This document shows, piece after piece, positions 1-64,000 of a DNA stretch of 64,000 nucleotides. Position 1 is the stretch's first letter. Every line of letters begins with the position of its first letter. The DNA comes from Proteromonas lacertae. Taxonomy: Eukaryota > Sar > Bigyra > Opalinata > Proteromonadidae. A program made the position numbers and the translations under genes. The DNA is taken from positions 62,001 through 126,000 of the forward strand of contig NGBS01001173.1 in NCBI GenBank assembly GCA_002245135.1. Direction: 5' to 3'. The notes beneath the pieces were generated by a model. The model saw only the letters and a list, made by a program, of their open reading frames with translations. It did no database searches and was not told the DNA's origin.

Positions 1-611
1 CTGATAATAATAATGGTGAGAATATATCAATATTGAAATTATATTCATTGCCTGGTGTATTGGTGATTAATTATAATTATAATCAAGGTAATATAAACTA
101 CAACAAAATCGATTTTTATGATATAAACAGTAAAACAGTTAAAGAATATGATTCAACGTTATATTATGATGTTGCTGGTGAATTACCACAATGTTTATAT
201 TATTATTTCAGGTATATTCGTCAAAGAGATTTATTCATTTGTATGTGCGGTTATCAAGCCGGAGTTTGTGTGTTTCAACATATTGATAATGAATGGAAAT
301 ATGCAGGATTAAGTGAATCATGTAATTATCAATTTTCTAGTGGATTTGGTGATGAAATACCTGAATATCCAGTTACTGTTATCTCTAATGTAGATTCAGA
401 TGATCCAAAGTTAATTAGAAATTGTATTGTTCTTAGGACTTTTAAATTATTCGTATTGGATTTATATGATAAGAGAAATAATGAAAATATTATTCCAGTT
501 CCTGAATGTGATGTAAAAATTGATTTTCCAAAACCAATGAAAAGTAATAATATTTCAAAACCATTAATACCAACACCATTATTTCCAAAACCAACAACAA
601 CAACAACAACA

Positions 612-643
<32 letters not shown>

Positions 644-2940
644 ATCTTCATCATTATTTCCACCAAAATCAACTTCAACCTTTAAACCAACATTTAATCC
701 AACAGTTAAACCGACTATATCTTCATCTAATAATACAAATACAAAACCAACAACTGTATTTTCTTCAATTCGATTAAAGTCTGAACCATCATCAATACCT
801 CATCAACAACCAGAATCAATAACTTTGAAGATCAAACATCCAATATTATTTGAAGATAAAAAGAAATCTGAACCAATCAAAACAATCCCTCAATTAACAC
901 CGAAATTAAATTTGGTTACTGATATTGATCCAAAAATTAAACCACCAGATTCTTTAATGTTATCTAATAGAGATAAAATGTTGTTTATTCATAATACATT
1001 TAAAGGAATCTTAAAGGAAATGGATAATATATTTACATCTACTGTTGATCCTTGCTTACTTGATAATACTGAGTTTATTGTTAATCATTTAATTGAGAAT
1101 AATAAAATAAGTGAAAAAATTGAAGAAATGAAGGATTGTGATTTGATTAAACAACAAGTAAAATCAATTACTAAAAAAATTGAAGATTTTGAAACTTATG
1201 TTGCAAGAATAGAAAAGACAAAATATAGTGGAAATAATAATGAAATATGTGAAGATTTATTACATACAATTCCATTTGATGCTTCTAATATGGTTCGAGA
1301 ATGTCAAATCTTAGTAAATGTATATATATTTTAATATTTATTTTATTTTTATTATAATAGAGAATTGATTGTAGATTAAAAAATATTGAAGATGAAATTG
1401 AACTATACAAAACATCTGCAAAAGAAGAGAATCCATTTGATAATACAAGCACTCGATTATATTTAAATAAAGCAAATGAATTAGCAGAAGAATTAAAGAA
1501 GCAATATCGTGATACAAAGGAAATGGCAAAGAAATTAAAAAGATTAGAAGATAATAGATTAAGAAAAGATAAATCAGTTCATGTGTTTGACTATAACAGT
1601 ATTATTCCATTATCAGTAAATGTTATACCTAAATATCCTAAAAAACAAATATCATTATTAAGAGATTATTTAAAGACAAAAATTAATAATCATACAGCAG
1701 TTAAACCAGAGAATTATAGTGGAAAAGATAAAGAGGATAAAGTAATAGAAAGTCACTATATTCATAAAGGAGTGAATGTTGAAACTGAGTTTGTATTTCC
1801 TAAAAAACCTGAAGCAACAACTGTTGTGAAGAAAATAGAAATTCCATTATCATCTAAAGCTATTCATAAAGAAACACCACCTCCATCTGTACCTCCTCCA
1901 ACATCATCATTATCATCATCATCTACTACAATGAAAGGAACAAATGATTATGGTGTAATGCCAATTGGTTCGACAAGCTCAAGTTCTAATATGTTTGTAT
2001 CAAAGCCATTTACTACTTCTACAACTTCAGCTACTACATCATCATTGAAAGATATTATTTCTAAACCAAAAGATAAAGGTATTGTTCCACCTCCTATTAC
2101 TACATCAACAACAACTAGTAGTAGTTCAAGCTTATTTAGCGGATTTACTGCATTTGGTTCAACAACAACAAAAACTACTGAAACAAAAGATGAAAAGAAG
2201 AAGAATGATTTAACATCAACAACTTCCACTTTATTTGGCATTCCAGCAACTCCAACAAAAAGTAATTCAAAGAAAGAAGATGACAAGAATAATGATGTTA
2301 ATGGTAGTGATGAAAGTGATGAAGAAGTGAATAACTTATTCAGTGGAAATTCAGCTAATCCATTATTTAGTGATAATACTGTTAATACACCAACCAATAA
2401 ATCAACACAACCATCATTATTGAATGATACAAAACCAATAGTTAATAATCTTCCACCTCCTTCTTCACCTCCACATCAACCAATAACAACAACAAATAAT
2501 AAAGCAGAAGCAAAACCTGATGATAAATCAAATAATAGTATGACATCATCACTATTTGCTAATCTAAGTGGTAATAATAATAATAATAGTAATAATAATA
2601 ATGCAAATCCTACACCAAATATATTTGGACAACCAAACAATAGTAATGACAATAATGATGAGAATCTATTTGGAACTACAGCTTTTGGACAATCAACCAA
2701 CAACAACAACAACAACAGTAATAATTCAATTGGATTTGGTACTAATGCAAACAATACAACAACTACAACTACTACTTGGGGAATTGGTAATAATAATAAT
2801 AAGTCTCCATTCTCAACTACTCCATTTGGTTCTAATACAAATAATAATAATAATAATGCATTTGGATCAACTGGATTTGGTACTTCCACTGCTAGTAATA
2901 ATACAAACTCATCTGTATTTGCATCTACAGGGTTTGGATC

Positions 2941-2972
<32 letters not shown>

Positions 2973-3646
2973 CCATCTTTGGAAGTGGTAGTTTTGGTAG
3001 TAATAATACAGCATCATCCACAACAACAGGTACAAGTTGGGGTATTGGTTCAACTAATAATAATAATAATAACAATCAAACTTCATCATCATCTGCATTT
3101 AGTAGTAATACAGCCAATGTATTTGGAGGAAATACTTCTACTACAAATAATAGCAATGTATTTGGTACTACAGGTTTTGGAAGTAATAAATTCTCATCTC
3201 CACCATCATCATCAACTACTACAACTGGTACTAGTTGGGGAATAAATAATAATAATAATAATAATGCTTCATCTACAGGATTGACATTTGGAACTACAAA
3301 TTGGGGGATTGGTTCAAACAGTAATAATACAAGTAATACAAGTTTTGGATCACCAGGTTTCTCAAGCCCAAAAACTCAAACATCGTGGGGAATAGGAAGT
3401 AGCAATACAAATTCAAATACATCAATGATTAATGGTGGATTAGGAAATATATTTGGTTCAAATAATAGTACCGATTTTAGAGGATGTTTAACATCTTTCT
3501 TCACAGCTAAAAAGCCAGAAAATGTTAGTAAGATTGATGCTTTAATAGCAAAACATGGAAAGAAGAGATTATTAGAAATGCTTACAGCCAAATATGGTGG
3601 ACCTACTGTCGGTCAATATTTCAGTAAATGTACTGAACAACTATAA
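1..3646 (+). CDS. FG-repeat nucleoporin, NUP214/Nup159-like (5' end missing)
   Basis: The reading frame is open to the left edge, so the gene is partial. An intron at 1320-1360 joins two coding exons in phase 0. In order: a beta-rich segment (to about 500) that may be the end of a beta-propeller; a Pro/Thr/Ser linker with a Thr run (about 595-645); a charged coiled-coil-like stretch (about 950-1560) spanning the intron; then a long N/T/S-rich domain (about 1850-3470) full of FG, GFG, FGS and WGIG motifs. The last 60 residues (LTSFFTAKKPENV.., then LLEMLTAKYGG) form a compact helical tail. Propeller, coiled coil and FG tail in that order fit the cytoplasmic-face nucleoporin NUP214/Nup159, which binds the mRNA-export helicase. 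The FG-Nup call is firm; the NUP214 assignment rests on architecture. Confidence 0.8.
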
Positions 3647-4086
3647 TACAGTTAAATTTCTATTTTTGTTTTATTTGTTTTTGTATTATTTCATAAAAAC
3701 ATTTTAAATATATATAATTGATACATTACTTTAAAAAATGTTAGATACAACAAAATGTTTCTTCAATTAAACTACTATATTCATCATCTTCAAATTCTTC
3801 ATCTTCATCTTTATCATAGATAATAATCATTCTACTTCCATACTTTGTCTTTGACATTTTTTGTCTGAATACTAATATGGCGATGTTTAATTGATTAAAA
3901 AAATCCTATTACAATTAATAATGATGAAAAAGATAAAATAATACATATAATGTTAAATGTAAAACTGATAATATGAAATTACCAAATATCATAAAAAACA
4001 AATACAATAATGAAATACCTCTTTTACATACACTATTTCCAGTTGTAAAAGAACACTAAATTATATAGAATAAAGATATAATAGAA
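3647..4086. other. Intergenic region between convergent genes, with two tiny ORFs
   Basis: This 440-bp AT-rich gap separates the 3' ends of the nucleoporin and the 7-TM gene. It holds a 38-codon acidic ORF on the minus strand (3741-3857) and a 28-codon ORF on the plus strand (3973-4059) ending in LLHTLFPVVKEH. No RNA gene or repeat is evident. Confidence 0.5.
3741..3857 (-). CDS. Possible 38-aa acidic microprotein
   Basis: A short ORF with ATG at 3857 and TAA at 3741. It starts MSKTKYGSRMIIIYD, has an Asp/Glu-rich middle (DKDEDEEFEDDE) and ends EETFCCI. No homology is recognised. A non-random acidic core and an ATG start are the only support; it could be chance or the exon of an unrecognised gene. 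Confidence 0.25.
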   Translation of the reverse strand: MSKTKYGSRMIIIYDKDEDEEFEDDEYSSLIEETFCCI

Positions 4087-5271
4087 TTATACTTGATCAG
4101 TATTCATCAAATCTGTACAACATTTAGTAAATGTTTCAGTTGTATTAATAGAATTAGGAACAAATAATAAATATATGTTTAATACAAATAGTAAAACTAT
4201 AATAAAGTAAAATACATAAGTATAATCGTCATAATTGTAAATCACAAAAGGAAATTCATATTTAACATTCACATAAGTAAATATAACCATCATAACCATA
4301 TAAAAAGCCAAAGAATAACAAATGAAAGATGAAATCAATCCATAACCAAATGTACTACTTTGATATAACAAACAAGAAACAATAATAATTTGCAAGAACA
4401 ATACTCCATATAAACAATATGAAATATATTTCTTTCTACTATAAGCTTGTCTTAATGATATTCTCCTTTCTCCTATATAATCCAAACAAGTTGTTTTATT
4501 CTCATCACTTACACTATAGTCACTGTCATCACTGTCATTATAATTATTACTATTATCATCCAATTGATCAATTATTTTACCTTCTCTGTATAACATGAAA
4601 TAAGTAACTTTATAATAGAAATAGAGACATATTATATAAACTAAGAAACTTATTGAAACACCCATTGTTTCTTTGAAATATAATCCTTTTAATGCATAAA
4701 GAGAATATTCTGATTTTGAACAATAGCCATAAGGCGAAAATTGGAAATTACCACAGGCTGCTGTTGAATTTCTTACATCTTCTGGACCAGAACAACAGAG
4801 ACTGAATATATTATCGATTTGACTAGTATTTTTTGCGAAATGAAGTGACATCATTAGCACTGCATTTAATACAAGATATAATGAAAATATAGATATCACA
4901 ACGAATGGAGCTATTCTTTTACGAAGAATATTTTTCTCACATCCATATACGGCTGGAATAAAATACACAATCATTACAACAAATATCACCAATGCATTTA
5001 TGGAGATTGAATTTAATGATATATGATAGTCTATAGCATATATAAGTATTTCTTAATAAATACCAGTCTTGTAACTTATAATAGAATAAATCAAAGTGTA
5101 ATAAAGACATTTATAGCAAGAAATCTAAAGTTAATATATTGTAATATACAGCCATTATGACAACAATAAATAACTGTGGAAAACTTCTAGGATAATGTTT
5201 AGATGCATTTGTTCTATTCATAGAATATATAAATGATTTATATGAATATTTCTATACTGTCTTAAAGCCAT
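4087..5271 (-). CDS. Seven-pass integral membrane protein of unknown family
   Basis: Four exons were joined by matching phases. ATG is at 5271 (MALRQTNASK). Introns of about 44, 25 and 33 nt follow, and the last, ending at 5031, restores the Asp codon that leads into the main exon. The product is about 350 aa. Hydrophobic segments are seen near the N-terminus (LFIVVIMAISCY), then ALVIFVVMIVYF, FVVISIFSLYLVL, SISFLVYIICLYF, YGVLFLQIIIVSC, FICYSLAFYMVMMV and YFIIVLLFVLNIYLLF, giving seven helices. The loop between helices 3 and 4 has a CC pair and further Cys with NxT/S sequons, typical of an extracellular loop. The next long loop is Asp/Asn-rich. I do not recognise the family; a receptor or a transporter are both possible. 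Confidence 0.75.
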
Positions 5272-5412
5272 ATTTTGAAATATAAAATCCTATTAAAGAT
5301 TTAAAAAACAAAATTTGAAATGTATAACGAACAAATTGTGAAACGAATATATTTTCATTATTTTCAAAAACATCATAATAAACAATGATTTCATTTAAAA
5401 ATGTATAAATAC

Positions 5413-5450
5413 TTAACTAGATTTTTATTCAATAAAAATCTAATTAGTTA
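5413..5450. repeat. Inverted repeat just past the MYB stop codon
   Basis: The arm GATTTTTATT is followed after one base by its complement AATAAAAATC. The flanks AACTA and TAGTT extend the pairing across a 3-nt bulge. It overlaps the TAA of the MYB gene (5444-5446), so it would form a hairpin at the start of that gene's 3' UTR. Confidence 0.5.
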
Positions 5451-6432
5451 CTGTTATTAATACTTCCTGATTGCAATATTATTGGTGTAGACGGCGTGCT
5501 ATTACTTATCATAGGTGAATCAAGTATCATTGATTTATTATTACTATTATTAACAATTAAAGGAGATTGGAATGATTTTATTGATTCTATAGACTGTGGA
5601 GTGTTTATTTGTTTGATTTCATTAATATTATGGAGGAGAATTGTATAATAATATTGATGAATTTACTGATTCTGCTGTGGTAATATCAGGAGATTGAGGA
5701 TGGGGAGGTGTAGTAGGGTTTTGAGTATTTATGTAATTAAAATTACTATTATTGGTGGTATAAGTGTATTTCTTTGATTTTAATTTATCATATTTATGCC
5801 TTATATTCTTTACAATTTCTTTGGGATCAAAAATTCCTTGAGATTTCAGAATTTCTACTTTCTTACTTAAGGAAGAGTTCCAGTGGTTTTTAATTGCATT
5901 ATCTGTCCTTCCATTGAGCTCTTTTGCTATTTCTGCCCACTTGTTACCACTGATATCATGCATTTCTATAATTATTTCATCTTCTTTCTCGCTCCAGGGT
6001 TCTTTACATACATCTGGTGATAAATGATTATGCCATCTTTCTCTACATTGTTTACCTATTCTGCCTGGCAGATGATTTGCTATTACGCTCCATTTCTTAG
6101 CTCCATATTCTGAAACATACTTCACCAGCAACGCATCCTCCTATAGATAGATAATTTGTAATTAAAATACAGATTCTGACCAAGGTCCTTTATAAAGAGT
6201 GGGATTAAGTACTTTCTGCCATCGATGAAGACATTGAACTTCATTTTTGTTTTGGAAGTAAGATGCAATCTTCTTCCAATTTTTGTATTCGTTATCTTCA
6301 ACTGCTTGCTTTAGAATTTCATCTTCTTCTGCAGTCCATTTTGTTCTCTGATGGTTTACTATATTTTGCTTATTTCTAACATTTAGACCTTTTAAAATAA
6401 TACATTGTTGTAGAATTCTTAATAGAATCCAT
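5444..6432 (-). CDS. R1R2R3-type MYB transcription factor
   Basis: Three MYB repeats are visible: R1 ([11 protein letters not shown], then WKKIASYF, then [11 protein letters not shown]), R2 ([38 protein letters not shown]) and R3 ([35 protein letters not shown]). R2-R3 match animal c-MYB closely, so this is a nuclear DNA-binding regulator, probably of cell-cycle genes. A 30-nt intron (6141-6170) lies inside R2. Starting at ATG 6432 needs an unusual 22-nt intron before R1; the true start may differ. The frame from R3 stops at 5628, but a Ser/Pro/Asn-rich coding-like stretch continues in another frame to TAA at 5444-5446. A roughly 72-nt intron ending CACAG, or a sequence error, would join them. 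Confidence 0.88.
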
Positions 6433-6560
6433 ATTATACTGTTATTCCACACAAAAATGCAGATTAGGGATATTCAGATGTTGTATATCGTAGTGATAAT
6501 ACTAGCTTCGTTCTAAATGATTTATAGAGTGAGAAAAATAAATCAAAAAACGTTAAAAAA

Positions 6561-6568
6561 GCGGGAAA
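6561..6568 (+). promoter_or_regulatory. E2F-like site upstream of MYB
   Basis: GCGGGAAA, a perfect E2F/DP consensus (TTTCCCGC on the gene's strand), lies about 130 bp upstream of the MYB start. It is conspicuous in such GC-poor DNA. Function is inferred from the consensus only. Confidence 0.35.
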
Positions 6569-6655
6569 TGCAGTTTAAAAATTACATAACTGACATGTGA
6601 AAAACATACATAAAGCTAATACAAAACAAAATATTTATCGAATAATATAATAACA

Positions 6656-7238
6656 TTAAGCTACAGACCTTTCGGCACATTTTCGAACCATTCTACGATA
6701 TTGCTTCTGATCTGTTGTATAAAGCTAAAATCAATAAAAAAATAACTATCTATACTCTTGCAGCATCTGGATTAGCAGGTGAATCAGGATTTGGATCAGT
6801 GAGTAAACTCTGATTAAAAAATAAATAATAAAAATTGTAAATACTTGTATGGATGTAAGAATTGAACTTACAGTATAGATTGGCGACCATTTCTTTTGAA
6901 TAATATCTAGACAAATTGATCCATCCGGGAATACTACAAAAAATAAATTGAAATGAACATACTATTTGGGTGATACATTTGAGTAATAAATCTAATCTTT
7001 GGTGGACAATCAGGGTAGTTTTCAGGAAATATCATATTTAAATTGTAAACACCTCCTTCCCAAGGACTTTCATCTGGACCTATTATTGTTGCATTCCACA
7101 CTAATAAATTTTCATCGCTTATTGGTTGAGCAGATATTCCCTAATATAACTAAATGAATGAATAGATACTGCTGGTGGATCAAAAGCCATAGCTTTTAGA
7201 TCATTTTTCAATCTCATAACTGCTGTATGTGATGTCAT
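6656..7238 (-). CDS. Ubiquitin-conjugating enzyme E2, RAD6/UBE2A-B type
   Basis: Five exons joined by short introns encode about 150 aa: [40 protein letters not shown], the HPN segment (MYHPN), the active-site Cys in [15 protein letters not shown], then [20 protein letters not shown]. This block matches RAD6/UBE2A closely, including the WSP motif after the catalytic Cys. RAD6 enzymes ubiquitinate histone H2B and PCNA together with RING E3 partners in the nucleus. The length equals the family's. ATG at 7238 starts the conserved N-terminal helix and TAA is at 6656-6658. Other E2 families are possible but less likely given the ISAQP..NLLVWNA start. Confidence 0.9.
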
Positions 7239-7319
7239 GGCAAATATTGTATTTAAATATTAAATATTAATTGTGAAACTAAGAAGAATTTAATAAAACT
7301 AAAATTTATAAAAATCAAA

Positions 7320-7329
7320 TCAAGCCTAA
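7320..7329 (+). promoter_or_regulatory. TCAAGCC promoter element (E2 gene)
   Basis: TCAAGCCTAA about 82 bp upstream of the E2 start. The same core recurs upstream of the other genes noted in the findings. Confidence 0.4.
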
Positions 7330-7426
7330 TTATATCCGTTTCATAATGTATTTTTCAATTTTTTTAAACAACAAAGACTATAATGACATTATTAATAATA
7401 ATAAGATATTATGAGAAACTCCATTC

Positions 7427-10354
7427 TTATAATGGATAGGATATTGGTGGTAAAGCAGTATGACATTCTTTACAACAAACTTCAGTATTTGCTTCAAGGA
7501 TATTCATCTTATCACACGATCTACATTTCACAACATACATAATATGAGGATCATACACTTCTTTGTTTTTCTTCACTCTATTACACTTAGCGTTTGTCAT
7601 AGTTCCACAGGATAAGCATTTCCAAGCTTTTCTTTGTTTAAAATCACTATATGGTAGTTCTGTACCACAATAACATCTTGGCGTATCCTCAGGAACTTCA
7701 ATATCGTCATACATCACAGAGTCATCTTCACTTCTCACATTATTATCTTTCCAAATGAACATTCTATAAAATGAACAAATTTGACAGCTAACTTCACAAA
7801 CAACATACAATTGCTTAGGATCAGGGTGATAAGAACAAAGAGGACAAGTTATAGCCAAATAATGTAACTGATCTTTGGCTTGACATGGACAAGCCAATAC
7901 ATATTTATTTGTTTCTAACGGTAATCCAGCTTTTTTGATATTCAAAGCTGATGGAGTTCTACAAGGCATAATACTGATATTATCATTTAATAATGAAGAA
8001 TATAAATCCTTTGGCATATTCTCTTTTGGAATAATTTCATCATTTTCACTTTCTTCTTCATCTTCATCACCTTTTATACCTTTCATTTGTTGTTTCATTT
8101 GATTCATATAAGTACATAATGTTTCTGGATTTTCATTATTATTGATACTCATTAAAAATGATATTTCATTACTATAAATCCTTAAAATATTAGGAGTCCA
8201 AGCTGATACGATTTGTTGAAATGGAATAGTTAATAATAACATATTATTATCATCATTATTAGCATCAAATGATGAAATAAATAACGATTCATTATCTACT
8301 TCTAATGATAGTGTAGAAACTCCATTAAACTTATCATTATTATTACTATACCAAATTAAATCTCCAATTATTTGATTCACTTTGTCACTTGTAAGAATAG
8401 TGGAGTTGTTACTACTATCAATTGATGGTTTGAATGGTAATTGAGTTTGTTGTAAGAACGTATCAACTGGATTATCTTCATTATAACTTTTTTCATCATA
8501 TTCAACATAACCATCGTTAAATATACAGTTTTGAAGTGGAGCATAATCAGTATAGATACCAATACCATCAACATTAGAAAAGAAATGAAGATGATAGGAT
8601 AAAACAATATTTTTAATTTTATTGCTGTTAGTTTTTAAAGTAACTTTTACATCTTTATCTTCTACGAGTGGTATTAAGTCAACAAGTGGGATTTTATATT
8701 CTGCAAATAGTTTTTCATCTTTCAATATACGTATATTGAAAATATTCTTTTTATCATTAAACACATCACCTATACTATCATATTCTAAATCAATCTCTTT
8801 ATCATCACTTATAAAAGTAATGGATTTATTCTTTATATCAGAAGAATAGACATTGTATTCTACTTTCTCACAATTCATATTTGCTTCAATAATAAATCCA
8901 TCGAAATCATTTGTGATGTTTTGAATTGTTAAATCAGTCAATCTACCACATATCTTCTTCTTTATAACAACATCAGTACTGAAAGTCACTTTAACGATTT
9001 CATTTTCATGATAGCTATTCAATTGACAGGAATAACTCACTGGACCACTGAAAAGGTTATGCAAAGAGATCTGAAAATTGCCATAACAATATTCACCTTC
9101 TTCATTATTATATACTTCCATATTTAAATACTGGTTTGTAAATAAGTATGGAGTAAATGAATTGATTAATGGTAGTTTAATATCTTTACCATTTGATGTA
9201 AATGATCCTGTCTTTTTATCACCTGATTCTAAAGGTTTTAAACCGGTTGTAGTATCATTAATATAGAATAATATTGAACAACTAGTTGGGATTTCATCTT
9301 GTGAAATAATACATTCTATATCTTTGATAGATATACTTATCTTTATTGGATATTTTGTATTTGTTAGCATTGATCCTGGTGGTAAACATTGCGGTTCAAA
9401 TATTGACAGTTTATTATTTTTACTTCTTATACTTAATGAGTCAGACATTATATCAGCTATTTGAATATCTGTAAAGATATTTTTACCATCTTTATATGTA
9501 TGTAAACCTTTAAAACATTGCAAATATTTTGGTAAACCAGTAATTGAACCATGTAATTCAAATTGATAGGTTGGAGTTTCTACAGTTTCTCCATTTTCAT
9601 CGGTTGTATAAAATGTAAAATGATCTTGAATTATAAGTTCAGGATATTCATCCACTATATTCAAATAATAATCTCCTAATGATTCTGATGTATTTGCATT
9701 GATTAATGCTATTTTTAAGATTGGATTGGATATAATATCTTGAAAACAGATTGATCCAGATAATTCAGGAAGATAATCAGCTTGAGCATTCCATATTGCA
9801 TTTGGGTCGGATTGAGATGATATTACATCACTTTCACATTGCTCATGAGTTAAGCTTTGTATTTCAAACTGTAGTTTGATTTGTTCAACATCTAAATTGT
9901 CAATTTGTATAGTGTCTGGTTTGAAGAGTAAATTGGAGTATTCTAATGCTAAACACTTTAATGCTACATAATAATGCATATTTACATCACAATGACTTAA
10001 ATAACATACATTATTTTGAGGACCTAGAAATAGTGTGCTTAGTGAAACTTGTACATCACCTAAACATTCTTCTTGTTCAGTACCATTGATACCACGCAAC
10101 TCAATTCTTAAAAATAAGTTGTCTAAAGTGTTATAGTCATAATCAAAGTGTTTGTAAGTCAAACTCTCTTTAAATGGAACAAGCAATGCTTTATTAGGCA
10201 CAGAAGTAATATGTGACCTAAATGGAAGGTAGTTTGGGAATGACACTATGAAGTAACACTCATTGTATGGAATTGCTTCATCAGATTGAAGGGTTATATC
10301 AGAAACTAATTATGTATATACAGAATTCATACATTTGATGTGAAAATAAGACAT
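7427..10354 (-). CDS. C2-like multidomain protein with C-terminal zinc ribbons, family unknown
   Basis: Exon 1 is only 22 nt (ATG at 10354, MSYFHIK). A 27-nt intron (10306-10332) then joins in phase to a single exon of about 2.9 kb ending at TAA 7427-7429; product about 960 aa. The N-terminal 130 residues look like a C2-type beta-sandwich (YNECYFIVSFPNY, LFLRIELRG, CLGDVQVSLSTLF). Similar beta-rich blocks follow (around YLNMEVYNNEEGEYCYGNFQ and YDSIGDVFNDKKNIFNIRIL), suggesting several C2-like modules. The last 160 residues hold Cys pairs (CPCQ, CPLC, CQIC, CYCG, CLSCG, CRSCD, CCKEC) typical of zinc ribbons. Lipid or protein binding is the likely role, but no named family is recognised. It lies 76 bp from the divergent gene at 10431. 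Confidence 0.8.
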
Positions 10355-10386
10355 TATGAAAAAGTCAAATATTTGAAATTTTTGTA

Positions 10387-10396
10387 TCAAGCCAAA
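10387..10396 (+). promoter_or_regulatory. TCAAGCC element in a bidirectional promoter
   Basis: TCAAGCCAAA lies almost midway (33 and 34 bp) between the divergent starts at 10354 (-) and 10431 (+). Confidence 0.45.
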
Positions 10397-10430
10397 TATC
10401 TTTAGAAAGTTTTTAAAACTGATTATTTCG

Positions 10431-10711
10431 ATGAACATCGAAAATAATCAAAATCAGAAACATAGAAATCATCATGTATATTATTCTTTATATTTTTATT
10501 AAAGAAACATCATCATACAAGCAAGATTGATAATGAAAAGGATTTAGAAAAGTATCGTGATGAGTATAAAAAACAAGTAGATTATGCAAAAGAATTGTTA
10601 ATGAAGTTATTACCTGATTTGAATAAGAAATACACTCAGAAATTGGACAACAGAAATAATTCATCAAATGGGTTATTATACACACATAGTAATGGGAATA
10701 ACCAAGATTAG
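10431..10711 (+). CDS. Small coiled protein, paralogue of the N-terminus of the giant repeat protein
   Basis: Two exons (10431-10475 and 10505-10711) with a 29-nt phase-0 intron encode 83 aa, starting MNIENNQNQKH and ending NGNNQD before TAG. The core LEKYRDEYKKQVDYAKELLM then KLLPDLNKKY matches the second exon of the next gene (LEQYRDQYINQVRYAKDLFM then RLLPGLRDKY). Exon-intron layout is also the same: a short first exon, then a phase-0 intron of 28-29 nt. The two genes are therefore tandem duplicates, one without the repeat region. The core looks helical and amphipathic. No family is recognised. Confidence 0.75.
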
Positions 10712-10912
10712 TTGAGAATTACAGAATATTTGTGATTCTCTGGTATATTTTGTAATTATAGTTGTATATAATTGTACTGATAATAATACTAATATAATAA
10801 ATTAAATAATGGATATTTATGAGAATATGTTGTTTAGAAAAATTTTAAAATGAAAAATTCATCAGTTACAAAACGAGTATATTTTTTTATAAAAGATTTT
10901 TTATTTTTGAGA

Positions 10913-13900
10913 ATGAATATGGATGAAAGTGGAGTCACTGTTCTTCCAAGAGCACTATCAGATGTATATTTATTAATAACAATATATTTAGAATCATTTG
11001 CGTTTATCTGATGCACATAGTGTTCAAGAACTCGAACAATATAGAGACCAATATATTAACCAAGTAAGATACGCTAAAGATCTTTTTATGCGTTTATTGC
11101 CTGGTTTAAGAGATAAATATCATCCAAGAAGATACTCGTATGATGTATTTCTTATACCTTTATAGATATTCTTCATCATCTTCTTCACAATCTGTAGATA
11201 ATTCCGACTATTCACCTGAAGAAGACGAAATAGGTGTTATTGAGTTAAATGAAAGTGATTTTGTAGAACCACAACAGAATAACAAACTAAATTCTATATA
11301 CTTATTCGATGAAGATAAGGTAATGGATTTACCTCTTCTATATGTCAATAATTACAAAGAAAATAATAATGACTATGATAGCATTTATGATGATGACCAT
11401 AGTGATGATGACTATTCTGAAATAACAGAAATAGAGCCAGATCCATGTTATTTATATGATGAAGATAAAGTAATGGATTTACCAATAATCTATAATAACG
11501 AAAAAGATGAGAATGATGAATTATTAAAGAATGAGTTATTAGAAGGTGATGAATTATTACCTAAAGAAGAAGAAGAAGAAGAAGAAAGTATAAAAGAGAA
11601 TGATGTAGATCCATGTTATTTATATGATGAAGATAAAGTAATGGATTTACCAATAATCTATAATAACGAAAAAGATGAGAATGATGAATTATTAAAGAAT
11701 GAGTTATTAGAAGGTGATGAATTATTACCTAAAGAAGAAGAAGAAGAAGAAGAAAGTATAAAAGAGAATGATGTAGATCCATGTTATTTATATGATGAAG
11801 ATAAAGTAATGGATTTACCAATAATCTATAATAACGAAAAAGATGAGAATGATGAATTATTAAAGAATGAGTTATTAGAAGGTGATGAATTATTACCTAA
11901 AGAAGAAGAAGAAGAAGAAAGTATAAAAGAGAATGATGTAGATCCATGTTATTTATATGATGAAGATAAAGTAATGGATTTACCAATAATCTATAATAAC
12001 GAAAAAGATGAGAATGATGAATTATTAAAGAATGAGTTATTAGAAGGTGATGAATTATTACCTAAAGAAGAAGAAGAAGAAAGTATAAAAGAGAATGATG
12101 TAGATCCATGTTATTTATATGATGAAGATAAAGTAATGGATTTACCAATAATCTATAATAACGAAAAAGATGAGAATGATGAATTATTAAAGAATGAGTT
12201 ATTAGAAGGTGATGAATTATTACCTAAAGAAGAAGAAGAAGAAGAAGAAAGTATAAAAGAGAATGATGTAGATCCATGTTATTTATATGATGAAGATAAA
12301 GTAATGGATTTACCAATAATCTATAATAACGAAAAAGATGAGAATGATGAATTATTAAAGAATGAGTTATTAGAAGGTGATGAATTATTACCTAAAGAAG
12401 AAGAAGAAGAAAGTATAAAAGAGAATGATATAGATCCATGTTATTTATATGATGAAGATAAAGTAATGGATTTACCAATAATCTATAATAACGAAAAAGA
12501 TGAGAATGATGAATTATTAAAGAATGAGTTATTAGAAGGTGATGAATTATTACCTAAAGAAGAAGAAGAAGAAGAAAGTATAAAAGAGAATGATATAGAT
12601 CCATGTTATTTATATGATGAAGATAAAGTAATGGATTTACCAATAATCTATAATAACGAAAAAGATGAGAATGATGAATTATTAAAGAATGAGTTATTAG
12701 AAGGTGATGAATTATTACCTAAAGAAGAAGAAGAAGAAGAAGAAAGTATAAAAGAGAATGATGTAGATCCATGTTATTTATATGATGAAGATAAAGTAAT
12801 GGATTTACCAATAATCTATAATAACGAAAAAGATGAGAATGATGAATTATTAAAGAATGAGTTATTAGAAGGTGATGAATTATTACCTAAAGAAGAAGAA
12901 GAAGAAGAAGAAAGTATAAAAGAGAATGATGTAGATCCATGTTATTTATATGATGAAGATAAAGTAATGGATTTACCAATAATCTATAATAACGAAAAAG
13001 ATGAGAATGATGAATTATTAAAGAATGAGTTATTAGAAGGTGATGAATTATTACCTAAAGAAGAAGAAGAAGAAGAAGAAAGTATAAAAGAGAATGATGT
13101 AGATCCATGTTATTTATATGATGAAGATAAAGTAATGGATTTACCAATAATCTATAATAACGAAAAAGATGAGAATGATGAATTATTAAAGAATGAGTTA
13201 TTAGAAGGTGATGAATTATTACCTAAAGAAGAAGAAGAAGAAGAAGAAAGTATAAAAGAGAATGATGTAGATCCATGTTATTTATATGATGAAGATAAAG
13301 TAATGGATTTACCAATAATCTATAATAACGAAAAAGATGAGAATGATGAATTATTAAAGAATGAGTTATTAGAAGGTGATGAATTATTACCTAAAGAAGA
13401 AGAAGAAGAAAGTATAAAAGAGAATGATGTAGATCCATGTTATTTATATGATGAAGATAAAGTAATGGATTTACCAATAATCTATAATAACGAAAAAGAT
13501 GAGAATGATGAATTATTAAAGAATGAGTTATTAGAAGGTGATGAATTATTACCTAAAGAAGAAGAAGAAGAAAGTATAAAAGAGAATGATGTAGATCCAT
13601 GTTATTTATATGATGAAGATAAAGTAATGGATTTACCAATAATCTATAATAACGAAAAAGATGAGAATGATGAATTATTAAAGAATGAGTTATTAGAAGG
13701 TGATGAATTATTACCTAAAGAAGAAGAAGAAGAAGAAGAAAGTATAAAAGAGAATGATGTAGATCCATGTTATTTATATGATGAAGATAAAGTAATGGAT
13801 TTACCAATAATCTATAATAACGAAAAAGATGAGAATGATGAATTATTAAAGAATGAGTTATTAGAAGGTGATGAATTATTACCTAAAGAGAAGAAGAAGA

Positions 13901-16900
13901 GAAAGTATAAAAGAGAATGATGTAGATCCATGTTATTTATATGATGAAGATAAAGTAATGGATTTACCAATAATCTATAATAACGAAAAAGATGAGAATG
14001 ATGAATTATTAAAGAATGAGTTATTAGAAGGTGATGAATTATTACCTAAAGAAGAAGAAGAAGAAAGTATAAAAGAGATGTAGATCCATGTTATTTATAT
14101 GATGAAGATAAAGTAATGGATTTACCAATAATCTATAATAACGAAAAAGATGAGATGATGAATTATTAAAGAATGAGTTATTAGAAGGTGATGAATTATT
14201 ACCTAAAGAAGAAGAAGAAGAATAAAATGATGTAGATCCATGTTATTTATATGATGAAGATAAAGTAATGGATTTACCAATAATCTATAATAACGATGAG
14301 AATGATGAATTATTAAAGAATGAGTTATTAGAAGGTGATGAATTATTACCTAAAGAAGAAGAAGAAGAAAGTATAAAAGAGAATGATGTAGATCCATGTT
14401 ATTTATATGATGAAGATAAAGTAATGGATTTACCAATAATCTATAATAACGAAAAAGATGAGAATGATGAATTATTAAAGAATGAGTTATTAGAAGGTGA
14501 TGAATTATTACCTAAAGAAGAAGAAGAAGAAGAAGAAAGTATAAAAGAGAATGATGTAGATCCATGTTATTTATATGATGAAGATAAAGTAATGGATTTA
14601 CCAATAATCTATAATAACGAAAAAGATGAGAATGATGAATTATTAAAGAATGAGTTATTAGAAGGTGATGAATTATTACCTAAAGAAGAAGAAGAAGAAG
14701 AAGAAGTATAAAAAGAGAATGATGTAGATCCATGTTATTTATATGATGAAGATAAAGTAATGGATTTACCAATAATCTATAATAACGAAAAAGATGAGAA
14801 TGATGAATTATTAAAGAATGAGTTATTAGAAGGTGATGAATTATTACCTAAAGAAGAAGAAGAAGAAAGTATAAAAGAGAATGATGTAGATCCATGTTAT
14901 TTATATGATGAAGATAAGTAATGGATTTACCAATAATCTATAATAACGAAAAAGATGAGAATGATGAATTATTAAAGAATGAGTTATTAGAAGGTGATGA
15001 ATTATTACCTAAAGAGAAGAAGAAGAAGAAGAAGTATAAAAGAGAATGATGTAGATCCATGTTATTTATATGATGAAGATAAAGTAATGGATTTACCAAT
15101 AATCTATAATAAACGAAGATGAGAATGATGAATTATTAAAGAATGAGTTATTAGAAGGTGATGAATTATTACCTAAAAGAAGAAGAAGAAGAAAAAGTAT
15201 AAAAGAGAATGATGTAGATCCATGTTATTTATATGATGAAGATAAAGTAATGGATTTACCAATAATCTATAATAACGAAAAGATGAGAATGATGAATTAT
15301 TAAAGAATGAGTTATTAGAAGGTGATGAATTATTACCTAAAAGAAAAGAAGAGAAGAAGTATAAAAAGAATGATGTAGATCCATGTTATTATATGATGAA
15401 GATAAAGTAATGGATTTACCAATAATCTATAATAACGAAAAGATGAGAATGATGAATTATTAAAGAATGAGTTATTAGAAGGTGATGAATTATTACCTAA
15501 AGAAGAAGAAGAAGAAGAAGAAAGTATAAAAGAGAATGATGTAGATCCATGTTATTTATATGATGAAGATAAAGTAATGGATTTACCAATAATCTATAAT
15601 AACGAAAAAGATGAGAATGATGAATTATTAAAGAATGAGTTATTAGAAGGTGATGAATTATTACCTAAAGAAGAAGAAGAAGAAGAAGAAAGTATAAAAG
15701 AGAATGATGTAGATCCATGTTATTTATATGATGAAGATAAAGTAATGGATTTACCAATAATCTATAATAACGAAAAAGATGAGAATGATGAATTATTAAA
15801 GAATGAGTTATTAGAAGGTGATGAATTATTACCTAAAGAAGAGAAGAAGAAAAGTATAAAAGAGAATGATGTAGATCCATGTTATTTATATGATGAAGAT
15901 AAAGTAATGGATTTACAATATATAATAACGAAAAAGATGAGAATGATGAATTATTAAAGAATGAGTTATTAGAAGGTGATGAATTATTACCTAGAAGAAG
16001 AAGAAGAAGAAAGTATAAAAGAGAATGATGTAGATCCATGTTATTTATATGATGAAGATAAAGTAATGGATTTACCAATAATCTATAATAACGAAAAAGA
16101 TGAGAATGATGAATTATTAAAGAATGAGTTATTAGAAGGTGATGAATTATTACCTAAAGAAGAAGAAGAAGAAGAAGAAAGTATAAAAGAGAATGATGTA
16201 GATCCATGTTATTTATATGATGAAGATAAAGTAATGGATTTACCAATAATCTATAATAACGAAAAAGATGAGAATGATGAATTATTAAAGAATGAGTTAT
16301 TAGAAGGTGATGAATTATTACCTAAAGAAGAAGAAGAAGAAAGTATAAAAGAGAATGATGTAGATCCATGTTATTTATATGATGAAGATAAAGTAATGGA
16401 TTTACCAATAATCTATAATAACGAAAAAGATGAGAATGATGAATTATTAAAGAATGAGTTATTAGAAGGTGATGAATTATTACCTAAAGAAGAAGAAGAA
16501 GAAAGTATAAAAGAGAATGATGTAGATCCATGTTATTTATATGATGAAGATAAAGTAATGGATTTACCAATAATCTATAATAACGAAAAAGATGAGAATG
16601 ATGAATTATTAAAGAATGAGTTATTAGAAGGTGATGAATTATTACCTAAAGAAGAGAAGAAGAAGAAAGTATAAAAGAGAATGATGTAGATCCATGTTAT
16701 TTATATGATGAAGATAAAGTAATGGATTTACCAATAATCTATAATAACGAAAAAGATGAGAATGATGAATTATTAAAGAATGAGTTATTAGAAGGTGATG
16801 AATTATTACCTAAAGAAGAAGAAGAAGAAGAAAGTATAAAAGAGAATGATGTAGATCCATGTTATTTATATGATGAAGATAAAGTAATGGATTTACCAAT

Positions 16901-19900
16901 AATCTATAATAACGAAAAAGATGAGAATGATGAATTATTAAAGAATGAGTTATTAGAAGGTGATGAATTATTACCTAAAGAAGAAGAAGAAGAAAGTATA
17001 AAAAGAGAATGATGTAGATCCATGTTATTTATATGATGAAGATAAAGTAATGGATTTACCAATAATCTATAATAACGAAAAAGATGAGAATGATGAATTA
17101 TTAAAGAATGAGTTATTAGAAGGTGATGAATTATTACCTAAAGAAGAAGAAGAAGAAAGTATAAAGAGAATGATGTAGATCCATGTTATTTATATGATGA
17201 AGATAAAGTAATGGATTTACCAATAATCTATAATAACGAAAAAGATGAGAATGATGAATTATTAAAGAATGAGTTATTAGAAGGTGATGAATTATTACCT
17301 AAAGAAGAAGAAGAAGAAAGTATAAAAGAGAATGATGTAGATCCATGTTATTTATATGATGAAGATAAAGTAATGGATTTACCAATAATCTATAATAACG
17401 AAAAAGATGAGAATGATGAATTATTAAAGAATGAGTTATTAGAAGGTGATGAATTATTACCTAAAGAGAAGAAGAAGAAGAAAGTATAAAAGAGAATGAT
17501 GTAGATCCATGTTATTTATATGATGAAGATAAAGTAATGGATTTACCAATAATCTATAATAACGAAAAGATGAGAATGATGAATTATTAAGAATGAGTTA
17601 TTAGAAGGTGATGAATTATTACCTAAAGAAGAAGAAGAAGAAAGTATAAAAGAGAATGATATAGATCCATGTTATTTATATGATGAAGATAAAGTAATGG
17701 ATTTACCAATAATCTATAATAACGAAAAAGATGAGAATGATGAATTATTAAAGAATGAGTTATTAGAAGGTGATGGAATTATTACCTAAAGAAGAAGAAG
17801 AAGAAGAGAAGTATAAAAGAGAATGATGTAGATCCATGTTATTTATATGATGAAGATAAAGTAATGGATTTACCAATAATCTATAATAACGAAAAAGATG
17901 AGAATGATGAATTATTAAAGAATGAGTTATTAGAAGGTGATGAATTATTACCTAAAGAAGAAGAAGAAGAAGAAAGTATAAAGAGAATGATGTAGATCCA
18001 TGTTATTTATATGATGAAGATAAAGTAATGGATTTACCAATAATCTATAATAACGAAAAAGATGAGAATGATGAATTATTAAAGAATGAGTTATTAGAAG
18101 GTGATGAATTATTACCTAAAGAAGAAGAAGAAGAAAGTATAAAGAGAATGATGTAGATCCATGTTATTTATATGATGAAGATAAAGTAATGGATTTACCA
18201 ATAATCTATAATAACGAAAAAGATGAGAATGATGAATTATTAAAGAATGAGTTATTAGAAGGTGATGAATTATTACCTAAAGAAGAAGAAGAAGAAGAAG
18301 AAAGTATAAAAGAGAATGATGTAGATCCATGTTATTTATATGATGAAGATAAGTAATGGATTTACCAATAATCTATAATAACGAAAAAGATGAGAATGAT
18401 GAATTATTAAAGAATGAGTTATTAGAAGGTGATGAATTATTACCTAAAGAAGAAGAAGAAGAAAGTATAAAAGAGAATGATGTAGATCCATGTTATTTAT
18501 ATGATGAAGATAAAGTAATGGATTTACCAATAATCTATAATAACGAAAAAGATGAGAATGATGAATTATTAAAGAATGAGTTATTAGAAGGTGATGAATT
18601 ATTACCTAAAGAAGAAGAAGAAGAAAGTATAAAAGAGAATGATGTAGATCCATGTTATTTATATGATGAAGATAAAGTAATGGATTTACCAATAATCTAT
18701 AATAACGAAAAAGATGAGAATGATGAATTATTAAAGAATGAGTTATTAGAAGGTGATGAATTATTACCTAAAGAAGAAGAAGAAGAAAGTATAAAAGAGA
18801 ATGATGTAGATCCATGTTATTTATATGATGAAGATAAAGTAATGGATTTACCAATAATCTATAATAACGAAAAAGATGAGAATGATGAATTATTAAAGAA
18901 TGAGTTATTAGAAGGTGATGAATTATTACCTAAAGAAGAAGAAGAAGAAGAAAGTATAAAAGAGAATGATGTAGATCCATGTTATTTATATGATGAAGAT
19001 AAAGTAATGGATTTACCAATAATCTATAATAACGAAAAAGATGAGAATGATGAATTATTAAAGAATGAGTTATTAGAAGGTGATGAATTATTACCTAAAG
19101 AAGAAGAAGAAGAAAGTATAAAAGAGAATGATGTAGATCCATGTTATTTATATGATGAAGATAAAGTAATGGATTTACCAATAATCTATAATAACGAAAA
19201 AGATGAGAATGATGAATTATTAAAGAATGAGTTATTAGAAGGTGATGAATTATTACCTAAAGAAGAAGAAGAAGAAAGTATAAAAGAGAATGATGTAGAT
19301 CCATGTTATTTATATGATGAAGATAAAGTAATGGATTTACCAATAATCTATAATAACGAAAAAGATGAGAATGATGAATTATTAAAGAATGAGTTATTAG
19401 AAGGTGATGAATTATTACCTAAAGAAGAAGAAGAAGAAAGTATAAAAGAGAATGATGTAGATCCATGTTATTTATATGATGAAGATAAAGTAATGGATTT
19501 ACCAATAATCTATAATAACGAAAAAGATGAGAATGATGAATTATTAAAGAATGAGTTATTAGAAGGTGATGAATTATTACCTAAAGAAGAAGAAGAAGAA
19601 AGTATAAAAGAGAATGATGTTAGATCCATGTTATTTATATGATGAAGATAAAGTAATGGATTTACCAATAATCTATAATAACGAAAAAGATGAGAATGAT
19701 GAATTATTAAAGAATGAGTTATTAGAAGGTGATGAATTATTACCTAAAGAAGAAGAAGAAGAAAGTATAAAGAGAATGATGTAGATCCATGTTATTTATA
19801 TGATGAAGATAAGTAATGGATTTACCAATAATCTATAATAACGAAAAAGATGAGAATGATGAATTATTAAAGAATGAGTTATTAGAAGGTGATGAATTAT

Positions 19901-22900
19901 TACCTAAAGAAGAAGAAGAAGAAAGTATAAAAGAGAATGATGTAGATCCATGTTATTTATATGATGAAGATAAAGTAATGGATTTACCAATAATCTATAA
20001 TAACGAAAAAGATGAGAATGATGAATTATTAAAGAATGAGTTATTAGAAGGTGATGAATTATTACCTAAAGAAGAAGAAGAAGAAGAAGAAAGTATAAAA
20101 GAGAATGATGTAGATCCATGTTATTTATATGATGAAGATAAAGTAATGGATTTACCAATAATCTATAATAACGAAAAAGATGAGAATGATGAATTATTAA
20201 AGAATGAGTTATTAGAAGGTGATGAATTATTACCTAAAGAAGAAGAAAGAAGAAGAAAGTATAAAAGAGAATGATGTAGATCCATGTTATTTATATGATG
20301 AGATAAAGTAATGGATTTACCATAATCTATAATAACGAAAAAGATGAGAATGATGAATTATTAAAGAATGAGTTATTAGGAAGGTGATGAATTATTACCT
20401 AAAGAAGAAGAAGAAGAAAGTATAAAAGAGAATGATGTAGATCCATGTTATTTTATATGATGAAGATAAGTAATGGATTTACCAATAATCTATAATACGA
20501 AAAAGATGAGAATGATGAATTATTAAAGAATGAGTTATTAGAAGGTGATGAATTATTACCTAAAGAAAAGAAGAAGAAGAAGAAGTATAAAAGAGAATGA
20601 TGTAGATCCATGTTATTTATATGATGAAGATAAAGTAATGGATTTACCATAATCTATAATAACGAAAAAGATGAGAATGATGAATTATTAAAGAATGAGT
20701 TATTAGAAGGTGATGAATTATTACCTAAAGAAGAGAAGAAGAGAAGTATAAAAGAGAATGATGTAGATCCATGTTATTTATATGATGAAGATAAAGTAAT
20801 GGATTTACCAATAATCTATAATAACGAAAAAGATGAGAATGATGAATTATTAAGAATGAGTTATTAGAAGGTGATGAATTATTACCTAAAGAAGAAGAAG
20901 AAGAAGAAAGTATAAAAGAGAATGATGTAGATCCATGTTATTTATATGATGAAGATAAAGTAATGGATTTACCAATAATCTATAATAACGAAAAAGATGA
21001 GAATGATGAATTATTAAAGAATTGAGTTATTAGAAGGTGATGAATTATTACCTAAAGAAGAAGAAGAAGAAAGTATAAAAGAGAATGATGTAGATCCATG
21101 TTATTTATATGATGAAGATAAAGTAATGGATTACCATAATCTATAATAACGAAAAAGATGAGAATGATGAATTATTAAAGAATGAGTTATTAGAAGGTGA
21201 TGAATTATTACCTAAAGAAGAAGAAGAAGAAGTATAAAAGAGAATGATGTAGATCCATGTTATTTATATGATGAAGATAAAGTAATGGATTTACCAATAA
21301 TCTATAATAACGAAAAGATGAGAATGATGAATTATTAAAGAATGAGTTATTAGAAGGTGATGAATTATTACCTAAAGAAGAAGAAGAAGAAAGTATAAAA
21401 GAGAATGATGTAGATCCATGTTATTTATATGATGAAGATAAAGTAATGGATTTACCAATAATCTATAATACGAAAAAGATGAGAATGATGATTATTAAAG
21501 AATGAGTTATTAGAAGGTGATGAATTATTACCTAAAGAAGAAGAAGAAGAAGAAAGTATAAAAGAGAATGATGTAGATCCATGTTATTTATATGATGAAG
21601 ATAAAGTAATGGATTTACCAATAATCTATAATAACGAAAAAGATGAGAATGATGAATTATTAAAGAATGAGTTATTAGAAAGGTGATGAATTATTACCTA
21701 AAGAAGAAGAAGAAGAAAGTATAAAAGAGAATGATGTAGATCCATGTTATTTATATGATGAAGATAAAGTAATGGATTTACCAATAATCTATAATAACGA
21801 AAAAGATGAGAATGATGAATTATTAAAGAATGAGTTATTAGAAGGTGATGATTATTACCTAAAGAAGAAGAGAAGAAGAAGAAAGTATAAAAGAGAATGA
21901 TGTAGATCCATGTTATTTATATGATGAAGATAAAGTAATGGATTTACCAATAATCTATAATAACGAAAAAGATGAGAATGATGAATTATTAAAGAATGAG
22001 TTATTAGAAGGTGATGAATTATTACCTAAAGAAGAAGAAGAAGAAGAAAGTATAAAAGAGAATGATGTAGATCCATGTTATTTATATGATGAAGATAAAG
22101 TAATGGATTTACCATAATCTATAATAACGAAAAAGATGAGAATGATGAATTATTAAAGAATGAGTTATTAGAAGGTGATGAATTATTACCTAAAGAAGAA
22201 GAAGAAGAAAGTATAAAAGAGAATGATGTAGATCCATGTTATTTATATGATGAAGATAAAGTAATGGATTTACCAATAATCTATAATAACGAAAAAGATG
22301 AGAATGATGAATTATTAAAGAATGAGTTATTAGAAGGTGATGAATTATTACCTAAAGAAGAAGAAGAAGAAAGTTATAAAAGAGAATGATGTAGATCCAT
22401 GTTATTTATATGATGAAGATAAAGTAATGGATTTACCAATATCTATAATAACGAAAAAGATGAGAATGATGAATTATTAAAGAATGAGTTATTAGAAGGT
22501 GATGATTATTACCTAAAGAAGAAAGAAGAAGAGAAGTATAAAAGAGAATGATGTAGATCCATGTTATTTATATGATGAAGATAAGTAATGGATTTACCAA
22601 TAATCTATAATAACGAAAAAGATGAGAATGATGAATTATTAAAGAATGAGTTATTAGAAGGTGATGAATTATTACCTAAAGAAGAAGAAGAAGAAGAAGA
22701 AGTATAAAAGAGAATGATGTAGATCCATGTTATTTATATGATGAAGATAAAGTAATGGATTTACCAATAATCTATAATAACGAAAAAGATGAGAATGATG
22801 AATTATTAAAGAATGAGTTATTAGAAGGTGATGAATTATTACCTAAAGAAGAAGAAGAAGAAGAGAAAGTATAAAAGAGATGATGTAGATCCATGTTATT

Positions 22901-25900
22901 TATATGATGAAGATAAAGTAATGGATTTACCATAATCTATAATAACGAAAAAGATGAGAATGATGAATTATTAAAGAATGAGTTATTAGAAGGTGATGAA
23001 TTATTACTAAAGAAGAAGAAGAAGAAAGTATAAAAGAGAATGATGTAGATCCATGTTATTATATGATGAAGATAAAGTAATGGATTTACCAATAATCTAT
23101 AATAACGAAAAAGATGAGAATGATGAATTATTAAAGAATGAGTTATTAGAAGGTGATGAATTATTACCTAAAGAAGAAGAAGAAGAAGAGAAGTATAAAA
23201 GAGAATGATGTAGATCCATGTTATTTATATGATGAAGATAAAGTAATGGATTTACCAATAATCTATAATAACGAAAAAGATGAGAATGATGAATTATTAA
23301 AGAATGAGTTATTAGAAGGTGATGAATTATTACCTAAAGAAGAAGAAGAAGAAAGTATAAAAGAGAATGATGTAGATCCATGTTATTTATATGATGAAGA
23401 TAAAGTAATGGATTTACCAATAATCTATAATAACGAAAGATGAGAATGATGAATTATTAAGAATGAGTTATTAGAAATGAATTATTACCTAAAGAAGAAG
23501 AAGAAGAAAGTATAAAAGAGAATGTAGATCCATGTTATTTATATGATGAATAAAGTAATGGATTTACCAATAATCTATAATAACGAAAAAGATGAGAATG
23601 ATGAATTATTAAAGAATGAGTTATTAGAAGGTGATGAATTATTACCTAAAGAAGAAGAAGAAGAAAGTATAAAAGAGAATGATGTAGATCCATGTTATTT
23701 ATATGATGAAGATAAAGTAATGGATTTACCAATAATCTATAATAACGAAAAAGATGAGAATGATGAATTATTAAAGAATGAGTTATTAGAAGGTGATGAA
23801 TTATTACCTAAAGAAGAAGAAGAAGAAGGTATAAAGAGAATGATGTAGATCCATGTTATTTATATGATGAAGATAAAGTAATGGATTTACCAATAATCTA
23901 TAATAACGAAAAAAGATGAGAATGATGAATTATTAAAGAATGAGTTATTAGAAGGTGATGAATTATTTACCTAAGAAGAAGAAGAAGAGAAAGTATAAAA
24001 GAGAATGATGTAGATCCATTATTTATATGATGAAGATAAAGTAATGGATTTACCAATAATCTATAATAACGAAAAAGATGAGAATGATGAATTATTAAAG
24101 AATGAGTTATTAGAAGGTGATGAATTATTACCTAAAGAAGAAGAAGAAGAAAGTATAAAAGAGAATGATGTAGATCCATGTTATTTATATGATGAAGATA
24201 AAGTAATGGATTTACAATAATCTATAATAACGAAAAAGATGAGAATGATGAATTATTAAAGAATGAGTTATTAGAAGGTGATGAATTATTACCTAAAGAA
24301 GAAGAAGAAAGAAAGTATAAAAGAAATGATGTAGATCCATGTTATTTATATGATGAAGATAAAGTAATGGATTTACCAATAATCTATAATAACGAAAAGA
24401 TGAGAATGATGAATTATTAAAGAATGAGTATTAGAAGGTGATGAATTATTACCTAAGAAGAGAAGAAGAAGAAAGTATAAAAGAGAATGATGTAGATCCA
24501 TGTTATTTATATGATGAAGATAAAGTAATGGATTTACCAATAATCTATAATAACGAAAAAGATGGAATGATGAATTATTAAAGAATGAGTTATTAGAAGG
24601 TGATGAATTACCTAAAGAAGAAGAAGAAGAAAGTATAAAAGAGAATGATGTAGATCCATGTTATTTATATGATGAAGATAAAGTAATGGATTTACCAATA
24701 ATCTATAATAACGAAAAAGATGAGAATGATGAATTATTAAAGAATGAGTTATTAGAAGGTGATGAATTATTACCTAAAGAAGAAGAAGAAGAAAGTATAA
24801 AAGAGAATGATGTAGATCCATGTTATTTATATGATGAAGATAAAGTAATGGATTTACCAATAATCTATAATAACGAAAAAGATGAGAATGATGAATTATT
24901 AAAGAATGAGTTATTAGAAGGTGATGAATATTACCTAAAGAAGAAGAAGAAGAAAGTATAAAAGAGAATGATGTAGATCCATTTATTTATATGATGAAGA
25001 TAAAGTAATGGATTTACCAATAATCTATAATAACGAAAAAGATGAGAATGATGAATTATTAAAGAATGAGTTATTAGAAGGTGATGAATTATTACCTAAA
25101 GAGAAGAAGAAGAAAGTATAAAAGAGAATGATGTAGATCCATGTTATTTATATGATGAAGATAAAGTAATGGATTTACCAATAATCTATAATAACGAAAA
25201 AGATGAGAATGCATGAATTATTAAAGAATGAGTTATTAGAAGGTGATGAATTATTACCTAAAGAAGAAGAAGAAGAAGAAGTATAAAAGAGAATGATGTA
25301 GATCCATGTTATTTATATGATGAAGATAAAGTAATGGATTTACCAATAATCTATAATAACGAAAAAGATGAGAATGATGAATTATTAAAGAATGAGTTAT
25401 TAGAAGGTGATGAATTATTACCTAAAAGAAGAAGAAGAAGAAGAAAGTATAAAGAGAATGATGTAGATCCATGTTATTTATATGATGAAGATAAAGTAAT
25501 GGATTTACCAATAATCTATAATAACGAAAAAGATGAGAATGATGAATTATTAAAGAATGAGTTATTAGAAGTGATGAATTATTACCTAAAGAAAGAAGAG
25601 AAGAAGAAAGTATAAAAGAGAATGATGTAGATCCATGTTATTTATATGATGAAGATAAAGTAATGATTTACCAATAATCTATAATAACGAAAAAGATGAG
25701 AATGATGGAATTATTAAAGAATGAGTTATTAGAAGGTGATGAATTATTACCTAAAGAAGAAGAAGAAAGAAAGTATAAAAGAGAATGATGTAGATCCATG
25801 TTATTTATATGATGAAGATAAAGTAATGGATTTACAATAATCTATAATAACGAAAAAGATGAGAATGATGAATTATTAAAGAATGAGTTATTAGAAGGTG

Positions 25901-28900
25901 ATGAATTATTACCTAAAGAAGAAGAAGAAGAAGAAGAAAGTATAAAAGAGAATGATGTAGATCCATGTTATTTATATGATGAAGATAAAGTAATGGATTT
26001 ACCAATAATCTATAATAACGAAAAAGATGAGAATGATGAATTATTAAAGAATGAGTTATTAGAAGGTGATGAATTATTACCTAAAGAAGAAGAAGAAGAA
26101 GAAAGTATAAAAGAGAATGATGTAGATCCATGTTATTTATATGATGAAGATAAAGTAATGGATTTACCAATAATCTATAATAACGAAAAAGATGAGAATG
26201 ATGAATTATTAAAGAATGAGTTATTAGAAGGTGATGAATTATTACCTAAAGAAGAAGAAGAAGAAGAAGAAAGTATAAAAGAGAATGATGTAGATCCATG
26301 TTATTTATATGATGAAGATAAAGTAATGGATTTACCAATAATCTATAATAACGAAAAAGATGAGAATGATGAATTATTAAAGAATGAGTTATTAGAAGGT
26401 GATGAATTATTACCTAAAGAAGAAGAAGAAGAAAGTATAAAAGAGAATGATGTAGATCCATGTTATTTATATGATGAAGATAAAGTAATGGATTTACCAA
26501 TAATCTATAATAACGAAAAAGATGAGAATGATGAATTATTAAAGAATGAGTTATTAGAAGGTGATGAATTATTACCTAAAGAAGAAGAAGAAGAAGAAGA
26601 AAGTATAAAAGAGAATGATGTAGATCCATGTTATTTATATGATGAAGATAAAGTAATGGATTTACCAATAATCTATAATAACGAAAAAGATGAGAATGAT
26701 GAATTATTAAAGAATGAGTTATTAGAAGGTGATGAATTATTACCTAAAGAAGAAGAAGAAGAAGAAAGTATAAAGAGAATGATGTAGATCCATGTTATTT
26801 ATATGATGAAGATAAAGTAATGGATTTACCAATAATCTATAATAACGAAAAAGATGAGAATGATGAATTATTAAAGAATGAGTTATTAGAAGGTGATGAA
26901 TTATTACCTAAAGAAGAAGAAGAAGAAAGTATAAAAGAGAATGATGTAGATCCATGTTATTTATATGATGAAGATAAAGTAATGGATTTACCAATAATCT
27001 ATAATAACGAAAAAGATGAGAATGATGAATTATTAAAGAATGAGTTATTAGAAGGTGATGAATTATTACCTAAAGAAGAAGAAGAAGAAGAAAGTATAAA
27101 AGAGAATGATGTAGATCCATGTTATTTATATGATGAAGATAAAGTAATGGATTTACCAATAATCTATAATAACGAAAAAGATGAGAATGATGAATTATTA
27201 AAGAATGAGTTATTAGAAGGTGATGAATTATTACCTAAAGAAGAAGAAGAAGAAGAAAGTATAAAAGAGAATGATGTAGATCCATGTTATTTATATGATG
27301 AAGATAAAGTAATGGATTTACCAATAATCTATAATAACGAAAAAGATGAGAATGATGAATTATTAAAGAATGAGTTATTAGAAGGTGATGAATTATTACC
27401 TAAAGAAGAAGAAGAAGAAAGTATAAAAGAGAATGATGTAGATCCATGTTATTTATATGATGAAGATAAAGTAATGGATTTACCAATAATCTATAATAAC
27501 GAAAAAGATGAGAATGATGAATTATTAAAGAATGAGTTATTAGAAGGTGATGAATTATTACCTAAAGAAGAAGAAGAAGAAAGTATAAAAGAGAATGATG
27601 TAGATCCATGTTATTTATATGATGAAGATAAAGTAATGGATTTACCAATAATCTATAATAACGAAAAAGATGAGAATGATGAATTATTAAAGAATGAGTT
27701 ATTAGAAGGTGATGAATTATTACCTAAAGAAGAAGAAGAAGAAGAAAGTATAAAAGAGAATGATGTAGATCCATGTTATTTATATGATGAAGATAAAGTA
27801 ATGGATTTACCAATAATCTATAATAACGAAAAAGATGAGAATGATGAATTATTAAAGAATGAGTTATTAGAAGGTGATGAATTATTACCTAAAGAAGAAG
27901 AAGAAAGAAAGTATAAAAGAGAATGATGTAGATCCATGTTATTTATATGATGAAGATAAAGTAATGGATTTACCAATAATCTATAATAACGAAAAAGATG
28001 AGAATGATGAATTATTAAAGAATGAGTTATTAGAAGGTGATGAATTATTACCTAAAGAAGAAGAAGAAGAAGAAAGTATAAAGAGAATGATGTAGATCCA
28101 TGTTATTTATATGATGAAGATAAAGTAATGGATTTACCAATAATCTATAATAACGAAAAAGATGAGAATGATGAATTATTAAAGAATGAGTTATTAGAAG
28201 GTGATGAATTATTACCTAAAGAAGAAGAAGAAGAAGAAGAAAGTATAAAAGAGAATGATGTAGATCCATGTTATTTATATGATGAAGATAAAGTAATGGA
28301 TTTACCAATAATCTATAATAACGAAAAAGATGAGAATGATGAATTATTAAAGAATGAGTTATTAGAAGGTGATGAATTATTACCTAAAGAGAAGAAGAAG
28401 AAGAAGAAAGTATAAAAGAGAATGATGTAGATCCATGTTATTTATATGATGAAGATAAAGTAATGGATTTACCAATAATCTATAATAACGAAAAAGATGA
28501 GAATGATGAATTATTAAAGAATGAGTTATTAGAAGGTGATGAATTATTACCTAAAGAAGAAGAAGAAGAAAGGTATAAAAGAGAATGATGTAGATCCATG
28601 TTATTTATATGATGAAGATAAAGTAATGGATTTACCAATAATCTATAATAACGAAAAAGATGAGAATGATGAATTATTAAAGAATGAGTTATTAGAAGGT
28701 GATGAATTATTACCTAAAGAAGAAGAAGAAGAAAGTATAAAAGAGAATGATGTAGATCCATGTTATTTATATGATGAAGATAAAGTAATGGATTTACCAA
28801 TAATCTATAATAACGAAAAAGATGAGAATGATGAATTATTAAAGAATGAGTTATTAGAAGGTGATGAATTATTACCTAAAGAAGAAGAAGAAGAAGAAAG

Positions 28901-31900
28901 TATAAAAGAGAATGATGTAGATCCATGTTATTTATATGATGAAGATAAAGTAATGGATTTACCAATAATCTATAATAACGAAAAAGATGAGAATGATGAA
29001 TTATTAAAGAATGAGTTATTAGAAGGTGATGAATTATTACCTAAAGAAGAAGAAGAAGAAGAAAAGTATAAAGAGAATGATGTAGATCCATGTTATTTAT
29101 ATGATGAAGATAAAGTAATGGATTTACCAATAATCTATAATAACGAAAAAGATGAGAATGATGAATTATTAAAGAATGAGTTATTAGAAGGTGATGAATT
29201 ATTACCTAAAGAAGAAGAAGAAGAAGAAGAAAGTATAAAAGAGAATGATGTAGATCCATGTTATTTATATGATGAAGATAAAGTAATGGATTTACCAATA
29301 ATCTATAATAACGAAAAAGATGAGAATGATGAATTATTAAAGAATGAGTTATTAGAAGGTGATGAATTATTACCTAAAGAAGAAGAAGAAGAAAGTATAA
29401 AAGAGAATGATGTAGATCCATGTTATTTATATGATGAAGATAAAGTAATGGATTTACCAATAATCTATAATAACGAAAAAGATGAGAATGATGAATTATT
29501 AAAGAATGAGTTATTAGAAGGTGATGAATTATTACCTAAAGAAGAAGAAGAAGAAAGTATAAAAGAGAATGATGTAGATCCATGTTATTTATATGATGAA
29601 GATAAAGTAATGGATTTACCAATAATCTATAATAACGAAAAAGATGAGAATGATGAATTATTAAAGAATGAGTTATTAGAAGGTGATGAATTATTACCTA
29701 AAGAAGAAGAAGAAGAAGAAAGTATAAAAGAGAATGATGTAGATCCATGTTATTTATATGATGAAGATAAAGTAATGGATTTACCAATAATCTATAATAA
29801 CGAAAAAGATGAGAATGATGAATTATTAAAGAATGAGTTATTAGAAGGTGATGAATTATTACCTAAAGAAGAAGAAGAAAAGAAGAAAGTATAAAAGAGA
29901 ATGATGTAGATCCATGTTATTTATATGATGAAGATAAAGTAATGGATTTACCAATAATCTATAATAACGAAAAAGATGAGAATGATGAATTATTAAAGAA
30001 TGAGTTATTAGAAGGTGATGAATTATTACCTAAAGAAGAAGAAAGAAGAAAGTATAAAAGAGAATGATGTAGATCCATGTTATTTATATGATGAAGATAA
30101 AGTAATGGATTTACCAATAATCTATAATAACGAAAAAGATGAGAATGATGAATTATTAAAGAATGAGTTATTAGAAGGTGATGAATTATTACCTAAAGAA
30201 GAAGAAGAAGAAGAAGAAAGTATAAAAGAGAATGATGTAGATCCATGTTATTTATATGATGAAGATAAAGTAATGGATTTACCAATAATCTATAATAACG
30301 AAAAAGATGAGAATGATGAATTATTAAAGAATGAGTTATTAGAAGGTGATGAATTATTACCTAAAGAAGAAGAAGAAGAAGAAAGTATAAAAGAGAATGA
30401 TGTAGATCCATGTTATTTATATGATGAAGATAAAGTAATGGATTTACCAATAATCTATAATAACGAAAAAGATGAGAATGATGAATTATTAAAGAATGAG
30501 TTATTAGAAGGTGATGAATTATTACCTAAAGAAGAAGAAGAAGAAGAAGAAAGTATAAAAGAGAATGATGTAGATCCATGTTATTTATATGATGAAGATA
30601 AAGTAATGGATTTACCAATAATCTATAATAACGAAAAAGATGAGAATGATGAATTATTAAAGAATGAGTTATTAGAAGGTGATGAATTATTACCTAAAGA
30701 AGAAGAAGAAGAAAGTATAAAAGAGAATGATGTAGATCCATGTTATTTATATGATGAAGATAAAGTAATGGATTTACCAATAATCTATAATAACGAAAAA
30801 GATGAGAATGATGAATTATTAAAGAATGAGTTATTAGAAGGTGATGAATTATTACCTAAAGAAGAAGAAGAAGAAGAAGAAAGTATAAAAGAGAATGATG
30901 TAGATCCATGTTATTTATATGATGAAGATAAAGTAATGGATTTACCAATAATCTATAATAACGAAAAAGATGAGAATGATGAATTATTAAAGAATGAGTT
31001 ATTAGAAGGTGATGAATTATTACCTAAAGAAGAAGAAGAAGAAAGTATAAAAGAGAATGATGTAGATCCATGTTATTTATATGATGAAGATAAAGTAATG
31101 GATTTACCAATAATCTATAATAACGAAAAAGATGAGAATGATGAATTATTAAAGAATGAGTTATTAGAAGGTGATGAATTATTACCTAAAGAAGAAGAAG
31201 AAGAAAGTATAAAAGAGAATGATGTAGATCCATGTTATTTATATGATGAAGATAAAGTAATGGATTTACCAATAATCTATAATAACGAAAAAGATGAGAA
31301 TGATGAATTATTAAAGAATGAGTTATTAGAAGGTGATGAATTATTACCTAAAGAAGAAGAAGAAGAAAGTATAAAAGAGAATGATATAGATCCATGTTAT
31401 TTATATGATGAAGATAAAGTAATGGATTTACCAATAATCTATAATAACGAAAAAGATGAGAATGATGAATTATTAAAGAATGAGTTATTAGAAGGTGATG
31501 AATTATTACCTAAAGAAGAAGAAGAAGAAAGTATAAAAGAGAATGATGTAGATCCATGTTATTTATATGATGAAGATAAAGTAATGGATTTACCAATAAT
31601 CTATAATAACGAAAAAGATGAGAATGATGAATTATTAAAGAATGAGTTATTAGAAGGTGATGAATTATTACCTAAAGAAGAAGAAGAAGAAGAAGAAAGT
31701 ATAAAAGAGAATGATGTAGATCCATGTTATTTATATGATGAAGATAAAGTAATGGATTTACCAATAATCTATAATAACGAAAAAGATGAGAATGATGAAT
31801 TATTAAAGAATGAGTTATTAGAAGGTGATGAATTATTACCTAAAGAAGAAGAAGAAGAAAGTATAAAAGAGAATGATGTAGATCCATGTTATTTATATGA

Positions 31901-32742
31901 TGAAGATAAAGTAATGGATTTACCAATAATCTATAATAACGAAAAAGATGAGAATGATGAATTATTAAAGAATGAGTTATTAGAAGGTGATGAATTATTA
32001 CCTAAAGAAGAAGAAGAAGAAAGAAAGTATAAAAGAGAATGATGTAGATCCATGTTATTTATATGATGAAGATAAAGTAATGGATTTACCAATAATCTAT
32101 AATAACGAAAAAGATGAGAATGATGAATTATTAAAGAATGAGTTATTAGAAGGTGATGAATTATTACCTAAAGAAGAAGAAGAAGAAAGTATAAAAGAGA
32201 ATGATGTAGATCCATGTTATTTATATGATGAAGATAAAGTAATGGATTTACCAATAATCTATAATAACGAAAAAGATGAGAATGATGAATTATTAAAGAA
32301 TGAGTTATTAGAAGGTGATGAATTATTACCTAAAGAAGAAGAAGAAGAAAGTATAAAAGAGAATGATGTAGATCCATGTTATTTATATGATGAAGATAAA
32401 GTAATGGATTTACCAATAATCTATAATAACGAAAAAGATGAGAATGATGAATTATTAAAGAATGAGTTATTAGAAGGTGATGAATTATTACCTAAAGAAG
32501 AAGAAGAAGAAAGTATAAAAGAGAATGATATAGATCCATGTTATTTATATGATGAAGATAAAGTAATGGATTTACCAATAATCTATAGTAATGATAAATG
32601 CTTGATGAATACGAAACATAAAGTATTTTCGTTTGATAAATCTAAAGTTAGAAAAGGAATATTAATATTTGTTGATAAGAAGGATAAGAGAATTATTTTG
32701 TTTGACGAATCTAAAATAATTAAAACTAAAACTATAGATTGA
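10913..32742 (+). CDS. Giant acidic tandem-repeat protein
   Basis: Exon 1 is 10913-10963 (MNMDESGVTVLPRALSD), exon 2 is 10992-11137 and exon 3 starts at 11166, with 28-nt introns in matching phase. After the YRDQY..QVRYAKDLF domain comes a Ser/acidic linker, a diverged unit (YLFDEDKVMDLPLLY, 11309-11353), then the repeat array. Each unit is 54-56 aa: DPCYLYDEDKVMDLPIIY, an acidic Leu/Glu/Asn helix-like part, LLPK, a run of 5-7 Glu, and SIKENDV. The unique C-terminus (to TGA at 32740-32742) contains HKVFSFDKSKV and RIILFDESKI, which echo the YDEDKV motif. If uninterrupted the product would be about 7,200 aa and strongly acidic. As written the frame is broken many times between about 13,890 and 32,040, likely through assembly error. 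Function unknown; there is no signal peptide. Confidence 0.7.
11440..32532 (+). repeat. 21-kb coding minisatellite, about 125-130 units of 162-168 bp
   Basis: Units start GATCCATGTTATTTATATG. They are almost identical in DNA sequence; real differences are the number of GAA codons (5, 6 or 7) before AGTATAAAAGAG and GTA versus ATA (Val/Ile) just before the next GATCCA (ATA for example near 12430, 12594, 17660, 31385 and 32530). Units to about 13,880 are all in frame. From about 13,890 to 25,980 most units carry small deletions or insertions, mostly loss of one A in AAA/AAAAA runs or in the GAA tract. Breaks are fewer from 25,993 to 32,042 and absent after that. A partial unit follows to about 32,588. 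Confidence 0.95.
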
Positions 32743-32858
32743 ACTATTATTTGATTTATTTTTGTTGATGTATAAATTATATAATAAATAATGAAAAATA
32801 TAGCTAATATTACATATTAATAGCAATTCTAAATACTCTTTGTAATAATATACTTAAA

Positions 32859-35404
32859 CTATTTCAATCCATTAAAACCGTTATAATTATGATATGCTAA
32901 TAATGGATTATAATTATTCACTTTATATTGGTTTTGATAAGTTATATTCCTTTTTTCACTCACAATTGATTGTCCTTGAATTATAGGAACAGAAACTAAA
33001 GGAGTAATTTTCTGGTTTGTTGTTAAAAATGTGGTTTTATCTCTTGAACGGGGTGTTGTTCTACTTCTTTCACTTGATCTTGACCTGTTATATGTAGTAT
33101 ATTTTGTAGAAGAAGGATGAGGAGAACCAAGACCAAATTTATTCTGTATATAAGAAGAACCTTTCAATATTTTCACTGTTTGTTGTTGTTGTTGCTGCTG
33201 CTGCTGCTGTTGTTTATATTGTAATCTTAGTTTCAATTGATCTGAGAGAGAGGAAGAAGTTGCAAAAGAATACTTATTAATTCCAGACATATTTGAATTA
33301 ATTACAATTTTGGGATTATCACTTAGATGGCTAGTAATATATAATTCACTATCTCTATTACTGGTAGTAGAAATATTTGCAGCTTTTCTACTGGGAGATG
33401 AGATTGGTGATCTTTTTATAAATATTGCTGAAGATTCATTATTATTGTTACTAGTGACATTGACATTTTCTAATTTTGAAGATAATGTAGATGATGTATT
33501 ATTAGTTACAGAAGAAGAATTAGGTTTAGAAGATGAAGATGTAGTTGAATTTGCATTGGTATTTGGATTAACACGAGATGATAAATTACTTGGTGTTAAT
33601 GGTAATGGAGTTTTTGGTACAGTAATAGTTGTAAGACGAGTTAAAGATGTTGTTGTTGTTGTTGGAGTTTTTGGACGATTTGAAAATAGTTTGATTGAAG
33701 TTCGTGGTGTTGTATGTGTTACAGGAACTATATAATAATAATAAAATAGAGAGATAGATATATACTTGAATTTGCTCTTCTAGTTGACATTTTTGTTCTT
33801 TGTAATGGTTTTCTATAAGAAGGAATATTCTTTTCTTCATATTCTTCATCATCTTCTTCTTCTATATCTTCACTTTCACCTGTTTTACTACTCTTTTTTC
33901 TCACAATTACTGTTCCTCTTGATCCTTTACCGTTCAATTCTTCAGCTGCAGATAAGAATTGATCATATTTCTTTTGTTTTTCTGGATCATCTGATGGATA
34001 GATCAATTTAAGAATGTTTGAATATTTCAATTCTAATTTTGCTCTTTTTTCTTCATATTTTTCTTTTATTTTCACTTTATCAATACTATTCTTAGTTGTA
34101 TCTCCTCCATATAACCTTCTTTTTGCAGATATTCCATGATATTTACTGACATGTTTTCGATCATATGCAGATACTTGAATCATTGACAAAGTAGTACCAA
34201 TTACTTCAGTTTTCACTTGATTATCTAATGGACTGTCACAGGTAAATGATGGAGAATGATTTACTTCCATTAACCTATTAATTATATATATATATATATA
34301 TAATTTATACCATGGTTTACACTTCCTATCTACCAAAATATCAAATCCCAAGACTTCAAAACAATTATTATTTTCCATTTCATCGGGTATTGAAGTATGA
34401 TATGTATGTGCTAATATTGGTTGAATCATTATAATTGTCTTCACAATTACATCACACATATCTATCCAGAATTTATCACTATCATATCCTTGTTCAGTGA
34501 GGTATTTTAAAAACCAAATTATACTACGTTTAGTACCTCTTCCTATATCAGGAATATCAGATTTTATTTCAAAATCTTTTTCTGCTTTGTTTACTGCATA
34601 GTTTGTTAAATGCATTTTCATTTTTCCTAAGTTCTTTGAAGTTGGATCTGTATATTTTACAGTACAAATTCTCACTAGCCCATCGTGGAATATATATATT
34701 CTTAATGGATCACAACAAGTGACTAAAACATAGATTCTTAAATCAAACTAAATAAATATAAACGTTAAATATATAATTTTTATACTTTATAACCTTCAAT
34801 AAGCAAAGGTTTTGAGATATATATTTGTGCAACAGATTTTTCAGTTTGACTGATTTTTTCTAGTTTTTTGGTTAGAATAATGCCTCGTCCTTGACATCCT
34901 GCATCTGGCTTTACTATCATCACTTTATTGGATTTACCATTGATAAAATGGGACTTGAATTCTAACCAATCTTGGGGTAATAGAAATGTCTTTGGATAGA
35001 AATTGTAATCATCTGGAAATAGTTTCTGCATTTTATTTAAATGAAATCCCATTAGATTCTTTCGACATATATTCAACATTCCAGGAAAATGGTTAATTTT
35101 TTGATAGGATTGAAGTTTCATAATACGTTCAGGTAATACCGATAGATCAGACCAATATACATTCCATGGAACTTCATCATCGTCGCAACACCTATACCAA
35201 CCTTTTGCTTCAGCACACCGCTGAACAACTTCATAACTAATGAAAATTAAATTTCTATATTTTATACACTGTGTTTGTCATGTTAATATAGACGGCTGGC
35301 TTATGACTCTTAGATTTCTTTTTGTCTTCAATTGGCACAGGATCAGGGTATATTACATGACCACATTCATCCAGCAAAGTTTCTTCTGAACCATTATAAG
35401 TCAT
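32859..35404 (-). CDS. Tubulin tyrosine ligase-like (TTLL) protein, probable polyglutamylase
   Basis: Five exons joined in phase (introns just upstream of the YEVVQRC segment, 34748-34785, 34275-34310 and 33728-33765). ATG at 35404 (MTYNGSEETLLDECG), TAG at 32859. The TTL ATP-grasp core is complete: INMTNTVYEVVQR, NHFPGM, KTFLLPQDW, KPDAGCQGRGII, YISKPLLIEGYK, FDLRIYVLVT, HLTNYAVNK, FEVLGFDILVD and KPWLMEVNHSPSF. These signatures fit the TTLL4/6/7/13 polyglutamylase group, which adds glutamate chains to tubulin tails in axonemes and centrioles. The tail from about 33,930 down is Ser/Thr/Asn-rich with a poly-Gln run (33178-33214), probably disordered. Enzyme class is firm; the exact subfamily is not. 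Confidence 0.92.
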
Positions 35405-35600
35405 ATTTGAAACATTCAATTTTAAAAACTAACAGTTTTTGGTAATTACAATCTGACATGTCGTTTTATGTAATTTCTTGTCAAACACAAAAAAATGTTA
35501 ATAAAAGAATATGAAATTAATATAAATTATATTCTATTGCTTTTAATGCAATTATATAATAAAATTAGGGTTAGTTTATGAAAACACGATAATATACCAA

Positions 35601-38600
35601 TTACTTATCTTGTGGAGTAGTGGGGATGGTTCTAACCTTATCTTTCACTCTTCTCAATAACACTGTATGTTTTGATTCAAATATATCAGTCACTTTTGCT
35701 TTTTCTTGAATTATCTGAATAGCATCGTTTAATTCTTTCACATATCCTGCCAATTTGCTAATACCTTCACCATGACCAGTAAGAGTTGATTTAATTCTCT
35801 TCACTTCTTTCACTAACGATTTACCAATCTCCAAACTGTTATTTTCTTTATCTTCAGATTTAATATCAAATTGTTTTTTCATTTTCTTCTTCTTTTCTTT
35901 CTTAAACAATCCATTAGCTGTCCAGTAAATCACACCATCTCTTCCTTCCATTTTTGTACCCCAATAATCTTCATCTAATAGTTCTAAAACAACTGATCTT
36001 CTTTTAATATCGAAATTATCTTTAGAATCAGTTTGCATACTCAAAATATCATCTACCATATATTCAGCCATCAAAATTTCCCAATTGATAACTGACTGTT
36101 CTCTCACTTTTGGATATAATTCTGCGACGATACCTACGAATAGTGATACCAATGCGATTGATAAGAAGACATATACTATGAAATAAATAGTATAAACGAA
36201 TCTTCTATCTAAATTATAGGTAATATCATAATTGTTATTGAATGAAGATGAGAATAATTGGAAGAAAACGTATAACAAATTTGAAAACTGTTCAACTTCA
36301 GCACTGTAGGAAACAGCATAGGAAATTGAAGTCATTAGTGTAATAAAGAAGAAAGCGAATAAATAAAGCATCACATCAATATCTCTTATAGTATCTATAA
36401 TTGCTAAAATCATAGGTCCCCATGTAGGAATATAACGGAAGAATTTAATCAATCTTAGACCATATAGGAATTGTAATACTGAGATGAAATCTAATTCGTA
36501 TTTCATAGTGGTTAGTATGCTGGAATAATCGGTGAAGGTTGTAGAGGAGAAATCGATTGTATAACTATTGATCTATTTAAATAAAATATAATTATATAAT
36601 TATATATATATACAATTTGACACAATATAAAATCCCATAGTAATAGTATTAAAATACATAAAATAATAATCCAATCAAACAATAACCAACCATCTTTAAA
36701 TTGATTTGAGAAACCTCTATTTCTATAAATATCTTTAACCTTATAATAAGCTTCATATAATAATTCACTAAGTAATGCAATATCGAAATAATACTATTCA
36801 AAAATAATGATAAATTAATAAAAATATAATAATATACTGATGGTGCATGTTGTAAATCAATGATATTACCAGATTCTACATACCAAGTAGGTTCAAATTC
36901 ACCTGTTTCTTCTTTATTACCAGATAATGTAACTAGTGCTAATCTTTGAGTTGATGGATTATAGAAATTGAATTTTATTTTCAATGATCTTGTCCATTCA
37001 TCTGTTAAACCATTTTGAACTAACTGTTGATATTCTAATTGAGCATTTTTCAAATTACCAATTGGTATATCTTTTTGAAAAGTTGTTTTTACTTTTCCTT
37101 TCATACATACCAAATCTTTATTCACTACTAAATCCCATTGACTACAACTGTCACTTTCATAAGAATCAATTTCTATTCTCATTGAACCAAATAAAAATGT
37201 ATTTCCATGATAAACAGTCATTCCATTCACTTTAGAAACTTGTAACATTCCATAATCATCAGGATTCAGCAGTACATCTGCTATATAGTTGTTGTAATCA
37301 TGATAATTGTATAATAAAAAGTAATTATATTGTGTTAAGTCATTTTTAACGAGAGTTTGATAAGCATTTTCAAAATCAGGTCTGTAGTTAGGAAATAATG
37401 GAGTAAAAGCGATATATAATATATAAAATGCAATAGCAACAATAGCAGGTATTAAACAGGCAGTTATTCCATAAACATTTCTTCTATGTTTCACTTCACC
37501 ACTTGTTGATAATAATTCTACCACTTTTGCTGCTCTTAATTTACTTTTAATTTGCTTTTCGGATTTCTTTTCACCAATTGCATTTTTCAACTGTTTTTTC
37601 CATTTTTCTTTTACTGTTAAAGTTTCATATCTACAAGCTTCATGGTCATCTTTCTTTTTTGGCGCTTTTATTCTTTTTAATTTCTTTTTATTACTGTTAT
37701 TATCATCATTATCATCTTTATCTTTCTTCCAACATAACCATCCACTTTTCTTCTTCTTCTTTTCATTATTATTATCATCTAAATTAATAATATCAATTCC
37801 ATTAGCAGAATCATCTTTATTCACCATACCATTGTCTTCCTTTTTCTCTTTCATTTCTTCATTAATTGTGGCTGTAACTTGCTTCAGTAAAGCTCTACCA
37901 TATGGAGAAATCAATGTTCCATCTTCTTCCATTGGATTTACTCCATGTTCTAACAATATCTGTATAACAGGAGTATGACCAGCTTTGACTGCTAAACTTA
38001 AAGGTGAATATTCACAATAATCAATAATCTTCTTATTCTTCTCATTATTTGTATTATTGTTATTATCTTCATCATTATCATTATCACTATCTTGATAACT
38101 ATCTCTACCAGTTTCTTTATTGATTCTTCCTGTTTTCATTCTATCAGTGTCTTGTGTTGATTCTCTATTAGTCATTGCTGATATGTTGTTACTGGTATTA
38201 TTATTATCATTTGAAGTTGTTGGAATTAATGGAGTTCCAGGTCTTGATCTTGATGACATAAAACCACCAGCACCACCTCTTCCACTTCTTAATTGGTCAT
38301 TACTATTACTACCCTCTTTGTTGTTATTATTACTTAACATCATACTGTTACCTAAACTACTCATTTCTTTCTGATGTTTTTGTAATTTTGCTATGGCATT
38401 CATAGATGATTCTCTTCTTGAACTTTGCATATTCTTTCTAGAAGAATTGATTGGTGAATTTACATTACTGTTTAATTCATCAGGATTTCTAAATACTGAT
38501 TTGATTAATGGATTATTATCTTTTGCTGGAGTTCTCATTACAGCATTTGGTATTTTTAATAATGGAACTGGTTCTATATTATTATTATTATTATTTCCTC

Positions 38601-41600
38601 CAGAATTATCATTATTAATAGATGGAGTATTTGGTGTTGTTGGTGATTCATTATTATTATCAATTCTTCTTGATACTGGATTAGGTGTTTTGATTAATAA
38701 TGATCTATTCATTGACATTGGGGATTCAGTATTGGAAGTAATATTCTGTATAATTGCACCTGAAAGTCTTTTATTTGTTGCACCTCTTGATAATACACTT
38801 GTACGTTTATTCGGTTTTGTTTTTGGTGTATTATTTTCTGTAGTTGGTGTATTATTATTTGTTCCATCTGATGGGAATTTCAAACCTCCAACTGGGTTAC
38901 TATTAGCATCAGGTGTTAATATAGATCCTTTTTGTAACGACTCTTTATTTTTATTCTTTTTTACCAACATACTTTTCTTCTTAGTAAATGCTGGTTCATT
39001 ATTATCTTTATCTTTATTTTTTCCTTTATTCTTACCTTTTGCTATTGCATCTATTTGTTTCTTAACAGAATCATTCTCATTTTGTTGTTGTTTATCATCT
39101 TCAATAGGTAAAACTTTACTAGTTCTAGCTGTAGCATGAAAGAATATATTATTACTATGTTCAATTCTACTATGCAAAGTATTCAAATCGACTGAATTAT
39201 CTCTTAATAATAACGCTAATATTTTATCATGTCCGTTTGCACATGCATGATGTAAGGCTGTGTAGCCGTTATTATCTTTCTCCAATACTTGTGCCCCAGA
39301 TCTTAACAATAAATCAACAATTTGATAATTACCTAAAAATACAGCTAACATTAAAGGAGTCATTCCTGTATTATCTTTAAGTTCAATATTCGCTTTGAAT
39401 TTAATTAATAATTCACAAACAGCTAAATGTCCTCTTTTTACAGCTAAATATAAAGGGAAATGACCATATTGTTTGTCTTTATAGTTTATATTTGCAACTA
39501 TATCATCATCTGATTGGATTAGTAGTGGAATAATATCGATTTGATCATTTCTACAAGCTCTATGTAAATACAAATTGAACAATTGTTTTTTCAATTTTTC
39601 TGTTTCTTTCATATTATGTTTTAAAGAGTGATAATCATCGTAAACATTAGCTGTAGAAATCAAAGCAGGATCTTCTCTTACTTGAACAAATGAATAACCT
39701 AACAACAAAATATCCCGAATTATCTCCAAATTATCCATTTGAAATGAACATTTTTCTTCATCTGATAAATACTCATATGGAACTAATAAATTCGATGTTT
39801 TACCTGTTGCATTACTATTCACATCTGGACTATATTTACATCCATTATCCATCATGTTCTTACTCCATATTTCATGTGTATTCTTTGATAATCCTTGAAT
39901 TAACATCAATAAATTAGGATCAATTTCTATATCATCTGTACATAATACAGCTGGATAATAATCTTCAGGAGTAGCTGTTTCATCCCAATCAGCTTTTGTT
40001 GCTTCAACAATACCTTCTTGTTCACATACTAATTCATATCCGAAATATTTAATCATTTTTATAGTATTTGTTACATCTTTTACATAATTCTTTCTTTCAT
40101 TCACTGTCATTGCATTCCAAGGAATTAACATCGGATCAATCATAGCATTTTCATCTCTTTGCATTCCTAATTGCCATCCTTCATCTATCTTCTCTCTCGC
40201 CCATAACTCATGTTCATTGATTGCTAAACATTCGATTAAATCCTTCAAATTATCATCATCTTCGATTAAGTTACTTGGATCTATAGGATGTGGTTGGTAT
40301 TTATAACCTTCAGTTTCTCGTTTATCTACACCCAATAAGGAGATACAGGTGTTTTTAGTACAGTTACAATATGTATCAGCGATTAAACCTTTATATTCAG
40401 TATCATGACCTTTATGGCATTTTTGATTGCAAATTAGACAGATGAATACATCGCAGGTTTTACATCGATACATATGTTGAGTGATTGGATTAGTGAAGTT
40501 GGCAAAAGCAAATGTACATGATTTACGATCTATATTATAATAATAATAAATGCAAAAAAGAAATAGATTTATACATTTTAATCTTCGAGTAAATTTCAAC
40601 AATAATTCATCTATTTCTATACTATTTTCATCAAATCTCAACAATCCTTCTACTACATCACTTTTTCCTGTTATTATCATATAATTCAATAATTTATAAA
40701 CTGCTTGACCTGTGCATCTAATTACTATGACTTCCTGCCATTATTAATGATTTACAACAAGCGATATCATCTTTTAATATCTAATAATAATATATATATT
40801 ACAATATATACAGCATAATCTAATTCACAATAACCTGTTTCTTCATTAATATCATTCAATTCGATAAAATTTGGCCATTCATTCATCACTATATCAATAA
40901 CTTCACTTTGGTTATTCCAAGCAGCAATATCGATCTAAATTACAATAATATTAAGAAATAAATATTTATATATACAATATTATAACCTTGTTTTAATCGA
41001 CGATTGATTAAATTCTTTTCTTTAAACATTTCACGATAATCTTCAGTCAATACACTATCAAATAAACCATATTTACAATTATAAAACAAACAATCCCAAC
41101 CACGATCATCTATATTTATCATTAATTGAAAGATTTTGGCTTTCTTCTTTAGTTTTTCATTGATTATGTTGAACATCTTTTCAGTTACATTTTTATCACT
41201 ATGAATGGATAAAGATATACAATTTGCATGATATCTAGATTTGGCTTGAGATTTGACTTTACTGTTACTTAATAATAGTGAAACTATTTCATAATTTGCC
41301 ATTTCACAAGCGATCATTATTGGAGTATAACCATCAGTATATGAAGGTAAATTCAAATCTGCACAACCTGAAGTTATTATCTTTTCAGCAATCTATTCAA
41401 CAAATTAATATATATATATATATACTTCAGTTCTATTTAATCTACAAGCTAAATGTAATGGAGTATCACCCATTATATTCTGAATATTCATTCCAATTTC
41501 ATAATTAAATAACAAATCAACTAAATTACTTCTTCCAGATTTAACTGCACAATGATATAGATTCTCATCCAAAGGAGCACATTTTCCATTTATCTTTACA

Positions 41601-42897
41601 TTATCATTCGAAGTTGTTATTTTATCTAATAACCTTTTAACTATTTCATCACTTTCATAATAAATAGCATATCGAATATCACTTATTTCAGGTGTTTCTT
41701 CACGTAAACAAATTACATAGCTATTGGTATTATTATCAGCTAAAATTCCTTCACTACCTCCAAATACAAAATCTTCACCACAACAAATTATTTCATTTTT
41801 TTGCCATAATTCAAAACATATGGTTGGATGATCTGTTCCAACAGTTTCATGTAAAAATTGGAAATTTTTATTCAACCAATTAGGATGTTTATTGTGGTTT
41901 GGCCATAAAATGAATAAATTACATCGACATTTACTTCGCATTGATAAAAAATCATTTGCTGTATTAGTACGATCAGCTTGATAGCCACTTATAAAAAAAC
42001 TATTTATTATCATACTAGGAATTGAAGTAAATTTATTCTTCTTATCAACCCAAGGTTTTTCATCTACATTTAATGGACTCGGACTGATTTGATACTTATT
42101 CATTGATTTTACTGAGATTATATCAGCTATTGGATTTTCATTATTACTATTATAATCTTTCTCAGCAATTGTGGCTAATTCTGGACTAGTTGATAAGATT
42201 AAATTGATTTTTTCATATTCAAATTTTTTATAAATTTCTTTACATTCATCTATATTGTAACCTTTACAAGCATCACTTATACAATAAATTGTAGTTTTAT
42301 TCACATGCATATTACAGTCTAGTATATTGTATTGTAAACCATATTCAACAGCTATTATATATTATATTGTATTATATATACGTAAACCACAAAAATATAT
42401 TTCATTTATATTATTTTTATTCAATATATCTTGTAATACACAACTTGCAGTTTCTTTACTTTCTAAATTCAATTTTCGAGTTTCACGGAAACCACTATAA
42501 TTATCTCGACTAGGATGAATACCACAGTTTATTATTATATCACTTGGACGAGTTATTAATTCTGGGTGTAATTCTGCTCCATATGTTCCAGCTACACAGT
42601 AATCTTTCCATAACATCTGAGGACCTATTCCTGGTAAGTGACTTACTTTACCACAGGGAAAGCCAGGATTGTTTGAAGCAAAAGAGATGTGATTGAGAGG
42701 ATGCCATAATTTTAGAATTATTGTAAAGTCAAATGCTTTTCGACGAATTTTGTTGATTATTGGAATTATTTCTTCAGCTTCAGGAACAGGAACTACTCCA
42801 TTACTGAAAAAATCATTCTATTATTATTAATAATATACTATTCTCATACTTGAACATCAACGATTATAAGAGCACGAATTTGAGATCCTTTAGGCAT
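35601..42897 (-). CDS. Nicotinamidase-like / ankyrin / UBR-box / RyR / ankyrin / polycystin-type channel
   Basis: One gene of about a dozen exons, about 2,200-2,300 aa; the junctions checked restore frame. In order: (1) nicotinamidase-fold domain from ATG 42897 to about 42230 (ALIIVDVQNDF, LWHPLNHISFAS, GAELHPEL, NYSGF); (2) unknown linker and ankyrin repeats (about 41640-40740; GDTPLHLACRLNRTE, DGYTPIMIACEMANY); (3) UBR-box zinc finger (about 40530-40365; YRCKTCDVFICLICNQKCH then KGHD); (4) two RyR repeats (about 40300-39660; HELWAREKIDEGWQLG, HEIWSKNMMDNG); (5) ankyrins (39570-39180); (6) a long Asn/Ser-rich insert with another ankyrin near 37990; (7) polycystin-type TM1 (about 37420), extracellular domain, TM2-TM6, pore near FFQLFSSSF, and a C-terminal coiled coil. 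It is likely a membrane cation channel, perhaps ciliary, with cytosolic sensor domains. Intron near 40697 is unusually short (22 nt). Confidence 0.85.
42230..42897 (-). other. Degenerate nicotinamidase (PncA/isochorismatase-fold) domain
   Basis: Aligned by eye to PncA. The catalytic Asp is kept (VDVQNDF). The catalytic Lys position is Cys (IINCGIHPSRDNYSGF). The nucleophile Cys of the usual GLATDYCV motif is Gly (GLPVEYGLQY). Of four metal ligands, both histidines of WHPLNH are kept, while the preceding Asp is Leu and the His of WPDHCV is Tyr (LWKDYCV). The fold looks intact but the chemistry should be lost. A binding or sensor role is inferred. Confidence 0.8.
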
Positions 42898-42935
42898 TTT
42901 ACTCTCTTTTTATCAAAATGAAACGAAGTTTGATA

Positions 42936-42944
42936 TTGGCTTGA
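42936..42944 (-). promoter_or_regulatory. TCAAGCC element in a bidirectional promoter
   Basis: TCAAGCCAA on the minus strand, between the divergent starts of the channel gene (42897, 39 bp) and the kinase-LRR gene (43028, 84 bp). Confidence 0.45.
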
Positions 42945-43027
42945 TTTGTGAAAAGCTTGAAATCTTTTTTTTTTCAATTCTAAATTAATCATTTTGTGCT
43001 GATTCTAGTTGCTTGAAATCCGTGAAT

Positions 43028-44224
43028 ATGTTCTCTTCTTGGTTGAACAATCACAAATTTGAGGTATTAATATTTATTTATTTTTAATTTTGTGATTTAG
43101 TTATTGAGTGATAGAAGTAATAATAGGATGTGTAAAATTCGAGATGCATCTAAGAATTCAAAGAGATTGTTGAAAGTGATGAATGTAAGTGAGTTAGATC
43201 CAGATATAGTTGATGAAGTAGTATTAATAATGAATAAAATGAACAATTTGAATATTAGTGGTTTAATGAAGTATAAATTAATCGAAAATGACGAAAATTG
43301 TTTGTATCTAGTGATGAGAGAATATAAAACTCACTTAGATAGAATTAATCCTTTCAAGTATTATGAAGAAAGTGGTTCATTTGAAGTCTTGAAAGGAATT
43401 TTAATGGTATTGAAAAGCTTAAATGAAACAGGAACAATTCACAGTGATTTAAAACCATCCAACATATTTATAACTGATGAAAATGAAATTAAGATAAGTG
43501 ATTATTGTATTAATTTATTATACAAAGGAAGAGAAGGTAAAAAATTTGCAGGAAAGATGGAAGATTTATGTTTTATTTGTTATGATGAATTATTAGGAAA
43601 AGAGTTAGATATAAGTAGTGATATATGGAATTTTGGATTGGTGTTTTACTATATAGAAAGTGGAAAATATCCATTTGTTGGAAAAAATATGTCCGAGACA
43701 TTATTAAATATATTAAATATCAATTATATTCCATTAAGCAGTGAAACTGACAGTGATGGATTAAACAAATTTCTAAGAAAAGTGTTAGTAAAAGAAAAGA
43801 AAGATCGTTTAAAACTAGATAAAATATTGAAGGAATTGAAGAGTATATATAATTGTAAGTTTTATAATTAAATAGGATTAAATGAACCAGAACTTCCAGT
43901 AACTCCTCATGAAGTAGAAGATCTTTTAATTCCACCAATTCCAATTATAATAGGAAGTACAAAAGTTGCTGATTGGATGAGTATATAAATAAATATATAA
44001 TTATTATTATTAACTAGAAAATTGTATTGATTCTAAAATCAGTCAATGTAAAAACTCTAATGAAAATGAGTTGAATTTTGATGGATGTATATATATATAT
44101 AACAGTTATTAAATATTATATAAATAGTGGAAATGAAAGATGAAGAGATGAAGTATTTATTTTCCTCACTTGATACAATGAAGAATATTATAAAAATAGA
44201 TGTGAGTAGTATAATAATAATAAT

Positions 44225-44256
<32 letters not shown>

Positions 44257-44832
44257 TATAGGTCAACAGTTAAGTTCAATTGGATTTACTTTCTTCTCTT
44301 ACAGTCTGAAATTCTTTCCAAATTTAGAGCAATTATTATTAAGTTGGAATTCAATTGGAAATGGTGAAGGTTTTAAACCTTTTTCTGAGAATGTTCATTT
44401 CATTCCTAAATTAAAAGAATTAGTAATGGTCAGTATTATATATATTATTATTATTATTATTATTAAATAGAGTGTGATTTGAGAGATAGTGATATTAAAT
44501 ATTTATCTTCACATTTTGAGGATATTCATAATTTAGAGAGATTAAATTTTTCGAGTATTTTTATAATAATAATAATGTTAATAGATAATAAAATAGGTGA
44601 TTATGGAGTGAAGTGTATATGTGATAGTATTGATGAATTAACAAGATTACAAGATTTACATTTGGAGAATAATGAAGTTGGTGATAAAGGAGGAGAAATA
44701 CTGCTAGAGAATCTTGATAAATATAAAAATTCAAGATGGTTGTATATCCATCACAACAAAATGTCAAATTATGATGATTTCATTGAAAAGATGAGAGAAA
44801 AGTATCCAGACAAAAGTTTAAAGATAATGTAA
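43028..44832 (+). CDS. Protein kinase-like domain with leucine-rich repeats
   Basis: Exon 1 (43028-43063, MFSSWLNNHKFE) and a 37-nt intron lead into the kinase-like exon (43101-43842); a 33-nt intron (43843-43875) and several more follow, some with long TA runs (about 44224-44250). The kinase part lacks a visible Gly-rich loop. It has a candidate beta-3 Lys (RLLKVMN), HSDLKPSNIF as catalytic loop (HRD's Arg is Ser), DYC in place of DFG, and DIWNFGLVFYYIESGKYPF as the helix-F region. After a Pro-rich linker (PELPVTPHEVEDLL) come RNI-type leucine-rich repeats (FPNLEQLLLSWNSIGNGEG, LTRLQDLHLENNEVGDKGG), ending SLKIM. It is probably cytosolic signalling or scaffold; activity is uncertain. It is paralogous to the gene at 45105. 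Confidence 0.82.
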
Positions 44833-45014
44833 GTAGTTTTTTGTTTTTTATTATTGTTTATTTCATTTAACATTCTTTCTTTAGTGATTTTAATACAATG
44901 CTATTATTCAATTCAGATTAAGTGATCAGTACAATTTATCAAGCGCATTCCGTTGAATGTATAGTAACAGAATCGGAAAGGAAATGAATAAGAAGAAAAG
45001 AAGAAAAAATATAC

Positions 45015-45024
45015 TCAAGCCTTA
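45015..45024 (+). promoter_or_regulatory. TCAAGCC promoter element (pseudokinase-TPR gene)
   Basis: TCAAGCCTTA about 81 bp upstream of the start at 45105. Confidence 0.4.
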
Positions 45025-45104
45025 GTGTAAAAAGCTCGAGATTTTTCAAATAGTTACTTTTTAGTTCTTTTTGTAGTTATATTTAATATTGCTCATTGAA
45101 ATCA

Positions 45105-48100
45105 ATGAATTCACTTTCTAGTTGGTTAAATAAACGCAAATATGAAGTATAATTATCATTTATGTAATGTTTTAAAATTTTAGTTGTTAAATGATAAAAA
45201 TATCAGTAGATTATGTAAAATTCGAGATATTTCAAGCGATTCAAAGAAATTATTGAAAGTAATAAGCCTGAATGAGTTAGATCCAAAATCAGTTGATGAT
45301 GCAGTAACCACCATGAACAATGTGAATAATTTGAATATACCCGGATTGATGAAGTATAAAATAATTGAAAAAGATGGAAACTACTTATATAGAATAATGA
45401 CAGAACATGAAACTCATTTAGATGAAATAAATCCAATAAAATACTTTTCAAATCATGATTCATTTAAAGTAATGAATGGGATACTGACAGTATTGAAGGG
45501 ATTGTATGAAAATGGAACAATTCACAGTGAATTAAAACCATCTAACATATTTTTGAAGGATAAAGATGAGGTAATAATAAATGATTATTGTAACAATTTA
45601 TTATATAAAAGAAGAGAAGGTAAAAGAATATCAAAGATAGAAGATTTATGTTTTACTTGTTTAGATGAGTTAGTTGGAAAAGAACTTGATGTATATAGTG
45701 ATATATGGAACTTTGGTTTAATACTCTATTATATAAAGAGTGGTAAATATGCATTTCGTAGTTTAAATATATTACAAACAATAGACAATATACGAGACAT
45801 AAAATATGTTCCATTAGACTGCGAATATGACAAAGAGTTAAACTCAATTTTGGGTAAAGTGTTATGTAAAGAAAAAAAGAATCGCTTAAAACTTGATCGC
45901 ATAATGACTGAAATACAAAGTATTGATGTTTAATAATTATTATTTAGAATTGAATAAGGCTGAACTTCCAACAGTTCCATTTCAAGTAGAACCAGAAATT
46001 CCTGCAATCCATTTTGATATAGAGAGTGTAGAAGGCTTTGCAGATTTAGAAGAATATAGAAGAGCAATTCTATACTTTAAACGAGCATTGGAATTATCTA
46101 CCACAAATAAAGATAAATCAGATAATAATAACCAAATTGGTATATGTCATTTCAAAATGGTATATATATATATATATATATATATTCTTCTATACAATGG
46201 ATAATTAGAATGAATATAAAGAAGCTATTCCTTACTTCAAAAGTTCGCTAGAGTTTTCAGAATTAGATGATATGAAAAATGTTACTAATAGAAACATAGG
46301 TGAAAGTTATTATGGGATGGTATAGAAATAATACTATAGCTATAATAGAAAGAATTTAAAGAGGCTATTAAATATTATAAAACATCTTTAGAGTATAGTT
46401 CATCAGATGAGATAAAATGTAAGATTAGTAATCGTATTGGTTTATGTCACTTCAATGTTGTATATATACAATATTTAATAATTATAGAAAGAATACGGAG
46501 AGGCAATTCCATATTTTAAAACAGCTTTAGAATATTCATCATCAGACGAAATGAAGTTTGAAAATAACAACCAAATTGCTTCATGCTTTTTTAATTTAGT
46601 ATAATATTAAGATGATATTTACAACATATCTTAGAAAGAGTATTTAGAAGCAATTCCTTACTATAAAGCAACAATAGAGTATTCTTGTTCAGATGATGAA
46701 ATAAAGTCAAATAGTTATAGCATGATTGGTTTATGTTTATTTTTAATGGTATAGAATCAATATATAATTTTGAAATAGAACAAATATGAAGAAGCAATTA
46801 CATATTATAAAAGTGCATTAGAATATTCTTCATCAAATGAGATGAAAGAAGTATTTAGTAAGACTGTAGGTAATTGTTATTATAATTTGGTATACTTAGT
46901 ATTGATTTAAATTCAAATAGGATAATTATGTTGATGCAATTCCATATTATATAAGCGTATTAGAAAAATCTTCATCAGATGATGTAAAAGCAGAAGTTAA
47001 TCAGAATATTGGTAATTGTTATATACAGATGGTATAATAACTTGAATGTAATATTGAATAGGATAAATACAAAGAAGCTATCCCTTATTATAAGTCTGCA
47101 TTAGAAAACTGTTCATCAGATGAAAAGAGAGAAGTTCTTAATCAAAATCTTAGCTTATGCTACTATAATCTTGTATAATAACCAAATCATAATAATAAAT
47201 AGAAAGAATATAAAGAAGCAATTCCATATTTTAAAAACATATTAGAGAATACATCAAAAAATGATGTTAAATCAAATATTAACAATAAAATTGGTTTATG
47301 CTATTTCTATGTTGTATAAATTCATTAAACTATTATTGGATAGAATGAAAGTTCAAATGCAGTTATGTATTATAAGGTTGCTTTAGAGTATTGCTCATCA
47401 AAAAAAATGAAGGAAGTTATTAATCAAAATATCAGTTTGTGTTTATATAAGAACGTATTGAAAATGATATATTCCATTGTATAGAAAGATTTTGAAGAAG
47501 CTATTCCTTATTATAAATATGTAATAGATAATTCTTCATCAGATGATAATAAGATATCCAGTAGCATTCAAATAGCTCTATGTTATTTTAATATGGTATT
47601 TAACACATTGCTATATATAAATAGAAAGAATATATGCAGGCTGTTCCATATTTCAAATATGTATTAGAAAATTCTTCATCAGATGATGATATAAAAGAAA
47701 CATTCAATCAGAATATTGGTAATTGTTATATACAGATGGTATAATAACTTGAATGTAATATTGAATAGGATAAATACAAAGAAGCTATCCCTTATTATAA
47801 GTCTGCATTAGAAAACTGTTCATCAGATGAAAAGAGAGAAGTTCTTAATCAAAATCTTAGCTTATGCTACTATAATCTTGTATAATAACCAAATCATAAT
47901 AATAAATAGAAAGAATATAAAGAAGCAATTCCATATTTTAAATACATAGTGGAGAATTCTAAATCAAATGATATAAAAGAGATATTCAATCAAAATGTTG
48001 CTAATTGTTATTATAATATTGTATAAAAGTCATAATATAATCATTATATAGAAAGAATATAAAGATGCAATTCCTTATTATAAGGCTGCTTCAAAATATT

Positions 48101-48516
48101 GCTCATCAAAAGAAAAGAAAGTATATTGCAACAACCAAATTGGTTCATGTTATTTTGATATGGTATGCATTTAACAAATAATAATTTTAGAAAGAATATT
48201 CTGAGGCAATTCAATACTTTAAAACTTCATTAGAATATTGTTGTTCAAACGACATAAAATCAAGCACAAATAACAAAATTGGTGTATGTTATTTTAATCT
48301 GGTATAAAACACTATATTATCATTTAAATAGGAAAAATATGATGAAGCAATTCCTTACTATAAGGAAGCATTAAAATATTCAACTACAACTCACATGAAT
48401 GAAGTGATTAACCAAAATATAGGAGTCTGTTATCATACTATGGTATAAATAATATAAATAATATATGATTATAGGGTGATTATAATGAAGCGAAAAAATA
48501 CTATAATTTCGAGTAG
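45105..48516 (+). CDS. Pseudokinase with about 18 TPR units, one per exon
   Basis: Exon 1 (45105-45146, MNSLSSWLNKRKYE) and a 37-nt intron are followed by a kinase-like exon clearly homologous to the neighbour at 43028, with the same linker (KAELPTVPFQVE). The catalytic loop reads HSELKPSNIF: the HRD Asp is Glu, so catalysis is doubtful. From 45951 the gene is a series of exons of about 111 bp, each one TPR-like unit (consensus KEYKEAIPYYKSALEYSSSD, then K..NQNIGLCYFNM). They are separated by phase-0 introns of about 25-45 nt. The last unit ends at TAG 48514-48516. TPR arrays bind protein partners, so a scaffold role is likely. Some exon ends (around 47460) are uncertain. Confidence 0.85.
46999..47235 (+). 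repeat. Copy 1 of an exact 237-bp duplication in the TPR array
   Basis: Identical base for base, introns included, to 47706-47942, 707 bp downstream. It covers the end of one TPR exon, a full exon and the start of the next. Confidence 0.93.
47706..47942 (+). repeat. Copy 2 of the 237-bp duplication
   Basis: Identical to 46999-47235. Sequence diverges abruptly on both sides, marking the ends of a recent duplication or gene-conversion tract. Confidence 0.93.
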
Positions 48517-48768
48517 TTTGAAGAATTATATCATTCTATAAAATATATTAATAAATTGGTTATTCATATTTCTATGTGATTATATTTCAATTACATAACA
48601 ACACCCTTTTTAATTTCTACTCATTGCATTTTTAACAATTCTAAAATGTTAATGAGAATATATTTTTAAGAAGATATTTGTTTTATTTGTTATGATGAAA
48701 CATATATTCTTATTATTTTTATAACAGATTTATAATAAAATACAAATAAAACATAAAAAATAACAAAA

Positions 48769-51700
48769 TTATTCTATAAACTTCCATATCTCAATCTCAT
48801 TTTCACTTGAAACTATTATATCTTCACCATTTAGATTATATTTTATATTATATATTGGATCATAACCATGATTTATATGACATATTAAATCTATTATTAT
48901 AATAATAAATAGAAATATACCAAATGTCTGTGGGTTTATAACAACAATACATCCATTATAAGTACAAAATGATAAATACATAATCTTATTGTTTTTCAAA
49001 CTAAATCCATAATCCATATCAACTATCCAACTCTCTAAATCGAAACTATATTCTTCATTTCCACTTGAATAATTATATTTTATTAAAACTGGTGGATAGG
49101 CATTACTAGTTAGATAGATTATGTTGTTTTCTATTGGAGAGAATAATCCTAAAGTTGGAGTAGCTGGTCTTTCATTGTTTAACATTATTTTATCACTCTT
49201 TTTATCATTAATTTTAAATATATCAATTGGGCTTGGCTCGTTTTCAATACTAAATATTATTATTATTAAATAAAAAAAATATATATACATTTTCCACACT
49301 GAGATTTGTCTACTTCGACTTGTACATAAGAATATGTTATTATTATTAACATTCACTATACTGGTGTCAATCTCACTATCTTTATTCAACATATATTTAT
49401 CATTTAAATCAATTGTATGACTAGAAAATCGTAGCTTTATATTATTATTATTTTCATTATCATCTTCATATTCTAACATTGTATAACCAATACAACCATC
49501 AATTGTACCAACAATTATTCCACTACTTTTATCATTTACAAAACATACACTACTAATTGGAGTTGTATAAGGCCTCATATGATTCAAATATTGATTAGTA
49601 TATAAATTGTAGAATAATACTCTACCATCATTTAAACCAATGCAAATTGGTATTAATTCATCATCTATCTCATTACTTATATCATAACAACTTATCTCTA
49701 GAATATTTTCATTATTTAAATCTTTTCTTAATTTGATTTCTTCCACTTTTATATTTGTATTACAATCCCAGAAATTCATTACATCTTTATTACAGGTTAT
49801 ATATAATAGATTATTTAAACAGTATTTCAGTTTTAAACCATCAATTTCACATTTGTTAATATATTTTGATAGTTTCTTTTCATTTATATTTAATTCATAG
49901 ATTTCATTATTAGAAGTTCCAATAAAACAAGCATAATTGGTTTCTTCAATTGATATTGCTTTAATATATCCATTTATGGAGATATAGCTACTGTTTGGTT
50001 GACCTTTCATTAGTTTCAATGATTCTCTCATCTTACAGATATATAATCCATCAAATAATCCACTTATATATAGTTTATTATCAATCCAAATCATCTTATT
50101 GATTTCTGCATCTAATGGCCAGTGATTGTAAACTTTACCATGACTATCACATAAGTAGAGAAAGTGGTTCTTCTTACTGATTATAAACTTACGATTTTCA
50201 CTTCTTACTATTTAAATATATCAATAATATATATATACATCTTTTAGGTTTTCTTACTATATAAGTAATTTCACTTTTATCAGTTATTGATTCATATATT
50301 ATATTATGACTTACGATCTCAGGTTTGTCATATTCACTCATTATATCACATATATACAAATCATTATTGATTGAATATAATAGCGTTGTATTCTCTAACC
50401 AAATTATATGATTTACTGCTTTTTCACATTCAAAATTATAGATTTCGCTGGAGATTAGATCGTATATTTCAACTATTCCATTCTCACTTGTAACACACAT
50501 AAATCTTCCACTTTCATTAAAACTCATTTCGTTAATATAGGAAGAGTAATTGTGTTTAGATATAAGGGTGTATTTGTTTTGAGTTAATCGATAGAATAGT
50601 AATATTGAATGACTTTCAGAGAATATATCACATATTACACTTAATGTACAAGCTATATAAAAATATTAATATAAAAGGAAAAAAGATTATATATATATAT
50701 ATATATACAATTTTTACAATATTTGATTGTTCTAACATATCCTTCACAGAGTATTGATATTTGATTTCTTGTTTCTATTTCATGCATAATAATCCTTTGG
50801 TTGATCGTATATAATAATTGATGATATTCACTTAACCATATGATATTATCAACTCCATTACCATTATAACCTAATACATTATGTAACTTTAACTTATTAT
50901 TGATATCTATATCATATTCACCTATACTCTCGAATAGAGTGTTTATTTCATTATTATCTTCATTTTCTTCTTCTTCTTTTTCTATTTCATTATTATCCCA
51001 TTCATATTCAATATTATTATTATCATCATTATATACATCATCTATTGGAAATGATGTTTCTGTGTTATTTCCAGTATGTATTTCAACAGTATTATCCATT
51101 TCATTATCTTTATCATTATAATCTTCTTCTTCTTCTTCTTCTTCTTCATTATCTGTATTAGTTGTATTTGTATTTGTATTTGTATTTAATGATTTACTAC
51201 TAAATATCCCATTCTCTATTTCTACATTTTCATCACTTTCATTGTTATTTATTACACTACTCACAGTTTGAATAGTTGAACTTATATTATCTAAATTATT
51301 ATTATTATTTATTATATTATTAATATTGTTATTATCTTCTACTGAATTTAATTCATTATTATTATTATTATTATTATATTCATTAGGTGGAGGTAATTCA
51401 CTACCACTATAACTTTCTTCACCATTATCAGAATACACTGTACTACTTGTATTATCTGTATTTGTTATTATAATATGATCATTATCATAATCATTCATAG
51501 TTACATCAGGACTCATAACAATTGGTTTAATATCACTTTCACCTTCATTACCATAGAATTCCCAAATATATAAACAATTAGAATCATCAATTGAACTAAT
51601 ATATCTTCCATTATTACTTATTTTAATATCTTTTACTTTACCAGTATGACCTATAAACGATTGATAAGATGCATTTGGACCTCCTGTTTTCAATAGCATA

Positions 51701-54700
51701 TCATGAATACCAATTGACCCATTCTCCGCACCAGTAATGAAATATAATGGTGAAGATATTGTCAAACTACTAACTTTGGGATTATATATAGAATTACAAC
51801 TTCTTATCCTACTTCCATTATCTACATTATAGATATACATCTCATTGTTAGAAAGAATAGTCAATAGCTCTAATCCATGAATAAACTCAATACAATTGAA
51901 TAATAGTTTATTTGTTAAGTTAGATTCGTCTGGAATTATCAAAGTATTCATTTTCCTTTTATTACTATCTGGTGGATAGATATGATTAACGATATTCAAT
52001 GTTATACAGTCATATATAATAATCTCACATCCTTGTGGCACTAATAAACCCAATCTAGTACCTAAATCATTCATTTTCATTGTTGAAGTAATTATACCAA
52101 GTGGTCCTTTTGATTGACTCATTTTTATAGGGTTATAATTATCACTGATATCGTAAATACATATAGCTCCATCTACTGAAGAAGAATACAAATAATGACC
52201 AGAGAAATGATAGATTACAGAGACAACCTTGGAATTATGTTGTTTCATTTGCTTAATAAGTTTTTGCTCATTTATATCAACGATTTTAACCATACCACTT
52301 TCAAATCCAATTGCTACAAAATCTCCATTAGGATGAAAAGCACTACATATTGCTAAATCATATAAATGAGTTGGATTTAATTCTATTAGACTATTATTAT
52401 CATTAATAGATTTGGATTTACTTTTAAACTCTCTTAATTCACAACATGTATTAATATCCCATAATCTTAAAGTTCCATCTTTTGAAGTAGTTAAAATTGT
52501 TTTATTATTTGGACTAAATTGTACAGATAATATTTCATCAGAATGTGAACGTAATAGTGTGATATGTTTATGATTTGATATATTCAATATTCCAATAACT
52601 CCATTTATAGTTCCAATTATTACATCTAATCCATCATTACTTATATCTAATGATGTTATAGCTACATCATGATTTGCTTCTAAGTAGAAGTCACTAAAGT
52701 CCAAAGGCCATACTCTGACATAACCATCATCACTCCCTGTTATACAAAACCCTTCGTTGATTAATATGCTATTAATGCAATCATCATGCAATCTAAATAC
52801 ACATTCTAATGCTTTATTATTACTATTTATCTGTACAACTGTTCCTTTATTGGAAGCTACAAATATTCGTGGTAATATATTATAAGTATCAGACATATCA
52901 AATGTACTTTCAAAGGCAATATCTGTATAGGTTATACCTCTTGCATATTCATTTAATACAACAGGACAACTATGTAATACTTCCATTCCTATTTGATGAT
53001 GTCTTTTGATTCGATATCTTCGCCAAAATCGAATATTTTCATAACCGCAACTAATAACCTGTTCATGTTCATGATTCTCTGGAAATGGACAGAATTTTAT
53101 TCGTTTTACATTTGCTTCGTTATTTTTCTTCACTAAAGGTGGAATAAATCTTTTACTATCAACATTTTCATTCCTTATATCTTCCATTGAGTATAATATG
53201 ATTTCAGTTAATCCTTTTATTCCACTACCTGCAATTACTAAGTAATCACTATTACTACATAAATTCATATCGTATATCTCATTAACAGGTAAATTGAAAG
53301 GTCTCAAGCTGGAGTTTGAAGCTATATCCCAATAGATAAGTGTTGGATTTTTACCACTTTGAACTGTTAAAATAAATTCTCCTTTTTTATCAATTTCTAT
53401 TCTTTTAATTGGCTTAGAATGACGTAATAATATATTTTGTTTTAATGGTATATTTTGGCTATTATTATTATTGTTATCTTTTACATTATCTTCATCGTTA
53501 TTAATGTATCTTTCCATACTCACCAATAGTGGACCAGTTGGATAATAAATCAAAGAACTAGTTGCATTCCATTTAATTATATTGTGATATTGATTATTAA
53601 ACCCAATTGTTGATTTTAAGGACATGATCGGATCTGGCTGTAAAACAGAATGAGACAAGGACTGAGCCAATAAAGCTTGACTGATTTGGGTCTTGGATTG
53701 AGATTGGCTTGATGGATATGAATTTGTAATACTGTTATTATCACTAACAGTTGGTTTATTAACGGATCTATAGAGGGGAGAGACATTCTTTGCTGCTTGT
53801 ATATAGGATTTCAATAATTCATTGGTTTTATTCATTTGTTTTGTTGATCTGAAGGATATTGGCGTTCTTTCTGCTTTTGTACTGATTTTTGATTGATTTA
53901 ATGCTTCTGCTGTTGAAGAAGATGATTTTTCTGTTGTACTTACTGTTGTTGTTGTATCATTCATTTTATTTGACAAATTGTTGTTATTTTCATCATTCTC
54001 TTGTTTATTCTTGGATACTAATTGAGATATTGCATTTTTACCACCCATCATCTCTTCATCATGCTTAACTTCTGGTAACCAACAAAAATCATAATCATCA
54101 TAGAATGTTCGTTTATTTCTAAGTGGAAACTTCATGTCACGAGGTAATGTAATTTCACTGTAAGAGGTATCACTGGTGTAAACTCCTCGAATTACTAATG
54201 TTGCACAAATTTGAATCTATAAAAAAATAATAACATAGATATAAATGATAGATATATACATTTTTAATAGACCAACTCCATTCAATAGAATTGTCTACTG
54301 GATTTAAATCTGAATAATCTTTCACTATTGATAGTAAATCAAGTGATAAAATTGTCCACTTTTCTTTAGGAAATACGAATGGAACCTATATCAATAACAA
54401 AATATGAATAATTACTTGAATAGTGTTAGGATTAGTAAAAGATGGCCTTTTATACATGTTGCTAACTGAAATACGCAGCAATGAAGATGTATCTTTCATT
54501 TTTATTGTTATATGAATGACATATAACTCAGGATCCATTCCTTTACATTCAAAGTAACTACAATAGAAATAGAAATATAATAAATCATACATATATCTTC
54601 CAGTTAAGCCTAATGACTTGCCTTTATCTGGAATAGTAATGGATGTTGAAGCAGATGTGGAACCTTGAAGTGTATAGACTCTCTTACCTATGATTCTATC

Positions 54701-54860
54701 TATTCCTTCAATAACCTTTGAAAATATAAAATCATTAAAAAAATACATCACCACTCTTTTTAGCTTTTACCCAATTGGGTAAGTCAACGTGTTTAAATAT
54801 GTCTACATATGGGTGTTGCCATATATCTGAAGATTTATCTGACAAAATGCTACTATCCAT
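48769..54860 (-). CDS. WDR90: WDR90/POC16, centriolar CFA20-domain and WD40 protein
   Basis: ATG at 54860 (MDSSILSDKSSDIWQHPYVD). The first exons, joined in phase by introns of 30-35 nt, rebuild a CFA20/DUF667 domain (WQHPYVDIFKHVDLPNW, GKRVYTLQGS, KSLGLTGRYIYFECKG, LYVIHITIKM), which is WDR90's N-terminal microtubule-binding module. After it (MKFPLRNKRTFYDDYDFCWL) come many WD40 repeats (for example FSPNNKTILTTSKDGTLRLW, HSGHYLYSS-like units), an Asn/Asp/Glu-rich insert (about 51,500-50,950) and further WD40 units to 48769. The product is about 1,900 aa, the family's usual size. WDR90/POC16 sits on the inner scaffold of centrioles. The CFA20-then-WD40 order makes the call strong. It is divergent to the FOP-family gene. 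Confidence 0.9.
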
Positions 54861-54909
54861 GTTGGTTGATAAGATTTAAGAGATTGAAATTTAAATTCAA
54901 ATTTCAAAA

Positions 54910-54919
54910 TCAAGCCAAA
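54910..54919 (+). promoter_or_regulatory. TCAAGCC element between WDR90 and FOP-family genes
   Basis: TCAAGCCAAA, 50 bp from the WDR90 start and 46 bp from the FOP-family start. Confidence 0.45.
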
Positions 54920-54965
54920 AGTTTGAATTGATATTTAAATTTCTGTTTGTTTTTTCTATTATTTC

Positions 54966-55832
54966 ATGTCTGAAGAAGAAGAAGAAGATATTAGCCAATT
55001 GGAAACCTTAAAATCGTTAGTATCACAAAGACTACGTGAAACTGGTGCATTAGCTGAACTAAAAGTATTTCTTTAATGATATATTGTTTTTAAGGCCAAT
55101 TTGAGATTAGCAATTTATACATCCATTATAAATAAGAGAATTGGAGAACCAGGTCATTTAGAGAATGAAAATATTAAAAAGTTACATAAATCTGAAGATG
55201 ATACTCTTATGATTAAACTTATATATGACTATTTCAAAGAAAAGAATTTAAAATACTGTCAATCAATTTTATTAGCTGAAACTGACTTTCATGTACATTT
55301 TATTGAATTTTATATGTTTGTATAGGAAAACGGTATGAGTGACTTACCAAATAATATTGATTCACTCCAGCCAATACATTCAGATGATAATTCATCGTTA
55401 TTAGTAAAATTAGTTTCTGGAAATCACTCATCAACAACAACAACCCAATCATCATTTTCAAAGAATGAAAATTCTCAACCACCATCTAAAGCTCCATCAA
55501 TTCAAACACCACTAAATGCAGCAGTATCATTGCCTTTACCACAAATTCAAAATAGAAATGAAGTATTATCACCAGAAGAAGAAACTTTTGATGAAGATTT
55601 TGAATCAAACACGTTTGAGAGTTTAGACACAAGAACACCAACAGCAACACCACAAGCTTCATCAAATAATAATGCAATTAGAAAACCAGTCCAAAATCAA
55701 TTATTAGAACAATCTAAAAAAAGTGAAATGAGTATTGAAGATAGTAGTAGTTTAATGATGAGTTTAGAAAGTAGTGTTGATCCTTCAACTATTATGAAGA
55801 AAGGAGATTATGTTGAAGAGGTTGATTCATAA
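54966..55832 (+). CDS. FOP/FOR20-family centrosomal protein (TON-N and LisH)
   Basis: Three exons (54966-55064, 55095-55292, 55326-55832) with introns of 30 and 33 nt; 268 aa. The N-terminal 100 residues (LETLKSLVSQRLRETGALAE, LKANLRLAIYTSI, then a LisH-like LIYDYFKEKNLKYCQSILLA and ETDF) match the dimerisation domain of FOP (CEP43/FGFR1OP) and FOR20 (CEP20). These proteins act at centrioles and basal bodies. The C-terminal part is Ser/Pro/acidic and probably disordered, as in FOP. Length lies between FOR20 and FOP, so I do not choose between them. Confidence 0.87.
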
Positions 55833-55908
55833 AAAAAAGAAAAGCAATTAACAGAATTGAATTTTTTTATTGCTTTATTATTTTAATTACATAAATTATT
55901 ATTATTAA

Positions 55909-56784
55909 TTAATTAAATATATCATCACCAAGATCTTTAGCTAATTTGTTGTGTTGAGAATCACTTATTTCTATACGATGAGCATTATTCTTTAGATTTC
56001 TCACCATTTTGATATATTCTATATCTAACATAAATTGACCTTCACGAGGATCAATTAGAGATATTGAAAACTATTAAATATCTTATAATTATTGAATATA
56101 CGGAATCTACTCTTCTTGCATCTAATAATTTCTGATTTTCTTTTATATATCCATAACCAGTCAACATAAAGTCTTTAAATGGCAACTACAAATGTAAATC
56201 AAGTAATATAATATATACTCCAATATTAAACCATTTATTCTCTGGTAGGTATATATATCCTTGATACAGGTCGTTTGTTATTACACTTGACGGTTTTATA
56301 CATACCATATATCCTCTACCCTTTGTTCTTAATCTCATTTCTATTCCTTTATATTGAGACCAATCATCATATGGTCGAAACTATTTTTATTAATTATTGA
56401 TATAGATAATACGGTTAATTTCATTGCTGAAAAACATTTAGAAGGTGCAGAACTTGATTGATTTAATCTCAAATGTCCTGCAAAACGAGCTATTCATAAA
56501 ATTCACAGATAGATATACCATATCTTTTACCATTTTCTTCCATTAACGACAATGAACACTGACTATTTCCACCAAACATTTGATCTGTAAGCAATTCAAA
56601 TTGGTCTATATCTTCTGTATCGTTAAATGTTATATTTAAATCTTCTAATTCACCTGATCTCATAAATTGAAAATCTAAAATATAATTTATTGATTATACT
56701 ATTCAAAAATGGTTTAATTGCAAGTGACATTCGTTTTTTAATATCATTTTTCCAAAATGTTTGTAAGCCTTTGAAGAATGACAT
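55909..56784 (-). CDS. NDUFAF1: Complex I intermediate-associated protein 30 (NDUFAF1/CIA30)
   Basis: ATG at 56784 (MSFFKGLQTFWKNDIKKRM) and TAA at 55909, with several introns of 25-35 nt. The CIA30 fold shows in order: FELLTDQMFGGNSQCSLSL, FAGHLRLNQ, YDDWSQYKGIEMRLRTKGRG, YLPENKWF, LPFKDFMLTGYG, and a C-terminal strand FMLDIEYIKMV. CIA30 proteins help assemble the membrane arm of respiratory complex I in mitochondria. The basic, amphipathic first 25 residues could be a targeting peptide. The DQMFGG motif corresponds to the family's D..MGG. The exact internal junctions were not all checked. Confidence 0.82.
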
Positions 56785-56844
56785 TTTTTATAAACTCATA
56801 TATCAAATCAGAGTTCAAGCTTTTATATTATTTCTTCTAATATA

Positions 56845-57813
56845 ATGTTACCCCAAAAGAAAATAAGAGTTTTGGAAGGACATCAAGGTCGAATAAACAG
56901 TGTAAGATTTACAGGTATTATCTATATTATCATAAATAGAAAAGGGAACATTTTGCATGTCTTGTGGCCAAGATAAATGCATAAAATTATGGAATCCATT
57001 TAGAGATACTGAAGATGGTAAAGGTTTTCTAATAAAGAATTATCAGGGCCCTCATGGTTACGGAGTTTATGATGTAGCAATGTATATTTGAATTTATATT
57101 CTTTTCTGTTATATAGAAGTCATGATAATAGTGTATTTGCATCATGTGGTCAAGAAAAAGAAATATTTCTTTGGGATGTTTCAACATCAAAAATTCTACG
57201 AAGATTCGCAGGACATGATCAAAGAGTCAATACAGTACAATTTAACTTCGAATCAACAGTATTAGTATCAGGTTCATATGATACAACAATTAAGTGTTGG
57301 GATATGCGAACCAACAATTATAAACCCATCCAAGAGATGAGAGATTCAAAGGACTCTGTGTCTTCTATTGTAGTTACTAATAATTTTATATTAGCTGGAT
57401 GTATTGATGATAAAGTAAGGATATATGATATAAGATCAGGAATATTAAGAACAGATGATTTACATTGTGCAGTAACTAGTGTGTTTGTTAGTTATGATAA
57501 TAGATGTTATTTAGCATCATGTACTGATAATAAAATAAGGTTAATTGATGTAGAAACAGGAATGTTATTACAGAAATATGTTGGTCATGATTGTGATAGT
57601 TTGAAGGTAGATTGTTGTATGTCGAATGATGATAACACCATTATTTGTGGTAGTAAAGATGGAAGTATATATTTCTGGGATTTAATGAGTGGCAATGTAA
57701 AACAAAAACTATTAGCTCATAAAAGTAATGTGAGTTGTGTAAATTATCATCCTAAGAATAATGTGATATTGTCAAGCTCTTATGATGGTACAATTGGTGT
57801 TTGGAGTTCATAA
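56845..57813 (+). CDS. WDR83: WDR83/MORG1-like WD40 protein
   Basis: Three exons (56845-56914, 56940-57081, 57117-57813) with 25- and 35-nt introns; about 302 aa, the family's length. Seven WD40 blades fill the protein: LEGHQGRINSVRF, SCGQDKCIKLWNPF, SCGQEKEIFLWDVS, AGHDQRVNTVQFN, SGSYDTTIKCWDM, GCIDDKVRIYDIRSG, and the family-typical LKVDCCMSNDD then GSKDGSIYFWDL. The line-up with animal WDR83 is close, blade by blade. WDR83 is a scaffold in ERK signalling and is also found with spliceosomes. Only 60 bp separates it from the divergent NDUFAF1 gene. Confidence 0.88.
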
Positions 57814-58454
57814 TTTAATAATCTTGTGTAATTTTTTCTATTTTTTATAAATTTGTTTGTTATTACTGAATATTATTGTTACTGAATATAAATAATATGT
57901 TCATTTTATAAGTATATAGTTAAATTTAAATCTCGATTGATTTAATTATGGCATTATTTAAAGCATATATCATTTAATTTATTCATACAATAAAATATTA
58001 CAGTATACTTACAAAAATAAAATAACCAAATATGTTACAAAAATTTTCGAACCCCTAAATATAAATTATGTTGTTTTCTTTCTATACAAACATTTATGTA
58101 AGCTAAAAAGAAGATATATTCTTCTTCGCCTGCTATATAATATGTTATATAGGTTTAATGGTGGAAATAAGTAATCATTAAATCAAATTATACATCTTTT
58201 ACTAAATTGTAGATATAATAGGATTTCCTGTGAAAGTATAGCTAAACTAATATTCTTGATCTTTTAAATAGATTACTAACAATGAGAGTTTAAAAGAAAA
58301 CATTAGGCTAAATAATGCTAATATATAAAAATGTTTGCTCAATAAAGCAAATAAATGTTTCAAAACATAAATAAAAAGTGAATAATGTGAAACGTTAATG
58401 AGAGAGATGAATTTATAGTCGTTTTATGCCGTTTAAGAATTGTAGTTTGATTTT
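57814..58454. other. 641-bp gap without a recognisable gene
   Basis: Very AT-rich, with stops in all frames. It carries the 3' region of the WDR83 gene and the upstream region of the receptor gene. The string TTCGAACCCC near 58048 recalls a tRNA T-loop, but no acceptor or anticodon stem pairs with it. I see no RNA gene, repeat or promoter motif. Confidence 0.5.
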
Positions 58455-61400
58455 ATGAAAATTCTGCTTACTTTCATCTTCTTATTCAACCTTTGTAGTT
58501 GTTTAAAAATTAATGTTGGTTATCTATACGATGGTGCAGCTAATTATTATGATTTGTTTCAAAAATTAGGTTGATAGCTACCAGTCAGAATTGAATATAG
58601 CAATAACTCCAACAGATAAAGATGCAAGCTGATCATGACAAATATGAAGCTGCTGTACAACAATTAAAAACTAGTAAGATAACTATTGCGTTTGGGACAT
58701 TTGAAATGGATGATCCTGCTTGGTATGATGATATTGCTAGATCGGCTGGAGTTTATATATTCAACAGTTTGTTAAATTACAATGTTACCGTCTGCCTTAC
58801 TAATATTATAATTAATCGTTCTCCATGCGATTCAGATAATTCAGGTATTCATTTGGTATATATTATATAGGCTCTGAACACTTTTCTCAAGAATTTAAAG
58901 TCCATACTGTATTTGTTTCTGAAAACTCACCTGTACAACCTTGTTTAGAAGATGCTGGTCAATGCGTAAAGTCAAAAGGATTTGATTTGAATGAGATTAA
59001 GTATGATGCTACTACTGTTGAAGATGAGTTTATAAAAGTGAAAACTAATTATCCAGAAGGATCTACTATATATGTATATGTAGAAAAAGCTCAAGAAACT
59101 GCATTAGTTACAGCATATCAAACTGCAGGACTAACATCTGACAAATATCCTCTTGTTTTCTTTCATGATGCTACTTACTCAGATATTATAAGTAATGCAT
59201 TCAATAAAGGTCATTATTTAATGACTGAATTACACGATTTATCAATGGATGCAAATATTGAAGCATTAATGGAAGTGAATGGTGATAAGAATCACAGAAA
59301 TTATGATGCTTTATACTTGTATGATAATTTAGTTTTTATTTCTTAAAAATAGATTAGGAATGATTCATATATACTTCAACAAAGCCAAATCATTAGATTC
59401 TACTGATACTGCAAGTATTATCTATGGATTATATTATACAAACTACAAAATCAACAACACTGAATTTGAATTGTTTCCTAACAATCGTGTTATGACAAAT
59501 TCATTATTAATTAAATTCAATGGAGCTAATACTGAACCAGATGTTACTGTTTTACCAATGCCAGATAGAATACAATACAGTACATCTCCTGGTCGTCCAG
59601 CTATTAATATATGTAATCATTTAGATGATAATCCAATAGCTTCTGCTATTTATGTCATTTTTATGGTTTATACTTCTGGTGAATATAAAGAAGTTGAAAG
59701 GGGTATTTTAGATGCAATGTCTGTTGCTGTAAAATATATTAATGGAAATAGTATGTTGCTAAACAAAGAAATTGTTCCTATTTATATTGATGCTAATCAA
59801 GAAGTTGATGTTATTATAAAAGCTACCAATCAAATAGAAGAAAAACTAAAAGTTGTTGCTCTATTCACCACTTTGGTATTGGATGATTTTAATACAATTA
59901 TAGAAAGTATATATTTATTATTTATTGCTATATTCATATAGAAAAACAATTTACATATCCAGTTTATTCATTGTTAAACACACCTGGTGAAAAGTGTACT
60001 AATACTTATTTATCAATATCTTTTTTATTTTCTATTTACAATATATTATTATGATTCTTTAACTTTATATAAACTGGTCTACCAATATCATTATCCTTTG
60101 AAATTGTCAATGAAAACTTCTTAAGAAATCAAAATCCAAATGTATTTGTCTTATACAGTGATAAATACTTTGGAAGTGTTGCTTATGAAGCTTTAAGCAC
60201 TTTAATCGTAAATGAAAACATTAATAAAATTGGTGAATATATGTTTGAAGAAAACACAGCTGCTCAAAGTGTAAATGCTTGTTCATCAATATATGAAAGT
60301 TGTACTGATAGTATATATTTTATCTATATTTATTTTATATATATAGATTGTTATATTATTGATATTGCTGAAAGAGAATATGATACATTATTCTTTTCCA
60401 ATTGTTTTATGAGTAATACATCAATCATGAAATCTGAAAGATTTACAGTATTTTCATTTACTGTGGATGAAAATGAGTTAAATATTTTGAAGGATTTACC
60501 AGAAGTAAGTGGTAATATATCCAATTTAGACGGTCATTATGTAGTTTCATATTACTTTGATTCTATGGATAGTGAAATTGGCAAATCAATAAAAGCATCT
60601 TTAAAAGAAAATTTCTATTATAAAGAGTTTACTTCAATTATGGCAACTGCATATAATACTATTTTCTTATGGGAAGAAGCTGTAAAAATTGCTCATTCTT
60701 TTGATTATGAACTAGTTAAAAAGTATTGATATTATTTTATTAGTATTAATATTTTTTATTGTAGATCAATTACTCAAACACATTATGAAGGTGCTGGAGG
60801 AAAATTTTCAATTAATAAGAAAGGTGTAATTAGTGCACAAATCCACATTGGAATTGTATTAATATTATATATATTTATTTATTTATATTTCTATTTAGAT
60901 AAACAATGGAACAATACAATTAGTTTCTTATAGTTATTACTTAACTAATGGATTTGTTTTTACAAACAGAGATCAAACATGTGATTATCAATCTGGAATT
61001 GCATCAGCACAACCAACAAAATATGTTGGATTCTTTGTGAATAGTGATGGTTATATTGGACAATTAATGAATGCTTATACTAAAGCAATACCTATTGTTG
61101 TTGATTTCTTAAACGATCAAGGAGGTTCAAATGGAATTATTATTCAATTGTTATATTTAGATATAGAAAAATTCAACAATGAAGAATATATGAATGAAAT
61201 GGATAAAAAAGTATTAATCTATCTTGGAACTAATTCAAACGATTTTAGAAGTAGAGTTCAACAATTTGTATATAAGAAAAAGAAGATGTTATTTAGTTTA
61301 ATGCCAGTAACAGGTGAACAATGTTTATCAAATGTTATTAATGTTGGTAGACTTCCTCATCATTATCATCCTCATATGTTGGTTTATCATTTCATTCGAT

Positions 61401-64000
61401 CTGTTAATTGTGCTTTTGTTGCTGCTTGGGATGAGTATATTTATTTGTGTTATAATATTTGTTATAGAAATGATTATGGAACTTCAATAGCGCAATTAAT
61501 TTATCAAGCTGCTAAAACATACAAGGGAATTAATTGTAGTTATTTTATGTTTAATGGTACTGAAGGAATATCTGATTTAGTTGGTAATTTAACTGCAAAT
61601 GTTTCTCAAGATGCAACAATTTTTACTTTTGCTGGAATATTTACTGAAAATTTATTAGGTGAATTATATAGTTTAGATAGTAATTATACTATTGTTTTAG
61701 CTGATCAATTTGAATCTTTAATAGTAGAAAGTAAACATCAAGAATACTATAAAGGAGTTTATATTGCAAGTAGTTATTTATCAGAAGATAATAGTAATGA
61801 GAATTATGTATTAAAAGATTTGATAACTAACCAATATGGTATTGTTACACACTGTATGAATGAAATCACTACAAAAATGTATATTACTAATGTATTTAAT
61901 TATCTAATAATAGTCAAGCTTCTATATTATTCTTCAATGACGCTGTTGCTAAAACTGGTTCAACTGATCCATTTACCATTAGAAAACAATTTTATAAACT
62001 TACAGAATCAACTGCTCAAGGTGATACAACTATCGATAATAATAATATTATGTCAACTAAGTTCATAATGGGTAGAGTAAATGATGATTATGGAATTGAC
62101 ATTGTTGCTAAGTCACCATATCCATTACTAGTTAATCCATTCTCTGAATATGTATATTTTTATTTGATTATATATAGCTGACTAATTTTCAAGAGTATAA
62201 AACTTGCAAATTTGAGGAGATGGTTGAATCAGATTCTGATGTTTATAATGAAGATGCTTATGTAGTTGATGATGATGTTCTAAGAGTTGAAATTATTATA
62301 AACGAAGGACAAGAAGATTTAACACTGTTTCTAGTTTTATCCACAATTTTAATGAAACAGAATAATAATGGAGGATTTTTAGATAGAAAGATAGTTGCAG
62401 AAAGATTATATTGTCCTAAAACAAACTCAACAGAAGACATAGAAACATTAGAAATAGAAATAGAGAATAGAACATCATCATTTCTTATTAGTAACTGCAA
62501 AGAAGAATTGATACAACCTGTCTTTGAATATTTCGTAGGTAAGAATATCTTGTTCTTTGATATAACTGATAGTGATGCTACAAATTGTGTTAATAATATG
62601 TATGTTTATATATATATATTTAATATATAGTCTTGTATTTGGTTCAACACCTCCTCAACGTACAATTCCTAATTTGTTCTATTTAAGAAAGACAAGAGAT
62701 GATTTTTACTTCCTCATATTAGCACCTGAATCATATAAAACATCCAATGAAATACAATTAGTTACTTCAATGATAAATGAATTAACTGGAACTTATAGAA
62801 CTTTTTATGTTTCAACAACTGATGAGATTATATCAACAATGCAAAATTCAAGAGTGTATTTTTCATCAGGTTTTATTGTATTGAATTATCTTACAGGTGA
62901 TTTATTCCGTGATGTTTATCAATGTTTGAATGAAACTTACAGTGATTTAGATAAAGAGTATTTTGAACAGCATTATATAGTTGTTACACCGAATGGTGAT
63001 GAATTTAGAAAATTACCACCAGCATTATCACATCATAATCTTTTAATTACATCTTATTTTGTTGATCATATTGAAGGAAATATTATGTCTTCAGGATTAC
63101 ATAACTTACTTGGAAATGATCATTTTATTACAGAAAATGAATTGAAGGTATATGTTGCTGCAGATTATTTCTTAAATGCTTTACTTTCATGCTTATCTGA
63201 GAATGTGACAATATTAAGAGATAAAATAATAGAAACTCATTATACAACACCAATTGGAGATGTCAATATTCGTGAATCATTATATCCTGATTTACCTGTC
63301 ATTTTATTAACTTCAAATAATGGAAAAGTAGAATTGGAAGCTGTATTGTCTAAACAATGGCATTCTGAATTATTCAGAAGAAATGCATTTAATCCAACAT
63401 CATATTCAACTTGTAGTTATACATCCTCTCATTTTATTGAATATGAATATACAAAGATTATATTAGCTTTACCAATAAGTGGTGAATTGAAAGAATATGG
63501 TGCAGATACAGTAATTGGATTATATGCAGGAGTTGATAAAGTCAATTATGATGCTAGTTATGATGCAAGAACATTATTATCTCATGTTGTTGATATTGGC
63601 TCAGATACAGAAACATTAGTTGAGAAGTTAACAAATGCTACAGAGAAATATAATTCATCTGTTATATTTGGATTATATGGAAGTGATCAAAGAAAAGCAA
63701 TAATGCCATTACTACATGATGAAGATGATGAATTGATGTTATTCTATTTATTTGATAATGAAGGTGAAGAATGTGATTCTAATATAGTTTATATGGGACC
63801 TTCTGTTTATAGTAATACAATATTAATACCATGGATTCAATCCAATCTTGGCAATTCATTAATTATATTGTATCATACAACCACTGAACAACAAGCTATG
63901 TATAGATATTATAAAAGACATTTAGAATTAAGAGGAATGACATTAGTTGATGCTGTTCCAATTAATTTAGGAGTTACTGATATGTCTTATATTGTGAGTA
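58455..64000 (+). CDS. Receptor-like protein with tandem UrtA/FmdD-type ligand-binding domains (3' end missing)
   Basis: Starts MKILLTFIFLFNLCSC, a signal peptide, then VGYLYDGAANYYDLFQKLG. Exons are joined by 26-40-nt introns. At least three type-1 periplasmic-binding folds of the urea/amide (UrtA/FmdD) kind follow. In the first: YGLYYTNYKINNTEFELFPN. In the second: YYFDSMDSEIGKSIKASL, ATAYNTIFLWEEAVKIA, then GAGGKFSINKKGVIS. Third: VGFFVNSDGYIGQLMNA; a further one begins ALPISGELKEYGADTVIGLY near 63460. NxS/T sites and Cys fit an extracellular location. In other protists such ectodomains sit on membrane cyclases, kinases or class-C-GPCR-like proteins, but here the membrane part lies beyond the window. 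Two apparent one-base insertions break the frame near 58572 and 58621. Confidence 0.8.

Follow-up and report, generated by a model that had tools for sequence, protein, structure and literature searches.

A polycystin-like channel gene family in Proteromonas lacertae with nicotinamidase-like, UBR-box and RyR domains ahead of the predicted pore

Channels that join polycystin and RyR domains have been described as the oomycete polycystin-RyR (PKDRR) channels, whose R domains lie C-terminal to and behind the pore, on our reading of section 2.2, and whose subfamilies are split by the extent of the C terminus beyond the last R domain (PMC7399828); the abstract of that 2020 paper describes the structure as oomycete only. 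In human TRPM2, a TRP-superfamily channel, ADP-ribose (ADPR) gates the pore and the NUDT9-H domain does not hydrolyze it, according to an excerpt of PMC4974056. The R12 domain of animal ryanodine receptors binds adenine nucleotides and dantrolene and has been crystallized with AMP-PCP or ADP, and Trp880 and Trp994 line the nucleotide/dantrolene cleft of RyR3 (passages of PMC12627627). The small phage glycosidase RyDEP has the cADPR-binding residues H75, W78, H100, and D117; of eight phage homologues tested, six, like RyDEP itself, handle or bind 2'/3'cADPR, and sponge activity is reported for two tested relatives (passages of PMC13232231).

We analyzed a 64,000-nucleotide stretch of the Proteromonas lacertae genome (contig NGBS01001173.1, positions 62,001 to 126,000; here, the window), one gene of which encodes, from N to C terminus, a nicotinamidase-like domain, an unassigned domain, ankyrins, a UBR box, two RyR repeats, further ankyrins, and a polycystin/TRP-type pore. 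The first-pass annotation knew of no described channel with this set, and none was found in the literature searched, although that annotation had missed the closest described kin, the PKDRR channels. Like these, the window protein combines one polycystin/TRP pore with two RyR repeats, but its repeats are N-terminal to the pore (residues 789-990 versus 1968-2161) and follow the nicotinamidase-like domain, ankyrins, and UBR box. Two other genes of this genome, C1088 and C227, encode the pore first and RyR after, so that a single genome contains polycystin-RyR fusions of both domain orders. As in TRPM2, a TRP-superfamily channel appears to carry a domain whose ancestor was a metabolic enzyme; here, however, the fold is that of a nicotinamidase and not Nudix, it sits at the opposite end of the protein, and the channel belongs to another subfamily. 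No NUDT9-H or Nudix match was found in the window protein at E 0.1 (Pfam). Unlike ryanodine receptors, the window channel has a pore of another family and no RIH/ITPR domains (none at E 0.1, Pfam). A genome search for RYDR_ITPR gave no match, with an equally silent positive control.

Based on the splice pattern and the comparison with relatives, we conclude that the minus strand from 42,897 to 35,601 is one multi-exon gene and that the fusion is real (Table 1). Spliced at GTA...TAG introns, it yields ∼2,325 codons and a TAA stop, given one odd join of 22 bases at 40,731-40,710. This stretch was rejected as a normal intron, as the paralogues read through it and keep the residues that it would delete; it is a frame slip of the window copy. 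The remaining eight introns are 30 to 45 bases long and start with GTA, and the window joins match those of the paralogues in codon and phase at 5/9 positions in C377, 5/9 in C396, and 1/9 in C22. These three paralogues, from the same 50-Mb genome and with 42 to 44% identity to the window protein, share its domain order, as does the metagenome protein P0121. The sequences thus show one gene family, with the order kept in five proteins, which argues against a mis-join. The first-pass annotation had given about 42,230 to 40,530 as an example of where a break would lie if there were two genes, and the slip does fall inside that interval. In C22, however, the same junction lies within a single unbroken exon (26,887-29,155, residues 381-1137), and C377, C396, and P0121 also read across it. 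Because C22 and P0121 keep the order, we reject for the family an artificial or chance joining of two adjacent genes, which is hardly credible, and the claim of a single fused protein stands.

C22 reads without breaks and is the only copy with GTA...TAG introns throughout. C377 has two frame slips, one in the nicotinamidase part and one at the UBR box, which its model bridges with false introns; the models of C377 and C396 also contain odd introns in the linker. The slips in the window copy and C377 suggest that some copies may be decaying. P0121 was the single match among 572 candidates in one protein search. In two larger searches, of 2,714 and 6,903 candidates, ankyrin proteins swamped the 133 and 1,570 matches, respectively, and not even P0121 was among the 120 matches listed for each, so these searches do not imply that further relatives are absent.

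Table 1. Features of the channel gene (positions in the window; residues of the spliced protein)
Feature	Position	Strand	Basis
Whole gene, 10 exon pieces as modeled	35601..42897	-	Splice model; intron positions compared with paralogues
Exon pieces	42897-42850, 42817-42382, 42351-41426, 41392-40976, 40934-40812, 40780-40732, 40709-40575, 40529-36838, 36793-36614, 36572-35601	-	
Nicotinamidase-like domain (Isochorismatase fold), residues 9-197	42245..42873	-	Profile matches, residue table
Further conserved domain, residues ∼205-400	41636..42223	-	Weak profile match to GH2
First ankyrin block, residues ∼425-710	40579..41563	-	Pfam, alignment
Frame slip, modeled as 22-base intron	40710..40731	-	Paralogues without intron at this site
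UBR-box zinc finger, UBR4-like, residues ∼716-777	40333..40518	-	Profile search, residue comparison
RyR repeat 1	40030..40299	-	78 bits
RyR repeat 2	39688..39960	-	55.7 bits
Second ankyrin block, residues ∼1033-1161	39181..39567	-	Pfam; confident in model
Long Asn/Ser-rich linker, poorly conserved among paralogues	38023..39180	-	Alignment
Ankyrin repeat ahead of membrane part, residues 1548-1581	37921..38022	-	Pfam, alignment
First transmembrane segment, residues 1735-1753	37405..37461	-	Hydropathy
TM1-TM2 loop, later part polycystin-like	36838..37386	-	PKD2L1 profile match
Pore-forming transmembrane region (Ion_trans), residues 1968-2161	36096..36718	-	Hydropathy, Pfam, profile

Pfam recovered Isochorismatase, Ank, RyR twice, and Ion_trans in the order that had been proposed; zf-UBR, part of the same proposed set, fell under its cut-off and was not listed for the window protein. 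Isochorismatase scored 50.5 bits in the window protein and 23.9 bits, below the cut-off of 27, in P0121. The match to the Acinetobacter nicotinamidase PncA (2wt9) spans the domain (E 4.9e-31), and C22 matched NCBIfam PRK11609 with an E value of 7.2e-30, at 104.4 bits, under the equivalog cut-off of 174. At the sequence level, the PncA fold was rightly named, but the domain has not kept its active site. In the window domain, the catalytic Lys and Cys are replaced by Cys and Gly, the metal-binding Asp by Leu, and the His71 equivalent by Tyr. Across the window protein, C22, C377, C396, and P0121, the triad Lys position holds C, C, C, C, and I, the triad Cys position G, G, G, G, and S, and the His71 position Y, Y, F, F, and V. 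The metal Asp is Leu in the window protein and all three paralogues; the triad Asp is present in the window protein, C22, and C377 and is Asn in C396 (P0121 is unreadable there). The triad and metal residues are all present in 2wt9, 1ilw, 29iv, and the stand-alone nicotinamidase of this genome, C188; a further gene, C85, looked to be isochorismatase-like but of another kind and not the source of the channel's domain. Passages of PMC3025910 report undetectable activity for Mycobacterium tuberculosis PncA with Cys138Ala, Lys96Gln, or Asp49Gly. Because the triad Lys and Cys are replaced in 5/5 proteins, the domain is almost certainly catalytically dead. A channel-enzyme that hydrolyzes nicotinamide or another amide, to which the strong similarity to nicotinamidases would point, is extremely improbable given these losses and those of the metal Asp and one metal His, and a working nicotinamidase was rejected. 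The equivalent of Trp68, which lines the nicotinamidase pocket, is present in all five.

The conserved domain at residues ∼205-400 was not named in the first-pass annotation. Its weak profile match is to the C-terminal end of a GH2 β-galactosidase chain (E 0.021), and the predicted fold of the corresponding exon 3 had a mean pLDDT of 34.5.

The UBR-box identity of the zinc finger was upheld by a family profile built from four members, C377 being left out, for which the top match was the UBR box of human UBR4 (E 6.4e-9). By sequence, the family finger has the zinc-ligand Cys/His pattern of a UBR box, with QH-Y-C-x2-C and CH-x2-H, and falls in its sequence family; in the C22 exon, zf-UBR (11.4 bits, cut-off 25.2) scored below zf-B_box (16.9 bits, cut-off 24.1), both under threshold. 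Unlike UBR4, the family houses the finger in a channel and not a ligase, and the Asp that holds N-degrons is missing. Asp1715 of UBR4 takes the peptide amino group (an excerpt of PMC10687169). Our own analysis would place it in the CDC motif, for which the window protein has CNC, and the five relatives hold Asn, Phe, Ala, Gly, and Gly at that position. Canonical N-degron reading, which the nearness to UBR4 might suggest, is thus very improbable and was rejected (Asp in 0/5), and a ubiquitin-ligase domain was absent from the Pfam scans. UBR-box scans of prokaryotic and viral contigs gave 41 and 29 pattern matches, respectively, none confirmed, and found no relative.

RyR, matched twice in the window protein, scored 112.3 bits (Pfam PF02026, cut-off 27.4). 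The stacking Trp of an HxxW motif is present in 14/14 examined repeats, 12 in this genome and 2 in P0121, and thus in both window repeats, the first of which also has Lys+7 and Arg+18. On our mapping, these residues would correspond to Trp880/Trp994, Lys884, and Arg895 of RyR3 (passages of PMC12627627). Four of the five first repeats (C22, C377, C396, and P0121) contain H-x2-W-x21-H-x16-D, which is the spacing of the four RyDEP residues and a likeness to RyDEP beyond the cleft tryptophans shared with R12. In the first window repeat, Asp and Tyr stand at the H100 and D117 places, so two of the four residues are lost; the second repeats of the family have neither H+25 nor D+42 (absent in 5/5). 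The window pair also sits on a long branch (1.5). The window copy is the most diverged in this RyR clamp, which may reflect a different ligand, a regulatory role, or decay. In a predicted model of UBR-RyR-RyR-Ank (mean pLDDT, 53.8), the ankyrins were the only confident part. In P0121, an RGS domain lies between the RyR repeats. The RyR pair, with relatives that bind adenine nucleotides and dantrolene (animal R12) or cADPR isomers (RyDEP), is the better-supported candidate sensor compared with the nicotinamidase-like domain.

The membrane part scored 40.1 bits for Ion_trans in the window protein (cut-off 25), and the Pfam scan gave no Ion_trans match in P0121. PKD_channel was above its cut-off in C22, C377, and C396 (the matching stretches of C377 and C396 contain stop codons because they span introns), and the window exon was not among the 10 PKD_channel matches in the genome. 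For the family profile, the best solved relative was PKD2L1 (5z1w, E 5.2e-12), with the main match beginning at profile position 151, followed by TRPC3 (E 2.8e-7); the window sequence alone matched no solved structure at E 0.1. Based on these Ion_trans and PKD_channel matches and the nearest solved relative, we assign the predicted pore to the polycystin type of the TRP superfamily, and we infer a cation channel. The LGD selectivity filter of PKD2L1 is not conserved, with SSS, CSS, or CSA in the window copy and its three paralogues. Other PKD_channel matches in the genome (C994, C1140, C135, and C48) had no RyR motif in their long frames; all of these except C48 are, by their motif, presumably voltage-gated channels.

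Our best reading is a nucleotide-sensing polycystin-like channel that would resemble TRPM2 in logic and not in ancestry. We tentatively favor, at somewhat less than even confidence, a large N-terminal cytosolic part that serves as a ligand-sensing and assembly module. The RyR pair would act as a clamshell that shuts on a nucleotide containing adenine, whether ATP/ADP, ADP-ribose, or a cyclic relative, and the ankyrin blocks would relay its closure to the pore. The dead nicotinamidase could bind a ligand without turnover or act as an oligomerizing scaffold, and the UBR finger may be a protein dock. It is also possible, as a serious competing account, that the N-terminal domains are mere scaffold for assembly, targeting, or tethering and that, as in other polycystins, the channel is gated by voltage, stretch, Ca2+, or lipids. 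Two of the three imported domains have lost their known active residues, half of the RyR site is missing from the window copy, and the RGS insertion of P0121 suggests protein docking; the scaffold account is harder to reconcile with the RyR tryptophans present in all 14 repeats examined, the RyDEP-spaced His and Asp of four first repeats, including that of P0121, and the retained pocket Trp.

More specific ligands can be considered for the nucleotide-sensing channel. That the channel reads NAD+/nicotinamide metabolites, as first proposed, is plausible. A fuller version, in which a second, independent NAD-metabolite-gated TRP-superfamily channel would bind nicotinamide or nicotinate on the dead nicotinamidase and an adenine/ADP-ribose-type nucleotide on the RyR clamp, is rather unlikely. 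It seems improbable that the channel is dedicated to sensing cyclic ADP-ribose isomers (2'/3'cADPR or cADPR) as part of a stress or immune-like response, even with the RyDEP ligand-residue spacing in C22, C377, C396, and P0121 and the cADPR handling reported for RyDEP and its homologues. Half of those residues are lost in the window copy, the reported R12 crystals hold AMP-PCP or ADP, and genome searches gave no match for TIR_2, whose control matched 4/14, or for a CD38-type cyclase, whose control was equally silent.

The domain set was not found in any other channel in the literature searched. In this small family of giant channels from a single-celled eukaryote, a nicotinamidase without its catalytic residues, a UBR finger, and an RyR clamp together suggest a new wiring of nucleotide or NAD metabolism to ion flow. 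The family makes it testable how often dead metabolic enzymes become channel sensors, of which TRPM2 is the known example, and whether RyR R12 domains are pore-coupled nucleotide or cADPR receptors. If the NAD-metabolite reading is true, one channel would read two NAD+ breakdown products at once, and nature would have supplied, with a pore attached, a system in which to test the long-standing proposal that R12 of the RyR serves as a (c)ADPR-type receptor.

The channel gene was spliced at eight GTA...TAG introns of 30 to 45 bases and one odd 22-base join, yielding 2,325 codons that end in a TAA stop. Without splicing, the three frames of this strand contain 117, 244, and 274 stops in ∼2,432 codons each; chance thus does not account for the long open exons. 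The Pfam search of the spliced protein recovered, in order, Isochorismatase (residues 9 to 197), ankyrin blocks, two RyR repeats, further ankyrins, and Ion_trans (residues 1968 to 2161). The first-pass annotation had placed these domain types in one fused channel gene, and this proposal is upheld by the splice, the domain series, and colinear relatives, namely three paralogues in the same genome (C22, C377, and C396, named by contig) and the distant metagenome protein P0121. In C22, residues 381 to 1137 form a single exon across the interval (∼42,230 to 40,530) where a stop and polyA site would have indicated two genes. Judged from sequence, we consider the channel architecture established with very little doubt.

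Coordinates of the channel gene, its neighbors, and related features (window positions unless a contig or stretch is named)
Feature	Position	Strand	Remark
Channel gene	42,897-35,601	minus	
Conserved domain without family assignment	42223-41636		residues ∼205-400 of the channel
Two protein-kinase open frames	43101-43871, 45184-45933	plus	near each other, upstream of channel gene
Tubulin-tyrosine-ligase family gene	33728-35277	minus, as channel	directly downstream of channel; 33731-34747 scanned
Long WD40/beta-propeller open frame	50653-54216	minus	
Coding tandem array	11439-32598	plus	21 kb; ∼129 units of ∼162 bases; 54-residue acidic repeat
C377 frame slips	L016 (stretch of contig C377), near 1580 and 3830		UBR box and nicotinamidase part
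Pore-first RyR gene, C1088	C1088:177298-179233		polycystin pore, then two RyR repeats
Pore-first RyR gene, C227	C227:39441-42119		polycystin pore, then two RyR repeats

We searched the 50.2-Mb assembly (1,181 contigs) for RyR repeats and found 12 over the cutoff, two in each of six genes. The genome carries both domain orders, with two pore-first and four RyR-first genes. The alignments of C22, C377, and C396 to the window protein run from the nicotinamidase-like domain past the pore, at 42 to 44% identity; identity between C377 and C396 is 74%. The clean copy, without any break, is C22, which has seven GTA...TAG introns. Five of the window's nine joins share codon and phase with C377 and with C396, and one does so with C22; the splice models of C377 and C396 include odd introns within an unconserved linker. 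All four paralogues also share the unassigned conserved domain, which weakly matches the end of a GH2 beta-galactosidase (E 0.021) and has no counterpart in our reading of the P0121 alignment.

P0121 (2,615 residues) is colinear with the four paralogues. With these as queries, it was matched in the N-terminal domain (E 4e-22 to 1e-28), the ankyrin, UBR, and first RyR region (E 2e-49 to 5e-70), the second RyR repeat and ankyrins (E 6e-34 to 3e-53), and the pore region (E 4e-10 to 3e-14; hhalign probability, 95.3). Pfam recognized both RyR repeats, ankyrins, and an RGS domain, placed Isochorismatase just under the cutoff (23.9 versus 27 bits), and returned no Ion_trans match. The RGS domain (residues 985 to 1096) lies between the two RyR repeats, hinting that G proteins may act on channels of this type. 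The Ala/Arg-rich composition suggests that P0121 derives from a GC-rich genome. The protein came from one ankyrin-free search, as 1 match among 572 candidates; in two broader searches, ankyrin proteins dominated the results, and P0121 was not among the matches listed there.

The reading frame of the window copy shifts between 40,731 and 40,710. A 22-base intron at this position was rejected, as the paralogues lack one there and still encode the stretch that it would remove. C377 contains two slips, one just before the LWHP motif of the nicotinamidase part and one inside the UBR box, both bridged by false introns in its model. Of 110 spacings shorter than 200 bases between neighboring units of the tandem array, 40 are not divisible by three, and the frame breaks repeatedly, reflecting assembly indels or decay. 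Based on the C377 slips and these out-of-frame spacings, the slips in the window copy and C377 are likely assembly indel errors; real lesions or decay in some channel copies may be an alternative cause. The window sequence was left as is, with no base altered at the slips.

The family pore profile matched PKD2L1 (E 5.2e-12) ahead of TRPC3 (E 2.8e-7); the window pore sequence alone matched no solved structure at E 0.1. At the position of the PKD2L1 LGD filter, the four paralogues read SSS, CSS, or CSA, and calcium selectivity must therefore not be assumed. The nearest described channels are the oomycete PKDRR proteins, which likewise join a polycystin and R domains in one protein, a structure that the abstract restricts to oomycetes (PMC7399828). 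The two pore-first genes listed in the table have the PKDRR arrangement. Judging by composition and short introns, the present organism is unlikely to be an oomycete. A protein joining all of the present domains was not found among the matches listed from the open-licence papers searched.

The best solved relative of the nicotinamidase-like domain is the Acinetobacter nicotinamidase 2wt9 (E 4.9e-31), and the NCBIfam nicotinamidase model matched C22 (E 7.2e-30) and P0121 (E 8.8e-15), both under the equivalog cutoff. In the order window, C22, C377, C396, and P0121, the triad Lys place reads C, C, C, C, and I, the triad Cys place G, G, G, G, and S, and the His71 equivalent Y, Y, F, F, and V. The metal-binding Asp is Leu in the window copy, C22, C396, and C377 (LWHPLNH in DNA read past the slip), and P0121 is not alignable there. 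Among the four paralogues, the general-base Asp is present in all except C396, which has Asn; the P0121 letter at this place stems from a wrong start and is not counted. The genome's stand-alone nicotinamidase, C188, has intact triad and metal residues, although Phe stands in for both Trp68 and Tyr103. Activity was undetectable in the Mycobacterium tuberculosis PncA mutants Cys138Ala, Lys96Gln, and Asp49Gly (PMC3025910). We infer that the channel's domain is almost certainly catalytically dead. A pocket-lining Trp is retained in all five relatives, so ligand binding without turnover is possible. Human TRPM2, whose NUDT9-H domain does not hydrolyze ADP-ribose yet whose channel is gated by it (PMC4974056), is the parallel in how such a protein would work.

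The UBR-box zinc finger named in the first-pass annotation scored under the Pfam cutoff, and in C22 the B-box model outscored the UBR model, both below cutoff. Nevertheless, a profile of four sequences (C377 excluded) found UBR4 structures first (8j9r, E 6.4e-9), followed by FBXO11, plant BIG, and UBR5; a B-box chain of the TRIM family scored E 0.04. In UBR4, Asp1715 holds the peptide amino group (PMC10687169); we place this residue in the CDC motif, where the five relatives read CNC, CFC, CAC, CGC, and CGC. By these profile matches the UBR box is real, and it is probably not an N-degron reader.

The best sensor candidate is the RyR pair, which resembles the R12 repeats in animal RyR2 (E 1.1e-31). 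In RyR3 R12 crystals, a pseudosymmetric cleft containing Trp880 and Trp994 binds dantrolene and adenine nucleotides at the same time and closes clamshell-like, with Lys884 and Arg895 contacting the phosphates (PMC12627627). The HxxW Trp is present in all 14 repeats examined (12 from the genome and 2 from P0121), and by our own mapping the first repeat of the window copy has both Lys+7 and Arg+18. P0121 grouped with the four paralogues (support, 89/91) in a tree built from eight RyR pairs, in which the window copy sits on a long branch.

Phage RyDEP binds and cleaves 2′/3′cADPR via H75, W78, H100, and D117, and binding of these signals was also seen for six of the eight phage homologues tested (2026 preprint, PMC13232231). 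The H-x2-W-x21-H-x16-D pattern, a match to RyDEP in spacing alone, occurs in the first RyR repeat of C22, C377, C396, and P0121 (4/5); in the window copy, Asp and Tyr replace the final His and Asp. None of the family's five second repeats has the pattern, and animal RyR2 has Asn at the D117 place in both repeats. With the first RyR repeat of C22 as query, 199 phage records matched at E ≤ 1; for two of these, both unannotated records of human-gut phages, the alignment covered 80% or more of the query with ∼40% identity. Cyclic ADP-ribose is the less likely ligand, with plain adenine nucleotides or linear ADP-ribose likelier by inference: searched exon by exon, the genome gave no match for a TIR_2 domain (control positive in 4/14 genomes), CD38-type cyclase, or RYDR_ITPR domain. 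These absences are weak because of the exon-by-exon searching and because the controls for CD38-type cyclase and RYDR_ITPR gave no signal anywhere. Nucleotide gating is our best, though tentative, reading: the RyR clamp would gate the channel on nucleotide binding, and the dead nicotinamidase would act as a binding or scaffold module.
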